Below, one piece after another: positions 1 to 64,000 of a stretch of 64,000 nucleotides of DNA. A model generated the notes under the pieces. It was given only the letters and a program-made list of their open reading frames with translations, was not told where the DNA came from and made no database searches. Source of the stretch: Geodermatophilus aquaeductus (GTDB lineage Bacteria; Actinomycetota; Actinomycetes; Mycobacteriales; Geodermatophilaceae); contig NZ_FXTJ01000009.1 in the NCBI RefSeq assembly GCF_900182545.1, forward strand, positions 62,001 to 126,000, in the 5' to 3' direction. Position 1 is the stretch's first letter. Each line of letters opens with the position of its first letter. A program made the position numbers and the translations under genes.

Positions 1-1
1 C

Positions 2-301
2 AACGAGACCGGCAAGCGCCGACCCGCAGTCGTCGTCAGCAACGACCGCGCCAACGCGACGGCGGCCCGTCTGGGACGCGGCGTGGTGACCGTCGTCCCG
101 ATCACCAGCAACACCACCCGCGTCTTCCCCTTCCAGTCCCTGCTCCCGTCCGAGGCCACCGGTCTCCGGGTCGACAGCAAGGCGCAGGCCGAACAGGTGC
201 GGGCCGTCGCGGTGGAGCGGATCGGTCCGGTGCTCGGGCGCCTCCCGGCCGCCACGATGGCCGCTCTCGACGACGCCCTCCGCCTCCACCTCCAGCTCTG
301 A
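2..301 (+). CDS. MazF/PemK-type endoribonuclease toxin, 5' truncated
   Basis: The window opens inside this reading frame, so the N-terminus is missing. The visible 99 residues contain KRRPAVVVSND near the start and VVPITSN further on, the pattern of the PemK/MazF fold (the RP(V)VVS strand followed by the VxPITS strand). The segment SKAQAEQVRAV and the ending with a short amphipathic helix also match the family. Members cut single-stranded mRNA and are neutralised by a small antitoxin usually encoded just upstream, which here would lie outside the window. A perfect 28-bp palindrome follows the stop codon by two bases. Family assignment is fairly secure; activity cannot be judged from the visible part. 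Confidence 0.85.
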   Translation, partial: NETGKRRPAVVVSNDRANATAARLGRGVVTVVPITSNTTRVFPFQSLLPSEATGLRVDSKAQAEQVRAVAVERIGPVLGRLPAATMAALDDALRLHLQL

Positions 302-303
302 CC

Positions 304-331
304 GGCGGCAGAAATGGCCATTTCTGCCGCC
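304..331. repeat. Dispersed 28-bp palindrome, copy 1
   Basis: Perfect inverted repeat: GGCGGCAGAAATGG followed directly by its reverse complement, centred on GGCC. It begins two bases after the stop codon of the MazF-type gene and sits between that gene and the convergent GH3 gene, so it could act as a bidirectional terminator. Two near-identical copies lie at 42748-42775 and 53297-53324. No T tract follows either arm. Confidence 0.85.
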
Positions 332-341
332 TTCTCGAGCG

Positions 342-2579
342 TCAGCCGGCGCGGGCGTCCCGGGCGAGGGCGACGAGGCGGTCGAGCTCGGCAGGCGGGA
401 TGGCGGCACCGAAGTCGGCGGCGAACCGGCGCATCGGCATCGACCCGATCATCAGCAGCATCCCGGCGTGCATCTCCGCGGCGCCGTCGGGCATGGACGC
501 GAGGAAGCCCTCGAGCAGCTGCGCCCCGACCACCGGGTGCTCGAACCACTCGGCCACCGACGAGCCCAGCGTGAGCTCCGGGACGATCCTGTCCCCGACC
601 AGGGTCAGCGTCTCCTCCGCCAGCACCTCTGCGGCGCTGGCGCCGACCTGCACGGTGTACTCCCCCGGCGCCACGACCCAGCCGGCCTCGCGGACGTCCC
701 AGTGGGCGAACGCGCGCCGGTCGAGCGCCAGCTCCACCGTCCGCGACTCCCCCGGCTCCAGCGGCACCGGGGTGAAGGCGCGCAGCTCCCGGGCGGGGCG
801 GCGGACCGGGCCGGCCGTCGTCGCCACGTACACCTGCACCACGTGCCGGCCCGGCCGGTCGCCGGTGTTGGTGACGGTCACCGAGACCGTCGCCGCGTCG
901 TCGCCGGTCGCCGTCACCTGCAGGCCGGAGGTGGCCACGGTCGTGTAGCCCAGCCCGTGGCCGAAGGGATAGCGCACCGGGCGGCCGACGGTCGTGTAGT
1001 GGCGGTAGCCGACCATCACGCCCTCGCCGTAGCGCACGTGCCCCTGCTCCCCGGGGAAGTTCAGGTGACTGGGGGTGTCCTCCAGCCGCAGCGGGATCGA
1101 CTCGGCCAGCCGCCCGGACGGGCTCGCGGCACCGGTGAGCAGGTCGGCCAGCGCGCTGCCGCCGGCCTGGCCGAGCAGGAAGCCGGCCAGGACCGCGTCG
1201 ACGTCGTCGTGCCAGCCCTCCAGCGACACGATGCCGCCCGACGACAGCACGACGACGGTGCGCCGGCCGGCCGCGGCCACCGCCCGGATCAGCTGCACCT
1301 GGACGGCGGGCAGGTCGATGGTGGTGCGGTCGAAGCCCTCGGACTCGTCGTCCTCGGCCAGCCCGGCGAACACCACGGTGACGTCGGCGTCGCGGGCCGC
1401 GGCGACCGCCTCCTCGCGCAGTGCGGCGTCGTCGCCGGAGCCGTCGAGGGAGAAGCCGGGCGCGAACGACACGGTCGGCAGCGCCTCCCGCAGAGCGGTG
1501 AGCGCGTCGTCGACCCGGGTGGCGTTGACGTGCGAGCTCCCGCCGCCCTGGTAGCGCGGCGTGCGGGCGAACTCGCCGACGACGGCGACCCGCGCGTCCG
1601 GCGCCAGCGGCAGGACGGCGCCGTCGTTCTTGAGCAGCACCGCGCACCGGGCCGCGAGCTCCCGGGCCAGCGCGTGGTGGGCCTCGGCGTCGAAGGGCCC
1701 GGCCGGCTCGTGCACCAGGTCGGCGAGCGCGGCCACCCGGCGGGCGCTGCGGTCCACCAGGGCCTCGTCGAGCTCCCCCGCGAGCACCGCCTCGACGACG
1801 CGCCGGTTGCCGGCGCCGCGGTCGCCGGGCATCTGCAGGTCCAGGCCGGCCTCCAGCGCGGCGATCCGGTCGTCGACGGCGCCCCAGTCGGAGACGACGA
1901 CGCCCTCGAAGCCCCACTCCTCGCGCAGCACCTCGGTGAGCAGCCAGCGGTTCTGCGAGGCGTAGACGCCGTTGACCCGGTTGTAGGCGCACATGACGGT
2001 GGCCGGCGCCGCCTCGGTGACGATCCGCTCGAAAGCCGGCAGGTAGATCTCCCGCAGCGTGCGCTCGTCGACGTCGGCGCTGACCTGCATGCGCTGCGTC
2101 TCCTGGTTGTTCGCCGCGAAGTGCTTCACCGACGCGCCGACGCCCTCGCCCTGCTGGCCGCGCACGTGCGCGGCGCCGAGCACGCCGGCGAGCAGCGGGT
2201 CCTCGGAGTAGTACTCGAAGTTGCGCCCGCACAGCGGGGACCGCTTGATGTTGACGCCCGGGCCGAGGACGACGGGCACGCCGAGGGTGCGGGCCTCCCG
2301 GCCGACCGCGGCGCCGATGCGCTCGGCGACCTCGGGGTCCCAGCTCGACCCGACCGCCACCGCCGGCGGGAAGCAGGTGGCCGGGACGCTCTGCAGCAGC
2401 CCGATCCGGTCGAAGTCGCCCTCCTGGCGGCGCACGCCGTGCGGGCCGTCGGTGAGCACCACCGAGGGCAGCCCGGCCTCCTCGACCGGCGGGGTGGACC
2501 AGAAGTCCTGCCCGGACAGCAGCGCCGCCTTCGTCTCGAGCGGCAGCGCAGCGAGGTCAGGAGATGTGTTGGGGGTCAC
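342..2579 (-). CDS. GH3 beta-glucosidase (exo-beta-glycosidase)
   Basis: A 745-aa family 3 glycoside hydrolase with the full three-part layout: TIM barrel (about 15-300), alpha/beta sandwich (about 320-560) and C-terminal fibronectin-III-like domain. The nucleophile motif VVVSDWGAV places the catalytic Asp at 231; the KHFAANNQE substrate-binding motif lies at 152-160; ESEG (about 412-415) carries the likely acid/base. No signal peptide is visible, so it should act in the cytoplasm on imported beta-glucosides or xylosides. The GTG at 2579 is preferred because the family homology begins directly after it; upstream sequence in frame is only low-complexity Arg/Ser/Pro. A TGCC-N7-GGCA palindrome lies 43 bp upstream, suggesting its own promoter within the large minus-strand cluster. 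Exact sugar specificity cannot be read. Confidence 0.92.
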   Translation of the reverse strand: MTPNTSPDLAALPLETKAALLSGQDFWSTPPVEEAGLPSVVLTDGPHGVRRQEGDFDRIGLLQSVPATCFPPAVAVGSSWDPEVAERIGAAVGREARTLGVPVVLGPGVNIKRSPLCGRNFEYYSEDPLLAGVLGAAHVRGQQGEGVGASVKHFAANNQETQRMQVSADVDERTLREIYLPAFERIVTEAAPATVMCAYNRVNGVYASQNRWLLTEVLREEWGFEGVVVSDWGAVDDRIAALEAGLDLQMPGDRGAGNRRVVEAVLAGELDEALVDRSARRVAALADLVHEPAGPFDAEAHHALARELAARCAVLLKNDGAVLPLAPDARVAVVGEFARTPRYQGGGSSHVNATRVDDALTALREALPTVSFAPGFSLDGSGDDAALREEAVAAARDADVTVVFAGLAEDDESEGFDRTTIDLPAVQVQLIRAVAAAGRRTVVVLSSGGIVSLEGWHDDVDAVLAGFLLGQAGGSALADLLTGAASPSGRLAESIPLRLEDTPSHLNFPGEQGHVRYGEGVMVGYRHYTTVGRPVRYPFGHGLGYTTVATSGLQVTATGDDAATVSVTVTNTGDRPGRHVVQVYVATTAGPVRRPARELRAFTPVPLEPGESRTVELALDRRAFAHWDVREAGWVVAPGEYTVQVGASAAEVLAEETLTLVGDRIVPELTLGSSVAEWFEHPVVGAQLLEGFLASMPDGAAEMHAGMLLMIGSMPMRRFAADFGAAIPPAELDRLVALARDARAG

Positions 2580-2621
2580 CGCCCGATCCTGCTGTGCCCG
2601 CGGACGGCACGTCCTCGCGGC

Positions 2622-2636
2622 TGCCATCCAGTGGCA
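2622..2636. promoter_or_regulatory. Putative IclR operator, site 5 (before GH3 gene)
   Basis: TGCCATCCAGTGGCA; its reverse complement TGCCACTGGATGGCA fits the consensus TGCCRYTSRATGGMA built from the sites at 16812, 17680, 22313 and 23955. It is the most diverged of the five. It lies 43 bp before the GH3 start, just after the DUF1349 gene. Confidence 0.55.
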
Positions 2637-2658
2637 GCGCCGCTCAGTGCAGCCCGGT

Positions 2659-3252
2659 TCAGTGCAGCGCGGCGTCCGCCGGGCCGACCGCCCACTGCCG
2701 GAAGCGGACGACGAGGCCGCTGCGGGTGGGCGCGCAGCAGTAGGGCCCGGCCCGCACCGCGGCCTCCGGCGGGAAGGCCGCGACCCGGACCAGCCGGAAG
2801 GGCTCCTCGTCGACCCGCGCACGGACGGTGACCGCGTCCCCGGCGCGGCTGGCCCGGACGGTGACCCGGCGGCCGGCCCACTCCGGCACCGGTGCCAGCG
2901 ACCAGTCCGAGCGGCCGAGCGTGACGACGGCGCCGACGTGCGCGGCACCGTCGGTCATCTCCACCCCGGCCTTGAGCCAGGTCTGCTCGTCCGCCCGCAG
3001 CACCAGCCCGGCCTGGTCGAATCGGCCGTCCCAGTCGACGTCGAACGTCACCTCGACCGCGCCCGGGGACGCCATCGGGGCGAGGAGCGCGTGCGCGTCG
3101 TCGTGCACGAACCCGTAGGCGGTGTGCCGCCACGCGTCGCTGCCCTCGACGGCGGTCACCACCAGGTCCGGCCCGTCCTCGGTGGCGGCGGCGGGGGCGG
3201 TCGTCCACGTGCCGGCGCGCCACGGCTGCACCCGCACCTCACCGTCGGTCAT
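2659..3252 (-). CDS. DUF1349 family protein (concanavalin-like fold)
   Basis: A 197-aa protein of the DUF1349 family, recognised by the segments VTFDVDWDGRFDQAGLVLR, WLKAGVEMTDG and the closing RFRQWAVGPADAALH. The family has a lectin/glucanase-like beta-sandwich and is often fused or adjacent to glycoside hydrolases; a specific enzymatic reaction is not established. There is no signal peptide. It lies 32 bp after the GH43 gene in the same direction and before the GH3 gene, which supports an accessory role in handling the same glycosides, perhaps carbohydrate binding. Start chosen at the ATG giving MTDGEVRVQPW, which immediately precedes the conserved fold. Confidence 0.8.
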   Translation of the reverse strand: MTDGEVRVQPWRAGTWTTAPAAATEDGPDLVVTAVEGSDAWRHTAYGFVHDDAHALLAPMASPGAVEVTFDVDWDGRFDQAGLVLRADEQTWLKAGVEMTDGAAHVGAVVTLGRSDWSLAPVPEWAGRRVTVRASRAGDAVTVRARVDEEPFRLVRVAAFPPEAAVRAGPYCCAPTRSGLVVRFRQWAVGPADAALH

Positions 3253-3284
3253 GCCGGGACCGTAGAGGAGCCCGCCGCCCGTCC

Positions 3285-4745
3285 TCAGCCGGTGCCGGTG
3301 TAGGTCACCGACCGGGCGAGCAGGGTGCCGCGCGAGCACCACAGGCCGCCCAGCCGCCCGGTCATGCCGCCGGCGACCTCGGTGGAGACGTAGCGCCCGT
3401 CGAGCCGGCCCAGCTCGGCGAACCCGCCCGCGCCGACGAGCCCCGCCACGAGGACGTCGGGCGCCAGCGCGGTCGAGGAGAAGTGCCCCTCGCCGGGCAG
3501 GGTGCGCATCTCCAGGACGACGTCCTCGCCGGGCACGACCTCCGCCTCGCCGAGCACCGAGCGCAGCGCGCCGACCTGGGCGACGGCACGGACCCGGTCG
3601 CCGTCGACCTCGAGGTCGAGGTGGTGGCGGGCGTCGATGCGCAGGGTCAGACCCCCGACCCCGGAGGAGGCCCGCACCACGGCGCGGAAGCCTGCCTGGA
3701 GGTGCTCCTGGCGGCGGCCCACGAACGCGAGGTCCTCCGACGCCGGGTCGGGATCGGCCGCGGACAGCAGCCAGCCGCCCTCGGCCCGCGTCAGCAGCTC
3801 GGCCGGGAAGCGCCGGGGCGCCACCCACGCGGGCCCGGAGAGGTCGTCGGCGACCACGACGGCGCCCTCCGGCGGGGTCAGCCACTCCCCCAGCCGCGGC
3901 CAGCCGTCCTCCCAGACCACCTCGGCGGCGAAGGTCTCCCGGCCCAGCACGTGGAACTGCGGGCTGGTGCCGCGGGGGCGCACGCCGTGGAAGACGACCG
4001 CCCAGCTGCCGTCGGGCCGCTGCACCAGGTCGGCGTGCCCGGTGTTCTGCACCGGGGACTCGACGCCGCGGTGGGTGAGCAGCGGGTTGGACGGGCAGGG
4101 CTCCCACGGCCCGGCCGGCGAGGGTCCGCGCGCCATGGTCACCGCGTGACCGCGCTCGGTGCCGCCCTCGGCGATGAGCAGGTACCAGAGGTCGCCCACC
4201 CGGTAGAGGTGCGGACCCTCGGGGAAGCGGCCGCCGGTGCCCTGCCAGAGCGGCCGCCGCTCGGTGAGCGCCGCGCCGGTGACCGGGTCGACGGCCTGCT
4301 GCACCAGCCCCGCGGGCCCGCCCGCGCCGAAGCCGGCGTAGCTCACCAGCAGCGTGCCGTCGTCATTCCAGGCGAGGTCGGGGTCGATGCCTCGGACGCC
4401 GGTCATGCGGACCGGGTCCGACCACTCGCCCAGCGGGTCCTCCGCGGAGGTGAACACCTGCCAGCCGCCGTCGGCGAGGTTGGTGGTGACCATCCAGAAC
4501 CGGCCGTCGTGGTGGCGGAGCGTCGGCGCGGTGATCCCGCCCGAGCCGGGCGCGGCCGAGACGTCGAGCTGTGAGGGGCGGGCCAGCACGTGCCCGGCCT
4601 GCTCCCACGTCACCAGGTCGGCCGAGCGGTACAGCGGGACGCCGGGGGCGTACTCGAAGCTCGAGTGCACCATCCAGTAGGTGTCGCCGACCCGGACCAC
4701 GCTCGGGTCGGGGTGGAAGCCGGGGACGACCGGTCGCGGCGTCAC
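3285..4745 (-). CDS. GH43 beta-xylosidase / alpha-L-arabinofuranosidase
   Basis: A 486-aa two-domain family 43 enzyme. The five-bladed propeller carries the expected residues: general base Asp13 in PGFHPDPS, the pKa-modulating Asp in GIDPD (121-123) and general acid Glu176 in FPEGPHLYR. The C-terminal third (about 320-486) is the beta-sandwich typical of GH43 beta-xylosidases that act on short oligosaccharides. No signal peptide, so a cytoplasmic enzyme. Its GTG start overlaps the preceding rhamnosidase stop by 4 nt (GTGA), indicating translational coupling. Xylose against arabinofuranose specificity is undecided; the arabinose regulon 25 kb away makes an arabinofuranosidase role plausible. 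Confidence 0.9.
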   Translation of the reverse strand: MTPRPVVPGFHPDPSVVRVGDTYWMVHSSFEYAPGVPLYRSADLVTWEQAGHVLARPSQLDVSAAPGSGGITAPTLRHHDGRFWMVTTNLADGGWQVFTSAEDPLGEWSDPVRMTGVRGIDPDLAWNDDGTLLVSYAGFGAGGPAGLVQQAVDPVTGAALTERRPLWQGTGGRFPEGPHLYRVGDLWYLLIAEGGTERGHAVTMARGPSPAGPWEPCPSNPLLTHRGVESPVQNTGHADLVQRPDGSWAVVFHGVRPRGTSPQFHVLGRETFAAEVVWEDGWPRLGEWLTPPEGAVVVADDLSGPAWVAPRRFPAELLTRAEGGWLLSAADPDPASEDLAFVGRRQEHLQAGFRAVVRASSGVGGLTLRIDARHHLDLEVDGDRVRAVAQVGALRSVLGEAEVVPGEDVVLEMRTLPGEGHFSSTALAPDVLVAGLVGAGGFAELGRLDGRYVSTEVAGGMTGRLGGLWCSRGTLLARSVTYTGTG

Positions 4746-7372
4746 GCGTGCGCGTCCGGGTCGAAGAACAGCGCCGGCCTCTCGACCGGCCGCGGCTCCT
4801 CGATCCCGCAGGTGAACGCGTGGCGGCCGGAGCCGACCTCCACCGGCGCGCCGCCGTCGGGCAGCGCGACCTCCGCCGTCGTGTTGGGCGGGACGACGAC
4901 ATCGAGGGCGAACGCCGTCCCTCCGGTCAGCGCCCACGACACCGACGCCGTCCCGTACGGCGTCTCGTGGGTGGCCGCCGCCGAGGTGAGCCCCGGCCCG
5001 GGGCGCGGGGCGAACCGGATCCGCCGGTAGCCCGGCGCGGCCGGCGCGAGCCCGGCGACCGTGCGGTGCAGCCAGTCGGCCACGGCGCCGAACGCGTAGT
5101 GGTTGAACGACGTCATGTCGCCGGGGTTCACGGTCCCGTCGGGGAGCAGCGAGTCCCACCGCTCCCAGATGGTCGTGGCGCCCATCGTCACCGGGTACAG
5201 CCACGACGGGTTCTCCCGCTGCAGCAGCAGCTCGTATGCCGTGGCCAGCTCCCCGGCGTCGGTCAGCGCGTCACACACCAGCGGCGTGCCGAGGAAGCCG
5301 CTGGCGATGTGGAAGCCGTCCTGCAGCACCTGCTGTGCCAGCAGGCGGCCGGCGTGCGCGCGCTGCGACGGCTCGAGCAGGTCGAACTCCAGCGCCAGCG
5401 CGTACGCCGTCTGCGAGGGGAAGGCGACCCGGCCGTTCGGGCTGACGTACTCCGCGCGGAACCGCGCGGCGGCCCGCTCCCCCAGCTCGGCGAACCGGGC
5501 GCCGTCGCGGCCGAGCACCTCCGCCGCCTGCGCGACCGTGCGCGCCGAGCGGGAGAGGTAGGCGGTGGCCACGCACTGCCACGGGGTCCGCGCGGCGGCC
5601 GGGTTGTCCGGCGGGGCGGCGGTGTCCAGCCAGTCGCCGAAGGAGAAGCCGCCGCCGGGGAAGTCGAGGTCCTCGCCCGCCCGCGCGGCGAACGCGTCGA
5701 TCCAGGCGGTCATCGAGGCCCACTGGTCGGCGAGCAGCCCGGCGTCGCCGGTGCGCTGGTACAGCACCCACGGGACGACGACGGCGGCGTCGCCCCAGCC
5801 CACCTCCGGCTGCTGCGGGAAGGGCAGCAGCGGCAGGAACGGCACGTACATCGGCACGGTGCCGTCGAACTCCCGCTGCTCGGCGGCGAGGTCGGCCAGC
5901 CAGGACCGCAGCATGCCGGTGGTGTCGTGGAGGAAGGCCGCCGTGGGCGCGAACACCTGCAGGTCGCCGGTCCAGCCCAGCCGCTCGTCGCGCTGCGGGC
6001 AGTCGGTGGGGACGTCGAGGAAGTTGCCCCGCATCCCCCAGACGACGTTCTCGTGCAGCCGCTCGACGTCGGGGTCGGAGCAGGCGAACGTGCCGGTGCG
6101 CCGCAGGTCGGTGTGCAGGACGACGGCCTCGACGTCCCCGGCGGTCAGCTCGCCGGGCCAGCCGCTCACCTCGGCGTACCGGAAGCCGTGGAAGGTGAAC
6201 CGCGGCTCCCAGGTGCGCGCCCCGCGCCCGTCGAGGACGACCACGTCGGTGGCCCGCGCCGAGCGCAGCGGCCGGGTGCCGAGCTCGCCGTGCTCGAGGA
6301 CCTCGGCGTGCCGGACGGTGACCTCCGTGCCGGCCGGGGCGTCGGGCAGCCGCAGCCGCAGCCGGCCCACGAGGTTCTGCCCGAGGTCGACCAGCACCCG
6401 CCCCGACGGCGAGGTGGACACCGACACCGCGGGCACGACCTCGGTGCGCCGCACCGGCGGGCCGGTCGGGGCGACCAGTGTCGAGACGTCCAGCTCGCCC
6501 GGCTCGACGGGCGTCCAGGCCGCGTCGTCGAAGCCCGGCGACGACCAGCCGGGCAGCGCGGCGCGCAGGTCGGCGGTCTCGCCGGAGTAGAGGCCGGCGC
6601 GGGTCAGCCAGCTCGGCGCCGAGCGCCACGACCCGTCGGTGGTCACGACCGTGCGGGAGCCGTCGGGGTGCTCGACCTCCAGCTGCGCGAACGCGCCGGT
6701 GCGGTCGCCGTACCAGTGCCGCTTCCCGGTGAAGCCGAGGTGGCCGCGGAACCAGCCGTCGGCCAGGTGCACGCCGAGCGCGTTGGCGCCCTCGCCGAGC
6801 AGCGCGGTGACGTCGTACGTGCGGTAGCGGAGGCGGTGCCGGTAGCTGGTCCAGCCCGGCGAGAGCACGTCGTCGCCGACGACGGCGCCGTTGAGCTCGG
6901 CCTCGAACACGCCCTGCGCGGTGGCGTGCAGGCGGGCGCGGACCACGGGCCGGTCGAGCGCGAACTCCCGCCGCAGCAGGACCGCCGGCTCCTCGCCCTC
7001 GGGCGGCACCGGCCGCACGAGGGTCGCCGTCCAGTCGGCGGGCTCGAGCAGGCCGGCCTCGACGACGACGTCCTGGCTCCAGGCGGACGGCTCGGCGTCG
7101 CCCTCGCCCCACACGCGGACGCGCACGCTGCGCCGCTCCCGGCTGGTCAGCGGCGGCGCGCCCCACGGCACGAGCACCGAGGCGTCGGTGCCGACGCGCC
7201 CGGAGGTCCAGGCCGGCCCGTCGTGCGGCTCGACCTCCACCTCGTACGCGGCCTGCCGCCAGCCGGGCAGCTCGGTCTGCGTGACCCAGGACAGCCGCGG
7301 CGTCGTCTCGCCGATGCCGAGCGGCTCGCGGGAGTGCTCGACGGTGACGGCGCCGACGGTCAGGTCGCTCAC
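4742..7372 (-). CDS. GH78 alpha-L-rhamnosidase (first of two)
   Basis: An 876-aa family 78 enzyme that releases terminal alpha-L-rhamnose from plant glycosides. N-terminal beta-sandwich domains (about 1-350) precede the six-hairpin catalytic barrel. The signature DCPQRDERLGWTGDLQ at about 456-471 includes the acidic residues used as catalytic acid and substrate ligands. The C-terminus has the usual small beta-domain. No signal peptide. The GTG start at 7372 overlaps the stop of the esterase by 4 nt, and its own stop overlaps the GH43 start by 4 nt. It is clearly a paralogue of the other GH78 in the operon (8298-10943), with the same domain order but a different active-site spacing, so the two may attack different linkages. 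Confidence 0.93.
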   Translation of the reverse strand: MSDLTVGAVTVEHSREPLGIGETTPRLSWVTQTELPGWRQAAYEVEVEPHDGPAWTSGRVGTDASVLVPWGAPPLTSRERRSVRVRVWGEGDAEPSAWSQDVVVEAGLLEPADWTATLVRPVPPEGEEPAVLLRREFALDRPVVRARLHATAQGVFEAELNGAVVGDDVLSPGWTSYRHRLRYRTYDVTALLGEGANALGVHLADGWFRGHLGFTGKRHWYGDRTGAFAQLEVEHPDGSRTVVTTDGSWRSAPSWLTRAGLYSGETADLRAALPGWSSPGFDDAAWTPVEPGELDVSTLVAPTGPPVRRTEVVPAVSVSTSPSGRVLVDLGQNLVGRLRLRLPDAPAGTEVTVRHAEVLEHGELGTRPLRSARATDVVVLDGRGARTWEPRFTFHGFRYAEVSGWPGELTAGDVEAVVLHTDLRRTGTFACSDPDVERLHENVVWGMRGNFLDVPTDCPQRDERLGWTGDLQVFAPTAAFLHDTTGMLRSWLADLAAEQREFDGTVPMYVPFLPLLPFPQQPEVGWGDAAVVVPWVLYQRTGDAGLLADQWASMTAWIDAFAARAGEDLDFPGGGFSFGDWLDTAAPPDNPAAARTPWQCVATAYLSRSARTVAQAAEVLGRDGARFAELGERAAARFRAEYVSPNGRVAFPSQTAYALALEFDLLEPSQRAHAGRLLAQQVLQDGFHIASGFLGTPLVCDALTDAGELATAYELLLQRENPSWLYPVTMGATTIWERWDSLLPDGTVNPGDMTSFNHYAFGAVADWLHRTVAGLAPAAPGYRRIRFAPRPGPGLTSAAATHETPYGTASVSWALTGGTAFALDVVVPPNTTAEVALPDGGAPVEVGSGRHAFTCGIEEPRPVERPALFFDPDAHA

Positions 7373-8301
7373 GCCCGGGCTCCGATCAGTGCGTCGGCGA
7401 GGTAGCGGACCGAGAGGTCCACCAGGCCGTCGACGTCCCGGGACCCCGCGAAGATGTGCTCCGCCCCGTCGACGGGCACGAGGCGGACCGGTACCCCGGC
7501 CCCCTGCAGCGCGTCGCGCAGCCGCTCGCTCTGCGCGTAGGGCACCAGCCAGTCGGCGGTGCCGTGCACGAGCAGGAACGGCGGCGCGTGCTCCGTGACG
7601 TGGGTGACCGGGCTGGCGTCGGCGAGCGCCTGCCCCTCCAGCCCGCGGACCAGCACGTCCTCCGGCGGGGTGCGCATCGCCTCGGGGAGCTTCGCCTGGA
7701 CGTGCGGCGGCGGGGTCGCCCGCGGCATGGTCTCGAGGTCGGAGACGCCGTACCAGTCGACGGCGACGTCGACCGCGCTGGACGGCCCGACGACGCCGAG
7801 GTCGCCCTCCAGGTCGGCGCGGTGCCCGGTGAGCGCGACCAGCGCGGCCAGGTGGCCGCCGGCCGACTCGCCCGCGACCCCGATCCGCGTGACGTCGACG
7901 CCGAGCTCGCCGGCGTGCGCGCGCAGGTAGCGGACCGCGGCCTTCGCGTCGTGCAGTTGCGCGGGGAACGGCGCCTCGAGCGCGAACCGGTAGTCGATGG
8001 TGGCCACCGCCAGCCCGGCGGCGACGAACGCCTCGAAGAGCTGGTCGGGCCGCAGCGTCTCGGGCAGGTACCGGCGGTCGCCCGTCATCCAGCCGCCGCC
8101 GTGCACCCAGACCACCAGCGGAGCGGGCGCCGCGGTGTCGGGCACCCAGACGTCGAGCTGCAGCGGCCGGTAGCCGGCCGGGCAGGCGTAGGTGACGCCG
8201 GAGAAGACGCGGACGCCGTCGTCGCGGCGGGTGGGCGCCGGCGGCAGCAGGTACCGGGCGGGGCCGGCCCACTCGAAGGGCTGCTCGTCGGTGGTGCTCA
8301 T
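7369..8301 (-). CDS. Alpha/beta-hydrolase esterase (BD-FAE/HSL-like)
   Basis: A 310-aa carboxylesterase. HGGGW is the oxyanion-hole motif, GESAGG carries the nucleophilic Ser, and HGTADWLVP and DGAEHIF contribute the Asp and His of the triad. Enzymes of this type, often near glycoside hydrolases, remove acetyl, feruloyl or similar acyl groups from plant sugars; no signal peptide is seen. It sits between the two GH78 genes with 4-nt overlaps on both sides (ATGA and GTGA), so it is co-translated with them and probably deacylates the same imported glycosides. It resembles the esterase at 23027-23932 (same DYR, DAKAAVRYLRA-like and GPSSAV segments), indicating duplication within this region. Confidence 0.88.
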   Translation of the reverse strand: MSTTDEQPFEWAGPARYLLPPAPTRRDDGVRVFSGVTYACPAGYRPLQLDVWVPDTAAPAPLVVWVHGGGWMTGDRRYLPETLRPDQLFEAFVAAGLAVATIDYRFALEAPFPAQLHDAKAAVRYLRAHAGELGVDVTRIGVAGESAGGHLAALVALTGHRADLEGDLGVVGPSSAVDVAVDWYGVSDLETMPRATPPPHVQAKLPEAMRTPPEDVLVRGLEGQALADASPVTHVTEHAPPFLLVHGTADWLVPYAQSERLRDALQGAGVPVRLVPVDGAEHIFAGSRDVDGLVDLSVRYLADALIGARA

Positions 8302-10943
8302 CGCGTCTCCTCGGGGGTGCTCGTGAACTCGTGCCGGCCGGGGCCGGCGGTCGCGGTGGTGCCGTCGGGCAGGACGACCTCGGCCTCGGTGCCGGCCGGG
8401 ACCTCGACGGTCAGGGACAGGACGCCGTCGTCGATCCGCCAGGCCGATCCGATCCGGCCGTACGGCGACTCGTGCGCGGCCTCGGCGGAGGTGAGCCCGC
8501 CGCCGGGCCGCGGGCGCACGCGGAAACGGCGGTACGCGGGCTCGAGCGGCTCGATCCCGGCGGTGGAGCGGTGCAGGAAGGAGATGACCGCGCCCTTGGA
8601 GTAGTGGTTGAGCGACTCGTGCGGCACCCCGTCGGCGTCCACGCCGTTCCAGTGCTCCCACACGGTGGTGGAGCCGCGGTCGACCATGACCAGCCAGCCG
8701 GGCTCGCCGTCCTGCATCAGCAGCTCGTAGGCGACGTCGAGGTGGCCGGTGTCGGCGAGGACGGGCAGCAGGGACGGCGTGGCGAGGAAGCCGGTGCCGA
8801 GGCGGGTGCCGGCCTTGCGGACCAGCTCGACCAGCCGCTCGGCCACGGCCGGGCGCAGCTCCTCGGGCACCAGGTCGAAGGCGAGCGCACGCACGTGGTT
8901 CGCCTGCGTGTCCGGCGTCAGCCGTCCGTCGGCGTCGAGGTACTCGGCCTGCCAGGCGGCCCGCGCGTTCCCGGCGAGCTCGGCGTAGCGTGCCGCGTCG
9001 TCGTCCCTGCCGAGCACCGCGGCGATCCGCGCCATGAGCGAGGCGCTGTGCGCGTAGTACGCGGTGGCGACGTCGCCCTCGTCGGAGGCGACGAACGCCC
9101 CGAAGTCGCCGACCTCCTCGCCCGGCACGAGCCACTCGCCCCAGTGGAAGCCGGTGTCCCACAGCCACCGCTCGTGCGGCGCCGGCTCGGGGCGGCGGGC
9201 GGCGCGGGCGGGGTGGCGCTGCTCGCGGGCCGTCCGCCCGGTGCGGTCCAGCCAGCGGACCATCGCCGGCCAGGTCTCCTCGAGCACGCCGGTGTCCCCG
9301 TAGGCCCGGTACAGCTCCCACGGGACGATGACCACCGCGTCGCCCCAGCCGGCCGACCCGTTGAGGAAGGACACCGGGCTGTCCCGGCCCTCCCCGCGCG
9401 GGCACGGGCTGACGTTCGCGACCGTCCCGTCGGGCCACTGGTCGGCCACGACGTCGCGCAGCCACTTGGTGGAGAAGCCGGCGACGTCGTACAGGAAGGC
9501 GGCGGTCGGGACGTAGAGCTGCCAGTCGCCGGTCCAGCCGTGCCGCTCGCGGTGCGGGCAGTCGGTGGGGACGTCGCAGGCGTTGCCGCGGAAGCTCCAC
9601 ACCGCCGCCTCGTGGAAGCGGTCGAGGCGCGCGTCGCTGCTGCGGAACCAGCCGGTGCGGCGCAGGTCGGTGTGCACGACCACCCCGCGGACGTCGTCGG
9701 GGGTGAGGTCGTGCGGATGGCCCTCGACGCGCACGTAGCGGAAGCCGTGCGTGGTGCGCCGCGGCTCGAAGAGCTCGCCGGGCACCCCGGCGGAGACGAC
9801 GGCGTCGACCTGGCCGGCCGGCAGCGGGTGCGGGAGGAACGGCAGGTCCGGCCGCAGGTGCTCCACCGTGACGTCGCCGTCGGGCGCGAGCCACTCGCCG
9901 TGGGTGAGCGTGAGCTCGGTGCCGGCCGGGCCGAGGTCGGTCAGGCGGAGCCAGCCGTTGACGTTCTGGCCGAGGTCGACCACCTGCGCCCCGCCCGGCA
10001 GCCGGGTGACCGAGACGGGGACGAGCTCCGCCACCCGGCGCACCGGCGGAGCCGGCGAGTCGACCAGCCCGGCGAACCCGTGCTCGACCACCTGCACCGG
10101 CTCCCAGCCGGCGTCGTCGGAGCCGGGGGCGTCCCAGCCGCGCGGCAGCGCGAGCAGGTCCCAGCGCTCGCCCGCGATGAGGTCGGCGGCGACGATGTGG
10201 CCGACCGCGCTGCGCCAGCCCGGGCCGGTGCCGAGCACGGTGACGGTGCCGTCGTCGTGGGCGAGGTGCAGCTGGGCGAGGACGGCGACCCGGTCGCCCC
10301 ACTGGTCGGCCGAGCGGGTGACGCCGGTCTGGCCGCGGAACCAGCCGTCGGCGAGGACCACGGCCAGGACGTGCCGGCCCGCGGACACCGGGCCGACGTC
10401 GTGAGTCTGCACCTGCAGCCGCTGGTCGTACTGCGTGTAGCCGGGGGTCAGCTCGGCGTCGCCGATCCGCGTCCCGTCGAGGAACACCTCGTAGAGCCCC
10501 TGTGCGGTGGCGTGCAGCCGGGCGAAGACGGCCGGCCGGTCGACGTCGAACTCCCGGCGCAGCAGCGCGCCCGGCCGCTCCCCCGCCGGTCCGCCGGGCA
10601 TCGAGCCCGGCTCGATCCAATCGGCGGACCAGTCCCCGGCCGACAGCAGGCCGGTCTCGAACCAGGCCGGCTCCGACGCCGGGCTCTCGCCGAGGTCGGT
10701 GCGCACCTGCACCCGCCAGTGCACCCGCTGCGACGACTCCGGCGCCGGGCCGGCGTAGGGCACGAGCAGGTGGCCGGAGTCCTCGACCCAGCCGGTGTCC
10801 CAGCCGTCGTCGGAGGTCAGGCGGTACGCGCGCTGCTCGCGGGCGCCGTCGGGCAGCCGCCACGACAGCCGCGGCGCGGTCGTGCGGATGCCGAGCGGCT
10901 CGTCGAGGTGCTCGACCCGCAGGCCGTCCGGGGCTTCGGGCAT
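8298..10943 (-). CDS. GH78 alpha-L-rhamnosidase (second of two)
   Basis: An 881-aa GH78 enzyme with the N-terminal beta domains, central six-hairpin barrel and short C-terminal beta domain. The catalytic signature reads DCPHRERHGWTGDWQ at about 460, one residue shorter between DCP and GW than in the other GH78; this variant occurs within the family and need not mean loss of activity. Start chosen at the ATG at 10943 (MPEAPDGL), which has GGGAG 5 nt upstream; a longer in-frame extension lacks such a site. The stop overlaps the esterase start by 4 nt. A 90-bp gap with a hairpin separates it from the transporter ATPase upstream, so expression may be tuned relative to the importer. Confidence 0.92.
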   Translation of the reverse strand: MPEAPDGLRVEHLDEPLGIRTTAPRLSWRLPDGAREQRAYRLTSDDGWDTGWVEDSGHLLVPYAGPAPESSQRVHWRVQVRTDLGESPASEPAWFETGLLSAGDWSADWIEPGSMPGGPAGERPGALLRREFDVDRPAVFARLHATAQGLYEVFLDGTRIGDAELTPGYTQYDQRLQVQTHDVGPVSAGRHVLAVVLADGWFRGQTGVTRSADQWGDRVAVLAQLHLAHDDGTVTVLGTGPGWRSAVGHIVAADLIAGERWDLLALPRGWDAPGSDDAGWEPVQVVEHGFAGLVDSPAPPVRRVAELVPVSVTRLPGGAQVVDLGQNVNGWLRLTDLGPAGTELTLTHGEWLAPDGDVTVEHLRPDLPFLPHPLPAGQVDAVVSAGVPGELFEPRRTTHGFRYVRVEGHPHDLTPDDVRGVVVHTDLRRTGWFRSSDARLDRFHEAAVWSFRGNACDVPTDCPHRERHGWTGDWQLYVPTAAFLYDVAGFSTKWLRDVVADQWPDGTVANVSPCPRGEGRDSPVSFLNGSAGWGDAVVIVPWELYRAYGDTGVLEETWPAMVRWLDRTGRTAREQRHPARAARRPEPAPHERWLWDTGFHWGEWLVPGEEVGDFGAFVASDEGDVATAYYAHSASLMARIAAVLGRDDDAARYAELAGNARAAWQAEYLDADGRLTPDTQANHVRALAFDLVPEELRPAVAERLVELVRKAGTRLGTGFLATPSLLPVLADTGHLDVAYELLMQDGEPGWLVMVDRGSTTVWEHWNGVDADGVPHESLNHYSKGAVISFLHRSTAGIEPLEPAYRRFRVRPRPGGGLTSAEAAHESPYGRIGSAWRIDDGVLSLTVEVPAGTEAEVVLPDGTTATAGPGRHEFTSTPEETR

Positions 10944-10975
10944 GAGTCTCCCGTCAGGAGTCCGCGGCACTGTGG

Positions 10976-11026
10976 CCTCGGTGCAGGGGCCCGCCGCGAG
11001 CGTGCGAGCGGTGGGGGGCACCGAGG
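10976..11026 (-). other. Inverted repeat between transporter and hydrolase genes
   Basis: CCTCGGTGC at 10976-10984 pairs with GCACCGAGG at 11018-11026, with a G-rich loop of 33 nt. It lies just 3' of the OppF-like gene and before the second GH78. It could be an RNA-processing or attenuation point within the operon. Weak evidence because the loop is long. Confidence 0.3.
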
Positions 11027-11033
11027 TCCTTCA

Positions 11034-12050
11034 TCACAGGGCGGGGACGCGCTCGGCGTGGTGGCAGGCGGCCTCGGTGCCCTCGACGAGCCGCAGCGGC
11101 GGCCGCTCGGTGACGCACACCTCGGTGGCCAGCGGGCAGCGCGGCACGAACGGGCAACCGGTGGCCGAGGGCAGCGCCGCGCCGGCGGTGCCGAAGCCGG
11201 CCGCCTCGCGGGCGGTGCGCCGGGCCCGCTGCTCGGCCGGGCGGGGCACGGGCGCCGCCGCGGTGAGCGCCACGGTGTAAGGGTGCCGCGGCGCCTGGCT
11301 GACCGCCTCGACCGGGCCGGTCTCCATGACCTGCCCGCGGTAGAGCACCACAGTGCGCTGCGACAGGAACCGGACGACGCCGAGGTCGTGGGCGATGAAC
11401 AGGAACGCCAGGCCGCGCTGGTCGCGCAGGTCGGCGAGCAGGTTGAGCACCTGCGCCTGCGTGGACAGGTCCAGCGCGCTGACCGGCTCGTCGAGGACGA
11501 CGACCTCCGGGTCGCACACCAGCGCCCGGGCGATCGCGATCCGCTGGCGCTGGCCGCCGGAGAACTGCGACGGGTAGCGGTCCACGGCGTCGCCGGGCAG
11601 GCCGACCGACTCCAGCCCGGCGCGCGCCTTGTGCAGCGCCTCGGGTCCCCGGGTCCCCATGAGGCGCAGCGGCTCGACCAGCGTCTGCCCGATGGTGCGG
11701 GCCGGGTTGAGCGAGGAGTACGGGTCCTGGAAGACGACGCGCAGGTCGGCCACCTGGCGGCTGCGCTGCTTGAGCGACATCGAGGTGATGTCCTGCCCGT
11801 GCAGCCGCACCGTGCCCGACGTCGGCGGCTGCAGGCCGAGGACCGCCTTGCCGATCGTCGACTTCCCCGAGCCGGACTCCCCGACCAGCCCGACGGTCTC
11901 GCCGGGGGCGATGGAGAAGCTGACCCGGTCGATGGCCGGGGGCGCCTGCCGCGCCTTCCGGCCCGAGCCGTAGCGCACGACGAGGTCGCGGATCTCCAGC
12001 GCGGGTGTGGTGGTGGCCGCGACGGGCGCGGTGCCGGCGGGGGCGGTCAT
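11034..12050 (-). CDS. Oligopeptide/oligosaccharide ABC transporter ATPase (OppF/DppF-like)
   Basis: A 338-aa ATP-binding subunit. Walker A GESGSGKST, signature LSGGQ-type FSGGQRQRIAIARAL, Walker B VVVLDEPVSALD, and the C-terminal oligopeptide-transporter domain with Cys-containing CPFVPRCPLA (Fe-S type Cys pattern common in OppD/F). It energises import together with the fused permease-ATPase. It overlaps that gene's stop by 4 nt (ATGA). Family-5 transporters carry peptides, nickel or oligosaccharides; the genes for glycoside hydrolases directly downstream argue for oligosaccharides or glycosides here. Confidence 0.92.
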   Translation of the reverse strand: MTAPAGTAPVAATTTPALEIRDLVVRYGSGRKARQAPPAIDRVSFSIAPGETVGLVGESGSGKSTIGKAVLGLQPPTSGTVRLHGQDITSMSLKQRSRQVADLRVVFQDPYSSLNPARTIGQTLVEPLRLMGTRGPEALHKARAGLESVGLPGDAVDRYPSQFSGGQRQRIAIARALVCDPEVVVLDEPVSALDLSTQAQVLNLLADLRDQRGLAFLFIAHDLGVVRFLSQRTVVLYRGQVMETGPVEAVSQAPRHPYTVALTAAAPVPRPAEQRARRTAREAAGFGTAGAALPSATGCPFVPRCPLATEVCVTERPPLRLVEGTEAACHHAERVPAL

Positions 12051-14068
12051 CGGGACACTCCAGCGACGGGGGCGGGCGGTGCGAGAGGGGTGGCGATCTC
12101 GTCACCCGCGTGCTCGGGCTCCCAGACGGCGTGGTCGCGGGAGAGCTCGTCGACGCGGATGCAGAGCACCGATCCCGCACCGTGGGCGGGCAGCTCCGGG
12201 AACGGCACGGTGCACCTCTCCTGCGCGAACCGGCAGCGGGAGGCGAACCGGCAGCCGGTCGGCCAGGAGCCCGGCGGCGGGACGGTGCCGGCGATGGAGG
12301 CCAGGCGCTCGGGCACCGGCTCGCCCTCGGGCACGTGCGGGTTCGCCCCGAGCAGGGCCATCGTGTACGGGTGCGCCGGGGCGTCGAGGACGGCCTCGGC
12401 GGTGCCGGACTCGACGACCTGGCCGGCGTACATGACCGCGACGTCGTCGCAGATGTCGGCGACCACGCCGAGGTCGTGGCTGACCACGACGACCGACAGA
12501 CCGGTGTCGCGCACCAGCGCCCGCAGCAGCGACAGGATCTCCGCCTGCACGGTGACGTCGAGGGCGGTGGTCGGCTCGTCGGCGACGAGCAGGTCCGGCT
12601 CGCCGGTGAGCGCCAGGGCGATGCACACCCGCTGCGCCATGCCGCCGGAGAGCTGGTGCGGATGGCTCTTCAGCACCCGCTCGGCGTCGACGATCCCGAC
12701 GTTGCGCAGCAGCTCGGCGGCGATCTTCCTCGCCTCCGAGCGCCCCACCCCCCGGAAGCGGCGGATCGGGCCGGTCAGCTGGGACGAGATGGAGAACATC
12801 GGGTCCAGGGCCACCATCGGCTCCTGCGAGATCATCGCGATCTCCCGGCCGCGCAGCGCCGACATCTCGCGCTCCGACAGGCCGACGAGCTCCCGGCCCC
12901 GCCAGAGGATCGAGCCGCCGGACACCGAGACGCCGTCGGGGAGCAGGCCGAGCAGCGAGCGGGCGGTCATCGTCTTGCCGCACCCGGACTCGCCGACCAG
13001 GCCGAGCACGCGGCCCGGCTGCAGCGCGAAGGACACCCCGGTGACGAGGTCGGGGCCGTCGTCCACCGACACCGACAGGTCGCGGACCTGCAGGACGGCG
13101 GCCGGGTCCGGGGCCTCGGCGGTCCCGGCGGCGGCCGCGGCGACGGCCCGGCGGAGCGGGCCCCGGCGACGGCGGCGACCGGCGCGCCCGGCCACCGCGA
13201 CCTTGCCGGCGATCGCGTCGGCGAGCTCGTTGGCCGCCACGACGGTCAGGGCGAGGACCAGGCCGGTGGGCACCATCAGCCAGGGCGCGGTGTAGATGTA
13301 GCCCGAGGCGTCCTGGATCATGAAGCCCCAGCTGGGCTCGGGCTCACCGGGACCGAAGCCGAGGAAGGCCAGGCCCGCCACGATGAGCAGGCCGATGCCG
13401 AACAGCTGCGCGGCCTGGACCGCCACGACGGTGGCCATCGAGGGCAGGACGTGCACCAGGTTCACCCGCAGCGAGCCCAGCCCGTTGACCCGGGCGGCGT
13501 CGATGTAGAGCCGCTGCCGGACCGACTGGGCGACGCCCAGCAGGACGCGGTACACCGAGGCGGAGATCATCACGCCGAGGATCGCCATGACCGGGTACAG
13601 CCGGTTGCCGATCACGCCGATGACGGCGAGCAGCAGGATCGTCGCCGGCAGCGCGATGAGCACCTCGGTGAGCCGGCTGATCACCTGCTCCACCCGGCGG
13701 CCGCGCTCGGCGGCGATCAGCGCGAGCGGCAGGCCGATGCCGAAGGCGACGACGAGCATCAGCGCCGAGGACAGCAGCGGCAGCGAGCCGGCGGTGAAGA
13801 TCCGGCTGAGCAGGTCGCGGCCCAGCGGGTCGGTGCCCAGCCAGTGCTCCGCCGAGGGCAGGGCGAGGGCGTTGGCCGTGTCCTGCTCCGCGGGCTCGTA
13901 GGGCCGCCACAGCGGCGCGGTGAGCGACGCGACGATGACGAAGGTCAGCCACGTGGCGCCGAAGATCCCGCCCGGACGGCGGAGGAAGGCCGGCAGGCCG
14001 CGGCGGCGGGCCGGCGGGACGGGCTCGGTGGCGACCTCGTCGGCCGCATCGAGGGGCAGGACGCTCAT
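12047..14068 (-). CDS. Fused ABC permease (DppC-like) and ATPase (DppD-like)
   Basis: A 673-aa protein joining two normally separate subunits. Residues 1 to about 295 are a DppC-type permease with the family-5 features GTDPLGRDLLSR and the EAA-like loop DAARVNGLG. An Arg-rich then Ala-rich linker (about 295-322) leads into a complete ATPase: Walker A GESGCGKT at 359-366, LSGGMAQRV signature, LLVADEPTTALD Walker B and the Cys-rich C-terminal CRFASRCRFAQERC. No stop or frameshift separates the parts, so the fusion looks genuine; such fusions are known in actinobacteria. Its start overlaps the DppB-like gene by 4 nt. It should form the complex with the DppB-like and OppF-like subunits. Confidence 0.92.
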   Translation of the reverse strand: MSVLPLDAADEVATEPVPPARRRGLPAFLRRPGGIFGATWLTFVIVASLTAPLWRPYEPAEQDTANALALPSAEHWLGTDPLGRDLLSRIFTAGSLPLLSSALMLVVAFGIGLPLALIAAERGRRVEQVISRLTEVLIALPATILLLAVIGVIGNRLYPVMAILGVMISASVYRVLLGVAQSVRQRLYIDAARVNGLGSLRVNLVHVLPSMATVVAVQAAQLFGIGLLIVAGLAFLGFGPGEPEPSWGFMIQDASGYIYTAPWLMVPTGLVLALTVVAANELADAIAGKVAVAGRAGRRRRRGPLRRAVAAAAAGTAEAPDPAAVLQVRDLSVSVDDGPDLVTGVSFALQPGRVLGLVGESGCGKTMTARSLLGLLPDGVSVSGGSILWRGRELVGLSEREMSALRGREIAMISQEPMVALDPMFSISSQLTGPIRRFRGVGRSEARKIAAELLRNVGIVDAERVLKSHPHQLSGGMAQRVCIALALTGEPDLLVADEPTTALDVTVQAEILSLLRALVRDTGLSVVVVSHDLGVVADICDDVAVMYAGQVVESGTAEAVLDAPAHPYTMALLGANPHVPEGEPVPERLASIAGTVPPPGSWPTGCRFASRCRFAQERCTVPFPELPAHGAGSVLCIRVDELSRDHAVWEPEHAGDEIATPLAPPAPVAGVSR

Positions 14069-15006
14069 GCGGTGCGCACCTTCGGGTCCAGCGCCGCGAC
14101 CAGCAGGTCGAGCAGCAGGTTGGTGATGACCACGACGACGGTGGCCACGACCACGACGCCGATCAGGGCGGGGAAGTCGCTCGACACGGCGGCGACCTGG
14201 CTGGCCTGGCCGAGGCCGGGCAGCGCGAAGAGGTTCTCGATGATCACCGAGCCGCCGAACAGCACGATGAACTGGATGCCGAGCACCGAGACGACCGGCA
14301 CGCTGGCGTAGCGCAGCGCGTGCACGTAGCGGATCCGCCACTGCGGCGTCCCCATGGCCCGCAGGGTGCGGACGTGCTCCTGGGCGAGGGCCTCCCGCAT
14401 CCCCGCGGCCGCGGTGCGGGTGACGATCGCCGCCCCGCCCACCGCCAGGGTGAGCACCGGGATGGCCAGGCTGGTGGCCCAGCCCACCGGGTCGGTGGAG
14501 AACTCGGTGTAGCCGGTCGCCGGCAGCCAGCCGAGCTGCAGCGACAGCAGGTAGACCAGGAGGATCCCGACCCAGAACGACGGGAGGGAGAGCGCGACGC
14601 CGCTGCCGGTGGTGATCCCCTGGGCGGTGCGGCCGCCGCGGACCGCGGCGGCGACGCCGAGGAGGATCCCGACGACGCCCGAGAGCAGCGTGGCGAACAG
14701 CGCGATCGAGGCGGTGACCGGCAGCCGGTCGGTGAGGTCGGCGGCGATGTCGCGGCCGTCGATGAGCGACGTCCCCAGGTTCCCCTGGAGGAGCTGGCCG
14801 ACGTAGTCGGTGAACTGCGTGAACAGGGGCCGGTTCCAGCCCAGCGCCTCGTTCTCGGCGGCGATCCGGTCGGCGGTGGCGCCCGGTCCCAGGCGGACCG
14901 CGCCGGGCGTGGTGTTCCCGGCGTGCACCAGCAGGAAGGTGATCACGATCGCGGCGAGCACCGTGCCGACCGCCAGGGCGAGCCGCCGTGCGATGTAGGC
15001 GAGCAT
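14065..15006 (-). CDS. ABC transporter permease (DppB-like)
   Basis: A 313-aa inner-membrane permease of the DppB/OppB type with six predicted membrane segments, starting with the typical LAYIARRLALAVGTVL helix. The EAA loop (residues about 210-230, containing ALAQEHVRTLRAMG) contacts the ATPases. The conserved RLGPGATADRIAAENEALG periplasmic stretch after the first helix is typical of the family. It partners with the permease half of the downstream fusion, whose ATG overlaps its stop. A strong hairpin between it and the binding-protein gene may set lower expression than the binding protein. Confidence 0.92.
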   Translation of the reverse strand: MLAYIARRLALAVGTVLAAIVITFLLVHAGNTTPGAVRLGPGATADRIAAENEALGWNRPLFTQFTDYVGQLLQGNLGTSLIDGRDIAADLTDRLPVTASIALFATLLSGVVGILLGVAAAVRGGRTAQGITTGSGVALSLPSFWVGILLVYLLSLQLGWLPATGYTEFSTDPVGWATSLAIPVLTLAVGGAAIVTRTAAAGMREALAQEHVRTLRAMGTPQWRIRYVHALRYASVPVVSVLGIQFIVLFGGSVIIENLFALPGLGQASQVAAVSSDFPALIGVVVVATVVVVITNLLLDLLVAALDPKVRTA

Positions 15007-15041
15007 CTCTCGGTCCCTCGTCTGGGTGGGTGGGGCCGGGA

Positions 15042-15076
15042 GGCCGGTGGCCGCGGGGGTCCCGCGGCCACCGGCC
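15042..15076 (-). terminator. Hairpin after the substrate-binding-protein gene
   Basis: Perfect 16-bp stem GGCCGGTGGCCGCGGG with a 3-nt loop, no T tract. It lies just 3' of the family-5 binding-protein gene and before its permease gene, the usual place for an attenuator or mRNA-stabilising hairpin that raises binding protein over permease. Confidence 0.7.
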
Positions 15077-15089
15077 GCTCCGGCAGGGG

Positions 15090-16688
15090 TCAGCTCGCCG
15101 GCTGGATGTCGGCCAGGACGAGGTAGTTGTTGGTCCCGGCGAAAGCCGGCTCGGCCACGGACTCGGCGTTGTAGCCGGCATAGGTGAAGTCCTCGTAGAC
15201 CGGGATGAACCAGCCGTTGGCGGTGATCGCCCGGTTGAGGTCGGTCAGCGCCTGGGTCTGGGCGTCACCGGTGGCACCGAGGGCCGCGCCGAGCGGCTGC
15301 TCGATCTCCGGCTCGGTGGCGCCCTGGGTGTTCATGAAGCCGCCGTAGAGGACACCGGCGACGAAGCCGGCCGGGTTGGCCCCGACCGAGAAGGGCCCGA
15401 AGATCACCGGGTCGGTCTGGACCGCGGCGAACAGCTGGTCGGTGGAGGTGGCGGTGACGAAGTTCAGTCGGATGCCGACCTCGGCCCACTGGCTCTGGAT
15501 GACGACGGCGTCCTGGTCGGGCTGGCCGAGCACGGTCATGTTCACGTCGAAGCCGTCCTGCAGCCCCGCCTCGGCGAGCAGCTCACGGGCCCGGTCGGGG
15601 TCGTAGGCGTACTCCTCGTCGATCGCCGGGTCGAAGCCGGCCGCCGCCTCGGGGAACAGCTGCGACGTCGGGCGGGAGCCGTCGTGCAGGTCGTTCACCA
15701 GCGCCTCGCGGTCGGTGGCGTAGATCATCGCGAGCCGGGCGGCCTCGTTGGCGAAGGCCGGGTTGGTCGCTCCGGTCTTGTCGGTGACCGGGAAGCCGAC
15801 GATGGTGCCGCCGACGCTGACCGTGCTCTGCCGCTCCTCGACCAGGTCGATCACGGTGGGGTCCAGGATCGTCGCGACGTCGGCCTGACCGGAGACGACG
15901 GCGTTGGCCAGCGCCTGCGGGTCGGTGATGACGTCGAAGACGATCGAGTCGTAGGTCCACTCGTCGGCGGCCCACGCGTCGTCGTTCTTGACGAGCGTGT
16001 AGGTGCTCGCCCGGGTGGTCTCGTCGGCGTCGAGCGTGTAGGCGCCGGAGCCGTCCGGCGTGGTCTCCAGCGTCGTCGGGTCGGCGACGCCCTGCGGGCC
16101 GACGATGACGCCGGCGGTGTCGACGAGGTTGCTCTCCGGCCGGGCCTGCGGCTGGCCCCAGGTGATGACGACGGTCTGCGGGTCCTGCACCGTCACGTCG
16201 GTGATCTCGGCGGCCTGCCCGGGGGCGATCGACCCGTAGCCCTCGAGGTCGGGGTCGCTGCGCCGGTCGAGGTTGGCCTTGACCACCTCGGCGTCCAGCG
16301 GCGAGCCGTCGGTGAAGGTGACGCCCTCGCGCAGGGTCAGCGTCGTCTGGGTGTTCTCCGGGTTGTTGGAGAACTCGGTGACCAGGCTGGGCTCGATCTC
16401 GCCCTGGGCGTTGGTCACGAACAGCGCGTCGTACATCGCGCTGAAGAAGGTGAACTGGCCCTGCGAGTACAGCAGCGGGTCGTAGCCGTTGGGCGCCGCG
16501 TCGGAGTCGTAGGCGAAGGTCAGCGTGCCCTCCGCGCTGGCGCTCCCGGCGCCGCCGCCACCGCCGCCGTTGCCGCCGCAGGCGGCGAGCGTGGCGGCGG
16601 TCGCGAGGGCGATGGTCGCCGCCCCGATGCGGACGGACATCGGCCGCGTGGCCGAGCTGCGCGGACGCAGTCGAGAGATCGTGATCAT
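15090..16688 (-). CDS. Family-5 solute-binding lipoprotein
   Basis: A 532-aa extracytoplasmic binding protein. The N-terminus has a basic stretch, a hydrophobic segment and the lipobox LAAC with lipidated Cys37, followed by a Gly-rich tether. SBP_bac_5 features include YDPLLYSQGQFTFFSAMYDALF, EPSLVTEF and LREGVTFTDGSPLDAEVVKANLDR. Start is the ATG at 16688 with AGGA upstream. It is the first gene of the minus-strand operon and divergent from iclR, with the putative IclR operator in the 185-bp intergenic space (124 bp upstream). It captures the external ligand, by context a rhamnose-containing glycoside or oligosaccharide, for the downstream ABC complex. Confidence 0.92.
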   Translation of the reverse strand: MITISRLRPRSSATRPMSVRIGAATIALATAATLAACGGNGGGGGGAGSASAEGTLTFAYDSDAAPNGYDPLLYSQGQFTFFSAMYDALFVTNAQGEIEPSLVTEFSNNPENTQTTLTLREGVTFTDGSPLDAEVVKANLDRRSDPDLEGYGSIAPGQAAEITDVTVQDPQTVVITWGQPQARPESNLVDTAGVIVGPQGVADPTTLETTPDGSGAYTLDADETTRASTYTLVKNDDAWAADEWTYDSIVFDVITDPQALANAVVSGQADVATILDPTVIDLVEERQSTVSVGGTIVGFPVTDKTGATNPAFANEAARLAMIYATDREALVNDLHDGSRPTSQLFPEAAAGFDPAIDEEYAYDPDRARELLAEAGLQDGFDVNMTVLGQPDQDAVVIQSQWAEVGIRLNFVTATSTDQLFAAVQTDPVIFGPFSVGANPAGFVAGVLYGGFMNTQGATEPEIEQPLGAALGATGDAQTQALTDLNRAITANGWFIPVYEDFTYAGYNAESVAEPAFAGTNNYLVLADIQPAS

Positions 16689-16811
16689 GTGTCCTGGCTC
16701 CTCATCCTCGGCGGACGCGAGGGGTCTGGACGGCCGACCGGCGGCCGCGCGGGCGACTCCGCCCGACTGACGTAGACGATGAGGACGACCGGTCTGTGGC
16801 GTCAGGCACAA

Positions 16812-16826
16812 TGCCGTTGAATGGAA
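16812..16826. promoter_or_regulatory. Putative IclR operator, site 1 (iclR / transporter operon)
   Basis: TGCCGTTGAATGGAA, a near match to the TGCCGCTCAATGGCA sites elsewhere. It lies between divergent genes, 47 bp before the IclR start and 123 bp before the binding-protein start, well placed for autoregulation and control of the ten-gene operon. Confidence 0.65.
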
Positions 16827-16873
16827 CGCGAGTGTGGTGCGCGCCTCATCGGTGGCCGGGAGGGAGCCGGGAG

Positions 16874-17677
16874 ATGACCGACGTCCCCTCCCCCGCGGCG
16901 CGGGTCCGCGGGCGCCGGCCACCGCAGGGCGACCCGGTGGTCGACCGGGCCCTGGCGCTGCTGGCCGCCTTCGACGCCACGCACCCCGCGCTGACCCTCG
17001 GCGAGCTGTCCCGCCGCAGCGGCATCCCGACCAGCTCCACGCTGCGTCTCGCCGGGCGGCTGCAGGCCTGGGGCGCGCTCGAGCGCGGCGCCGACGGCCG
17101 GTTCACCGTGGGACTGCGGCTGTGGGAGGTCGCCTCGCTGGCGCCGCGCGCCCGCGGGCTGCGCCAGGTGGCGATGCCCTACCTGGGCGACCTCGAGGAG
17201 GTCACCCGCCAGCACGTGCTGCTCGCCGTCCGGGAGGGCGGGGACGCCGTCCTGGTGGAGCGGCTGTCGGCGCACGCGGCGATCCCGGTGCTCTACCAGG
17301 TGGGCGGCCGGCTGCCCCTGCACTCGACGGGGGTCGGGTTGGTGCTGCTCGCCTTCGCCGATCCCGACGTGCAGGAGGAGTACCTGGGCCGGCCCCTGCT
17401 GCACGAGCCCGAGCGCATCCCGGTGTCGGAGGCCGCGCTGCGCCGCACCCTGGCCGACGTCCGCCGGGACGGGCTGTCGGTGTTCCGGCGGAAGGTCCCG
17501 CAGCCGCTGGTGTCGGTGGCCGCGCCGGTGTTCGACGCGCAGGACCGGCTGGCGGCGTCGGTCTCCGTCGTCGTCCCGGAGGAGCGCGCCGACGCGCGGC
17601 TGCTCGGCCCGGCGGTGCGGACGGCTGCGCGCGCGATCTCCCGCGAGCTCGGGGCCCGGCGGCCGCTCGGCCGCTGA
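16874..17677 (+). CDS. IclR-family transcriptional regulator
   Basis: A 267-aa regulator with an N-terminal winged helix (VVDRALALLAAFDATHPALT, ELSRRSGIPTSSTLRLAGRL; about 18-80) and the C-terminal effector-binding domain (about 95-260), including LHSTGVGLVLLAF and the FRRKVPQPLVSVAAPVFD core. IclR proteins bind short palindromes as dimers or tetramers and respond to small carbon compounds or aromatics. Start chosen at the ATG at 16874, preceded by GGGAG at 7 nt; a longer frame would begin inside the operator. It is transcribed divergently from the glycoside importer operon and followed by an esterase gene with another operator. I propose it is the master regulator of the surrounding catabolic genes. 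Confidence 0.92.
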   Translation: MTDVPSPAARVRGRRPPQGDPVVDRALALLAAFDATHPALTLGELSRRSGIPTSSTLRLAGRLQAWGALERGADGRFTVGLRLWEVASLAPRARGLRQVAMPYLGDLEEVTRQHVLLAVREGGDAVLVERLSAHAAIPVLYQVGGRLPLHSTGVGLVLLAFADPDVQEEYLGRPLLHEPERIPVSEAALRRTLADVRRDGLSVFRRKVPQPLVSVAAPVFDAQDRLAASVSVVVPEERADARLLGPAVRTAARAISRELGARRPLGR

Positions 17678-17679
17678 CG

Positions 17680-17694
17680 TGCCGCTCAATGGCA
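17680..17694. promoter_or_regulatory. Putative IclR operator, site 2 (esterase)
   Basis: TGCCGCTCAATGGCA, identical over 15 bp to the site at 22313-22327. It starts three bases after the iclR stop codon, 66 bp before the GTG of the HSL-type esterase. Confidence 0.7.
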
Positions 17695-17759
17695 CGGGCA
17701 TGGCCGGACGGCGGCCCGCTGACGAGGGTGACGCGCACCACCCCACCTCCGGAGGACCC

Positions 17760-18737
17760 GTGCCGATCCACCCCGCCATCGCCGCGAACCTGCACCTGAT
17801 CGAGGGCATCGAGTCCTTCGAGCAGGGACTCGCCGACCCGGAGCAGCGCGCCCGGCTGGACGCCTTCATGTCGATCGCCGGTGCGCCGGAGCCGCCGGCC
17901 GTCGCCACGCGGTCGGCGTCCGCCCCCGGCCCGCACGGCGACGTGCCCGCCCGCGTGTACGAGCCCGCGGGCGGCGGCGCCGGGCGGCCGTGCTTCGTCT
18001 GGCTGCACGGCGGGGCCTTCCGCATGGGCGACCTCGACATGCCCGAGGCCGACTGGACGGCGCGGCAGGTGTGCGAGCGGGCCGGCGCGGTCGTCGTCAG
18101 CGTCGACTACCGGCTCTGCGTCGGCGGGGTAACCTACCCGGTCCCGCACGACGACGCCGTGGCCGCCGTCCGCTGGGTCCGCGACTCCGCCGCCGAACTC
18201 GGGATCGACCCCGAGCGGATCTCGGTCGGCGGTGCCAGCGCCGGCGGCAACCTCGCCACCGGCACCGTGCTCCGCCTGCGCGACGACGACGGCTGGCAGC
18301 CCGCGGCGCTGGTGCTGGCCTACACGACGCTGCACGCCGTCGTCCCCGCCCCGTCCGCGGCGCTCGCGGCGCTGATGACCGAGGTCCCGCGGCTGCTGCG
18401 CTTCCTGCCCGAGGACCGCGCGGCGATCACGTCCAACTACCTCGGCGGGCCGGAGAGCCGGGCCGACGGCTACGCGATGCCGGCGAACGCCGTGCTCGAG
18501 GGCCTGTGCCCGGTGCTGCTGCTCAACTCCGAGTACGACGACCTGCGCGCCTCGTCCGAGGCGTTCACCGCGGCGCTGGCGCTGGCCGGCGTCGACGTCC
18601 GCCAGGTGCTGGTGCCCGGGATGCTGCACGGGTTCCTCACCATGCCCGCCGCCGACGTCGAGCCGGTCGAGCGGGCACTGGCACTGATGGCCGACGTGGT
18701 CCTCGGCACCGGGCAGCGGCAGATGGCTGCCGCCTGA
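17760..18737 (+). CDS. HSL-family (family IV) alpha/beta-hydrolase
   Basis: A 325-aa esterase. The HGGAF oxyanion motif, GGASAGG nucleophile elbow (Ser in GASAGG), Asp in YDDLRASSEAF and His in MLHGFLT give a full hormone-sensitive-lipase-type triad. The N-terminal cap helix region (about 1-75) is typical. Start is the GTG at 17760 with GGAGG 4 nt upstream; an earlier ATG lies inside the operator and is unlikely. It is controlled by the putative IclR operator 66 bp upstream and converges with the dehydrogenase gene 10 bp away. Possible substrates are acylated glycosides or aromatic esters; not determinable from sequence. Confidence 0.9.
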   Translation: MPIHPAIAANLHLIEGIESFEQGLADPEQRARLDAFMSIAGAPEPPAVATRSASAPGPHGDVPARVYEPAGGGAGRPCFVWLHGGAFRMGDLDMPEADWTARQVCERAGAVVVSVDYRLCVGGVTYPVPHDDAVAAVRWVRDSAAELGIDPERISVGGASAGGNLATGTVLRLRDDDGWQPAALVLAYTTLHAVVPAPSAALAALMTEVPRLLRFLPEDRAAITSNYLGGPESRADGYAMPANAVLEGLCPVLLLNSEYDDLRASSEAFTAALALAGVDVRQVLVPGMLHGFLTMPAADVEPVERALALMADVVLGTGQRQMAAA

Positions 18738-18747
18738 CCACGTCCCC

Positions 18748-19764
18748 TCAGGGGAGCCGTGGATCGACGTGCACCTTGGGCCCGGCGCCGCTGCCCTCCG
18801 GGCGAATGCCGGCGAGCACCGCGCCGACCTGCGCGAGCCCGACGGTGGCGGCGACCAGCGGCCGGGGGTCGACCTCCCCGCTCCGGTAGGCGGCGATCGT
18901 GGGGGCCAGCCCCGGGGACGCCGACAGGATCCCGACCGCCGTGACGTCCCGGAGCAGCAGCGTCCGGGTGTCGATCGTGCTCGGCGTACCGGCGATGCCG
19001 ATGCAGACGACGCGGCCACCGGGCTCGACGAGGTCCAGGGCGAGCGCCGGGGACCCGGGGGCGGTCGAGGCGTCGACGACGGCGTCGAACGGCAGGTCCG
19101 GGAGGGTGTCGCGGGTCCAGGCGTCGGCGAAGCCGAGACCGCGGGCGAACCCGAGCGAGGCGCCGGTGACGCCGAGCAGGTGCACCTCGGCCCCTGCCGC
19201 GCGGAGGAACATCGCCGTCAGCAGGCCGATCGTGCCGGGCCCGACGACCAGCGCGCGGTCGCCGGAGGCCACGCCGGCCGCCCGCGCCGCCCGCCAGGCG
19301 TTGCCGCCCGGCTCGACGAGGGCGCCCAGGGTCGCGTCGACGGGGTCGGGCAGCTCGTGCAGCGACCAGGCCGGGACGGCGAGCTGCTCGGCCAGCGCAC
19401 CGGGCCGGTCGCCCCGGATGCCCACCTCCTGCCGGTCCTCGCACACGTGCTGCCTCCCCCGGCGGCAGCGGCGGCAGGTGCGGTCGCCGAGCATCGTGTC
19501 GCCGGTGACCCGGAGGCCGAGCCACGCCGGGTCGACCGCGTCGCCCACCGCGGTGACCCGGCCGGACCACTCGTGGCCCGGCCGCAGCGGGTACGTGGAG
19601 TGCCCCGTCTCGAAGTAGGACAGCTCGCCGGTGAACAGCTCGACGTCGGTGCCGCAGACGCCGACCCGCTCGACGTCGACGACCACCTCGCCCGGGGCGG
19701 CGATCGGCGCGGGCACCTCCTCGACCGCGCAGACGCCCGGACCGGAGAGCACGACCGCACGCAT
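18748..19764 (-). CDS. Zinc-dependent medium-chain dehydrogenase (sugar/polyol type)
   Basis: A 338-aa MDR-superfamily enzyme. GVCGTDVELFTG carries the catalytic-zinc Cys, GHEWSG the His-Glu pair, and CRRCRRGRQHVC three Cys of the structural-zinc loop (the usual fourth Cys is not evident). The NAD(P) fold contains VVGPGTIGLLTAMFLRAAGAEV. Similar enzymes oxidise sugars or polyols such as L-arabinose, D-galactose, glucose or sorbitol. It is divergent from the dehydratase with only 21 bp between starts, so their promoters must overlap coding sequence, or one lacks a close promoter. With the dehydratase and DapA-type aldolase it outlines a non-phosphorylative aldonate pathway. A GTG 12 nt upstream is an alternative start. 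Confidence 0.88.
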   Translation of the reverse strand: MRAVVLSGPGVCAVEEVPAPIAAPGEVVVDVERVGVCGTDVELFTGELSYFETGHSTYPLRPGHEWSGRVTAVGDAVDPAWLGLRVTGDTMLGDRTCRRCRRGRQHVCEDRQEVGIRGDRPGALAEQLAVPAWSLHELPDPVDATLGALVEPGGNAWRAARAAGVASGDRALVVGPGTIGLLTAMFLRAAGAEVHLLGVTGASLGFARGLGFADAWTRDTLPDLPFDAVVDASTAPGSPALALDLVEPGGRVVCIGIAGTPSTIDTRTLLLRDVTAVGILSASPGLAPTIAAYRSGEVDPRPLVAATVGLAQVGAVLAGIRPEGSGAGPKVHVDPRLP

Positions 19765-19785
19765 GGACCTCGACACGGCGCCAGG

Positions 19786-21504
19786 ATGGCGGGCGTGACC
19801 CTGCGCAGCGCGGCCTGGTACTCGGGCGACGTCAAGAACGCCTACATCCACCGGGCCTGGATGCGCCGCGGCGTCCCGGACGACGCGTTCGGCCGCCCGC
19901 AGATCGCCATCGCCAACACCGCCTCCGACCTCGTGCCCTGCAACCGGCACCTCTCCGAGGTCGCCGCCGCCGTGCGCGACGGCGTCCACGCCGCCGGCGG
20001 CACCCCGCTGGAGCTGCCCGTGTTCGGGCTGGGCGAGACCCAGGTCCGGCCCACCGCGATGCTCTGGCGCAACCTGGCCGCGATGCAGATGGAGGAGGCG
20101 TTCCGGGCCAACCCGGTCGACGGGCTGGTGCTGCTCGGCGGGTGCGACAAGACGATCCCGTCGCTGCTCATGGCCGCCGCGTCGGTCGACCTGCCCGCCG
20201 TCGTCGTGCCGGGCGGGCCGATGCTGACCGGCACCTTCCGCGGGGTGCCGCTGGGCTGCGGCACCGACGTGTTCCGGCTCTCCGAGGAGGTCCGCGCGGG
20301 CACGCTGCCGGCGGAGGAGTTCGCGCGGTCGGAGTCGGCGATGATCCGCAGCCGCGGGCACTGCAACACCATGGGCACCGCCTCGACGATGGCGCTCGTG
20401 GCCGAGGCGCTGGGCACCGTCGTCCCGGGGGTCGCCGGCACCCCCGCCGCGGACAGCCGCCTGCTCGAGGCCGCGCACGGCACCGGCCGGCTGGTGGTGG
20501 AGATGGTCGCCGCCGACCGCCGGCCCTCGACGTTCCTCACCGCGGGGTCCTTCGCCAACGCCATCGTGGCGCTGGCCGCCATCGGCGGGTCGACGAACGC
20601 CGTCGTCCACCTGCTGGCCATCGCGGGCCGGCTCGGGATCGACCTCACGCTCGACGACTTCGACCGCATCGGCTCGGGCGTGCCGGTGCTCGTCGACCTG
20701 CTCCCGGCGGGGCGGTTCCTCATGGAGGACCTCCACCGCGCCGGCGGCCTGCGCGCCGTGCTGGGCCAGGTCCGAGACCTGCTCGACCCGACGGCGCTCA
20801 CCGTCACCGGCGAGCCGCTCGTCGACACCCTCGGCGACGCCCCGATCTGGGACCCGCAGGTGATCCGGTCACGCGCGGAGCCGCTGGTCGAACACGGGGG
20901 CATCGCCGTCCTGCGGGGCAACCTCGCGCCGTCCGGTGCGGTGATCAAGCCGGCCGCGGCCTCGCCGCACCTCATGCGGCACCGCGGCCGGGCGGTGGTC
21001 TTCGACTCCATCGAGGACCTGCACGCCCGCATCGACGACCCCGACCTCGACGTCGACGCCGACTCCGTGCTCGTCCTCCGCGGCTGCGGCCCGAGGGGCT
21101 ACCCCGGCATGCCCGAGGTCTCCAACACGCCGCTGCCCCGGAAGCTGCTCGAGCAGGGGGTGCGCGACATGGTGCGGGTGTGCGACGGCCGGATGAGCGG
21201 CACGGCCTACGGCACCGTCGTCCTGCACGTGGCGCCGGAGGCGGCCGCCGGCGGCCCGCTGGGGCTGGTGCGCACCGGCGACGTGGTCACGCTCGACGTC
21301 GCGGCCCGGCGGATCGACGTCGAGGTCCCCGACGACGAACTGGCCCGGCGCCGGCCGAGCGAGGCGACCGTGGCCGGCTTCGCCGCCCCGCGGCGCGGCT
21401 GGGAGCGGCTCTACGTCGACCACGTGCTGCAGGCCGACACCGGGGCGGACCTCGACTTCCTCGTCGGCTCGAGCGGGTCGTCGGTGAGCCGCGAGTCGCA
21501 CTGA
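19786..21504 (+). CDS. IlvD/Edd-family aldonate dehydratase
   Basis: A 572-aa Fe-S dehydratase. Cluster-binding Cys motifs are visible: GGCDKTIPS, GHCNTMGTAST and RGCGPRGYPGMPEVSN; the C-terminal MSGTAYGTVVLHVAPEAAAGGPL segment is characteristic. The family includes dihydroxyacid dehydratase, phosphogluconate dehydratase and the pentonate/hexonate dehydratases; context (sugar dehydrogenase divergent, DapA-type aldolase convergent) favours a sugar-acid dehydratase making a 2-keto-3-deoxy acid, not branched-chain amino-acid synthesis. Start is uncertain between the ATG at 19786 and a GTG at 19795, the latter having AGGA 8 nt upstream. It ends 6 bp before the stop of the convergent aldolase. Confidence 0.87.
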   Translation: MAGVTLRSAAWYSGDVKNAYIHRAWMRRGVPDDAFGRPQIAIANTASDLVPCNRHLSEVAAAVRDGVHAAGGTPLELPVFGLGETQVRPTAMLWRNLAAMQMEEAFRANPVDGLVLLGGCDKTIPSLLMAAASVDLPAVVVPGGPMLTGTFRGVPLGCGTDVFRLSEEVRAGTLPAEEFARSESAMIRSRGHCNTMGTASTMALVAEALGTVVPGVAGTPAADSRLLEAAHGTGRLVVEMVAADRRPSTFLTAGSFANAIVALAAIGGSTNAVVHLLAIAGRLGIDLTLDDFDRIGSGVPVLVDLLPAGRFLMEDLHRAGGLRAVLGQVRDLLDPTALTVTGEPLVDTLGDAPIWDPQVIRSRAEPLVEHGGIAVLRGNLAPSGAVIKPAAASPHLMRHRGRAVVFDSIEDLHARIDDPDLDVDADSVLVLRGCGPRGYPGMPEVSNTPLPRKLLEQGVRDMVRVCDGRMSGTAYGTVVLHVAPEAAAGGPLGLVRTGDVVTLDVAARRIDVEVPDDELARRRPSEATVAGFAAPRRGWERLYVDHVLQADTGADLDFLVGSSGSSVSRESH

Positions 21505-21510
21505 GCGCGG

Positions 21511-22272
21511 TCAGCCGCCGACCCGGGTGACCCCGGACGTGCCGAAGCGCTCCGCGGTCGCGCGCTTGTAGCCGGCCGGGAAGTCGGCCGACGCGCCGCG
21601 GTCGACGGCGGCGAGCCGCACCTGGGCCTCGGCGTCGCCACCCCAGGCCGCGACGCACAGTTCGGGGGCGACGTTGGCGGCCGCCACCAGCGCGCCCGCG
21701 GCCCCGATCGCGCCGCACAGGCCGACCAGGCCGGTCGCGCCGGTGTAGAGGTCGCCGGTGAAGACGTCGCGCTCGTGCAGCAGCCGGCCGGCGTCGCCCG
21801 AGGAGTCCTTGAGCCCGGACACCGGCAGGTCGGGCAGCAGGCCGACGGGGATCCCGGGCGCGGAGGCACCCGGGAAGTGGTAGGCCAGCAGCGGCCCGGT
21901 CGCCGCCTTCGCGACCGCCTCGTAGTACGGCCGCGGGTCGGGGACGCCGGGCGGGGAGAGCACCAGGACGGCGTCCGCGCCGGCGGCGCAGGCGCGCTCG
22001 GTCAGCTCCGCTGCCTGCCGGCCGGTGGGCGCGCCGGTCCCGGCGAGCACGGGCACCTCCGCCGGCAGCGCCGCCCGCACCGCGCCGACGAGCGCGTCCC
22101 GCTCGTCGGCGGTCAGGGTGGCCGCCTCCCCCGTCGTCCCGGCGACGAGCACGCAGCGCACGCCGAGATCGACCAGTTGCGCCGCGAGGTCGGCGGTGGC
22201 CGGCGCGTCCAGCGCGCCGTCCTCGCGGAAGAGGGTGACCAGGGCGACGCCGACGCCGGTGAACAGGGGCAT
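21511..22272 (-). CDS. DapA-family lyase (probable 2-keto-3-deoxy-aldonate aldolase)
   Basis: A 253-aa class I lyase with the DHDPS/NAL fold. GTTGEAATLTADER is the pyruvate-binding signature and SGLKDSSGD holds the Schiff-base Lys. It is shorter than the usual 290-300 residues, lacking much of the C-terminal helical region, so oligomerisation may differ. Beside the dehydratase it likely cleaves or dehydrates 2-keto-3-deoxy sugar acids. An alternative ATG at 22281 (MRRMPLF) has AGGAG 4 nt upstream and is equally possible. Its start region faces the cupin gene, with the putative IclR operator between them, 41 bp from this gene. Confidence 0.85.
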   Translation of the reverse strand: MPLFTGVGVALVTLFREDGALDAPATADLAAQLVDLGVRCVLVAGTTGEAATLTADERDALVGAVRAALPAEVPVLAGTGAPTGRQAAELTERACAAGADAVLVLSPPGVPDPRPYYEAVAKAATGPLLAYHFPGASAPGIPVGLLPDLPVSGLKDSSGDAGRLLHERDVFTGDLYTGATGLVGLCGAIGAAGALVAAANVAPELCVAAWGGDAEAQVRLAAVDRGASADFPAGYKRATAERFGTSGVTRVGG

Positions 22273-22312
22273 GCGCCTCATCCTGCTCCTGCGGACGCCC
22301 GCCGAGGATCGT

Positions 22313-22327
22313 TGCCGCTCAATGGCA
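22313..22327. promoter_or_regulatory. Putative IclR operator, site 3 (aldolase / cupin)
   Basis: TGCCGCTCAATGGCA, identical to site 2. It lies in the 125-bp space between the divergent aldolase and cupin genes, 70 bp before the cupin start, so it could control both. Confidence 0.7.
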
Positions 22328-22397
22328 GGGCGGTCGGACCGGTGACGCCGGTCACCCATGCTCGGACCGTCACCGCCGACGCGACCCGGGAGTGCAG

Positions 22398-22955
22398 ATG
22401 AGCTTCGAGTACCTGATCGACCCGGAGAAGGGCCCGCAGTGGCAGGGCGTGCTGCCCGGCAAGCCGGTCCCCTACGTGCTCCGGCGCGGCGAGGGCGAGC
22501 ACGCGATGCTCTTCGGCGACCTGTTCACCGTGCTGCTCTCCGGCGACGAGACGCAGAACCAGTTCGGGATCATCGTCAGCGACTCCCCCGCCGGCGACGT
22601 CATCCCGACGCACTCGCACAACGAGACGCACGAGACGTTCTTCGTCCTCGACGGGAAGGTGCGGCTCTTCTTCGAGGACGCCGAGGGCGGGAAGCAGTCG
22701 CAGCTGCTCACCCCGGGCGACTTCGGCTACGTGCCGGCCGGCTTCGCCCACGCGTACCAGATCGTCGAGGACGCCCGGATGATGGGCACCCTCTCCGGCG
22801 GCTTCGAGCGGTTCTTCCAGCACATGGGCCAGCCGACCGACCACCCGACGAAGGAGCAGCCGCCCTTCATCCCGGACTTCCCGCGCATGCAGGCGGCCGC
22901 GCAGCAGCACAACATGCAGTTCCTGCGCGACGTCGAGTGGCCCGAGCACGCCTGA
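22398..22955 (+). CDS. Monocupin dioxygenase, QueD-like (putative quercetin 2,3-dioxygenase)
   Basis: A 185-aa single-domain cupin. Motif 1 is complete, G66-X5-H72-X-H74-X4-E79-X6-G86, and motif 2 gives G107-X5-P113-X-G115-X2-H118, so the four metal ligands are H72, H74, E79 and H118. Length, this ligand spacing and segments such as AMLFGDL, PTHSHNETHETF and LLTPGDFGYVPAGFAHAY resemble the monocupin quercetinase QueD described from Streptomyces, whose ligands I recall as H69, H71, E76, H115 (same spacing). Quercetinase opens the flavonol C-ring, releasing CO and a depside. Start ATG has GGGAG 5 nt upstream. It has an IclR-box upstream, and a terminator hairpin and an esterase gene follow. Another aromatic or sugar cupin function cannot be excluded. 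Confidence 0.75.
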   Translation: MSFEYLIDPEKGPQWQGVLPGKPVPYVLRRGEGEHAMLFGDLFTVLLSGDETQNQFGIIVSDSPAGDVIPTHSHNETHETFFVLDGKVRLFFEDAEGGKQSQLLTPGDFGYVPAGFAHAYQIVEDARMMGTLSGGFERFFQHMGQPTDHPTKEQPPFIPDFPRMQAAAQQHNMQFLRDVEWPEHA

Positions 22956-22971
22956 GTCCCGCACTCCCCGA

Positions 22972-23003
22972 CCGGGCGCGGCTCCTCGTGGAGCCGCGCC
23001 CGG
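22972..23003 (+). terminator. Hairpin after the cupin gene
   Basis: Perfect 14-bp stem CCGGGCGCGGCTCC with loop TCGT, 17 nt after the cupin stop and 23 nt before the esterase start. No T tract. Probably an attenuator that makes the cupin transcript more abundant than the esterase transcript. Confidence 0.7.
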
Positions 23004-23026
23004 CGCGCGTCCCGAGGAGGTCCCGC

Positions 23027-23932
23027 GTGCCCACCCCCGCCCTGCCGCTGCCGCCGCCGGCCCACGCCGCTCCCCTGCCGCCGGCCTCCCCCGGTCCGGA
23101 CGGCACCCGGTTCCTCGGCGGCGTCCCGTACGCCGCGCTCCCGGGCGCCCGCCCGCTGGAGCTCGACCTGTACCTACCGGCCGGCGACGGCCCGCACCCG
23201 GTCGCGCTGTTCCTGCACGGCGGCGGCTGGCGGCTGGGCAGCCGGCGCTCGGGCGGCCCGGCGTTCCCGGGCCGCGGCCTCTTCGAGCGGGTCGCGGCCG
23301 CCGGGATCGCCGTCGCCAGCGCCGACTACCGGCTCTCCGGCGAGGCGGTCTGGCCGGCGCAGCTCTCGGACGCGAAGGCCGCCGTCCGCTGGCTGCGTGC
23401 CCGGGCCGGCGAGCTCGGCGTCGACGGCGACCGGATCGCCGCGTGGGGCGAGTCGGCCGGCGGGCACCTCGCCGAGCTGCTCGGGCTGGTCGCCGACGAG
23501 GGCCTGGAGGGCGACGTCGGCGTGACCGGCCCGTCGAGCGCCGTCGTCGCGGTGGCCGCCTGGTACGCGCCCACCGACGTCGCCGCCGTCGCTCCCGACA
23601 CCGGCGCCGACCCGGCCGACGCCACCACCCGCGAGGCCCAGCTGCTCGGCGCGGCACCGTCGGCCGTGCCCGAGGTCGCCGCCCAGGCCAGCCCGGTGAC
23701 GTACGCGCGCGCCGGCGCCCCGCCGTTCCTGCTGCTGCACGGGCGGGCCGACCGGTTCGTCCCGTGCGTGCAGAGCGAGCGGCTGGCCGCGGCCCTGGCC
23801 GGCGCCGGGGCCGACGTCGCGCTGCACACCTACGACGGCGCCGACCACATGTGGCTGGGCGCTCCGGAGGCGGCCGCCGACGCCCTCGACCGCACGGTCG
23901 CCTTCCTCCGCGCCCGCCTGCTCGCGGGCTGA
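23027..23932 (+). CDS. Alpha/beta-hydrolase esterase (possible depside hydrolase)
   Basis: A 301-aa carboxylesterase related to the one at 7369-8301. HGGGW (oxyanion), GESAGGH (nucleophile Ser), HGRADRFVP (Asp) and DGADHMW (His) form the triad. No signal peptide; a Pro/Ala-rich N-terminus of about 30 residues. Start is the GTG with GAGGAGG 6 nt upstream. It follows the QueD-like cupin in the same direction, so it may hydrolyse that enzyme's ester product (for quercetin, the depside to protocatechuate and a phloroglucinol carboxylate). That reaction is inferred from position only; acyl-sugar deacylation is the main alternative. Confidence 0.87.
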   Translation: MPTPALPLPPPAHAAPLPPASPGPDGTRFLGGVPYAALPGARPLELDLYLPAGDGPHPVALFLHGGGWRLGSRRSGGPAFPGRGLFERVAAAGIAVASADYRLSGEAVWPAQLSDAKAAVRWLRARAGELGVDGDRIAAWGESAGGHLAELLGLVADEGLEGDVGVTGPSSAVVAVAAWYAPTDVAAVAPDTGADPADATTREAQLLGAAPSAVPEVAAQASPVTYARAGAPPFLLLHGRADRFVPCVQSERLAAALAGAGADVALHTYDGADHMWLGAPEAAADALDRTVAFLRARLLAG

Positions 23933-23954
23933 TCCGGCACCGCCCGGGGCCATC

Positions 23955-23969
23955 TGCCGGTCAATGGCA
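23955..23969. promoter_or_regulatory. Putative IclR operator, site 4 (FAD monooxygenase operon)
   Basis: TGCCGGTCAATGGCA, one base different from sites 2 and 3. It lies in the 169-bp space before the FAD monooxygenase, 132 bp upstream of its GTG. Confidence 0.7.
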
Positions 23970-24101
23970 ACGGGGTGGGGCGGGGTGACCTGCGCCACCG
24001 ATGCTCGACGTGTCCGGAAGCGGCCTCCGAAGCCCACCGGCCCCTACCGCCTCCATCCCGATGGAGGCGCCTCCGGCACCGCAGTCCGACAGGAGTTCCC
24101 C

Positions 24102-25736
24102 GTGACCGAAGCGCACGTCCCTCCCCGGGTGCCGGTCCTCGTCGCCGGCGGCGGCCCCAGCGGGCTCGCCGCCGCTCTCGAGCTCGGCCGGCGGGGCGTC
24201 GAGGTGCTCGTCGTCGAGCCCCGCACGGTCCTCGACCCGCTGCGCCCCCGCGCCAAGACCACCAGCGTCCGCACCATGGAGCACCTGCGCCGCTGGGGCC
24301 TGGCCGACCGGCTGCGCGCCGCGGCGCCGCTGCCGGTGTCGCACGCCCAGGATGTCGTCTTCTGCACCGGCCTGTTCGGCCACGAGATCACCCGCTTCCC
24401 CGAGGCCTTCGGGCTGTGGACGCAGCCGCGCCAGATCGCCGCGGAGGCCGGCCAGCAGGCGCCCCAGCCCGACGTCGAGGTCCTGCTGCGGGCGGCCGCC
24501 GCCGAGCTCGCGTCGGTCACCGTGCTGGTGGGCTCGCGCGTCACCGCGGTCGTCGACGGCCCCGACGAGGTGCGCGCGACGATCGAGGGCCCGGACGGCA
24601 CCACCACCGAGGTCGCCGCGGAGTACCTGCTCGGCTGCGACGGCAGCGGCGGGATCTCCCGCCGCGCGATCGGCGCCCGCTACGAGGGCTCCTCGGGCGC
24701 GCTGCCGAACCTCAGCGTCACCTTCCGCTCCCGGGCGCTGGAGGAGCGGCCGCTGTGCGCGCTCGGCGTCCACTACTGGGTCATCGGCACCGAGCGCGGC
24801 GGGCTCATGGGCCGCCTCGACCTCGACGGCACGTGGTGGGCGATCGTCCAGGGCGTCGACACCGTCGCCGGGGACGCCGACCCCGTGGCGCTGGTGCGCG
24901 CCATGGTCGGGGACGACATCGACGTCGAGGTGCTGGCCACCGACCCGTGGCAGGCGCGGATGCTGCTGGCTGACCGCTACCGCGGCGAGCGGGTGTTCCT
25001 CGTCGGCGACGCCGCGCACCTCAACCCGCCGTGGGGCGGGCACGGGTTCAACACCTGCGTCGGCGACGCGGTGAACGTGGGCTGGAAGCTCGCCGCCGTC
25101 CTGCGCGGCTGGGCACCGGCCGGCCTGCTCGACAGCTACGAGCCCGAGCGGCGTCCGGTGGCCCGGCGGACGATCGAGGCGGCCGGCGGCCAGGAGGCCT
25201 TCCTCGCCCCCGCCTTCTCCGGCCGCGACGTCGACGACGACGGCCCGACCGGCTGGGAGCTGCGCGCGGCCCTGGCCGAGGCGCTGCAGGTCAAGGACCC
25301 CGAGTTCCACAGCCTCGGCCTGGTCCTCGGCTACGACTACCCCGACTCCCCCGTCGTCGTCCCCGACGGCCGCCCGGTGCCCGAGCCCACGCTGGCCACC
25401 TTCACGCCCTCGGGCCACCCCGGCGCGCGGCTGCCGCACGCGTGGCTGGCCGACGGCGACTCGCTGTTCGACCGGCTCGGCCCCGAGCTGAGCCTGCTGC
25501 GCCTGGACGCCGCGGCCGACCCCGCGCCGCTGGCCGCCGAGGCACAGCGGCGCGGGGTCCCGCTGACCGTCGTCGACCTGCCCGGCGTCCCGGGGCTGCG
25601 CGAGCTGCTGGGCGAGGACCTGGTGCTCGTGCGGCCCGACCAGCACGTGGCCTGGCGCGGCCCGGCCGTCGCCGACCCCGCCGCGCTGTTCGACCGCGTG
25701 CTGGGCGTCCCCGTCCCGGCTCCCGCCGCCCGCTGA
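24102..25736 (+). CDS. FAD-dependent aromatic hydroxylase (PHBH/MhpA superfamily)
   Basis: A 544-aa group A flavoprotein monooxygenase. The N-terminal GGGPSGLAAALELGRRG with terminal Glu binds FAD, LLGCDGSGG is the DG motif, and VFLVGDAAHLNPPWGGHGFNT is the GD motif contacting the flavin ribityl; the C-terminal 130 residues form the thioredoxin-like domain of the phenol-hydroxylase/MhpA branch. It inserts one oxygen ortho to a phenolic hydroxyl using NAD(P)H. Start GTG has AGGAG at 6 nt. First of four co-directional genes (GH1, FAH, DUF3500) and preceded by an IclR operator. In context it could hydroxylate a flavonoid A-ring or a phloroglucinol-type product before ring cleavage, but the substrate is not readable. 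Confidence 0.9.
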   Translation: MTEAHVPPRVPVLVAGGGPSGLAAALELGRRGVEVLVVEPRTVLDPLRPRAKTTSVRTMEHLRRWGLADRLRAAAPLPVSHAQDVVFCTGLFGHEITRFPEAFGLWTQPRQIAAEAGQQAPQPDVEVLLRAAAAELASVTVLVGSRVTAVVDGPDEVRATIEGPDGTTTEVAAEYLLGCDGSGGISRRAIGARYEGSSGALPNLSVTFRSRALEERPLCALGVHYWVIGTERGGLMGRLDLDGTWWAIVQGVDTVAGDADPVALVRAMVGDDIDVEVLATDPWQARMLLADRYRGERVFLVGDAAHLNPPWGGHGFNTCVGDAVNVGWKLAAVLRGWAPAGLLDSYEPERRPVARRTIEAAGGQEAFLAPAFSGRDVDDDGPTGWELRAALAEALQVKDPEFHSLGLVLGYDYPDSPVVVPDGRPVPEPTLATFTPSGHPGARLPHAWLADGDSLFDRLGPELSLLRLDAAADPAPLAAEAQRRGVPLTVVDLPGVPGLRELLGEDLVLVRPDQHVAWRGPAVADPAALFDRVLGVPVPAPAAR

Positions 25737-25759
25737 CCCACTCTCCGAGGAGACGACCG

Positions 25760-26932
25760 ATGACCGCACGCTTCCCCGAGGGCTTCCTCTGGGGCTCCGC
25801 GACCGCCGCCCACCAGGTCGAGGGCGGCAACGTGAACAACGACCACTGGGAGATGGAGCACGCCGAGCACTCGCCGTTCAGCGAGCCCAGCGGCGACGCC
25901 TGCGACTCCTTCCACCGCTGGCCCGAGGACCTCGACCTCGTCGCCGGCGCGGGCCTCAACACCTACCGGTTCAGCCTCGAGTGGAGCCGCATCGAGCCCG
26001 AGGAGGGCGAGGTCTCCCGGGCCGCGCTGGACCACTACCGCCGGATCGTCGACGGCTGCCGTGACCGCGGGCTGACGCCGGTGGTCACGCTCGTGCACTT
26101 CACCCAGCCCCGCTGGCTGTTCCACGACGGCGGCTGGACCGGCCCGAAGACCGGGGACCGCATCGCCCGCTACACCGAGACCGTGCTGCCGGTGCTCGCC
26201 GACGCGGAATACGTGGCCACGCTCAACGAGCCCAACCTGATGGCCGCCCAGCCGGTGATGGGTGCGATGGCCCGGCGCGGCGAGAAGATCAGGGGCCTCC
26301 CGCGGCCCGACCAGGAGGTCGCCGACGCGCTGCTCGGCCTGCACGCCCGATCGACGGAGGTGCTGCGCGGGAACGTCCGCAACGCCGGCCTGACGCTCGT
26401 CGGGCGGGAGCACCTCGCCGAGCCCGGCGGCGAGCAGCGGATGCAGGAGGAGCGGGCCGCCTTCGAGGACCAGTTCCTCGAGGCCGCCCGCGGCGACGAC
26501 TTCGTCGGCCTGCAGGTCTACACCTGCGCCCGCTTCGGCCCCGACGGGCTGGTCGCCCCCGCTCGTGAGCTGCAGACCCTCGCCCACGGCATGGAGCGCC
26601 GCCCGCAGGCGCTCGGCGCCGCGGTCACCCGCGCCGCCGAGGTGCTGCCCGGGATGCCGCTGTTCGTCACCGAGAACGGCATCGCCACCGCCGACGACGC
26701 CGACCGCATCGCCTTCACCACCGACGCGCTGACCTCGCTGGCCGCCGCGATCGAGGCCGGCGCGGACGTCCGCGGCTACCTGCACTGGTCGCTGCTGGAC
26801 AACTTCGAGTGGATGCTCGGCTACCGGCCCACGTTCGGCCTGGTCGCCGTCGACCGGCAGACCTTCGCCCGCACGCCCAAGCCGAGCCTGGCGTGGCTCG
26901 GCGAGGTGGCCCGCCGGAACGGCCTGGCCTGA
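25760..26932 (+). CDS. GH1 beta-glucosidase
   Basis: A 390-aa family 1 enzyme. Acid/base Glu157 is in TLNEPN and nucleophile Glu305 in VTENG; GFLWGSATAAHQVEGG and LHWSLLDNFEWMLGY are the sugar-binding N- and C-terminal signatures. It is shorter than the usual 440-480 residues, with reduced barrel loops. No signal peptide. It lies 23 bp after the FAD monooxygenase and its stop overlaps the FAH start in TGATG. Being co-transcribed with an aromatic hydroxylase and an FAH enzyme, it likely removes beta-glucose from an imported phenolic glucoside, possibly after rhamnose has been trimmed. Confidence 0.92.
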   Translation: MTARFPEGFLWGSATAAHQVEGGNVNNDHWEMEHAEHSPFSEPSGDACDSFHRWPEDLDLVAGAGLNTYRFSLEWSRIEPEEGEVSRAALDHYRRIVDGCRDRGLTPVVTLVHFTQPRWLFHDGGWTGPKTGDRIARYTETVLPVLADAEYVATLNEPNLMAAQPVMGAMARRGEKIRGLPRPDQEVADALLGLHARSTEVLRGNVRNAGLTLVGREHLAEPGGEQRMQEERAAFEDQFLEAARGDDFVGLQVYTCARFGPDGLVAPARELQTLAHGMERRPQALGAAVTRAAEVLPGMPLFVTENGIATADDADRIAFTTDALTSLAAAIEAGADVRGYLHWSLLDNFEWMLGYRPTFGLVAVDRQTFARTPKPSLAWLGEVARRNGLA

Positions 26933-27795
26933 TGCGCGTCGTGGGGATCCGCCGCGCCGGCGGACCGGTGGAGGTGGCCGCGCTGTCCGGCGACGGCGCC
27001 GCGGTGACCGTGCTGGCACGGCTGGAGGAGTTCTGGGCCGACGCGGCCGGCTTCCTGGCCGCCGACCCGGCCGGGGATCCCGTGCCGGCCGCCGACGTGG
27101 AGTTCGTGCCGCCGGTGCTGCCCGGCGCCCGGGTGGTGTGCATCGGGCTGAACTACCTGAAGCACGTGGCGGAAGGCTCCTATGCCGGCGAGGGGGTGCC
27201 GCCGTACCCGACGCTGTTCGCCCGCTGGACCGCCTCGCTCACCGTCGACGGCGCGGAGATCCCGGTGCCCGCCGACGAGGACGGTCTGGACTGGGAGGGC
27301 GAGGTGGTGGCCTACGTCGGCTCGACACTGGTCGACGCGACGCCGGAGGAGGCGCTGGCCGCCGTCGTCGGCTACTCGACGTTCAACGACGTCACCTCCC
27401 GGCGGGCGCAGAAGCTCACCAGCCAGTGGATCCTCGGCAAGAACGGCGACCGCTCCGGCCCGCTCGGGCCGCTCGTGCCGGCCGCGGAGGTCGGCGACCT
27501 GCGCGACGGCCTGCGGGTGACCACCCGGGTGAACGGCGAGACGGTCCAGGACGGCCGGACCGACGAGATGGTCTACACGGTCGGGGACACGCTCTCGCTG
27601 GTCAGCCGCACACTCACGCTCCGACCCGGTGACCTGCTGGCCACCGGCACGCCGTCGGGCGTCGGCTACGCCCGCACGCCCCCGTGGCTCATGCAGCCGG
27701 GCGACGTCGTGGAGGTCGAGGTCGAGCGCCTCGGTGTCCTCACCAACCGGATCGTGGGGACCAGCGCCCGGGAGGTGGCGCGCCGTGGCCGGTGA
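26932..27795 (+). CDS. FAH-family hydrolase (fumarylacetoacetase/acylpyruvase-like)
   Basis: A 287-aa member of the fumarylacetoacetate hydrolase family. The conserved GLNYLKHVAE entry, the metal-binding acidic motif DWEGEVVAYVG, LGKNGDRSGPLGP and the terminal TGTPSGVGYARTPPWLMQPGD stretch are all present. Family members cleave C-C bonds of acylpyruvates and beta-diketo acids, or hydrate and decarboxylate ring-cleavage products. Translationally coupled to GH1 upstream and overlapping DUF3500 downstream by 11 nt. This suggests it handles an open-ring product of the aromatic substrate hydroxylated by the first operon gene. No separate extradiol ring-cleavage dioxygenase is visible in the window. 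Confidence 0.9.
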   Translation: MRVVGIRRAGGPVEVAALSGDGAAVTVLARLEEFWADAAGFLAADPAGDPVPAADVEFVPPVLPGARVVCIGLNYLKHVAEGSYAGEGVPPYPTLFARWTASLTVDGAEIPVPADEDGLDWEGEVVAYVGSTLVDATPEEALAAVVGYSTFNDVTSRRAQKLTSQWILGKNGDRSGPLGPLVPAAEVGDLRDGLRVTTRVNGETVQDGRTDEMVYTVGDTLSLVSRTLTLRPGDLLATGTPSGVGYARTPPWLMQPGDVVEVEVERLGVLTNRIVGTSAREVARRGR

Positions 27796-29041
27796 GTTCC
27801 GGCGGTACCTGTTCCCGCACGACCACCCGCGGTTGGCGGAGGTCCGCGGGATGGACCCCCACGCCTACCGCGAGCACGCCCGCACGCCCGGGACGTTCAC
27901 CGGCGGGCTGGTCGAGGGCTGGACGCCGCTGTACCTCGCGCCGTTCCGCGGGGTCACCGAGGACGGCGTCCTGCGCGACGGCCTGTACCCGCTGACGCCG
28001 GCCGGGCCCGGCGAGGAGGCGCCGGTGGCCGCGATGGTGGCCGCCGCCGAGACGCTCCTCGGCCTGCTGACGCCCGAGGACCGCGCGCGGGTCTGCCTCC
28101 CCGTGGACGCGCCCGAGTGGCAGACCTGGGCCAACCCCGAGTTCATGCAGTTCGACACCGGGCTGCGGCTGGAGTTCCAGCCGCCGGAGGTGCGCGAGGC
28201 CGCGCTGGCGCTGGTCCGCGCCTCGCTGTCGCCCGAGGGCGCCGCCCTCGTGCACGCGGCGATGCTGGTCAACGGCTTCCTCGGCGACGTCGTCGACCTG
28301 CCCACCGTGCTCGGCGACTGGAGCTACAACGTCGCGCTCTACGGCACCCCCGACCTGCGCGCGCCGTGGGGCTGGCAGCTCTACGGCCACCACTGCGCGG
28401 TCAACGTGCTCGTGGTCGAGGGCCGGATGGCCGTCTCACCGGTGTTCGTGGGCGCCGAGCCCGACGAGATCGACGACGGCCCGCACGCCGGCGTCTCCGG
28501 CCTCTTCGCCGACCGGATCGAGACGGGTCTGGGCGTGATGGCGGCGCTGACGCCGGAGCAGCGGGCGCAGGCCACCGTCTACGAGCAGATGGTCGACCCG
28601 GCGATGCCGCCCGGCCGCGTGCACCCCGGCGACGAGCGGCACCTGGCCGGGGCGTTCCAGGACAACCGCGTCATCCCGGTCGAGGGCGTGCGGTGCTCGG
28701 AGGTGTCGGAGGAGGCTCGGGCCCGCGTGCTCGACGTCGTCGCGACGTTCGTGCGGCTGCTGCCGGAGGGTCCGCGCACGGCGCGGCTGCGCGAGGTCGA
28801 GGCGCACCTGGACGAGACGTGGTTCTCCTGGATCGGCGGGCACGCGCCCGGCGACGTCTTCTACTACCGGGTGCAGTCGCCGGTGGTGATCGCCGAGCTC
28901 GACCACCACTGCGGGGTGTTCCTCGACTACGACACCCCCAAGCCCTTCCACGTGCACACCGTGCTGCGCACCCCGCACGGCAACGACTACGGCCGCGCCT
29001 GGGTCCGGGAGTGGCAGTCGCAGCACGATCAGGTGGGCTGA
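27785..29041 (+). CDS. DUF3500 family protein
   Basis: A 418-aa protein of the DUF3500 family, recognised by WGWQLYGHHCAVNVLVV, SPVFVGAEPDEID, the late VVIAELDHHCGVFLDYD and HVHTVLRTPHGNDYG motifs. The clustered His residues (GHHC, DHHC, HVH) suggest metal binding or catalysis, but no function is established for the family as far as I know. No signal peptide or membrane segment. Its GTG start overlaps the FAH gene by 11 nt, and a terminator follows the stop, so it is the last gene of the FAD monooxygenase operon. Its place in an aromatic glycoside pathway that lacks an obvious ring-cleavage enzyme makes it a candidate for that step or a hydrolytic one. Confidence 0.85.
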   Translation: MAGEFRRYLFPHDHPRLAEVRGMDPHAYREHARTPGTFTGGLVEGWTPLYLAPFRGVTEDGVLRDGLYPLTPAGPGEEAPVAAMVAAAETLLGLLTPEDRARVCLPVDAPEWQTWANPEFMQFDTGLRLEFQPPEVREAALALVRASLSPEGAALVHAAMLVNGFLGDVVDLPTVLGDWSYNVALYGTPDLRAPWGWQLYGHHCAVNVLVVEGRMAVSPVFVGAEPDEIDDGPHAGVSGLFADRIETGLGVMAALTPEQRAQATVYEQMVDPAMPPGRVHPGDERHLAGAFQDNRVIPVEGVRCSEVSEEARARVLDVVATFVRLLPEGPRTARLREVEAHLDETWFSWIGGHAPGDVFYYRVQSPVVIAELDHHCGVFLDYDTPKPFHVHTVLRTPHGNDYGRAWVREWQSQHDQVG

Positions 29042-29048
29042 TCGTGCC

Positions 29049-29084
29049 GCGTCCTGGCTCACCGTCGGCGGTGAGCCAGGACGC
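29049..29084. terminator. Bidirectional hairpin between DUF3500 and araA
   Basis: Perfect 16-bp stem GCGTCCTGGCTCACCG with loop TCGG, placed between convergent genes (8 nt after the DUF3500 stop, 24 nt from the araA stop). A shorter direct repeat of CCAGGACG follows on the right. Suited to ending transcription from both sides. Confidence 0.8.
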
Positions 29085-29107
29085 GCGGTGAGAAGCCAGG
29101 ACGAGGG

Positions 29108-30616
29108 TCAGAGGCCCTGCGCCAGCCGGTGGTAGGCCGCGCTCCAGCGCAGCTCCCGGGCCAGCGACCGGCGGGTGGTGTCGGCGTCGATGAGCACCAG
29201 TTCGGTGCCGAACACCTCGGCGAGGTCGGTGAGCTCGTCGGCGCCGAGCTGGGTGGACAGCACCGTGTGGTGCGGCCCGCCGGCGGTCAGCCAGCCCTCG
29301 GTCGCCGTCGGGAAGTCCGGTCGCGGCTGCCACACCGCCCGGGCCACCGGCAGGTTGGGCAGCGCCTCGCCGGGCTCGACGAGGTCGATCTCGTTGGCCA
29401 CCCAGCGGAACCGGTCGCCGAGGTCGCACCACCCGACGACGACGCCCTCGCCGGGCGCCGCGGTGAACACCAGGCGCGCGGGGTCCTCGCGGCCGCCGAT
29501 CGACAGCGGGTGCACCTCCACGCGCGGCCGCGCGCCGGCGATGGTCGGGCACACCTCGAGCATGTGCGCGCCGAGCACGCGCGGGGTCCCGGTGAGGTCG
29601 TAGGTGTAGTCCTCCATGAACGACGTCCCGCCCGGCAGCCCGGCACCGGCGACCTTGAGCGTGCGCAGCAGGACCGACGTCTTCCAGTCCCCCTCGCCGC
29701 CGAAGCCGTAGCCGTCGGCCATCAGCCGCTGGACGGCCAGGCCCGGGAGCTGGCGCAGCCCGCCGAGGTCCTCGAAGTTGGTGGTGAACGCGCCGAAGCC
29801 GCCGTCCTCGAGGAAGGTCCGCAGCCCGGCCTCCAGCCGCGCCTGGTAGCGGACCGCCTCGTGCCGCGCCCCGCCCGGCCCGGCGTCCGCGTCGAACTCG
29901 TAGAGGTCGCCGTACTCCTCCACGAGCGCGTCGACGGCCTTGTCCTCGACCGCCTCGACGACGGCGACGAGGTCGTTGACGCCCCACGTGTTCACCGAGA
30001 CGCCGAAGCGGATCTCGGCCTCGACCTTGTCGCCCTCGGTGACGGCGACGTCGCGCATGTTGTCGCCGAAGCGGGCCAGCTTCAGCGACCGCACCGCGGT
30101 GGCCGCGGCCGCCGCCCGCGCCCACGAGCCGACGCGGGCGCGCACCCGCGGGTCGGCCACGTGCCCGGCGACCGTCGTCCGCGGCATCCGCAGCCGGGTG
30201 AGCACGAACCCGTACTCGCGGTCGCCGTGCGCAGCCTGGTTGAGGTTCATGAAGTCCATGTCGATCGTCGCCCAGGGCAGGGCGGCGTCGGCCTGAGTGT
30301 GCAGGTGCAGCAGCGGCTTGCGCAGCGCGTCGAGGCCGGCGATCCACATCTTCGCCGGGCTGAAGGTGTGCATCCAGGTGACGACGCCGACGCAGGACGG
30401 GTCCTCGTTGGCCGCGCCCATCGTCCGGCGGATGGCGCCGGCGTCGGTGAGCACCGGCTTCCACACCACCCGGACCGGGACCTCGCCGGCCGCGTCGAGG
30501 GCCCCGGCCACCCGCTGCGACTGCTCGGCGACCTGCAGCAGGGTGTCCTCGCCGTACAGCCCCTGGCTGCCGGTCAGGAACCACACCTCGTGCTGGGCGT
30601 ACGGGTCTGCGACCAC
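29108..30616 (-). CDS. araA: L-arabinose isomerase
   Basis: A 502-aa enzyme, the normal AraA length, converting L-arabinose to L-ribulose with a Mn ion. Recognised by [17 protein letters not shown] at the N-terminus, [49 protein letters not shown] and [12 protein letters not shown], which together hold the metal-binding Glu and His. Start is the GTG at 30616 with GAGGAGGGG upstream. It is the last gene of the araB-araD-araA run, 14 nt after araD, and a strong terminator follows. Confidence 0.97.
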
Positions 30617-30630
30617 GGGGCTGCCCCTCC

Positions 30631-31305
30631 TCACTGTCCGTAGACGTTCTGGTAGCGCGCGTACAGCGCGTCGACGTGCTCCTGGGCGATGGGGACGGGC
30701 TCCCCGAGCTGGCGGGACAGGTGCACCGTCCGCGCCACGTCCTCGGCCATGACGGCGGCCTTGACCGCGGCGCGGGCCGAGGCGCCGATGGTGAAGACGC
30801 CGTGGTTGCGCATGAGCACCGCCGGCGAGCGGGAGCCGCGCAGCGTGGCGACGATCCCCTGCCCGATCGAGTCGTCGCCGATGAGCGCGAACGGCCCCAC
30901 CGGGATCGGCCCGCCGAACTCGTCGGCCATCGCGGTCAGCACGCACGGGATCTCCTCCGCGCGGGCCGCCCACGCCGTCGCGTACGGGCTGTGCGTGTGC
31001 ACCTGCCCGCCGACCTCGGGCATGGACCGGTAGACGAAGGCGTGCGCGTCGGTGTCGCTCGAGGGCTTGCGCACGCCGTCGACGACGCCGCCGTCGAGGT
31101 CGCAGACGGTGACGCCCTCCCACGACAGCTCGTCGTAGGAGACGCCGCTGCCCTTGATGACGAACAGGTCCTCGCCGGGCACCCGCTCGGAGACGTTGCC
31201 CGACGTCCAGGTCACCAGGCCGTAGCGGGTGAGCTCGGCGTGCAGCGCCGCGACGTGCGCGCGCCGCTCGCGGTGCGTGCCGCGCTCGGTCAGGGTGGCC
31301 GTCAT
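30631..31305 (-). CDS. araD: L-ribulose-5-phosphate 4-epimerase
   Basis: A 224-aa class II aldolase-fold epimerase that converts L-ribulose 5-phosphate to D-xylulose 5-phosphate. TSGNVSER binds phosphate; [11 protein letters not shown] and [10 protein letters not shown] provide the zinc His ligands; the terminal [10 protein letters not shown] is typical of AraD, as opposed to fuculose or rhamnulose aldolases. Its start overlaps the araB stop by 4 nt (ATGA) and araA follows closely, so all three are one transcript. Confidence 0.95.
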
Positions 31306-32939
31306 CGGAGCTCTCCTCGCTGGGTGGGGCTGACGTGGTCGACGGCAGCCCGCTCGACGGGGAGCGCGGCGACGTAGCGCTGCATGAACGCGTCGAACCC
31401 GGCGACGTCGACCGGGTCCGGCTCGACGGTCCGCACGTCCGCGCCGGGAAAGACGGTGGTCTCCAGGTAGTCCGCCAGGCTCCGTTCCGGAGAGCGACTG
31501 CCAGCGAAGGCAGCCAGGACGGCGATGCCCCAGGCGCCTCCCTCGCCGGCGACGTTCCCGACGGAGACCGGGGTGTCGATGGCGGCGGCCAGGAAGCGCT
31601 GCCCGACGCCCTCGGTCTTGAACAGGCCGCCGTGGGCGAACACCCGGTCGAGCCGCACGCCCTCGGCCTGCTGCAGGACGTCCATGCCGATCCGGAGCGT
31701 GGCCAGGGACGAGTACAGGTGGGTCCGGACGAAGGTGCCGAGGTCGAGCCGGCTGTGCGGGGCCCGCAGGAAGAGGGGCCGGCCCTCCTCGAGCCCGGTG
31801 ATCGGCTCCCCGGAGAGGTAGTTGTAGGCCAGCATCCCGCCGCCGTCACTGGCACCACCGAGAGCCTCGGTGAACAGGATCTCGAAGATCGCCGACGGGT
31901 CCGCCGGGGACCCCAGAGCCCGGGCGAACTCGGTGAACAGCCCGGCCCAGGCGTCCAGCTCGCTGGCCCCGTTGTTGCAGTGCACCATGGCCACCGGGTC
32001 GCCGGCCGGTGTGGTGACCAGGTCCAGTTCGCGGTGCGCCCCGGCGAGCTCGTGCTCCAGCACGACCATGGCGAAGATGCTGGTACCGGCGGAGACGTTG
32101 CCGGTGCGCGGAGCGACCGAGTTGGTGGCGACCATCCCGGTGCCCGCGTCACCCTCCGGCGGGCAGAGCGGGATGCCGGGGCGCAACCGCCCGGTCGGGT
32201 CGAGCAGCCTCGCGCCGGCCTCGGTGAGCTCACCGCCCGGGTGGCCGGCGGACCCGATCCTGGGGAGCAGGTCGGCGAGGGTCAGGTCCACCCCCGCCTC
32301 GGCGGCCAGCTGGTCGAACCGGGCCAGCATCCCGGCGTCGTACCCGCGGGTGGCCCTGTCGCCGGTCGAGGTGTCGATGGGGAACATGCCGCTGGCATCA
32401 CCGATGCCGAGGACCTTCTCGCCGGTGAGCTTCCAGTGCACGTAGCCGGCCAGGGTCGTCAGGTGGTCCAGGCGTCCGACGTGCTCCTCGCCGTCCAGGA
32501 TCGCCTGGTAGAGGTGCGCGACGCTCCACCGGTGCGGGACGTTGACGCCGAACTCCGCGCTGAGCCGCTCTGCCGACCGACCCGTGCTCGTGTTGCGCCA
32601 CGTGCGGAACGGCGTGAGCAGCTTCCCGTCGGCGTCGAACGCGAGGTAACCGTGCATCATCGCCGACACGCCCAGGGCCCCGACCGTGGACAGGTCGACC
32701 CCGTGACGGCGCTGCACGTCCTCGGCCAGAGCCGCGAAGCTCTGCTGCACCCCGGTCCAGACGTCGTCCAGCGCATACGTCCAGAGCCGGTCCACGAGCT
32801 GGTTCTCCCAGTCGGAGCTGCCGACCCCGAGCGGAGCGTGGTCCGGCCCGATCAGCACCGCCTTGATCCGTGTCGACCCGAGCTCGATCCCCAGGGCCGT
32901 GCGACCGCCGGTGATCGCTGCGCCGGCGTGCTCCGACAT
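31302..32939 (-). CDS. araB: FGGY-family L-ribulokinase
   Basis: A 545-aa sugar kinase of the FGGY family. The N-terminal [19 protein letters not shown] is the ATPase phosphate-1 loop; [14 protein letters not shown] and the late [18 protein letters not shown] stretch belong to the sugar- and nucleotide-binding parts. The operon with araD and araA identifies the substrate as L-ribulose, although sequence alone would also allow xylulokinase. AraD overlaps its stop by 4 nt. Upstream, across 134 bp with a GC hairpin, lies the co-oriented LacI regulator. Confidence 0.9.
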
Positions 32940-32954
32940 CGGTCCTCCTGCTCT

Positions 32955-32977
32955 GCGGCGGCCGGTCGGGCCGCCGC
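32955..32977 (-). terminator. Hairpin between lacI-type gene and araB
   Basis: 9-bp stem GCGGCGGCC / GGCCGCCGC with a 5-nt loop, just before araB (16 nt upstream of its start). It could terminate the LacI transcript or shape the araB leader. The closeness to the araB start makes a leader role possible. Confidence 0.4.
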
Positions 32978-33073
32978 CGTGGTGGGTCGCGGGGTGCGGG
33001 TCGGGCCGCCGCGGGGACGCGGCGGGAGGGACACCTGGCCGCTGTGGCCAGATGGCGGGGAGGGGCTCGGGGA

Positions 33074-34117
33074 CTAGCTGCCGGGCGGGGCGGCGGTGGA
33101 GGCGCGGACCACCAGGGCGGCGGGGACGACGACGGCGTCGTCGCCCGAGGTGCCCTCGGGGTCCTCGATGCGGCGCAGCAGCAGGTCCACGCAGCGCCGG
33201 CCGACCTCGGCGAAGTCCTGCCGGACGGTGGTGAGCGGCGGGCGCAGGTACTCCGCCTCGGCGATGTCGTCGAAGCCGACCACGCTGACGTCCTCGGGGA
33301 TCCGGACCCCGCCCTCGGCCAGCGCCCGGATCATGCCGAGCGCCATGTGGTCGTTGGCCACGAAGACGCCGGTCACCGGCACGCCCGCGGCCAGCAGCGC
33401 CAGGCCGGCCTCGTAACCGGAGCGGGCGCTCCAGTCACCGGGCAGGACGGTGTCCGCGGGCAGCCCGGCGGCCGCCAGGGTCTGCTGCCAGCCCTGCAGC
33501 CGGGCGGCGGCCTCGATCCAGTCCTCGCGGCCGGACACGTGGCCGATGCGGCGGTGGCCGAGGTCGACGAGGTGACGGGTGGCCTGCACCGCTCCCCCCA
33601 CCTGGTCGATGACCACCGAGGTGATGCCCGGCGCGGCACCGCCCTCGACGGCGACCGCGGGCAGGTCGGAGGGCAGGCCGGCCATGACCCGCACGGCCGA
33701 GCGCTGCGGCGCCAGGACGACGACGCCGGACACGGAGTGCTCCCGGAGCCGCTCGACGGCGTCGCTGAACCCGCGCTCCGACAGGTCGGGGACGGTGGCC
33801 ACGTGCACGTGGTAGCCGCGCTCCCGGGCCGCCTGCTCGAGGCTGAACAGGGTGCTGGCCGGCCCGTAGAGGCCGGTGTCGAAGGCGACGACGCCGATCG
33901 TGTCGGTCCGGCGGGTGACCAGCGCGCGGGCGGTGAGGTTGCGCCGGTAGCCCAGCTTCTCCATGGCCGCGTGCACGCGGGTGCGGGTCTCCTCGGCCAC
34001 GTGCGGGTGGTCGTTGAGGACCCGGGAGACGGTCTGCGCGGACACCCCGGCCAGCCGGGCGACGTCGGCCATGACGGCCGGCCGGCTGCCCGCCGAGCTC
34101 CTCGGCCGCCCGCTCAC
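33074..34117 (-). CDS. LacI-family regulator of the arabinose genes
   Basis: A 347-aa repressor. The HTH reads ADVARLAGVSAQTVSRVLNDHPHVAEETRTRV with the hinge helix RRNLTARALVTRR; the periplasmic-binding-protein-like effector domain follows (DTIGVVAFDTG ... VSVVGFDDIAEAEYLRPPLTTV). Start placed at the GTG at 34117, which gives the short basic N-terminal tail common in the family; an ATG at 34072 (MADVARL) is the shorter alternative. It lies between the furanose transporter genes and araBDA, all in one direction, so L-arabinose or a derivative is the likely inducer. Possible operators lie upstream of the binding-protein gene at 39292 and 39392. Confidence 0.9.
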   Translation of the reverse strand: MSGRPRSSAGSRPAVMADVARLAGVSAQTVSRVLNDHPHVAEETRTRVHAAMEKLGYRRNLTARALVTRRTDTIGVVAFDTGLYGPASTLFSLEQAARERGYHVHVATVPDLSERGFSDAVERLREHSVSGVVVLAPQRSAVRVMAGLPSDLPAVAVEGGAAPGITSVVIDQVGGAVQATRHLVDLGHRRIGHVSGREDWIEAAARLQGWQQTLAAAGLPADTVLPGDWSARSGYEAGLALLAAGVPVTGVFVANDHMALGMIRALAEGGVRIPEDVSVVGFDDIAEAEYLRPPLTTVRQDFAEVGRRCVDLLLRRIEDPEGTSGDDAVVVPAALVVRASTAAPPGS

Positions 34118-34134
34118 GACTCCCGATCCTGGCA

Positions 34135-34156
34135 GGCCGCGGTGCGTCCCGCGGCC
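34135..34156 (-). terminator. Hairpin after the YjfF-like permease gene
   Basis: 8-bp perfect stem GGCCGCGG / CCGCGGCC with a 6-nt loop, followed by a second weaker pairing CCCCGCCG / CGGCGGGG around 34157-34192. It occupies the 86-bp gap between the last transporter gene and the LacI gene, so probably a terminator or attenuator. Confidence 0.5.
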
Positions 34157-34203
34157 CCCGCCGTCGAGGGCGCTGCCGTCCAGCGGCGGGGACCCCAGCG
34201 CCG

Positions 34204-35274
34204 TCACGACGCCGTCCCGCTGTTGCGGCCGGTGACCCGCTGCAGGACGACGAAGACCAGCAGCAGCACGCCGACGGTGATCTTCGTCCACCAGGAGTTC
34301 AGCCCGCCGTCGAAGTCGATGAGCGCCTTGATCGTGCCGAGGACCAGGACCCCCAGCAGCGAGCCGACCACCAGCCCGCGCCCGCCCACGAGCACCGTGC
34401 CGCCGATGACGACCGCGGCGATGGCGTCGAGCTCCAGGCCGATGCCGTGCAGGCTCCAGCCGGACAGGATGTAGACGCTGAACAGCAGCCCGCCCAGCGC
34501 CGAGCAGAAGCCGCTGATCACGTAGACGCCGACCTTCGTCCGGCCGACCGCCAGGCCCATCAGCGCGGCGGAGGACTCGCTGCCCCCGATCGCGTAGACC
34601 GTGCGCCCGAACCGGGTCCGGTGCAGGACGAACGCGGCGATCGCCACCACGACGAGGGCGAGCACCGCGCCGTAGGACAGGAACGTCCCGCCCGGCAGCT
34701 CCACCACGTTGATGGCGACGGTGGTGAACAGGTCGTCCTGGATGGGGATCGACGGCCCGCTGATGGCGAAGCAGATCCCGCGGGCGAGGAACATGCCGGC
34801 GAGGGTGACGATGAACGGCTGCAGCTGGAGCCCGTGGATCGCCAGGCCCATGAGCCACCCGAGCAGCGCCCCGGTCGCCAGGACGACCGCGATGACCAGC
34901 GGTGCCGGCCAGCCGGCCTGCAGCAGGCTCGCCGCCATCACCGTGCCGAGGGCGACCACCGCGCCCGAGGACAGGTCGATCCCGCCGGTGAGGATCACGA
35001 ACGTCATCCCGACCGCCAGCACGATCAGGTAGGCGTTGTCGACCAGCAGGTTCAGCGCCACCTGCGGGTAGCCGAAGTTCTCGTAGCGGATGCTGCCGGC
35101 GCCGAAGAGGACCACGAGCAGGACGGCGGTCACGAGCACGGAGAAGGTGCTCGACCCCGTGCTGGTGCTGCGCAGCCAGCGGTGGACGGCGCCCTGCCAC
35201 CCCGGGCGGGACGTCGCGGGCCGCGGCGGGGCGGGCACCTGCTCCTCGGGCGGCCGGGTGTCGGAGACGGTCAT
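34204..35274 (-). CDS. yjfF: Furanose ABC transporter permease (YjfF-like)
   Basis: A 356-aa permease of the ribose/BPD_transp_2 class with 8-10 membrane segments. GGIDLSSGAVVALG is the class signature, and GGTVLVGGRGLVVGSLLG is the C-terminal counterpart. A long Pro-rich cytoplasmic N-terminus (about 45 residues) precedes the first helix. It starts within the stop of the second permease (ATGA), so the two are coupled and form the membrane pair, as YtfT and YjfF do. Substrate inferred as L-arabinose, perhaps in furanose form, from the YtfQ-like binding protein and the linked araBDA. Confidence 0.88.
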   Translation of the reverse strand: MTVSDTRPPEEQVPAPPRPATSRPGWQGAVHRWLRSTSTGSSTFSVLVTAVLLVVLFGAGSIRYENFGYPQVALNLLVDNAYLIVLAVGMTFVILTGGIDLSSGAVVALGTVMAASLLQAGWPAPLVIAVVLATGALLGWLMGLAIHGLQLQPFIVTLAGMFLARGICFAISGPSIPIQDDLFTTVAINVVELPGGTFLSYGAVLALVVVAIAAFVLHRTRFGRTVYAIGGSESSAALMGLAVGRTKVGVYVISGFCSALGGLLFSVYILSGWSLHGIGLELDAIAAVVIGGTVLVGGRGLVVGSLLGVLVLGTIKALIDFDGGLNSWWTKITVGVLLLVFVVLQRVTGRNSGTAS

Positions 35275-36485
35275 CGGAGGACCTCCTGCTCGGCCGTCCG
35301 GCCGGGGACGGTGCCGGTGCCGGGGGCCGGGACCGGGGAGGCGGGCCGGACCGGGTCCGGCGGGACGGACCCGGAGGCGGCTGCGGCGTCGCCGTCCGGG
35401 GCGGTGGACGAGCCCGGACCCGGGCGGCGCCTGCGGCGCAGGGCGGCGCGCACCCGCGGCGCCTGCAGCAGGAACACCATGATGATCACCACGGCCTTGA
35501 ACAGCCGGATGTACTCGTCGGGCAGGCCCATGGTGAGCACCGTCGTCGTCAGCGTCTGCAGGATCAGCGCGCCGACGACCGTGCCGGTCAGCGAGTAGCG
35601 CCCGCCGGCCAGCGAGGTGCCGCCGATGACGACGGCGAGGATCGCGTCGAGCTCGATGAACAGGCCGGCCCGGTTCGCGTCGGCGGCGCTGACGTTGGCG
35701 GTCACCATGAGACCCGCGACGGCCGCGGTGAACGCGACGAAGACGTACACGGTGAAGGTGATGCTGCGCGCCCGGACGCCGGCCAGCCGGGCCGCGGCCG
35801 GGTTGACGCCGACGGCCTCGATGAGCACGCCGAGGGCGGTGCGCCGGGTGAGCACCCCGACCACCAGCAGGACCAGCCCGGTGATGACGATCTGCACCGG
35901 GATCCCGGCCACGTAGCCACCGCCGAGCCAGTCGAACACCGGGTTCTCGGCGGTGACGATGTTGCCGTCGGTGATGAGCATGGCGATGCCGCGGCCGGCG
36001 GTCATCAGCACCAGCGTCGCGATGATCGGCTGGATCCCGACCACCGAGACGAGGAAGCCGTTCCAGGCGCCCAGCACCAGCCCCGCGGCGAGGGCGACGC
36101 CGATCGCCAGCGCGGCCGTGCTGCCCGAGGACGGGTCGTCGGCGCCCTCGACGATCGTGAAGGCGACCGATCCGGAGATCGCGAGGACCGCGCCGACCGA
36201 GAGGTCGATGCCGCGGGTGGCGATCACCAGCGTCATGCCGACCGCGATGAGCAGCACCGGCGCGACGTTCTTGACGACGTTCACCAGGTTGCCGAACAGG
36301 TGGCCGTCCTGGAAGCGCAGGGCGAAGAAGCCGGGGTTGGCCACCAGGTTGAACAGCAGCAGGACCGCGAGGGCGGCGACCGCCCACAGGACCGGTGAGC
36401 GGCGGGCGCGGGCGAGCAGGCCGTCGGCCGGGCGCGCCGCCGTGTCCGTGGCGGTGGCGGGAGCGGGGGCGGGTGCGTCAGTCAC
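35271..36485 (-). CDS. ytfT: Furanose ABC transporter permease (YtfT-like)
   Basis: A 404-aa permease of the same class. TRGIDLSVGAVLAISGSVA is the signature segment, and GGTSLAGGRYSLTGTVVGALIL the distal one. The C-terminal 70 residues are an Arg- then Pro/Ala-rich cytoplasmic tail not seen in the E. coli type; function unknown. Overlaps the ATPase stop by 8 nt and the next permease by 4 nt. Pairs with the YjfF-like subunit. Confidence 0.88.
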   Translation of the reverse strand: MTDAPAPAPATATDTAARPADGLLARARRSPVLWAVAALAVLLLFNLVANPGFFALRFQDGHLFGNLVNVVKNVAPVLLIAVGMTLVIATRGIDLSVGAVLAISGSVAFTIVEGADDPSSGSTAALAIGVALAAGLVLGAWNGFLVSVVGIQPIIATLVLMTAGRGIAMLITDGNIVTAENPVFDWLGGGYVAGIPVQIVITGLVLLVVGVLTRRTALGVLIEAVGVNPAAARLAGVRARSITFTVYVFVAFTAAVAGLMVTANVSAADANRAGLFIELDAILAVVIGGTSLAGGRYSLTGTVVGALILQTLTTTVLTMGLPDEYIRLFKAVVIIMVFLLQAPRVRAALRRRRRPGPGSSTAPDGDAAAASGSVPPDPVRPASPVPAPGTGTVPGRTAEQEVLR

Positions 36486-38046
36486 GGGTGTTCCCCCGGG
36501 CGATGAGGTCGACGACGCCGTCGAGGGTGGCGTCGGAGGCGTCGAGGTCGGCGACCTTGGAGTGGTCGCGCAGCACCACGACGGAGTCGCAGATGCGCAG
36601 GACCTCCTCGAGCTCCGCGGACACGAACACCACCGACATCCCCTCGCCCGCGAGCTGGGCGACGAGCTCCTGGATCTGGGCCTTGGCGCCGATGTCGATG
36701 CCGCGGGTCGGCTCGTCGAGCAGCAGCAGCCGCGGCTCGGTGAGCAGCCAGCGGGCGAGCAGCACCTTCTGCTGGTTGCCGCCGGAGAGGTTGCGCAGCA
36801 GCGCGCCGGGGTCGGCCGGGCGGACGTCGAGCGCCTTGATGTACCGGGCGACCATCTCGTCGCCGGCCCGCCGCGGGATCGGCCGCAGCCAGCCGCGCCG
36901 TGCCTGCAGCGCGAGCAGCACGTTGTCGCGGACGGTGAGGTCGCCGACCACGCCCTCGCCCTTGCGGTCCTCGGAGAGGAAGGCGATGCCGCGGGCGATG
37001 GCGGTGCGCGGGGTGCGCAGCCGCACCGGCTTCCCGTCCACCTCGACGTGCCCGCTGGTGGCCCGGTCGGCGCCGAACATCAGGCGGGTCAGCTCGGTGC
37101 GGCCCGAGCCGAGCAGGCCGGCCAGCCCGACCACCCGCCCGGCGTGCACCTCGACGTCGGCCGGCTCGATGGCGCCCTTCCGGCCCAGGCCCGACGCCGC
37201 CAGCCGCGGCACCGCACCGGCCTCGACGGGCCGGGGCGCGGCGCGCTCGAGGTCCTCCAGCGTCGCCAGCTCGCGGCCGATCATGGCCCGCACCAGCGAG
37301 GTGCGCGGCAGCTCGGCGGTGCGGTACTCCCCCACCAGCCGGCCGTTGCGCAGGACGGTCATGCGGTCGCTGATCTCGTAGACCTGCTCGAGGAAGTGCG
37401 AGACGAACAGGATCGCCACGCCGCGGTCGCGCAGGGACCGCACGACGCGGAACAGCTCGGCCACCTCCCCGGCGTCGAGGCTCGACGTCGGCTCGTCGAG
37501 GACCAGCACCCGGGCGTCGATGTCGACGGCGCGGGCGATGGCGACCAGCTGCTGGACGGCGATCGGGTGCGACCCGAGGACCGACCGCGGGTCGATGTCG
37601 AGGTGCAGCTCCGACAGGACCCGCCGTGCCCGGCGCCGGGAGGCGCGCTTGTCGATCTGCCCGGCGCGCCGGGGCTCACGGCCGAGGACGATGTTCTCGG
37701 TGACCGTGAGGTTCGGGCAGAGGTTGACCTCCTGGTACACGGTGCTGATGCCGGCCGCCTGGGCGTCGGCGGGGGTCGTGAACCGCTGCTCGGCGCCACC
37801 GAGCGTCACCGTGCCGGCGTCGTAGGGGTAGACCCCGGTCAGCGCCTTGATCAGCGTCGACTTGCCGGCCCCGTTCTCGCCCATGAGGGCGTGCACCTCA
37901 CCGGGGAACAGGCGCAGGGAGACGTCGTCGAGCGCCTTCACGCCCGGGAACTGGATCGTGATGCCGGTCATCGCGACGACCGGGTCCGACGGGGGCGGGA
38001 CGGCGGCCGGGTCGGCCGGCACCGCGGTGCTGGGGGCTGGGGACAC
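36478..38046 (-). CDS. ytfR: Sugar ABC transporter ATPase with duplicated cassette (YtfR-like)
   Basis: A 522-aa protein with two ABC cassettes. The first has Walker [10 protein letters not shown] and Walker B VLVLDEPTSSLD; the second keeps the [15 protein letters not shown] signature and [12 protein letters not shown] but has the degenerate Walker A GLLGSGRTE usual for this class. Start at the GTG at 38046 with AGAGG 6 nt upstream; a further upstream GTG lies in the hairpin and is unlikely. A Pro/Ala-rich lead of about 30 residues precedes the first cassette. It drives the two permeases encoded next. Confidence 0.92.
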   Translation of the reverse strand: MSPAPSTAVPADPAAVPPPSDPVVAMTGITIQFPGVKALDDVSLRLFPGEVHALMGENGAGKSTLIKALTGVYPYDAGTVTLGGAEQRFTTPADAQAAGISTVYQEVNLCPNLTVTENIVLGREPRRAGQIDKRASRRRARRVLSELHLDIDPRSVLGSHPIAVQQLVAIARAVDIDARVLVLDEPTSSLDAGEVAELFRVVRSLRDRGVAILFVSHFLEQVYEISDRMTVLRNGRLVGEYRTAELPRTSLVRAMIGRELATLEDLERAAPRPVEAGAVPRLAASGLGRKGAIEPADVEVHAGRVVGLAGLLGSGRTELTRLMFGADRATSGHVEVDGKPVRLRTPRTAIARGIAFLSEDRKGEGVVGDLTVRDNVLLALQARRGWLRPIPRRAGDEMVARYIKALDVRPADPGALLRNLSGGNQQKVLLARWLLTEPRLLLLDEPTRGIDIGAKAQIQELVAQLAGEGMSVVFVSAELEEVLRICDSVVVLRDHSKVADLDASDATLDGVVDLIARGNTRD

Positions 38047-38072
38047 GGGAGGCCTCTCGGGAGGAGGGCCCA

Positions 38073-38109
38073 CCGCCCGTCCCGGGGAGGGAGCACCCGG
38101 GACGGGCGG
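38073..38109 (-). terminator. Hairpin between binding protein and ATPase genes
   Basis: Perfect 14-bp stem CCGCCCGTCCCGGG with a 9-nt loop; a second hairpin GGGAGCC/GGCTCCC lies at 38117-38136. Both follow the binding-protein stop and precede the ATPase start, again favouring excess binding protein. Confidence 0.7.
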
Positions 38110-38145
38110 AGGGGACGGGAGCCGCGGCGGGCTCCCGCGGGCGGA

Positions 38146-39144
38146 TCAGTACTGCCGGTCCGGGAGGGCCTCGATGGCCTGCTCCTGCGTGAAGGTGGTC
38201 TCCTCGGTGACCACCCGCTCGGGGACCTCCTCGCCGTCGAGGACCTGCTGGGCGAGCTCCATCAGCTGGTCACCGAGCAGCGGGTTGCACTCGACGATGA
38301 AGTTGATCTTGCCGTCGGCGAGCGCCTGCATCCCATCGCGCACGGCGTCGACGGTGATGATCTGGATGTCCTGCCCGGGCACCTTGCCGGCCGCCTCGAT
38401 CGCCTCGATGGCGCCGAGTCCCATGTCGTCGTTGTGCGCGTAGACGGCGTTGATCTCGGGGTTGGAGTTGAGCATCGCCTCCATGACCTCGCGCCCGCCG
38501 GTGCGGGTGAAGTCACCCGACTGCGAGGCGACGACGGTCAGATTCGGGCTGCCGGCGATCGCCTCGGCGAAGCCCTCCTGGCGGTCGATGGCCGGCGCGG
38601 CGCCGGTCGTGCCCTGCAGCTCGGCGATGTTCCACTGCGCGCCGGTCGAGGCCCAGTTCTCCACGGCCCACTCGCCGGCCTTCCTGCCCTCCTCGATGAA
38701 GTCCGACCCGAGGAAGGTGACGAAGAGGTCCTCCTGCTCGGTCTCCACCGAGCGGTCGGTGAGGATCACCGGGATGTCAGCCCGCTTGGCCTCGAGCAGC
38801 ACGGCGTCCCAGCCGGTCTCGACCACGGGGCTGAAGGCGATGATGTCGACCCGCTGCTGGATGAACGAGCGGATCGCCGAGATCTGGTTCTCCTGCTCGC
38901 CCTGGGCGTCGGAGAACTGCAGGTCGATCCCCGCGGCCTCGGCCGAGCTCTGGATGGACTCGGTGTTGGCGGTGCGCCAGCCGCTCTCCGCGCCGACCTG
39001 GGCGAAGCCCATGGTGATCGTGTCGTCCCCGCCGCCACCGCCACCGCCGCCGCCGCCGCCGCCGTCGCCCGAGGAGCCGCAGGCCGCCAGGCCCAGGGCC
39101 GCGACCGACGCCGTGACGGCGGCGAGGAGCTTGTTCCTGATCAA
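38146..39144 (-). CDS. ytfQ: Furanose-binding lipoprotein (YtfQ-like)
   Basis: A 332-aa periplasmic-type sugar-binding lipoprotein. Signal peptide with lipobox LAAC and Cys22, then a run of 12 glycines (encoded by a GCC/GGC triplet repeat at about 39029-39063). The mature part closely resembles E. coli YtfQ, the galactofuranose-binding protein: GFAQVGAESGWR, QENQISAIRSFIQQ, SPVVETGWDAVL, GDFTRTGGREVMEAML and VYAHNDDMGLGAIEAI. The start codon is TTG with an ideal AGGAGG 6 nt upstream; there is no ATG or GTG in a suitable place. Arabinofuranose is a likely ligand given the linked araBDA genes. Confidence 0.93.
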   Translation of the reverse strand: MIRNKLLAAVTASVAALGLAACGSSGDGGGGGGGGGGGGDDTITMGFAQVGAESGWRTANTESIQSSAEAAGIDLQFSDAQGEQENQISAIRSFIQQRVDIIAFSPVVETGWDAVLLEAKRADIPVILTDRSVETEQEDLFVTFLGSDFIEEGRKAGEWAVENWASTGAQWNIAELQGTTGAAPAIDRQEGFAEAIAGSPNLTVVASQSGDFTRTGGREVMEAMLNSNPEINAVYAHNDDMGLGAIEAIEAAGKVPGQDIQIITVDAVRDGMQALADGKINFIVECNPLLGDQLMELAQQVLDGEEVPERVVTEETTFTQEQAIEALPDRQY

Positions 39145-39291
39145 CGTCTGCCTCCTGTGAGTTCCTGCCGGCCCGTCCTGGCCGGTGTCGTGGTGCTCCC
39201 AGGGCGACCACCGCTGACTGGTCCCCGGGACGCGCTCTCAGGCGGCTCGTCCTGCGGGCCCGGCGACGCTGCTGGGCGTGATGCGGGACAC

Positions 39292-39307
39292 TGTGAACGC
39301 AAACATA
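39292..39307. promoter_or_regulatory. Possible LacI-family operator (arabinose), distal
   Basis: TGTGAACGCAAACATA has the central CG and the TGTGAACG half-site common in LacI-type operators, but is an imperfect palindrome. It lies 147 bp upstream of the binding-protein start, in the lowest-G+C part of the region. Confidence 0.4.
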
Positions 39308-39391
39308 CGGCCACGTCAAGGGGCTCCTCGGCGAACCGCTCCATGCGTGTCCACCCGCACGGGCAGGCCCCGGTGCGGCCTGGGTCACAGT

Positions 39392-39407
39392 CTGTTAACG
39401 TTCCCAG
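39392..39407. promoter_or_regulatory. Possible LacI-family operator (arabinose), far upstream
   Basis: CTGTTAACGTTCCCAG contains the GTTAACG(T) core seen in many LacI-family sites; only one half fits well. 247 bp from the binding-protein start, so a looping or auxiliary site if real. Confidence 0.35.
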
Positions 39408-39669
39408 TCGGGCGGCGTGGCTGCCTGGTGCTCGAGGCTGCGCCGAGGGTCAGCCGGCGCCAGGACGAGGCCGCGCGGCAGCCCCAACTGGGTCCGTCGC
39501 CTGCGGTGCCGGTGTTCCCCGGGCGTTGCCGGGCCTGCAGCACGGTCAGTGCGCGCGGACCCCCGTCGATGCCGGCTCCTGCGGTGTCCGCTCCGCTCGG
39601 ACGGCGTCGCAGCACCGCGGGAGCACGCGGGACACCGCGAGAGCCCGGACCGCCGGATGGGACCGGTGG

Positions 39670-40989
39670 TCAGACGCCGGGCGTGGTGTTCTCCGTGTGC
39701 TGCCGGACGCCGGTGTCCCGGCGGGGCTCGTCGTCGGGCGGCCGGGGGTCCTCGACCTGCGGGTGCGGGTCGTCGCCGCGGTCGCGGGCGCGCCCGGCCC
39801 CGGGCAGTCCCGACACCACCTGGTGCAGGTCGTCCATCAACTCGAGCAGCGCGTGCAGGTCCGTGGGCACCCGCCCCAGGTCGGCGGTGTTCGGGAGGTT
39901 GCCGGACTCCAGCCCGCGCAGCAGCCGCGGGACCTGGTCGGTGAGCGCCGTCAGCGCGTCGGCCCGCTCCTCGGTGAGCAGCGCGGGCAGCCGGCCGAGC
40001 AGGGTGCCCAGCCCGCGGGCCGCGTCGTCGGTCAGCTCGCGCTCGAGCCGGGTGAGCAGTCCGAGGACGGCGGCCGCCTGGCCCTCGCCGAGCAGCTCCT
40101 CGAGCCGGTCGAGGCGCTCGTCGGACAGCAGGCCGTCGAGCCGGGCGCCGACCCGGGCGAGGCGCTCGTCGTCCAGCAGCCCGCCGGCGCGGTCCACCAG
40201 CCGCGGGACGCGCTCGTCGGAGAGCAGGGCGTCGAGCCGGCCGAGCAGGCGCAGCACGCGCTCGTCGGCCGCGAGGTCCAGCAGCGTGCGCACCCGCTCG
40301 TCGGCGGCCAGGTCGAGGGCCTGCTGCACCCGGTCGCCGGTGAGGAGGTCCAGGGTCCGGTCGACGCGGGCGTCGGTCAGGACGTCGAGGGTGCGGTCGA
40401 CCCGGTCGCCGGTGACGAGCTCGAGGGCCCGCACGACCCGGTCGTCGCCCGCGAGGTCGAGGGCGCGCTCGACGCGCTCGTCGGCCAGGTGGTCGAGCAC
40501 CCGCTCGATGCGGCTCAGCAGCTCGGTCGACAGCAGCCGGTCGAGCCCGTCGGCGATCCCGTCGAGCCGGCCCGGGGACAGCAGGCCCGAGGACAGCAGG
40601 TCGTCGAGCGCGTCGAGGGCCCGCGGCACGACGTCGGCCCGCGAACGCAGGGTGTCCACGGTGCGGGTGACCGCCTCGACCCGCTCCGGCGCCAGCGCGG
40701 CGCCGAGCCGGTCGACGAGCGTGCCGAGGGCGGCGATCCGCTCCGGCGTCATGACGGCGGTGAAGCGCCGCACGACGTCGGCCGCCGCCTCGACGGCCTC
40801 CGGGCCCACGGCGACCGCGCGGGCGACCGCCGGACCGGCGCCGTCGAGCAGGGCACGCGTCCGGCGCAGGACGTCGTCGGCCAGCGGCAGGAGTCCCTCG
40901 GCGCGGGGCAGCGCCGCGCTGAGGCTGCGGACGGAGTCGGCGAGCGTCCAGGGCAGGTCGAGGAGGTCCGAGGGACCGGGCAGGCGCAC
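39670..40989 (-). CDS. Unknown protein with seven 12-residue tandem repeats
   Basis: A 439-aa protein I do not recognise. Residues 169-252 are seven exact 12-residue repeats without gaps, following (A/G/T)-D-x-R-V-x-x-x-L-x-L-(A/L/V), for example ADERVERALDLA, TGDRVDRTLDVL, ADERVRTLLDLA. Looser versions (LLSDERV, LLDDERL, LLSDERLDRL) continue to about 300, and the N-terminal 160 residues are also Leu-rich helical sequence. The pattern suggests an elongated helical or solenoid structure for protein contacts. No signal peptide or membrane segment; the last 50 residues are charged and Pro-rich. GTG start. It stands alone between the arabinose and rhamnose regulons and has no evident link to sugar metabolism. 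Confidence 0.75.
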   Translation of the reverse strand: MRLPGPSDLLDLPWTLADSVRSLSAALPRAEGLLPLADDVLRRTRALLDGAGPAVARAVAVGPEAVEAAADVVRRFTAVMTPERIAALGTLVDRLGAALAPERVEAVTRTVDTLRSRADVVPRALDALDDLLSSGLLSPGRLDGIADGLDRLLSTELLSRIERVLDHLADERVERALDLAGDDRVVRALELVTGDRVDRTLDVLTDARVDRTLDLLTGDRVQQALDLAADERVRTLLDLAADERVLRLLGRLDALLSDERVPRLVDRAGGLLDDERLARVGARLDGLLSDERLDRLEELLGEGQAAAVLGLLTRLERELTDDAARGLGTLLGRLPALLTEERADALTALTDQVPRLLRGLESGNLPNTADLGRVPTDLHALLELMDDLHQVVSGLPGAGRARDRGDDPHPQVEDPRPPDDEPRRDTGVRQHTENTTPGV

Positions 40990-41045
40990 GGTGCGGTGAC
41001 TACCCGGGCGGCCGTCCCCGACTCACCCGGTCGCGGGCGACGGCG

Positions 41046-41216
41046 TCAGGAGGTGTGCACCTCGTCGTAGCCGTAGTCGCCGCCCGGGTCGTCGTCGGCG
41101 CGGGCGGGCGGCTCCGCGGGAGCCGGGGGTGCCGGCCGCGCCGCCGCCCCCGCGGTCGCCTCGTGGGCGAGGTCGTAGCCGAAGTCGCCGTCGGAACGCT
41201 CTGCCGGTCCGGTCAT
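41046..41216 (-). CDS. Small 56-aa protein with duplicated GYDxxH motif
   Basis: An acidic, Pro/Ala-rich 56-residue protein, not recognised. It carries two similar motifs, DFGYDLAHEA near the N-terminus and DYGYDEVHTS at the very end, separated by a flexible Pro/Ala linker. The start ATG has AGGAGGGG 2 nt upstream, one of the best ribosome-binding sites in the area though closely spaced, which supports real translation. It lies 56 bp downstream of the repeat-protein start and 73 bp after rhaB, in the same direction as both. Function unknown. Confidence 0.6.
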   Translation of the reverse strand: MTGPAERSDGDFGYDLAHEATAGAAARPAPPAPAEPPARADDDPGGDYGYDEVHTS

Positions 41217-41289
41217 GGCCCCTCCTCGGACTCCCCGCGGGACGATGCTGCGCGCCCGGCCGGGACGGCGGCAAGACCCGGGGCGCCGG

Positions 41290-42765
41290 TCAGCGGGCGA
41301 TGCGCGCCTCGGCCGCGTCCCAGGCGGCGGCGGACCCGGCGGGCCGGTACTCGACGAGCTGCTGGGTGGTGCGCAGCAGGCGCCGCATCTCCCCCAGCCC
41401 GCCCTCGAGCGCGCCGAGCGCCCGCGCCTGCACCAGCGCGTTGCCCAGCGCCGCGGCCTCCACCGGGCCGGCCAGCACCGGCCGCCCGCAGGCGTCGGCG
41501 GTGAGCTGGCACAGCAGCGCGTTGCGCGCTCCCCCGCCGACCAGGTGGACGACGTCGACCTCACGGCCGGACAGCTCCTCCGCGCTCCGGACCGTGCGCC
41601 GGTAGGCCAGGGCGAGGCTGTCGACGATGCAGCGCACCGTCTCCGCCTGGCTCTGCGGCGGCGTCTGGCCGGTCTCGGCGCACACCTGCGCGATGCGGGC
41701 CGGCACGTCGCCGGGCGGCAGGAAGCGCGGGTCGTCGACGTCGACCACGGCGGTGAACGCCGGCACCCGCGCGGCCGCGGCGAGCAGGTCGGCGAGGTCG
41801 GCCGGCAGCCCGTGCGCGGCCCAGGTGCGCAGCGACTCCTGCAGCAGCCACAGGCCCATGACGTTGTGCAGGTAGCGCACCGTGCCGTCGACGCCGAGCT
41901 CGTTGGTGAACCCCGCGGCGCGGCCGGCCTCGGAGAGCACCGGCTTCTCCAGCTCCACGCCGACCAGCGACCACGTGCCGCAGGAGACGTAGGCGAACCG
42001 GTCACCGCGCGCCGGCACCCCGACGACCGCCGACGCCGTGTCGTGCGACCCGACCGCGACCACCGGCACGTCGCCCAGGCCGGTCTCGGCGCGGACGTCG
42101 GCGGTGAGCCGGCCGATCTCCTCGCCGGGCTGCACCAGCGCCGGGAGCAGGTGGCGCGGCAGGTCGAGCCGGTCGAGCAGGCCGGGAGCCCACTGCCGCG
42201 TCGTCGCGTCGAGCAGCCCGGTGGTGGAGGCGTTGGTGACCTCCGCGACCCGCGCCCCGGTCAGCCAGTACGCCAGCAGGTCGGGCACGAGCAGCGCCTG
42301 CCGTGCCGCGGCGAAGCGCGCCGTCCCCCGCATGGCGGCGAGCTGGAACAGCGTGTTGAACGGCAGGTGCTGCAGGCCGTTGACGCGGTACAGCTCGTCG
42401 GGCGGGACCACCGCGTGCACGTCGGCGACCGCCGTCTCGTGCCGGGCGTCGCGGTAGTGGACGGGGTTGCCGAGCAGCGCGCCGTCGGCGTCGAGCAGGC
42501 CGACGTCGACCGCCCAGCTGTCGATGCCGATGCCGTCGACGTCGCCCTCGCGACCGGCGGCCCGCAGGCCGTCGAGCACCCCGGCGTAGAGGCCGAGGAC
42601 GTCCCACTGCAGCGTCCCCGCCGTCCGCACCGGGCGGTTGGGGAAGCGGTGGACCTCGGTGAGGTCCAGCCGCCCGGGGCCGACCCTCGCGAGCATCACC
42701 CGGCCGCTGGAGGCGCCCAGGTCGACCGCCGCGAGGGTCAGCTCCCCGGCGGCAGAGATGGCCAT
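41290..42765 (-). CDS. rhaB: L-rhamnulokinase (FGGY family)
   Basis: A 491-aa kinase phosphorylating L-rhamnulose at O-1. AVDLGASSGRVMLARV is the RhaB-type phosphate loop (ASSGR distinguishes it from other FGGY kinases); NRPVRTAGTLQWDVLGLY, GIDSWAVDVGLLD and SCGTWSLVGVELEKPV are RhaB hallmarks, and VVHLVGGGARNALLCQLTADA is the distal nucleotide-binding motif. The start ATG lies at the centre of the 28-bp palindrome, giving an N-terminus MAISAA before the conserved domain; no Shine-Dalgarno is visible there, so translation may depend on coupling to the upstream aldolase-dehydrogenase gene, 13 nt away. Last gene of the rhamnose run. Confidence 0.95.
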   Translation of the reverse strand: MAISAAGELTLAAVDLGASSGRVMLARVGPGRLDLTEVHRFPNRPVRTAGTLQWDVLGLYAGVLDGLRAAGREGDVDGIGIDSWAVDVGLLDADGALLGNPVHYRDARHETAVADVHAVVPPDELYRVNGLQHLPFNTLFQLAAMRGTARFAAARQALLVPDLLAYWLTGARVAEVTNASTTGLLDATTRQWAPGLLDRLDLPRHLLPALVQPGEEIGRLTADVRAETGLGDVPVVAVGSHDTASAVVGVPARGDRFAYVSCGTWSLVGVELEKPVLSEAGRAAGFTNELGVDGTVRYLHNVMGLWLLQESLRTWAAHGLPADLADLLAAAARVPAFTAVVDVDDPRFLPPGDVPARIAQVCAETGQTPPQSQAETVRCIVDSLALAYRRTVRSAEELSGREVDVVHLVGGGARNALLCQLTADACGRPVLAGPVEAAALGNALVQARALGALEGGLGEMRRLLRTTQQLVEYRPAGSAAAWDAAEARIAR

Positions 42766-42775
42766 TCCTGCCGCC
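42748..42775. repeat. Dispersed 28-bp palindrome, copy 2 (contains rhaB start)
   Basis: GGCGGCAGAGATGG joined to CCATTCCTGCCGCC; two mismatched positions relative to the perfect copy at 304-331. On the minus strand it begins 3 nt after the stop codon of the aldolase-dehydrogenase gene, and its central ATG is the apparent rhaB start. Confidence 0.85.
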
Positions 42776-42778
42776 CGA

Positions 42779-44815
42779 TCAGCGGAGGAACGCGGCCGCG
42801 ACGCCGGAGTCGACCGGGACGTGCAGGCCGGTGGTGCGCGACAGCTCCCCGCCGGTGAGGGCGAACACGGCGTCGGCGACGTGCTCGGGCAGCACCTCGC
42901 GCTTGAGCAGCGTCCGCTGCGCGTAGAACTGGCCGAGCTCCTCCTCCGGCACCCCGTAGACCGCGGCGCGCTTGGCGCCCCACCCGCCGGCGAAGATGCC
43001 CGACCCGCGGACGACGCCGTCGGGGTTGATGCCGTTGACCCGGATCTGGTGCTCGCCGAGCTCGGCGGCCAGCAGCCGGACCTGGTGGGCCTGGTCGGCC
43101 TTGGTCGAGGAGTAGGCGATGTTGCTCGGGCCGGCGAAGACGGCGTTCTTCGAGGAGATGTAGACGACGTCGCCGCCCATCCCCTGCGCGATCATCAGCC
43201 GGGCCGCCTCGCGGGAGACGAGGAAGCTGCCCTTGGCCATGACGTCGTGCTGCAGGTCCCAGTCCTGCTCGGTGGTCTCCAGCAGCGGCTTGGAGATCGA
43301 CAGGCCGGCGTTGTTGACCACCAGGTCGACGCCGCCGAAGGCCAGCACGGCACTGCGGAACGCCTCGGCCACCGCCTCGGCGTCGGACACGTCGGCGGCC
43401 ACGCCGATCGCGACGTCGGCGGTCCCGATGCCGGCCGCGGCGTCGGTCGCCTTCTGCAGGTCGAGGTCGGCGACGACGACGCAGGCGCCCTCGGCGGCCA
43501 GCCGTTCCGCGATGGCCTTGCCGATGCCGCTCGCCGCGCCGGTCACCAGCGCGACCCGCGACGCCAGCGGCTTGGGCTTCGGCATCCGCTGGAGCTTGGC
43601 CTCCTCCAGCGCCCAGTACTCGATGCGGAACTTCTCGCTCTCGTCGATCGGCGCGTAGGTGCTCACCGACTCGGCGCCGCGCATGACGTTGATGGCGTTG
43701 ACGTAGAACTCGCCGGCCACGCGGGCGGTCTGCTTGTTGGCGCCGAAGCTGAACATGCCCACGCCCGGCACGAGCACGATCGCCGGGTCCGCGCCGCGCA
43801 TGGCGGGCGAGTCCGGGGTGGCGTGGCGGGAGTAGTAGGCCGCGTACTCGGCGCGGTACTCCTCGTGCAGCTCCCGCAGTCGCGCGACGACGTCCTCGAC
43901 CGGCGCGCTCGCCGGCAGGTCGACGACCAGCGGCCGGACCTTGGTGCGCAGGAAGTGGTCGGGGCAGGAGGTGCCGAGCGCCGCCAGGGCGCCGAGCTTC
44001 TCCCGCGACAGGAACTCCAGGACGACGTCGGAGTCGGTGAAGTGCCCGACCTGCGGCCGGTCGGTGGAGGCCAGCCCGCGGACGACCGGCGCGAGGGCGG
44101 CGGCCTTGATCCGGCGCTCCGCCTCGGGCAGCGCCTCGTAGCCGGGGACGACGGCGCCGAACGGCTCGGCCTTCCCGCGGTCGGCGAGGAAGGCCTCGGC
44201 GGTGCGGATGATGTCCAGCGAGTGGGCCTCGGCCTCCTCGCTGGTCGCGCCCCAGGCGGTGATGCCGTGGCCGCCGAGGATGCAGCCGATGGCCTGCGGG
44301 TTCTTCTCCTTGATGGCGGCGATGTCGAGGCCGAGCTGGAAGCCCGGACGGCGCCACGGCACCCAGACGACGCGGTCGCCGAAGCACTCGCGGGTCAGCG
44401 CCTCGCCGTCGGCCGCCGTCGCCAGCGCGATGCCGGAGTCGGGGTGCAGGTGGTCGACGTGGGCGGCGTCGACCAGGCCGTGCATCGCGGTGTCGATCGA
44501 CGGCGCGGCGCCGCCGCGGCCGTGCAGGCAGAAGTCGAACGCCGCGACCATCTCGTCCTCGCGCTCGACGCCCGGGTAGACGTCGACCAGCGAGCGCAGC
44601 CGGTCCAGCCGCAGCACGGCCAGGCCGCTCTCCGTCAGCGTGCCGAGGTCGCCGCCGGAGCCCTTGACCCACAGCAGCTCGACGGGCCGGCCGGTGACCG
44701 GGTCGGTCTCGGTGCCCTTGGCGGAGGTGTTGCCGCCGGCGTAGTTGGTGTTGCGCGGGTCGGCGCCCAGCCGGTTGCTCCGGCCCAGCAGCTCACTGAC
44801 CACGGGGTTGGTCAC
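42779..44815 (-). CDS. rhaEW: Bifunctional rhamnulose-1-phosphate aldolase / L-lactaldehyde dehydrogenase
   Basis: A 678-aa fusion. Residues 1 to about 400 form a class II aldolase with the zinc motif HVDHLHPDSGIAL (119-131); residues about 420-678 form a short-chain dehydrogenase with TGAASGIG (425-432) and the active site Y568-x3-K572. It splits L-rhamnulose 1-phosphate into DHAP and L-lactaldehyde and oxidises the latter to L-lactate, as shown for RhaEW-type fusions. That product matches the adjacent lutABC lactate-oxidation genes. A 94-bp gap separates it from rhaI upstream; rhaB follows directly across the palindrome. Confidence 0.95.
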   Translation of the reverse strand: MTNPVVSELLGRSNRLGADPRNTNYAGGNTSAKGTETDPVTGRPVELLWVKGSGGDLGTLTESGLAVLRLDRLRSLVDVYPGVEREDEMVAAFDFCLHGRGGAAPSIDTAMHGLVDAAHVDHLHPDSGIALATAADGEALTRECFGDRVVWVPWRRPGFQLGLDIAAIKEKNPQAIGCILGGHGITAWGATSEEAEAHSLDIIRTAEAFLADRGKAEPFGAVVPGYEALPEAERRIKAAALAPVVRGLASTDRPQVGHFTDSDVVLEFLSREKLGALAALGTSCPDHFLRTKVRPLVVDLPASAPVEDVVARLRELHEEYRAEYAAYYSRHATPDSPAMRGADPAIVLVPGVGMFSFGANKQTARVAGEFYVNAINVMRGAESVSTYAPIDESEKFRIEYWALEEAKLQRMPKPKPLASRVALVTGAASGIGKAIAERLAAEGACVVVADLDLQKATDAAAGIGTADVAIGVAADVSDAEAVAEAFRSAVLAFGGVDLVVNNAGLSISKPLLETTEQDWDLQHDVMAKGSFLVSREAARLMIAQGMGGDVVYISSKNAVFAGPSNIAYSSTKADQAHQVRLLAAELGEHQIRVNGINPDGVVRGSGIFAGGWGAKRAAVYGVPEEELGQFYAQRTLLKREVLPEHVADAVFALTGGELSRTTGLHVPVDSGVAAAFLR

Positions 44816-44909
44816 GGGTGGTTCCTTCCATCGGTGACGTACTGGAACGGCCTGGCCGCAGGGACCCGCGACGCGCGGAGCGTGTCGCGGGGGGCGGCCA
44901 GGTCCTTCG

Positions 44910-46079
44910 TCAGGCGCCCCAGGACGCCTGGGTGCCGCCGATGCGCTCGCGGGAGATGCGCTCCTGGTGGCCCGAGCGGGCGTAGGCGGCGTAGGGGTCG
45001 GCGTCGAGGCCCTTGCTCTCGCGCAGCTCGGCGAGCAGAGGCCGGACGTCGGTGGCGAAGGCGTCGGTCAGCGCACCGTGCGCCGCGAGCACGTCACCGG
45101 CGGCCTGCGCGGCGGCCAGCGCCTCGCGGTCGACCAGCAGCGCCTTCGCCGTCGCCTCCTGGACGTTCTGCACCGAGCGGATCTGACCGGGGATCTTCGG
45201 CTCGATGTTGTGGCACTGGTCGAGCATGAAGTTGACGCCGGAGTCCGGCCGCAGCGCGTCGGCGGCCACGATCTCGTTCATGATCCGGAACAGCTGGAAC
45301 GGGTCGGCCGAGCCGACGATCAGGTCGTCGTCGCCGTAGTAGCGGGAGTTGAAGTCGAACGCGCCGAGGCGGCCCACCCGCAGCAGCTGCATGACGATGA
45401 ACTCGATGTTGGTGCCCGGCGCGTGGTGGCCGGTGTCGAGGACGACGGTCGCCTGGTCGCCGAGGGCCAGGCAGTGCAGCAGCGAGGTGCCCCAGTCGGG
45501 GATGTCCATCGCGTAGAAGTAGGGCTCGTAGAACTTGTACTCGAGCAGCAGCCGCATGCCCGGGTCGAGCATCGCGTAGACCTGCTGCAGCGAGTCGGCG
45601 AGCCGGTCCTGGCGGGCGCGCAGGTCGTCCTGGCCGGCGTAGTTGGTGCCGTCGGGCAGCCACAGCTTCAGGTCGGTCGAGCCCGTGGCGCGCATGACGT
45701 CGACGCACTGCGCGTGGTGGGCGATCGCCTTGTCCCGGACCGCCTTGTCCGGGTGGGTCAGCGACCCGAGCCGGTAGTCGTCGTCCTGGAAGAGGTTGGA
45801 GTTGATCGCGCCGATGGCGACGCCGAGGTCGGCGGCGTGCGCGGCGAGCTTGGAGAAGTCGTCGACGAGGTCCCACGGGATGTGCAGCGACACCCGCGGC
45901 GCGGCGCCGGTGTAGCGGTGCACCTGGGCGGCGTCCTCGATCTTCTCGAACGGGTCGCGGGCGACGCCGGGCTGGCCGAAGACCTTGAAGCGGGTGCCGG
46001 AGTTGCCGAACGCCCACGAGGGCAGCTCGATGGTCTGCTCGGCCAGCGCGGCGAGCGCGGCGGCCCGGAGGTCGGTCAC
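44910..46079 (-). CDS. rhaI: L-rhamnose isomerase (RhaI type)
   Basis: A 389-aa TIM-barrel isomerase converting L-rhamnose to L-rhamnulose, of the RhaI type rather than E. coli RhaA. Visible features include GNSGTRFKVFGQPG near the N-terminus, VSLHIPWDLVDDF, LLLEYKFYEPYFYAMDIPDWG with metal-binding Glu, LDTGHHAPGTNIEFIV and FDFNSRYYGDDDL with the His/Asp ligands. GTG start overlaps the rhaM stop by 4 nt. In the rhamnose operon between mutarotase and aldolase genes, which fixes the substrate. Confidence 0.95.
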   Translation of the reverse strand: MTDLRAAALAALAEQTIELPSWAFGNSGTRFKVFGQPGVARDPFEKIEDAAQVHRYTGAAPRVSLHIPWDLVDDFSKLAAHAADLGVAIGAINSNLFQDDDYRLGSLTHPDKAVRDKAIAHHAQCVDVMRATGSTDLKLWLPDGTNYAGQDDLRARQDRLADSLQQVYAMLDPGMRLLLEYKFYEPYFYAMDIPDWGTSLLHCLALGDQATVVLDTGHHAPGTNIEFIVMQLLRVGRLGAFDFNSRYYGDDDLIVGSADPFQLFRIMNEIVAADALRPDSGVNFMLDQCHNIEPKIPGQIRSVQNVQEATAKALLVDREALAAAQAAGDVLAAHGALTDAFATDVRPLLAELRESKGLDADPYAAYARSGHQERISRERIGGTQASWGA

Positions 46080-46450
46080 GAGGGGTCTCCAGTCGGTGCG
46101 GTGGTGGGTTCCCCGAGCGCCGTGAGCTGGGCGTCGAGGTCGAAGACGAGCGGCAGTTCCGCCTTGCCGGAGCCAGAGCCGGAGCCGTCGCCGGTGACGA
46201 AGAAGGGCGCCATCGAGGCCTCCCAGCGGGCGCTCACCTCGGTGGCGTCCACGGCGGCCTGCGCGGCAGAGAGGTCGTCGGTCTCCACGACGCCGACCAG
46301 CAGGCCGTCGTCGCGGAGGTAGAGCTCGTAGTCCCGCCAGCCGGCGTCGCGCAGGGCGCGCAGCATCTCCGGCCAGACGGCGGCGTGCCGCTCGCGGTAC
46401 TCGGCCAGGCGGTCGGGACGGACCTGGAGGGTGAAGACGGAGCGGGGCAC
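46076..46450 (-). CDS. rhaM: L-rhamnose mutarotase
   Basis: A 124-aa dimeric alpha/beta-barrel protein that interconverts rhamnose anomers. FTLQVRPDRLAEYRERHAAVWPEMLRAL and WRDYELYLRDDGLLVGVVE are the conserved core, including the His and Tyr used in catalysis. After the core comes an unusual GDGSGSGSGKAELPL stretch before the conserved C-terminal LVFDLD. The GTG start has AGGAGA 4 nt upstream. Coupled to rhaI by a 4-nt overlap and separated from rhaS by a strong hairpin. Confidence 0.93.
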   Translation of the reverse strand: MPRSVFTLQVRPDRLAEYRERHAAVWPEMLRALRDAGWRDYELYLRDDGLLVGVVETDDLSAAQAAVDATEVSARWEASMAPFFVTGDGSGSGSGKAELPLVFDLDAQLTALGEPTTAPTGDPS

Positions 46451-46470
46451 GGGGTCTCCTGGGGAGGGGT

Positions 46471-46510
46471 CCCGGTCCCGCCGCCGCCCGACGGGGGCGG
46501 CGGGACCGGG
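46471..46510 (-). terminator. Hairpin after the rhamnose-binding-protein gene
   Basis: Perfect 15-bp stem CCCGGTCCCGCCGCC with a 10-nt loop, 7 nt after the rhaS stop and 20 nt before the rhaM start. Likely an attenuator or 3'-stabilising hairpin separating transporter genes from enzyme genes of the operon. Confidence 0.7.
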
Positions 46511-46517
46511 GGACGAC

Positions 46518-47609
46518 TCAGAAGTCGAAGTCGTCGATGTTGTCGGCGTTGAAGACCGTCGGCTCGCCGAGCACGATCTCGCCGTCGGCGCCGATCGTGT
46601 ACTCGCCGAGGTCACCGGCGGTGAAGGTCTCGCCCTCGGCGCCGGTGATCTGGCCGGCGGCCAGCGCGGCACCGGTGTAGGCGGCGAGGTAGCCGAGGTC
46701 CTCGGGGTTCCACAGCGCGAACGCGGTGACGGTGCCGTCCTGGACGTACTCGCGCATCTGGTTCGGCGTGCCCAGGCCGGTCAGCGCGACCTGGCCCTTG
46801 TACTCCGAGCCCGACAGGTAGCGCGCCGCGGCCGAGATGCCCACGGTGGTCGGCGAGATGATGCCCTTGAGGTCCGGGTAGGTCTGCAGCAGACCCTGGG
46901 TCTCCTGGAAGGACTTCTCGTCCTCGTCGTCGCCGTAGACCGTCGCCACGATCTCCATGTCCGGGTACTCCGAGGCGGCGTACGCGGTCATGAGCTCGAT
47001 CCAGGCGTTCTGGTTCGTGGCGTTGGCCGTCGCCGAGAGGATCGCGACCTGGCCGGCGCCGCCGATCTGCTCGGCCATGAGGTCGATCTGCGCCTCGGCG
47101 ATGCCCTCGGGGGTCGCCTGGTTGATGAAGGCGTCACGGCACTCCGGCGAGGTGTCGGAGTCGAAGGTGACGACGCTGGCGCCGCCGCTGCGGGCCTGGT
47201 CCAGGGCGCTGCAGATGGCGTTGGGGTCGTTGGCCGAGGTGAGGATGACGTCGGCGCCCTGCTGGGTCAGCGTGTTGATGTAGCTGACCTGCGAGGAGGC
47301 GCTGGCCTCCGACGGGCCGACCTGGCTGAACTCGCCCTCGATCTCGCCGGCGGCCCGCTCGGAGCCGGCGGCCGCGACGTCGAAGTACGGGTTGTTGAGC
47401 TGCTTGGGCAGGAAGGCGATCGCGAGGTCCGCGGGGATCTCGGCGTCCGGGTCGGCCGAGGCGCCCGCGGCGTCGCCGCCGCCGGAGCTGCTGCCCTCGT
47501 CCTCGCCACGGGTGGTGCCACCGCAGGCGGCGGTGGTGAGCACGACGGCGGCCACCGCCACGCCGGTCAGGCCGCCACGCAGGCGACGACTGGTCAGGAA
47601 CAGCGACAT
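46518..47609 (-). CDS. rhaS: Rhamnose ABC transporter binding lipoprotein
   Basis: A 363-aa ribose-type sugar-binding lipoprotein. Signal peptide with lipobox and Cys29 (TTAAC), then a Ser/Gly/Asp-rich tether. The mature region AIAFLPKQLNNPYFDVAAAGSE, SYINTLTQQGADVILTSAND and ILSATANATNQNAWIELM is typical of RhaS. ATG start with AGAGGGA 5 nt upstream. It follows the two permease genes and is followed by the hairpin and the rhamnose enzymes, giving an operon rhaT-rhaP-rhaQ-rhaS-rhaM-rhaI-rhaEW-rhaB. Confidence 0.94.
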   Translation of the reverse strand: MSLFLTSRRLRGGLTGVAVAAVVLTTAACGGTTRGEDEGSSSGGGDAAGASADPDAEIPADLAIAFLPKQLNNPYFDVAAAGSERAAGEIEGEFSQVGPSEASASSQVSYINTLTQQGADVILTSANDPNAICSALDQARSGGASVVTFDSDTSPECRDAFINQATPEGIAEAQIDLMAEQIGGAGQVAILSATANATNQNAWIELMTAYAASEYPDMEIVATVYGDDEDEKSFQETQGLLQTYPDLKGIISPTTVGISAAARYLSGSEYKGQVALTGLGTPNQMREYVQDGTVTAFALWNPEDLGYLAAYTGAALAAGQITGAEGETFTAGDLGEYTIGADGEIVLGEPTVFNADNIDDFDF

Positions 47610-47674
47610 CGGGGTCCCTCTCTTCGGGGTGGAGTGGAGTGGTGCAGGTCGAACGGGGTGGTGCGGTGGTGCGG

Positions 47675-48697
47675 TCAGGAGGCCGGTCTGCGGCGGGCCA
47701 GGCGGCGCTTGACCCGCGCGGTCACCTGCGGGGCGACGACGGCGGTGATCAGCAGGACGCCGGTGACGATGTTGAGGACGTCGGAGGGGACGTTGACCAG
47801 CTGCAGGGCGTTGCGGACCGAGGCCAGCAGCAGCGCGCCGGCCATGACGCCGAGCAGGCCGCCGCTGCCGCCGAAGATCGACACCCCGCCGAGCAGGATC
47901 GCCGCGACCACCTGCAGCTCCAGGCCGGTGGCGTTGTCGGCGCGGGCGCTGCCGTAGCGGAGCGTCCAGTAGACGCCGCCGAGCGCGGCGACCACGCCCG
48001 TGGCGACGAACAGCCACAGCTTGGTGCGGGCGACGTCGATGCCGCTGAACCGGGCGGCGTCCTCGCTGTTGCCCATGGCGTACAGCGACCGGCCGATCGG
48101 GGTGGCGTGCAGGACGACCGCGGTGATCGCGATCAGCACCAGCAGCGGGACGACGACGGTCGGGATGCCGGTGGAGCCGATCGAGCTGATCGCCCACGTC
48201 GTCCAGGCGCGCGGGAAGTCGGCCACCGCCTGGTCGCCGAGGACGACGAAGGCCAGCCCGCGGTAGAGCGCGAGCGTGCCGATCGTGACCGCCAGCGAGG
48301 GCAGCCCGAGCGTGGTGACGAGGAAGCCGTTGACCGCGCCGAGCACCGCGCCGAGGACGAGCACCAGCGGGACGATCGCCTCCAGCGGCAGGCCGGCGAT
48401 CCACAGCTGCCCCATCACCGCGCTCGAGAGCCCGACGGTGCTGGCCACCGACAGGTCGATCTCGCCGGTGACCACCACGAGCGTCAGCGGCAGCGCGATG
48501 AGCGCGATGACGACGACGTCGAGCAGCAGGAAGCCGGCGTTGCGGGTGGAGGCGAAGCCCGGGACGGTCACCGCGGCGACGAGGAGGAACAGCACGAGGA
48601 ACGTGGTGATGACGCTGCCCGAGGGCAGGGTCAGGCCGCGGCGGGCGGGCGCGGCCGGCGCCGGGGCGGCCGGCGCGGGGGCGGTCTCAACGGTCAC
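47675..48697 (-). CDS. rhaQ: Rhamnose ABC transporter permease (RhaQ-like)
   Basis: A 340-aa ribose-class permease with 8-10 membrane segments. TGEIDLSVASTVGLSSA is the class signature, and GGVSIFGGSGGLLGVMAG the distal one. An Ala/Pro-rich cytoplasmic lead of about 25 residues precedes the first helix. GTG start overlaps the preceding permease by 11 nt. Forms the membrane channel with the RhaP-like subunit; assignment of P versus Q rests on gene order only. Confidence 0.9.
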   Translation of the reverse strand: MTVETAPAPAAPAPAAPARRGLTLPSGSVITTFLVLFLLVAAVTVPGFASTRNAGFLLLDVVVIALIALPLTLVVVTGEIDLSVASTVGLSSAVMGQLWIAGLPLEAIVPLVLVLGAVLGAVNGFLVTTLGLPSLAVTIGTLALYRGLAFVVLGDQAVADFPRAWTTWAISSIGSTGIPTVVVPLLVLIAITAVVLHATPIGRSLYAMGNSEDAARFSGIDVARTKLWLFVATGVVAALGGVYWTLRYGSARADNATGLELQVVAAILLGGVSIFGGSGGLLGVMAGALLLASVRNALQLVNVPSDVLNIVTGVLLITAVVAPQVTARVKRRLARRRPAS

Positions 48698-49762
48698 TGC
48701 GGGCGTTCCTCCCCCGGAGGCGGGCGGCCAGGCGCAGCTGCAGCGCCCGGTCCAGTGCGATGGCGGCGAGGATCAGCGCGCCGACGGCGGCGTCCCGCCA
48801 GAACGGGTCCAGGCCCAGTTGGGGCAGCGCGGTGCCGATCGTGGTGAGCAGCAGCGCGCCGAGGGCGGCGCCGTAGACCGAGCCGCTGCCGCCGAAGATG
48901 GCGACCCCGCCGACGACGCAGGCGGCCACGACGAACAGCTCCTGGCCGGTGCCGGCGGTGGTGTCCAGCGTCTGGAAGCGGGCGGCGTAGAGGACGCCGG
49001 CCAGCCCGGCGAGGGCCCCGTTGACGACGAAGGCGGTGAGCACCCGCTTGCCGACCGGGATGCCCGACAGCCGCGCGGCCTCCGGCGCCGAGCCGATGCC
49101 GTAGAGCTCGCGGCCGCTGCGGAAGGTCCGCAGGTAGTAGCCGACGACCACCACGACCACGACGGCGACGAGGAACAGCACCGGGACGCCGAGCAGCCGC
49201 GCGGTGCCGAGGGACTTGAACCCGCTCGGCAGGTCGGCGGCGTTGATCTGCAGCCGGTCGGCGCTGGAGGCCCACAGCGAGTCCAGCCCGCGGAAGGCGT
49301 ACAGCGTGCCGAGGGTGACCACCAGCGATGGCACCCCGGCGGTGGCGACGATCGCGCCGTTGATGAGGCCGCACGCCGCGCCGACGGCCATCCCGGCGAG
49401 CACGGCCACCACCAGCGGCAGGTCCGGTGCGACCACCAGCAGCGTGCCGGTGGCGTAGGCCGACAGGCCGAGCACCGACCCGACGGACAGGTCGACGTTG
49501 CGGGTGATGATCACCATCGTCTGGCCGGCGGCCAGCACGGTGAGGATCGCCGCCGACAGCAGCAGGTCGCGGACGTTCTGCCCCGACAGGAACCGCGGGT
49601 TGGCGATGACGGTGACGACGACCAGCAGCACCAGCGCGGCCAGGATGCCGAGCTCGCGGGCGACGACCAGGCGCTGCACCAGCGCGGCGCCGCGGCGACC
49701 GGTGCGCTCGGGCGCAGCCAGCTCCTCGGGCAGCGGCGCGGGCGTCTTGGTGAGGGGCGCGC

Positions 49763-49766
<4 letters not shown>
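48687..49766 (-). CDS. rhaP: Rhamnose ABC transporter permease (RhaP-like)
   Basis: A 359-aa ribose-class permease. [18 protein letters not shown] and [22 protein letters not shown] are the paired signatures. It has a charged N-terminus of about 40 residues ahead of the first helix. GTG start overlaps the ATPase stop by 4 nt (GTGA). Partner of the RhaQ-like protein. Confidence 0.9.
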
Positions 49767-51307
<1,541 letters not shown>

Positions 51308-51324
51308 GACGACCACCTCCGTTG

Positions 51325-51336
51325 TGAAACGATTCA
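51325..51336. promoter_or_regulatory. Putative LacI-type operator of the rhamnose locus, site A
   Basis: TGAAACGATTCA, one mismatch from the palindrome TGAAACGTTTCA, 17 bp before the rhaT start. Position within the leader suits repression of the minus-strand rha operon. Confidence 0.65.
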
Positions 51337-51370
51337 GACGAGCTGTGGCGCAGACCATAGGGTCAGGTTT

Positions 51371-51382
51371 CGAGACGTGTCA
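51371..51382. promoter_or_regulatory. Possible LacI-type operator of the rhamnose locus, site B
   Basis: CGAGACGTGTCA; on the other strand TGACACGTCTCG, matching TGACACGTTTCA of site C in its left nine bases except one. Weaker than sites A and C. Lies midway between the divergent genes. Confidence 0.4.
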
Positions 51383-51412
51383 ACCGCCGGTTTCTGGCTC
51401 GCCACCGGGGTT

Positions 51413-51424
51413 TGACACGTTTCA
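51413..51424. promoter_or_regulatory. Putative LacI-type operator of the rhamnose locus, site C
   Basis: TGACACGTTTCA, one mismatch from TGAAACGTTTCA. 71 bp before the GTG of the LacI gene, so it could control the regulator-lutABC transcript while site A controls the transporter operon. Confidence 0.65.
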
Positions 51425-51494
51425 GTCCACGGGCGACCATCGGTCTGCGACGGTGTCCCCCGTCACCACCTGCGCACCTGACGAGGAGGACGCC

Positions 51495-52526
51495 GTGCCC
51501 GCGAGCATCCGCGACGTCGCCGAGCACGCCGGCGTCTCGGTCGGGACGGTGAGCAACGTCCTCAACCGCCCCGAGGTGGTCAGCGGGCCGACCCGCGAGC
51601 GGGTCCTCGACGCCATCGCCGCCCTCGGCTTCGTCCGCAACGAGTCCGCCCGCCACCTGCGCGCCGGGCACAGCCGCACGATCGGGCTGGTCGTCCTCGA
51701 CATCGCCAACCCGTTCTTCACCGACGTCGCCCGCGGCGTGGACGACGTCGTCGACCCGGCCGGCCTCGCGGTGATCCTGTGCAACTCCGACGACCGCCCG
51801 GAGAAGGAGTCCGCCCACCTCGACGTGCTGGCCGAGCAGCGGGTGCAGGGCGTGCTCATCACCCCCACCGCGGAGCTCTCGCCGCACCTGGACTCGCTGC
51901 GCCGTCGCGGGATCCCGGTCGTGCTGGTCGACCGGCGCGCGCCCGGGCCCGACCAGTGCGCCGTCGCCGTCGACGACGTCCTCGGGGGCCGGCTGGCCGC
52001 CGAGCACCTGCTCGAGCGCGGGCACCGGCGGATCGCGTTCATCGGCGGCGCCTCGGGGCTGCCGCAGGTGCAGGAGCGGCACGCCGGCGTCGCCGCCGCC
52101 GTCCGGGAGGCCACCGGGGACGACGACGCGCTGCTGGTCCTCTCCCCCGAGCACCTCACCGTCGCCGGCGGACGCGAGGCCGCGGCGCGCATCGTCGGCC
52201 TGCCCGCCGCCCGCCGGCCCACCGCCGCGGTGTGCGCCAACGACCTGCTGGCCCTCGGCGTGCTGCAGGAGATGGTCCGCCAGGGCGTGCGGGTGCCCGA
52301 CGACTTCGCGATCGTCGGCTACGACGACATCGACTTCGCCGCGGCCGCCGCGGTGCCGCTGACCTCGGTGCGCAAGCCGCGCGCGGCGCTGGGGTCACGC
52401 GCCGCCGAGCTGCTCCTCGACGAGGCGCGCGGCGAGGGGCACGTGCACGTGCAGGAGGTCTTCGAGCCCACCCTGGTCGTGCGGGAGTCGAGCATGGTGT
52501 TCCGCGACAGGGAGGGGGCCCGATGA
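51495..52526 (+). CDS. LacI-family regulator of rhamnose/lactate genes
   Basis: A 343-aa repressor with HTH SIRDVAEHAGVSVGTVSNVLNRPEVVSG, hinge helix RNESARHLRAG and a sugar-binding-type effector domain ending FAIVGYDDIDFAAAAAVPLTSV. GTG start with GAGGAGGA 4 nt upstream. Its stop overlaps the lutA start by 4 nt, so regulator and lactate genes are one transcript, divergent from the rha transporter operon. LacI-type rhamnose regulators are known in actinobacteria; rhamnose or rhamnulose is the likely effector. Confidence 0.92.
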   Translation: MPASIRDVAEHAGVSVGTVSNVLNRPEVVSGPTRERVLDAIAALGFVRNESARHLRAGHSRTIGLVVLDIANPFFTDVARGVDDVVDPAGLAVILCNSDDRPEKESAHLDVLAEQRVQGVLITPTAELSPHLDSLRRRGIPVVLVDRRAPGPDQCAVAVDDVLGGRLAAEHLLERGHRRIAFIGGASGLPQVQERHAGVAAAVREATGDDDALLVLSPEHLTVAGGREAAARIVGLPAARRPTAAVCANDLLALGVLQEMVRQGVRVPDDFAIVGYDDIDFAAAAAVPLTSVRKPRAALGSRAAELLLDEARGEGHVHVQEVFEPTLVVRESSMVFRDREGAR

Positions 52527-53296
52527 GGGTCGCGCTGTTCGCCACCTGCCTGGTGGACACGATGGTGCCGCAGGTCGCCCGGGCGACGGCGACGCTGCTG
52601 GAACGGCTGGGCCACGAGGTGGTCGTGCCGCCGACGCAGGCCTGCTGCGGGCAGATGCACGTCAACACCGGCTACCGGCGCGAGGCGGTGCCGATCGTCG
52701 CCAACCACGTGCGCGCCTTCACCGGCGCCGAGGCGGTCGTGGCCCCGTCGGGCTCGTGCGTCGCCTCGATCCACCACCAGCAGGCGATGGTCGCCCGCCG
52801 CGCCGGGGAGCACGCGCTCGCCGACGAGGCCGAGGCGCTGGCCGCCCGCACCTACGAGCTGTCGCAGTTCCTCGTCGACGTCCTCGGGGTGGTCGACGTC
52901 GGCGCCTACTACCCGCACCGGGTCACCTACCACCCGACCTGCCACTCGCTGCGCCTGCTGCGGGTCGGCGACCGGCCGCTGCAGCTGCTGCGCGCCGTCC
53001 GCGGCCTGGACCTCGTCGAGCTGCCGGGCGCGGAGTCCTGCTGCGGCTTCGGCGGCACCTTCGCGGTCAAGAACGCCGACACCTCGACGGCGATGCTCAC
53101 CGACAAGATGGCCAACGTGCTCTCCACGCACGCCGAGGTGTGCACCGCCGGCGACTCCTCCTGCCTGATGCACATCGGCGGCGGGCTGTCGCGGCTGCGC
53201 TCGGGCACGCGCACGGTCCACCTGGCCGAGATCCTCGCCTCGACGGAGGAGCACATGTCCCCCACCCAGACCACCGCCCCCGCGGTCCCGGCCTGA
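52523..53296 (+). CDS. lutA: L-lactate oxidation complex subunit LutA
   Basis: A 257-aa Cys-rich (CCG-domain) protein. The two CCG motifs are ACCGQMHVNTGY (about 41-52) and SCCGFGGTFAVKN (about 175-187), expected to hold Fe-S or heterodisulfide-type centres. With LutB and LutC it oxidises L-lactate to pyruvate at the membrane side. Coupled to the regulator gene by ATGA overlap. The palindrome copy 3 begins directly after its stop codon. Its presence here fits L-lactate released from rhamnose by the aldolase-dehydrogenase fusion. Confidence 0.95.
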   Translation: MRVALFATCLVDTMVPQVARATATLLERLGHEVVVPPTQACCGQMHVNTGYRREAVPIVANHVRAFTGAEAVVAPSGSCVASIHHQQAMVARRAGEHALADEAEALAARTYELSQFLVDVLGVVDVGAYYPHRVTYHPTCHSLRLLRVGDRPLQLLRAVRGLDLVELPGAESCCGFGGTFAVKNADTSTAMLTDKMANVLSTHAEVCTAGDSSCLMHIGGGLSRLRSGTRTVHLAEILASTEEHMSPTQTTAPAVPA

Positions 53297-53324
53297 GGCG
53301 GCAGATATGGCCATTTCTGCCGCT
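53297..53324. repeat. Dispersed 28-bp palindrome, copy 3 (contains lutB start)
   Basis: GGCGGCAGATATGG joined to CCATTTCTGCCGCT; two differences from the perfect copy at 304-331. It begins on the base after the lutA stop codon, and its central ATG is the apparent lutB start. Confidence 0.85.
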
Positions 53325-54824
53325 TCCTCCGACCCGACGCCGCTGGCTCCGGGCGCGCCACGCTCCGGGACGACGTTCCTCGGCCTGCCGACCGCACCCC
53401 GGGGCGTGGGCCACCTGCGCGGCACGCAGTCCTTCCCCGACGCCGCCCGCACCGCGCTGCGCGACGGCCAGCTGCGCGCCAACCTCGGCCGCGCCACGAC
53501 GACGATCCGCGGCAAGCGCGCCGCCGTCGTGGCCGAGGTGCCGCACTGGGAGCAGCTGCGCCAGGCCGGGAAGGCGCTCAAGGCCGCGACCATGGCCCGC
53601 CTCGACGAGCACCTCGAGGAGCTCGAGCGGCAGGTCACCGCGCGCGGCGGCACCGTGCACTGGGCGCGCGACGCCACCGAGGCCAACCGCATCGTCACCG
53701 GGCTGGTCCGGGCCACCGGCAGCGACGAGGTGGTCAAGGTCAAGTCGATGGCCACCCAGGAGATCGGCCTCAACGAGGCGCTCGAGGCGGCCGGCATCGA
53801 GGCGATCGAGACCGACCTCGCCGAGCTGATCGTCCAGCTGGGCGAGGACTCCCCCAGCCACATCCTCGTGCCGGCCATCCACAAGAACCGCTCGGAGATC
53901 CGCGAGATCTTCAGCCGCACGATTCCCGGCGTCGACCCGGGGCTCACCGACGAGCCGCGCCAGCTGGCGATGGCCGCCCGCACCCACCTGCGGGAGCGGT
54001 TCCTGTGCGCGCGGGTCGCCGTCAGCGGGGCCAACTTCGCCGTCGCCGAGACCGGCACGCTCGCCGTGGTCGAGAGCGAGGGCAACGGCCGGATGTGCCT
54101 GACGCTGCCCCAGACGCTCATCACGGTCATGGGCATCGAGAAGGTCGTGCCGCGCTGGGAGGACCTCGGCGTCTTCCTGCAGCTGCTCCCCCGCTCCTCC
54201 ACCGGCGAGCGGATGAACCCCTACACCTCGCTGTGGGCCGGCGTGACCCCCGGCGACGGGCCGCAGGACTTCCACCTGGTGCTGCTCGACAACGGCCGGA
54301 CGGCGGTGCTCGCCGACGAGGTGGGCCGCGAGGCGCTGCACTGCATCCGCTGCTCGGCCTGCCTCAACGTCTGCCCGGTGTACGAGCGCGCCGGCGGGCA
54401 CGCCTACGGCTCGGTCTACCCCGGCCCGATCGGCGCGGTGCTGTCCCCGCAGCTCACCGGCGTCGAGGACAACGCCTCGCTGCCGTACGCGTCGTCGCTG
54501 TGCGGGGCCTGCTACGACGTCTGCCCGGTGGCCATCGACATCCCCTCGATCCTCGTGCACCTGCGCGCCGAGCACGTGGAGGCGCAGACGCGGCCCACCG
54601 CCGAGGCGGTCGCCTTCCGCGGACTGTCGCGGGTGATGAGCAACCCGCGGCTGTGGCACCTCGCCCAGCGCGCGGCCGGGCTCGGCCGGTTCCTCGCCCG
54701 CGGCAGGCCGACGCTCCCCGCCGCGCTGCCGCCGCCGGCCAGCGCCTGGACCCGCACCCGCGACCTGCCCACCCCGCCCGGGAGGTCGTTCGTGCAGCAG
54801 TGGACGGAGGAGCACCGGTCGTGA
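53307..54824 (+). CDS. lutB: L-lactate oxidation complex iron-sulfur subunit LutB
   Basis: A 505-aa protein with the LutB/LldF layout: N-terminal LUD domain (about 70-300, containing KVKSMATQEIGLNEAL, GANFAVAETGTLAVVESEGN) followed by two 4Fe-4S clusters, CIRCSACLNVCPVYE and CGACYDVCPV. Transfers electrons during L-lactate oxidation to pyruvate. The ATG sits in the centre of palindrome copy 3, giving the leader MAISAASS not found in typical LutB; no Shine-Dalgarno is seen, so translation may rely on coupling with lutA 10 nt upstream or on a later start. LutC overlaps its stop (GTGA). Confidence 0.95.
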   Translation: MAISAASSDPTPLAPGAPRSGTTFLGLPTAPRGVGHLRGTQSFPDAARTALRDGQLRANLGRATTTIRGKRAAVVAEVPHWEQLRQAGKALKAATMARLDEHLEELERQVTARGGTVHWARDATEANRIVTGLVRATGSDEVVKVKSMATQEIGLNEALEAAGIEAIETDLAELIVQLGEDSPSHILVPAIHKNRSEIREIFSRTIPGVDPGLTDEPRQLAMAARTHLRERFLCARVAVSGANFAVAETGTLAVVESEGNGRMCLTLPQTLITVMGIEKVVPRWEDLGVFLQLLPRSSTGERMNPYTSLWAGVTPGDGPQDFHLVLLDNGRTAVLADEVGREALHCIRCSACLNVCPVYERAGGHAYGSVYPGPIGAVLSPQLTGVEDNASLPYASSLCGACYDVCPVAIDIPSILVHLRAEHVEAQTRPTAEAVAFRGLSRVMSNPRLWHLAQRAAGLGRFLARGRPTLPAALPPPASAWTRTRDLPTPPGRSFVQQWTEEHRS

Positions 54825-55441
54825 GTGCACGCGAGGAGGTGCTCGGCCGCATCCGCACGGCGCTCGGTGAGCACCGTCCGGTCGTGGACGTCCCGCCGGT
54901 CCCGGGGCCGCGCTCGCTCGCCCCCGCCGAGCTGCTCGACCTGCTCGCCGAGCGCGTCGAGGACTACCGCGCCACGGTGCTGCGCTGCGCGCCCGACGAG
55001 GTGCCCGCGAGCGTCGTCCGCGGCCTGGACCTGGCGCTGGGTGAGGGCTGGGCGCCCGCCGACGTCGTCGTCGCCCCCGGGGTGCCGGCCGCCTGGCGGC
55101 CGTCGGGGTCTCCGGAGGACGACGGCCGTCCCGCGGTGGAGCTCGCCGCCTTCGCCGCGACCCTGACCGGCGTGGCGACGGCGATCGCCGAGACCGGCAC
55201 CCTCGTCCTCGACGGCTCGCCGCTGTCGGGCCGCCGGGCGCTGTCGCTGCTGCCGGACGTGCTGGTGTGCGTGGTCGAGGCCGCGCAGGTGGTCCCCGAC
55301 GTGCCCGACGCGCTGGGCCGGCTCGACCCGGTCGCGCCGCTCACGATGGTCAGCGGCCCGTCGGCGACGTCGGACATCGAGCTGCAGCGCGTCGAGGGCG
55401 TGCACGGACCGCGGACCCTGGTCGTCGTCCTCGCCGGCTGA
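54821..55441 (+). CDS. lutC: L-lactate oxidation complex subunit LutC
   Basis: A 206-aa LUD-domain protein. AETGTLVLDGSPLSGRRALSLLPDVLVCVV and SGPSATSDIELQRVEGVHGPRTLVVVL are the LutC/YkgG hallmarks. GTG start overlaps lutB by 4 nt. Third subunit of the lactate-oxidising complex; a bidirectional terminator follows. Confidence 0.94.
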   Translation: MSAREEVLGRIRTALGEHRPVVDVPPVPGPRSLAPAELLDLLAERVEDYRATVLRCAPDEVPASVVRGLDLALGEGWAPADVVVAPGVPAAWRPSGSPEDDGRPAVELAAFAATLTGVATAIAETGTLVLDGSPLSGRRALSLLPDVLVCVVEAAQVVPDVPDALGRLDPVAPLTMVSGPSATSDIELQRVEGVHGPRTLVVVLAG

Positions 55442-55454
55442 CCGCCCGCCTCCT

Positions 55455-55502
55455 GTCGACCTGCGGTCGTCTCAGGTGCTCCGGAGACCGCCGCAGGTCG
55501 AC
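55455..55502. terminator. Bidirectional hairpin between lutC and thioredoxin-like gene
   Basis: Arms GTCGACCTGCGG at 55455-55466 and CCGCAGGTCGAC at 55491-55502, extended imperfectly inward (TCGTCTC with GGAGAC). It fills the 74-bp space between convergent genes. No T tract. Confidence 0.75.
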
Positions 55503-55515
55503 ACCCGGCGGCGGG

Positions 55516-55869
55516 TCACAGCGGCTCGGGGTACTGGGCGACCACCGCGGCCATGTCGAGCGCGCGGACGGTGGCGACCAGCAGGTCGACGGAGTCCTCC
55601 GGCAACCAGCCGGGCTCGGCGAACACCAGCACGCCGTCGCGGTAGACCATCAGCGTCGGCGTCGAGCGCACCCCGAGCTCGGCGGCCAGCGCCTGCTCCG
55701 CCTCGGCGTCGACGGCGGCGAACACCAGGTCCGGGTGCCGCGCCGCGACGGCGTCGAGCACCGCGCTGAACGCCCGGCTCGAGCCCGACAGCGAGGAGCG
55801 GACGTCGACCAGCACGATCCCCGGGACCGACACCGTCGCCCGGAAGCCGGCCGCGTCGAGCGTCCGCAT
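55516..55869 (-). CDS. Thioredoxin-fold protein lacking the CxxC active site
   Basis: A 117-aa thioredoxin-like protein. The fold is indicated by IVLVDVRSSLSGSSRAFSAVLDAVAARHPDLVFAAVDAE and the cis-Pro motif RSTPTLMVYRDGVLVF. Where thioredoxin has WCGPC this sequence has RSSLSGSSR with no cysteine at all, so it cannot perform dithiol exchange; a binding or chaperone role is possible. The ATG at 55869 has GGGGAGG 5 nt upstream. It lies alone between the lut genes and the MHS transporter, with terminators on both sides, and has no visible link to either. Confidence 0.75.
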   Translation of the reverse strand: MRTLDAAGFRATVSVPGIVLVDVRSSLSGSSRAFSAVLDAVAARHPDLVFAAVDAEAEQALAAELGVRSTPTLMVYRDGVLVFAEPGWLPEDSVDLLVATVRALDMAAVVAQYPEPL

Positions 55870-55914
55870 GCGCACCTCCCCGTCCGCCGACCAGTGTGGC
55901 GCGGATGGGGGCGC

Positions 55915-55951
55915 ACCGCGGGCCCCGGCCGGGTCGGCCGGGGCCCGCGGT
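55915..55951 (-). terminator. Terminator after the MHS transporter gene
   Basis: Perfect 16-bp stem ACCGCGGGCCCCGGCC with a 5-nt loop, 13 nt after the stop of the minus-strand transporter gene. Confidence 0.8.
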
Positions 55952-55963
55952 GGGTGCTGCCCG

Positions 55964-57316
55964 TCAGGCGCGGGTGAGCGACTCCTCGCGCGCCGGCGGC
56001 ACGGCCGCCTCCCCGAGCCGCGCCAGCGGCACGTGCGCGGTCTCGCGCGCGGTGAGGGCGCACAGCCCCGCCACGGTGGCCGCGCCGGCCGTCAGGATCG
56101 CGACCGGCACCCAGCCGCCGCTGCCGTCACCGGCGATCGCCGTGGCGATGGCCGGCGAGAAGCCGCCCAGCGCGAAGCCGACCTGCGTGCCGATGGCCAT
56201 GCCCGAGTAGCGCACCCGCGTGCTGAACATCTCGCCGTAGAAGGACGGCCAGATGCCGTTGGCCGCCGAGTACACGATGCCGAACAGCACGATGCCGAAG
56301 ACGACGACCAGCGGGCCGTTCCCCTGCTGCAGCGCCCAGAGGAACGGGAAGGCCAGCACGGCCGAGCCCAGCGCGCCGAACGCGAACACCGGACGGCGAC
56401 CGATCCGGTCGGACAGCCGTGCCCAGAGCGGCAGCGCGCCGAGCGCGACGACGTTGGCGAGGATGACCATCCACAGCAGGGTCGAGCGCTCCATGCCGAC
56501 CTCCTGCGTGCCGTGCGCCAGCGCCCAGGTGCTGACGATCGTGCTGATCACCGAGACCAGCGCGCACAGCACGACGCGGACCACCGCGGCCCAGTGGTCG
56601 CGGAACAGGACGGCCACCGGCAGCTTCGCGACGTCGTCGTGCTGCTCGACCCGCTCGAACTCCTCGGCCTCGGGCAGCGAGCGGCGCACCCAGTAGCCGA
56701 CGGCGACGACGATCGCGGACAGGAAGAACGGGATCCGCCAGCCCCAGCTGAGCAACTGGTCCTCCGGCAGCAGCGCCACCAGCAGGAAGACGACGTTGGC
56801 GAGGATCAGGCCGGCCTGCGTGCCCGACAGCGTGAAGCTGGTGAAGAAGCCGCGCCGGCCCTCGGGGGCGTGCTCGAGCGTGAGGGAGTTGGCGCCGCTC
56901 TGCTCGCCGGCGGCCGACAGGCCCTGCAGCACGCGCAGCACCACCAGCAGGATCGGCGCGGCGACGCCGATCGAGGCGTAGGACGGCAGCGCGCCGATGA
57001 GGAACGTCGAGACGCCCATCAGCAGCAGGGTGAGCACCAGCATCTTCTTGCGCCCGACCCGGTCGCCGAAGTGGCCGATGACCACCGCGCCGATCGGACG
57101 GGCCACGTAGGCGACACCGAAGGTGGCCAGGGAGAGCAGCGTGCCGGTGGCGGCCTCGGTGTCGGGGAAGAAGACGTCCGGGAAGACGAGCCCGGCGGCC
57201 GCGCCGTAGATGAAGAAGTCGTAGTACTCGAGCATGCTCCCGACGAAGCTGGCCAGGGCGGCCTTGCGGGGCACGGGCTCGGTCGAGGGGCCACCGTGGG
57301 CGGTGGTCGTGGACAT
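55964..57316 (-). CDS. MHS-family MFS transporter (shikimate/quinate-type symporter)
   Basis: A 450-aa 12-helix proton symporter of the metabolite:H+ symporter group. FVGSMLEYYDFFIYGAAAGLVFP, GHFGDRVGRKKMLVLTLLLMG and RVLQGLSAAGEQSGANSL are typical of ShiA/ProP-like members; two Arg-rich cytoplasmic loops follow the expected pattern. It imports organic acids; the neighbouring aroE- and qsuB-type genes point to shikimate, quinate or protocatechuate. Its 162-bp upstream space has tandem operator-like repeats shared with the aroE promoter region, so the TetR protein between them probably controls both. Confidence 0.9.
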   Translation of the reverse strand: MSTTTAHGGPSTEPVPRKAALASFVGSMLEYYDFFIYGAAAGLVFPDVFFPDTEAATGTLLSLATFGVAYVARPIGAVVIGHFGDRVGRKKMLVLTLLLMGVSTFLIGALPSYASIGVAAPILLVVLRVLQGLSAAGEQSGANSLTLEHAPEGRRGFFTSFTLSGTQAGLILANVVFLLVALLPEDQLLSWGWRIPFFLSAIVVAVGYWVRRSLPEAEEFERVEQHDDVAKLPVAVLFRDHWAAVVRVVLCALVSVISTIVSTWALAHGTQEVGMERSTLLWMVILANVVALGALPLWARLSDRIGRRPVFAFGALGSAVLAFPFLWALQQGNGPLVVVFGIVLFGIVYSAANGIWPSFYGEMFSTRVRYSGMAIGTQVGFALGGFSPAIATAIAGDGSGGWVPVAILTAGAATVAGLCALTARETAHVPLARLGEAAVPPAREESLTRA

Positions 57317-57394
57317 CGGCGTCTCCAGGGTGCGGGCGGCAGGGACCTCGTCGTGCCGGGGCTCGGCTGGGCGTCCCGACGGCGACCAGCGGCT

Positions 57395-57426
57395 TATGTA
57401 CCAACTGGTTACGTACCAGATGGTGA
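57395..57426. promoter_or_regulatory. Putative TetR operator pair before the transporter gene
   Basis: TATGTACCAACTGGTTAC (57395-57412) followed directly by GTACCAGATGGTGA (57413-57426). The reverse of the first, GTAACCAGTTGGTACATA, matches ACCGGTTGGTACATAG at 58262-58277 before aroE. This is the lowest-G+C stretch of the local region, consistent with promoter overlap. Confidence 0.6.
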
Positions 57427-57478
57427 GGTGATCGCCGTCACGCTGTCAAGCCGAGGGGTCAGGTGGGCGGGCGCCGCG

Positions 57479-58132
57479 TCAGTGCGCGGTGAGGAAGTCG
57501 ACGACGAGGTCGCCGAGCAGCCGCCGCTGGTGGTCGCGGCGGGCGGGGTCGAGCATGTCGCGGCCGAAGATCGCGCCGAAGGTGTGCCGGTTGGCGGTGC
57601 GGAAGACGCAGAACGCGCTGATCACCTGGTGCACGTCGAGGGCGTCGACGTCCTCGCGGAACACCCCGGCGTCCCAGCCGCGCTCGAGGATCCGGCCCAG
57701 GACGTCCAGTGCCGGGTTGGCCAGCCGGGTCAGCACCTCGGAGCGGGCGATGTGCTCGGCCCGGTGGATGTTCTCGATGCTCACCAGCCGGATGAAGTCC
57801 GGGTGCGCCTCGTGGTGGTCGAAGGTCAGGCCCGCGAGCTCGCGGATGGCCTCGACGGGGTCGAGGTGCTCGACGTCGACCTGCTGCTCCAGGCCCCGGA
57901 TGCGGCTGTAGGCCTGTTCCAGGACGGCGACGTAGAGCTGCTCCTTGCCGCCGAAGTAGTAGTAGATCATCCGCTTGGTGGTGCTCAGCTTGTCGGCGAT
58001 CTCGTTGATCCGGGCGCCGGCGTAGCCGCGGTCGGCGAACTCCGCGGTGGCCACGCTGAGGATCTCGGCGCGCGTCCGGTCGGCGTCCCGCGTCCGTTCC
58101 GTCCCCCCGCCCACCGGGCCCCCCTCGCTCAC
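57479..58132 (-). CDS. TetR-family regulator
   Basis: A 217-aa repressor. N-terminal HTH: RAEILSVATAEFADRGYAGARINEIADKLSTTKRMIYYYFGGKEQLYVAVLEQAY (about 20-75 in the protein). The C-terminal half is the ligand domain, with DFIRLVSIENIHRAEHI resembling regulators of aromatic-acid genes. GTG start at 58132. It lies between the minus-strand transporter and the plus-strand aroE gene, both carrying the shared operator-like sequence, so shikimate or a related acid may be the effector. Confidence 0.9.
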   Translation of the reverse strand: MSEGGPVGGGTERTRDADRTRAEILSVATAEFADRGYAGARINEIADKLSTTKRMIYYYFGGKEQLYVAVLEQAYSRIRGLEQQVDVEHLDPVEAIRELAGLTFDHHEAHPDFIRLVSIENIHRAEHIARSEVLTRLANPALDVLGRILERGWDAGVFREDVDALDVHQVISAFCVFRTANRHTFGAIFGRDMLDPARRDHQRRLLGDLVVDFLTAH

Positions 58133-58261
58133 CCCGGCAGCCTAGGTCGCCGCGCCGCACGGGGCCGCGGACGTGCACTCCGCGGTGGCGGCGGCGCGGT
58201 GTCCCGGCTCACCCTGAGGGCTGGCGGCCGGTCGCCGGATGTGGTCCCCTGAGGACAACTC

Positions 58262-58277
58262 ACCGGTTGGTACATAG
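58262..58277. promoter_or_regulatory. Putative TetR operator before the aroE-type gene
   Basis: ACCGGTTGGTACATAG, 13 bp before the ATG; 12 of the bases match the reverse complement of the operator at 57395-57412. Location at the start of the shikimate-pathway operon suits repression. Confidence 0.6.
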
Positions 58278-58290
58278 TTGGGGGCAGTCC

Positions 58291-59181
58291 ATGGCGTCCG
58301 CCGAGCGGAGCTTCCTCGTCGGCCTGGTCGGCACGGGCATCGGCCCGTCGCTCACCCCGCCGATGCACGAACGGGAGGCCGGCGCCCTCGGCCTGCGCTA
58401 CCTCTACCGCCGCCTCGACCTCGACCGGATGCACCGCCCGGCGACGGCGATCGGCGAGGTGCTGGCGGCGACCCGCCTGGCCGGGTTCGACGGGCTCAAC
58501 GTCACGCACCCGTGCAAGCAGCTGGTCATCCCGCACCTCGACGAGCTCTCCCCCGACGCCGAGGCGCTCGGCGCCGTCAACACCGTCGTGCTGCGCGACG
58601 GCCGCGCGGTCGGGCACAACACCGACTGGTCCGGCTTCGCGCGGGCGTTCGACCGCGGCCTGCCCGAGGCCGGGCTCGACGACGTCGTCCTGCTGGGTGC
58701 CGGCGGTGCCGGCGCCGCCGTCGCGCACGCGCTGCTCACCCTCGGCGCCCGCCGGCTGACCGTCCTCGACGTCGACGGGCAGCGCGCGGCGGGGCTGGCG
58801 GGCGCGCTGCACGGGCGCTTCGGCGGCGACCGCGTCACCGGCGGCGGGCTGCCCGGGCTCGAGCAGGCGCTCGCAGGGGCCGACGGTCTGGTGCACGCCA
58901 CCCCCACCGGCATGGCCGCCCACCCGGGGCTCCCCCTGCCGGCCGAGCTGCTGCGGCCGGAGCTGTGGGTGGCCGACATCGTCTACCGCCCGCTGGACAC
59001 CGAACTGGTCCGCACCGCCCGCGCGCTGGGGTGCCGGGTCCTCGACGGCGGCGGCATGGCCGTGTTCCAGGCCGTCGACGCGTTCCGGCTGTTCACCGGC
59101 GTGGAGCCCGACGCCGAGCGGATGCTGGCCCACTTCGCCGAGCTCGTCGCCGACCCGGGGCCCGACGTCCGTGTCCGCTGA
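58291..59181 (+). CDS. Shikimate/quinate dehydrogenase (AroE family, catabolic type)
   Basis: A 296-aa NAD(P)-dependent dehydrogenase interconverting shikimate (or quinate) and 3-dehydroshikimate (or 3-dehydroquinate). NVTHPCK gives the catalytic Lys76 and GHNTDWSGF the Asp112; LLGAGGAGAAVAHAL is the nucleotide fold. The substrate loop reads GPSLTPPMHE where biosynthetic AroE has an S-x-S-P-x-x-HN; Thr in place of the second Ser is common in catabolic QsuD-type enzymes. Start ATG at 58291 with GGGGG 6 nt upstream. It overlaps the dehydroshikimate dehydratase gene by 11 nt, so the pair makes protocatechuate from imported shikimate or quinate. Confidence 0.9.
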   Translation: MASAERSFLVGLVGTGIGPSLTPPMHEREAGALGLRYLYRRLDLDRMHRPATAIGEVLAATRLAGFDGLNVTHPCKQLVIPHLDELSPDAEALGAVNTVVLRDGRAVGHNTDWSGFARAFDRGLPEAGLDDVVLLGAGGAGAAVAHALLTLGARRLTVLDVDGQRAAGLAGALHGRFGGDRVTGGGLPGLEQALAGADGLVHATPTGMAAHPGLPLPAELLRPELWVADIVYRPLDTELVRTARALGCRVLDGGGMAVFQAVDAFRLFTGVEPDAERMLAHFAELVADPGPDVRVR

Positions 59182-61033
59182 GCCGTTCCGACGGTCGGTC
59201 GCCACCGTCTGCCTGTCCGGGACGCTCGAGGACAAGCTGGCCGCCGCCTCGGCAGCCGGCTTCCACGGCATCGAGGTCTTCGAGCCCGACCTCGTCGCCT
59301 CGCCGTGGTCGCCGGCCGAGCTGGCCGCCCGTTGCGCCGACCTCGGCCTGTCGATCGACCTCTACCAGCCCTTCCGCGACCTCGACTCGACCGACCCCGC
59401 CCGGTTCGCCCGCAACCTGCGCCGCGCCGAGGCCAAGTTCGACGTCATGGCGGCACTCGGCACCGACACCGTCCTGGTCTGCTCGTCGGTCGCGCCCGAC
59501 GCCGTCGACGACCCCGACCTGCTGGCCGAGCAGCTGGCCACCGCCGCGGCCCGCGCCGGCGAGCGCGGCCTGCGCATCGCCTACGAGGCGCTCGCCTGGG
59601 GCCGGCACGTCTCCACCTGGGAGGCGTCCTGGGACGCCGTCCGCCGCGCCGGCTCCCCCGCCCTGGGCCTGTGCCTCGACAGCTTCCACGTGCTCTCCCG
59701 CGGCGGGGACCCGGCGGGGTTTGCCGCCGTCCCCGGCGAGAAGCTGTTCTTCCTGCAGCTGGCCGACGCCCCGCGGCTGGAGATGGACGTCCTGCAGTGG
59801 AGCCGCCACCACCGGCTCTTCCCCGGCCAGGGCGCGTTCGACCTGCCGCGCTTCGTGGCCTGCGTGCTCGCCGCCGGCTACACCGGGCCGCTGTCGCTGG
59901 AGGTCTTCAACGACGTCTACCGGCAGGCCGACCCGGCGCGGACGGCGGTCGACGCCATGCGGTCGCTGCAGTGGCTCGAGGAGGCCCTCGCGCTGCGCCG
60001 CCCCGATGCCGGTCTCCCGCTGCCCCCGGCGGCGCCCGCACTGACCGGCTGGTCGTTCACCGAGCTCGCCGTCGACGGCGTCTCCGGACCCGTCCTGGGC
60101 GGCGTGCTGGACGCGCTCGGCTTCACACACACCGGCCAGCACCGGTCCAAGCCCGTGCAGCTGTGGGAACAGGGCCGCGCGCGGGTGCTGCTCAACGCGT
60201 CGGTGGTCCGGCCGACGGGACCGGGTGTGGCGTCGGTGGCCGCGCTCGGCCTGGAGAGCAGCGACCCGCCGGGCTCGGCCGCACGTGCCGAGGCGATGAG
60301 CGCGCCGGTCCTCCCCCGCACCCGCGGCACGGCCGAGGCGGAGCTGTCCGCCGTCGCCGCGCCCGACGGCACGCAGGTCTTCTTCACCCGCACCGGTCCC
60401 GACGGCTGGCCGGCCGACTTCCTCCCCACCGGCCGGACGGCCGGCCCCGGCGCCGGCATCACCGGCATCGACCACGTCGGACTCACCCAGCCCTTCGACG
60501 CCTTCGACGAGGCCGGGCTGTTCTACCGGGCGGTGCTCGGGCTCGACCCGCAGGAGGTGACCGAGCTGGCCGCGCCCTTCGGCCTCGTGCGCACCCGCGC
60601 GGTGACCGGGCCGGACCGCGCGGTGCGGCTGACGCTGTCGGTGTCGGCGCTGCGCCGCGGCGGGTGGGCGCCCGGCGTCCCCGAGCCGCAGTACGTGGCG
60701 CTGGCCACCGACCACCTGGTGGCCACCGCCCGCGCGCTGCGGGCGGCGGGGGCACCCCTGCTGCCGATCCCGGCCAACTACGCCGACGACCTCGAGGCCC
60801 GCCACGACCTGCCCGCCGACCTGCTGGCCGCGATCCGCGAGCACGGGCTCATGTACGAGGAGGACGCACGCGGCGGGTACCTGCACCTGGCCACCGACGT
60901 CCTCGGCGACCGCGTCTTCTTCGAGGTGGTGCAGCGCCTCGGCGGCAACGACGGTTACGGCACCACCGACGCGCCGGTGCGGATGGCCGCGCACCGACGC
61001 CGCCGCCAGGCACTCCCGGCCGCGGAGGGATGA
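59171..61033 (+). CDS. qsuB: 3-Dehydroshikimate dehydratase with C-terminal HPPD-like domain (QsuB type)
   Basis: A 620-aa fusion. The N-terminal TIM barrel (1 to about 285) dehydrates 3-dehydroshikimate to protocatechuate; metal ligands are visible as Glu139 (AYEALAW), Asp170 (CLDSFHVL), Gln196 (FFLQLADAP) and Glu244 (SLEVFND). The C-terminal half is a vicinal-oxygen-chelate/4-hydroxyphenylpyruvate-dioxygenase-like domain with a candidate facial triad His435 (GIDHVGL), His515 (LATDHLV) and Glu586 (VFFEVVQR), as in QsuB of Corynebacterium. Whether this second domain is catalytic is unknown. GTG start overlaps aroE by 11 nt; stop overlaps the next gene by 4 nt. Confidence 0.9.
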   Translation: MSAEPFRRSVATVCLSGTLEDKLAAASAAGFHGIEVFEPDLVASPWSPAELAARCADLGLSIDLYQPFRDLDSTDPARFARNLRRAEAKFDVMAALGTDTVLVCSSVAPDAVDDPDLLAEQLATAAARAGERGLRIAYEALAWGRHVSTWEASWDAVRRAGSPALGLCLDSFHVLSRGGDPAGFAAVPGEKLFFLQLADAPRLEMDVLQWSRHHRLFPGQGAFDLPRFVACVLAAGYTGPLSLEVFNDVYRQADPARTAVDAMRSLQWLEEALALRRPDAGLPLPPAAPALTGWSFTELAVDGVSGPVLGGVLDALGFTHTGQHRSKPVQLWEQGRARVLLNASVVRPTGPGVASVAALGLESSDPPGSAARAEAMSAPVLPRTRGTAEAELSAVAAPDGTQVFFTRTGPDGWPADFLPTGRTAGPGAGITGIDHVGLTQPFDAFDEAGLFYRAVLGLDPQEVTELAAPFGLVRTRAVTGPDRAVRLTLSVSALRRGGWAPGVPEPQYVALATDHLVATARALRAAGAPLLPIPANYADDLEARHDLPADLLAAIREHGLMYEEDARGGYLHLATDVLGDRVFFEVVQRLGGNDGYGTTDAPVRMAAHRRRRQALPAAEG

Positions 61034-61863
61034 GCGTGCACGCACCCAACCGGCTCGCGGTGCACCAGTCGCTGGTGCACCCGCGCGACGTCCTCGAGTT
61101 GACGGAGGCCCTGCCCGGGACGGGGTGGCACTCGGTCGGGCTGCACGTGGGCGGTGCCCAGGAGGTCGAGCCCTGGTGGCACGGCGGCGCCGGGGAGCGC
61201 AACCTCGCCCGGCTGGTGGCACTCCTGCTGGAGACCCGCGTGACCGTGCTCGACGTCGGGCGGGTGCACCTGGGCAGCGCCCTGCCGCGCGACGACGTCC
61301 ACGCCGACCACGGGCGCGTGCTCGACCTGGGCGCGCGTTTCGGTGCCCGGTACGTGACCGCACGGCTGACCGCGTCCTCCCCCGCCGAGCGGGCCGACGT
61401 CTTCGGGCAGCTGGCCGAGCAGGCCCGCCCGTACCGGGTCCTGCCGCTGCTCGCGCCGGTCCCCGCCGACCGCCCCGACCTCGTCGACGACGCCGTCGCG
61501 GTGGTCGCGCCCAGCGGCGGGGGCGTCGTCCTCGACGTGCCGGTCGGGTCGTGCACGCCCGCCGGGGTCGAGGCGGTCGTCGACGCGCTCGGCGAGTTCC
61601 TCGGCTACGTCCGGCTCAGCGCCCGTCAGGTGGCCGCCGCCGGCGACGACGCCGCGGGCCTGCTCGCCACGCTGCCGCCACACGTCCCGGTGGCGCTCGG
61701 CGGGGACGACTCGGCCGGCTTCGTGACCGGTGACGTGCACGCCCGCCTGGGCGACCTGCACGGCCGCGTCGACGCGCTCCTCGAGCACCGCGGGCCCGCG
61801 CCCGGCGGCTGGCAGCCGGATGAGGCCGTTGGTGCACCCATCGTTGGGGCACCACGGATCTAG
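61030..61863 (+). CDS. TIM-barrel protein related to sugar phosphate isomerases/epimerases
   Basis: A 277-aa protein with segments resembling the xylose-isomerase-like/AP-endonuclease-2 fold: LAVHQSLVHP, WHSVGLHVGG, RVTVLDVGRVHLG, ARYVTARLT, GGVVLDVPVGS, GYVRLSARQ. The usual metal-binding Glu and His residues are mostly absent (for example LDVPVGSC where a LD-x-x-H is expected), so it may be non-catalytic or have a different centre. Coupled to qsuB by a 4-nt overlap. The last residues (VGAPIVGAPRI) are encoded inside the MarR operator-like repeats. Role unknown; probably the same shikimate pathway or its regulation. Confidence 0.7.
   Translation: MSVHAPNRLAVHQSLVHPRDVLELTEALPGTGWHSVGLHVGGAQEVEPWWHGGAGERNLARLVALLLETRVTVLDVGRVHLGSALPRDDVHADHGRVLDLGARFGARYVTARLTASSPAERADVFGQLAEQARPYRVLPLLAPVPADRPDLVDDAVAVVAPSGGGVVLDVPVGSCTPAGVEAVVDALGEFLGYVRLSARQVAAAGDDAAGLLATLPPHVPVALGGDDSAGFVTGDVHARLGDLHGRVDALLEHRGPAPGGWQPDEAVGAPIVGAPRI
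61828..61853. promoter_or_regulatory. Putative MarR operator (direct repeat) upstream of marR gene
   Basis: GTTGGTGCACC (61828-61838) and GTTGGGGCACC (61843-61853), repeats spaced 15 bp start to start, within the end of the TIM-barrel gene and 20 bp before the MarR start. GGTGCACC is itself a palindrome. Related copies lie just after the gene at 62359-62383. Confidence 0.55.
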
Positions 61864-61872
61864 CATCGGGGC

Positions 61873-62358
61873 ATGCAGTCCGTCGACGCCGCCCCGGCCC
61901 CTCTCGACCCGGACCCGCTCGCCCTCGAGCGCCAGGTGTGCTTCGCCCTGTCGGTCGCCGCGCGCAACGTGGTCGCCGTCTACCGGCGGTTCCTGGAGCC
62001 GATGGGGCTGACCCATCCCCAATACCTCGTGATGCTGGCGCTGTGGCAGTCCGGTCCGCTGGCGGTGAAGGACCTCTCCCGCCTGCTGCAGCTCGACCCC
62101 GGCACCCTCTCCCCGCTGGTCAAGCGGCTGGAGGCCGCCGGCCTGGTCCGCCGCGACCGGGACCCGCGGGACGAGCGGGCGCTGGCCATCGCGCTGACCG
62201 ACCGCGGGCGCGCGCTGCGGGCGCGGGCCGAGGCGATCCCCTCCGGGATCGTGGCGGACCTCGGGATGCCGCTGGAGGAGCTGCAGGCGCTGCACGGCTC
62301 CCTGACGCGCGTGATCGCGGCCTCCCAGCGTGCCCTGGAGACCGATCCCACACCGTGA
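61873..62358 (+). CDS. MarR-family regulator
   Basis: A 161-aa winged-helix regulator. The HTH region SGPLAVKDLSRLLQLDPGTLSPLVKRLEAAGLVRRDRDPRDERALAIALTDRG is a textbook MarR match, close to OhrR/MhqR-like members. There is a Cys near the N-terminus (QVCFALSVAARN) in the place of the peroxide-sensing Cys of OhrR, so oxidation sensing is conceivable. Operator-like repeats flank the gene on both sides, implying autoregulation and control of the DUF5313 gene downstream. Confidence 0.9.
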   Translation: MQSVDAAPAPLDPDPLALERQVCFALSVAARNVVAVYRRFLEPMGLTHPQYLVMLALWQSGPLAVKDLSRLLQLDPGTLSPLVKRLEAAGLVRRDRDPRDERALAIALTDRGRALRARAEAIPSGIVADLGMPLEELQALHGSLTRVIAASQRALETDPTP

Positions 62359-62383
62359 TTGGTACACCAACCATTGGTGCACA
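62359..62383. promoter_or_regulatory. Putative MarR operator between marR and DUF5313 genes
   Basis: TTGGTACACCAA (62359-62370) immediately after the marR stop, followed by ATTGGTGCACA (62373-62383). These resemble the GTTGGTGCACC repeats upstream of marR. They end 26 bp before the DUF5313 start, a position suited to repression. Confidence 0.55.
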
Positions 62384-62409
62384 CAGCATCTGAGGCGTAG
62401 ACAGGAGTC

Positions 62410-62853
62410 ATGGAGCCGGACCAGGAAACTCCCCCGCGCGTGCGCCCCGGTCCGCTGTGGTGGCTCGCCTACGCGATGGGCACCGGGCTGCCCGAGCGGC
62501 ACCGCACCTGGGTCCTGTACGACACGACGACGCGCACCTGGGTGTGGCGGCACGTGGCGCGCACGCTGGTCCAGCTGGCCGTGCCGATCGCGCTGGTCCT
62601 GCTGCTGGTGCCGGGCGCCTTCTGGATCCGCGGGCTGTCGGCCCTCGGTGGGCTGATCCTCGGGATGGCCTTCTCCCTCGCCTACATGACCGAGGCGGTG
62701 GAGAACCGGGTGAAGAAGGCCGGCTACGCCCCCGGGTCGGCGCAGGCCGTCCGCGACCGGGCCGGCCGGGTGCGGGACGCCCGGGACTCCGAACGACGGC
62801 GCGCCGCGGCCGCGAAGCGGGCCGCCCGCTACCGGGACCGCCGCGCCCGCTGA
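62410..62853 (+). CDS. DUF5313 membrane protein
   Basis: A 147-aa small membrane protein of the DUF5313 family of actinobacteria. The conserved LWWLAYAMGTGLPERHRTWVLYDTT start is followed by two membrane helices (about 57-77 and 80-100) and a basic, helical C-terminal tail rich in Arg and Ala. Function of the family is unknown. It sits directly downstream of the MarR operator-like sequence, unlike its catabolic neighbours, and may be a separate stress-related unit. Confidence 0.85.
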   Translation: MEPDQETPPRVRPGPLWWLAYAMGTGLPERHRTWVLYDTTTRTWVWRHVARTLVQLAVPIALVLLLVPGAFWIRGLSALGGLILGMAFSLAYMTEAVENRVKKAGYAPGSAQAVRDRAGRVRDARDSERRRAAAAKRAARYRDRRAR

Positions 62854-62940
62854 CCCCCGCCGAGCCGCCGGTCGGCGGGTGAGCGCTGCCGTACGCTCCG
62901 TACCCGGCGCCCTGAGCGAGGGAGCCGGGACGGAGCCGGA

Positions 62941-64000
62941 GTGAGTCGACCCACGGGGGACGGGGCCGTCGACGTCGAGCGTGACCGCTACCGCTACCTC
63001 GCCGAGGTCACCGAGTCCCTGACGCAGAGCCTCGACACCGGTACCGCCGCCGACCAGCTCGCCCGCCTGGTGGTCCCGCGCCTGGCCGACTGGGCGACCG
63101 TCACCGTCCTCGCCGGCGACGGCGCACCGGGCGGCTCCGCCCGCGCCCACCGCGACCCCGAGCGCCTGGTCGACGTCGACACCTACCTCGCCGGCCGGAT
63201 CACCGCGCCGCGCGACACCGAGGCCGTCGCGATGGTCCTGCACTCCGGCGAGCCGGTGCACCTGCGCGACGTCGAGCCGGACCTGGGGCCGGAGTCGCTG
63301 CCGGCGGGCCCGGTGCGCGGCGCGTGGGAGCGGCTGGACCCCCGGTCGAGCCTGTTCGTGCCGCTGCAGGCCCGCGGCACCGCCTTCGGCGTGCTGTCGC
63401 TGGTGCGCTGCGGGGACCGCCCGCCGGCCGGGCCGGACGACGTCGCGCTCGCCGTCGAGGTCGCCCGCCGCGGCGCGCTGGCCCTGGACAACGCCCGGCT
63501 CTACGGCCGCCAGCTGCGCGTCGCCGAGACGCTGCAGCACAGCCTGCTCACCCCGCCGTCGCAGCCCCCGGGCCTCGAGGTCGCCGTCCGCTACCGGCCC
63601 GCGGTCTCGCAGGACCTCGTCGGCGGCGACTGGTACGACGCCTTCGACCGACCCGACGGCGCGACCGTCCTGGTCATCGGGGACGTCGCCGGGCACGGGG
63701 TCGAGGCCGCCGCGGCGATGGCGCAGCTCCGCAGCGCCGTCCGCACGCTGGCCTACGACTCCCCCGACGGCCCGGCCGGGACGCTCGACCGGGTCGACCG
63801 GGTGCTCGCCGGCCTGCACGTGGGCACGCTGGCCACCGCGCTGGTCGCGCACCTGCTGCCCCGGGCCGACGGCGCACCGGGACACCGACTGCGCTGGTCG
63901 TCGGCCGGCCACCTGCCGCCGCTGGTGCTCGGCGCCGACGACCGGGTGCGGCTGCTGGAGACCCGCCCCGAGCGGCTCCTGGGCGCCGACGAGTTCGCGG
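62941..64000 (+). CDS. GAF-PP2C (SpoIIE-type) serine phosphatase, 3' truncated
   Basis: The first 353 residues of a signalling phosphatase; the end lies beyond the window. A GAF-like sensor domain (about 15-180; AEVTESLTQSLDTGTAADQLARLVVPRLADW, SSLFVPLQARGTAFGVLSLV) is followed by the SpoIIE/PP2C domain: QLRVAETLQHSLLTP, RYRPAVSQDLVGGDWYDAF, VIGDVAGHGVEAAAAMAQLR and RWSSAGHLPPLVL. Such proteins dephosphorylate anti-sigma-factor antagonists in response to a signal. GTG start chosen because the homology begins just after it. Not connected to the catabolic genes. Confidence 0.9.
   Translation, partial: MSRPTGDGAVDVERDRYRYLAEVTESLTQSLDTGTAADQLARLVVPRLADWATVTVLAGDGAPGGSARAHRDPERLVDVDTYLAGRITAPRDTEAVAMVLHSGEPVHLRDVEPDLGPESLPAGPVRGAWERLDPRSSLFVPLQARGTAFGVLSLVRCGDRPPAGPDDVALAVEVARRGALALDNARLYGRQLRVAETLQHSLLTPPSQPPGLEVAVRYRPAVSQDLVGGDWYDAFDRPDGATVLVIGDVAGHGVEAAAAMAQLRSAVRTLAYDSPDGPAGTLDRVDRVLAGLHVGTLATALVAHLLPRADGAPGHRLRWSSAGHLPPLVLGADDRVRLLETRPERLLGADEFA

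Follow-up and report, generated by a model that had tools for sequence, protein, structure and literature searches.

A DUF3500 protein as candidate ring-opening enzyme in a possible bacterial tetrahydroxybenzene pathway for flavonol glycosides in Geodermatophilus aquaeductus

A gene cluster in the window (the whole stretch of 64,000 nucleotides analyzed) may well be a flavonol-glycoside catabolic operon and the equivalent, in bacteria, of the 1,2,3,5-tetrahydroxybenzene (THB) central pathway of fungi, a reading on which our judgment is evenly balanced. Judged from sequence, its DUF3500 protein is the strongest candidate for the missing step that opens the last aromatic ring. More tentatively, we propose that DUF3500 cleaves the ring as a dioxygenase, that its fold differs from those of the known ring-cleavage superfamilies and shares the scaffold of a dehydratase from an antibiotic pathway, with an invariant site of four histidines and one glutamate, and that in Actinobacteria this protein completes an aerobic pathway in which rutin-type flavonols are converted, by way of tetrahydroxybenzene and malonylpyruvate, to pyruvate and malonate. 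The features concerned are as follows.

22398..22955, + strand: monocupin, quercetinase-like, predicted flavonol C-ring dioxygenase (Cupin_2 in Pfam; QueD and YxaG homology)
23027..23932, + strand: alpha/beta hydrolase, predicted depside esterase, start uncertain (BD-FAE, E 3e-52; function inferred from position)
24102..25736, + strand: FAD aromatic hydroxylase, FAD_binding_3 and Rng_hyd_C (Pfam; NF004780 above cut-off)
25760..26932, + strand: GH1 beta-glycosidase, optional module member (PF00232; 16/80 loci)
26932..27795, + strand: FAH-superfamily hydrolase, predicted 2,4-dioxoadipate hydrolase (PF01557, E 1.2e-63)
27785..29041, + strand: DUF3500 protein of 418 aa with a GTG start, predicted ring-opening enzyme (PF12006, E 6e-101)
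29048..29085, no strand: 17-bp hairpin without a T-run, between convergent genes (folding)
8298..10943, − strand: GH78 alpha-L-rhamnosidase, same island (Pfam)
4742..7372, − strand: GH78 alpha-L-rhamnosidase, same island (Pfam)
16874..17677, + strand: IclR-type regulator, PcaR/PcaU-like, score under the cut-off (NCBIfam)

The genes for the FAD hydroxylase, GH1, FAH, and DUF3500 were confirmed on the plus strand, and their coordinates agree with the preliminary description, in which they were contiguous and the last three overlapped: GH1 and FAH share 1 nt, FAH and DUF3500 share 11 nt, and a gap of 23 nt separates the hydroxylase from GH1. The hydroxylase gene was taken to start with GTG at 24102, whereas the gene caller favors 24129. 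That description had placed these four genes correctly but had omitted the cupin and esterase genes, which lie upstream on the same strand. It had also put a strong terminator at the 3' end; the hairpin there is real (for a 66-nt stretch, −48.6 kcal/mol, z of −6.1, with 0/200 shuffles equally stable), but it has no T-run and is therefore not a canonical intrinsic terminator. Labels such as those of rhamnose and arabinose genes were assigned in part by inspecting the sequence and from general background.

The upstream cupin is a quercetinase homologue by sequence, with a predicted activity to match: it aligned with QueD (5fli; E 3.8e-40) and YxaG (1y3t; E 3.3e-43), and its 3His/1Glu metal-ligand stretch (HxH...E...H) aligns with that of QueD. 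A ring-opening dioxygenase is thus present, but it would act on the flavonol C ring rather than on a benzene ring. The earlier statement that the ring-cleavage enzyme is missing accordingly holds for the benzene ring, as Pfam assigned none of the six operon genes to a known family of benzene-ring dioxygenases, but it overlooked the cupin. Likewise, the link to aromatic compounds stood, but "aromatic glycoside operon" is better replaced by flavonol-glycoside catabolism, with the quercetinase upstream; the GH1 gene is optional. Among PDB chains the FAD hydroxylase is RebC-like, the closest solved chain for GH1 is 8kap, and the solved relatives of FAH, including 8gsr, are of the acylpyruvate type.

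From these gene families we infer the following substrates and products. Glycosidases would remove the sugars from flavonol glycosides such as rutin, the cupin quercetinase would cleave the C ring of the flavonol, releasing CO and leaving a depside, and the esterase would split the depside into protocatechuate and 2,4,6-trihydroxybenzoate. The FAD hydroxylase would then form THB, either from 2,4,6-trihydroxybenzoate with decarboxylation or from phloroglucinol. DUF3500 would use O2 to cleave THB between neighboring carbons that both bear hydroxyl groups, which would yield 2,4-dihydroxymuconate/2,4-dioxoadipate (malonylpyruvate) or a lactone of the same, and the balance for this step is C6H6O4 + O2 = C6H6O6. 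FAH would finally hydrolyze 2,4-dioxoadipate to pyruvate and malonate. Hydrolysis of the opened product had earlier been offered as another role for DUF3500, but that step fits FAH better. Given the many rhamnose genes in the island, FAH, and perhaps DUF3500, could instead serve sugar-acid breakdown, for example as an L-2,4-diketo-3-deoxyrhamnonate hydrolase. FAH does match NF053535, the model for that hydrolase, as well as 8gsr, and rhamnosidases lie in the same island; however, its NF053535 score of 147 bits is far under the cut-off of 500, and FAH accompanies DUF3500 and aromatic hydroxylases at many loci without a GH78 gene found nearby, so that we regard this reading as very improbable. 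The genome itself has only 4 FAH genes.

The neighborhood of DUF3500 was surveyed at 80 loci, the best 80 of 238 in one genome scan with one DUF3500 per locus counted, so that the counts describe close relatives, and related species among them are not independent. Genes were called with our own gene caller, which found DUF3500 in 78/78 loci and still split some genes; at L142 the CoA-transferase and carboxyltransferase genes were called in pieces. Within six genes of DUF3500, FAH was found in 75/80 loci, an FAD hydroxylase in 60/80, and a cupin in 30/80; FAH and the hydroxylase occurred together in 57/80 and all three in 28/80, leaving 20 loci without a hydroxylase and 50 without a cupin. FAH made up 74/465 genes within three positions of DUF3500 and 3/454 beyond six. 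IclR genes lay within six genes in 28/80 loci. GH1 was near DUF3500 in 16/80 loci, which rules it out as a core member of the module, and GH78 in 5/80. Several gene orders were seen; an Arthrobacter locus (L185), arranged differently, contains a bicupin, GH78, GH1, an esterase, FAH, a hydroxylase, and DUF3500. Proteobacterial plasmids also carry DUF3500 paired with FAH. In a more distant relative (L063), a single protein of 974 aa is an FAD hydroxylase fused to DUF3500, so that the two probably act in succession; no FAH was labeled within nine genes of this fusion. Proximity of DUF3500 to aromatic genes, as expected earlier, was thus borne out among close relatives, and the predicted role of DUF3500 as the ring opener gains from the linkage of FAH and hydroxylase in this clade, from the fusion, and from agreement with a proposal made for fungi.

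The hydroxylases beside DUF3500 were of the window type in 44 loci, of the MhpA type in 17, and of the salicylate/3-hydroxybenzoate-hydroxylase type in 5, with Rieske oxygenases in their place at some plasmid loci. This variety, together with a cupin in so few of the loci, could mean that the module serves as a general entry route for some other polyhydroxylated aromatic (e.g., gallate, hydroxyquinol, or a substituted phenol), with flavonol enzymes added in some lineages and a DUF3500 substrate other than THB. We consider this improbable: by established chemistry a quercetinase operon should release the A ring as an acid of the phloroglucinol type, a single hydroxylation away from THB, and the differing hydroxylases could all feed one THB.

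The DUF3500 protein scored 338 bits against PF12006, above the curated cut-off of 27.2. The motifs GHHC (201 to 204), DHHC (373 to 376), and HVH (389 to 391) are present as described earlier, and H202, H203, H389, and H391 were invariant in 121/121 aligned proteins, pieces shorter than 260 aa having been dropped. These conserved histidines could bind a metal. Alignment A2 excluded four pieces shorter than 370 aa; of the 81 left, 60 were aligned together with the window protein. The expectation of conserved histidine clusters was therefore correct for GHH and HxH, which are invariant family-wide, but DHHC is typical only of the clade of the window protein. The predicted model (pLDDT 90.8, pTM 0.92) resembled 9x86, deposited as the dehydratase ApmL and the only solved DUF3500 relative (Z 20.8, rmsd 2.8, 252/255 residues); this likeness is one of fold, from which a shared reaction does not follow. 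Among the Foldseek/VIA rows no known ring-cleavage dioxygenase fold matched and only 9x86 stood out, an absence that is not proof.

GHH and HxH also occur in 9x86, with which the invariant histidines and E371 align, and these histidines are consequently no marker of a dioxygenase. DUF3500 might therefore be non-oxidative (a dehydratase, a lactone-forming or lactone-opening enzyme, a tautomerase, or a C-C hydrolase) and act beside ring opening, the ring being opened by the FAD hydroxylase, by a dioxygenase acting in trans, or once THB has autoxidized; LigB-type and intradiol-type dioxygenases encoded elsewhere in the same genome could act in this way. We rate this as somewhat unlikely. Structure 9x86 lacks H375, which is typical of the clade, as well as the DERHLAGAFQDNR block, and if the products are malonate and pyruvate, one O2 must enter, with no other oxygenase conserved in the operon. 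Nor is a classical dioxygenase conserved beside the clade: with five queries, which miss families outside them, homologues near DUF3500 amounted to 8 proteins in 7/80 loci (2 strong), and to 4 in 4 of the other loci (2 strong).

Beyond the close relatives the association with FAH faded. FAH lay within three genes of DUF3500 in 1/8 intermediate proteins and in 5/52 distant loci (L080, L089, L094, L095, and L112), whereas close DUF3500 genes are nearly always near FAH, and the survey called for earlier thus came out differently in the two groups. Representatives of the ten largest neighbor clusters at the 52 distant loci were SDR, ABM, RraA, GFO/IDH/MocA, HTH_67, FAD-binding, BKACE, HupE, histidine kinase, and luciferase-type proteins, and on plasmids, five loci that carry a distant DUF3500 (Komagataeibacter, Sphingomonas, Agrobacterium, Deinococcus, and Ancylobacter) showed no clear aromatic gene set. 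These mixed neighbors and the scarcity of FAH rule out DUF3500 as a generally aromatic family. The family tree had 82 thinned rows and was built by a quick method without bootstrap.

A CoA-transferase III and carboxyltransferase pair was present in 10/80 loci. In the genome of the window, a homologous pair follows a MatC-type carrier, a dicarboxylate carrier by Pfam that we take to transport malonate, which points to malonate as an end product; the CoA-transferases of the loci were 68 to 85% identical to this MatC-linked copy and 36 to 43% identical to a paralogue. In 10/20 further loci, the carboxyltransferase occurred without MatC and without the CoA-transferase, so that the malonate reading is not exclusive.

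The gene set of this soil bacterium looks able to de-glycosylate plant flavonols such as rutin and then degrade the rings. If the proposed route is correct, it would list the genes by which aerobic bacteria process the flavonoid A ring, predict malonate as a specific end product, and offer a function for DUF3500, a family of unknown function. It would also extend to bacteria the THB pathway, which, in one of two sources (PMC12388069 and PMC13094099), was called seemingly fungal only in 2026. In the literature searched, mostly without subscription papers and mainly by title, we found neither a function for bacterial DUF3500 nor a bacterial THB-type central pathway.

Compared with known systems, the cupin is homologous to Streptomyces QueD and Bacillus YxaG, with the metal-ligand stretch aligned, but its gene heads a longer catabolic operon. 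FAH belongs to the same sequence family as the acylpyruvate hydrolases 8gsr and FAHD1, whereas its predicted substrate is 2,4-dioxoadipate. ApmL/Amc20 (PDB 9x86), titled a dehydratase of amipurimycin biosynthesis, has the same fold and the same invariant histidines and glutamate as DUF3500, but it is shorter (297 aa), lacks the N-terminal ~80 residues together with H375 and the DERHLAGAFQDNR block noted above, and serves a biosynthetic pathway; no paper on Amc20 was apparent by title among the matches listed. In A. nidulans, AN10530 (DUF3500), a monooxygenase, and an FAH-like gene are reportedly clustered (Martins and colleagues, 2024), a combination that the bacterial loci with both FAH and hydroxylase (57/80) resemble. 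As is predicted for the window operon, the fungal work proposes DUF3500 as the ring-opening enzyme of the THB central pathway, as reported in PMC12388069 and PMC13094099. In contrast to the fungal pathway, the window operon is bacterial and includes a quercetinase, an esterase, and glycosidases, to which relatives add malonate-type genes.

The operon under study comprises the following genes, with cupin and esterase genes leading into it:

22398-22955, + strand, cupin
23027-23932, + strand, alpha/beta hydrolase (esterase) of the BD-FAE family, behind the cupin gene
24102-25736, + strand, FAD hydroxylase
25760-26932, + strand, GH1 glycoside hydrolase
26932-27795, + strand, fumarylacetoacetate-hydrolase-superfamily gene (FAH)
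27785-29041, + strand, DUF3500

The core idea of the preliminary description, DUF3500 as a candidate for the ring-opening step in an aromatic operon, holds. Overlaps of 1 nt (GH1/FAH) and 11 nt (FAH/DUF3500) link the last genes; the limits of the operon had been drawn too short, as the cupin and esterase genes precede the hydroxylase on the same strand. A hairpin with a perfect 17-bp stem and no T-run (29048-29085) lies between the convergent DUF3500 and araA-like genes; its folding was much more stable than that of shuffled sequence (z -6.1), and transcription from both sides could end there. The cupin was homologous to the quercetinases QueD (5fli, E 3.8e-40) and YxaG (1y3t, E 3.3e-43), and the HxH...E...H stretch of quercetinases aligned with it; the esterase would be the natural candidate for depside splitting. 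Two GH78 rhamnosidases, one GH3 enzyme and one GH43 enzyme are encoded around the operon, and further surrounding genes may, partly from Pfam matches and otherwise from inspection, be read as serving rhamnose and arabinose utilisation. Given the quercetinase-like cupin and these island genes, the substrate class, put down earlier as aromatic glycosides, was corrected to flavonol glycosides, and the operon with its surroundings looks like a rutin-type flavonol-glycoside island. At 58291-61863, a shikimate dehydrogenase, a QuiC-like dehydroshikimate dehydratase (score below the cut-off) and a gene without a Pfam match likely form a branch from quinate/shikimate to protocatechuate. A putative second aromatic cluster near the island, about 9 kb before the window (contig C9, L222:8109-12248), encodes a LigB-type extradiol dioxygenase alongside a citrate-synthase-like protein, a Zn-dehydrogenase, a CoA-transferase III and a LigA-like protein, which is small and has no Pfam match.

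The genome itself (5.43 Mb, 99.97% complete) gave one DUF3500 match, and DUF3500 was present in 16/26, 50/150 and 26/396 genomes of the genus, order and phylum samples, respectively. A scan of named genomes, from which the best 80 of 238 DUF3500 loci were kept (closest named protein, Geodermatophilus amargosae, 93%), was used to count genes within six genes of DUF3500. FAH was found in 75 of these 80 loci and the FAD hydroxylase in 60, followed by GntR/FCD (43) and IclR (28) regulators, esterase (36), cupin (30), GH1 (16), CoA-transferase III (13), carboxyltransferase (13) and GH78 (5). No FAH was found within six genes in L161, L163, L170, L186 (at a contig edge) and L189. FAH accounted for 74 of 465 neighbours at up to three positions versus 3 of 454 beyond six. 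Several gene orders occurred (FAH directly upstream of DUF3500, FAH behind an opposite-strand GntR gene, and FAH-hydroxylase-DUF3500), and an Arthrobacter locus (L185) had a separate arrangement of ABC transporter, esterase, FAH, hydroxylase, DUF3500, bicupin, GH78 and GH1. In a quick tree, the window's DUF3500 fell in a supported 20-row clade with FAH nearby in 19 rows; the link of this clade to aromatic genes is strong. In a more distant relative (L063; DUF3500 identity, 47%; no FAH labelled nearby), the FAD hydroxylase and DUF3500 are fused in a single 974-aa protein, which supports the action of DUF3500 next to the hydroxylase step. The FAH gene is intact in two Geodermatophilus africanus loci (L122 and L021), but the DUF3500 next to it is split into frames of 178 and 204 aa, either as a pseudogene or through a sequencing error. 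The locus tags listed near DUF3500 for Rhodococcus qingshengii RL1 (PMC8416521) include an MhpA-type hydroxylase, an MFS transporter, an HTH gene and an FCD gene, which fits the neighbourhood pattern.

The association of DUF3500 with aromatic genes held for the close clade but not for the whole family, since FAH lay within three genes of only 5 of 52 distant members. DUF3500 and FAH occur together on plasmids of the proteobacteria Thioclava (with a hydratase, an aldolase and, nearby, an hpaD dioxygenase gene) and Paraburkholderia (with a Rieske protein), and on one of R. qingshengii (with a cupin and an AMP-binding protein); for a Streptomyces chartreusis plasmid, a Rieske protein and aldolases are listed beside DUF3500, and FAH is not. 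In two actinobacterial loci (L089 and L095), a distant DUF3500 (26% identity) adjoins an FAH 79-81% identical to that of the window, L095 additionally having an FAD hydroxylase, a small cupin and CoA-transferase III. In five loci of the same genus (L029-L033), a distant DUF3500 accompanies an ABM-domain protein, an HTH_67 regulator, an RraA-like aldolase and, in 4/5, a BKACE enzyme; this set may represent a further pathway of the ring-cleavage type. The distant DUF3500 matches of five plasmid loci (L203-L207) are each followed directly by a short hypothetical gene of about 155-190 aa, and in the Deinococcus one among them a HupE/UreJ gene follows; the function of DUF3500 there probably differs.

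Five dioxygenase queries revealed no classical dioxygenase conserved beside DUF3500: among the 80 loci, 7 had matches, which came from 8 proteins and were strong for 2 of them (L156 and L157), and 4 loci of the other locus set also had matches, 2 of them strong (L073 and L093). The ring may instead be opened in trans, as the genome encodes five LigB-type matches (one about 9 kb before the window) and one intradiol dioxygenase of the catechol/hydroxyquinol type elsewhere. The best single reading is that DUF3500 is itself a dioxygenase. Its predicted model (pLDDT 90.8, pTM 0.92) had one clear structural relative, 9x86 (Foldseek E 1.5e-17; VIA Z 20.8, rmsd 2.8, 252/255 residues, 28% identity), titled dehydratase ApmL of amipurimycin biosynthesis, and because this solved relative is called a dehydratase, a non-oxidative role stays a serious rival. 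H202, H203, H389 and H391 were present in all 121 aligned DUF3500 proteins (61 close, 8 intermediate and 52 distant), each opposite a His in 9x86, with E371 opposite a Glu. H374 and H375 were found in 60/61 close and 4/8 intermediate proteins, whereas ApmL has no counterpart of H375. The model suggests that strands 369-374 and 390-395 form a hairpin, which would bring H374/H375 near H389/H391.

With DUF3500 as the dioxygenase, chemical reasoning would have the ring of 1,2,3,5-tetrahydroxybenzene (THB) opened between adjacent hydroxylated carbons to 2,4-dihydroxymuconate, one dioxygenation being required (C6H6O4 + O2 = C6H6O6); the keto form, 2,4-dioxoadipate, would be an acylpyruvate that FAH-type cleavage could convert to pyruvate and malonate. 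CoA-transferase III and an AccD/AccA-type carboxyltransferase both lay within six genes of DUF3500 in 10 of the best 80 of 238 loci (L134, L138, L142, L143, L145, L153, L170, L183, L185 and L188), spanning five families; L170 is one of them, yet has no FAH nearby. Elsewhere in the genome (contig C2, L223:6170-10342), a MatC_N carrier, a homologous CoA-transferase III and an AccD/AccA-type carboxyltransferase stand in a row, likely a malonate-use operon without the classical malonate decarboxylase set. The CoA-transferases of the ten loci were 68-85% identical to this MatC-linked one versus 36-43% to a paralogue. Among 20 further carboxyltransferase loci, MatC was nearby in 4, CoA-transferase in 9, both in 3 and neither in 10, which makes the malonate link suggestive but non-exclusive; should the link be correct, malonate would be expected among the products of FAH.

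The gene cluster of the primary fungal study reportedly contains a monooxygenase together with an FAH-like gene; that study is also reported to mention 2,4,6-trihydroxybenzoate. In its passage on the Aspergillus nidulans DUF3500 protein AN10530, a 2025 review (PMC12388069) gives it as a proposed dioxygenase converting THB to 5-hydroxydienelactone. We conclude that the operon is best read as a bacterial variant of a pathway so far described in fungi, and DUF3500 is thereby given a testable predicted function.
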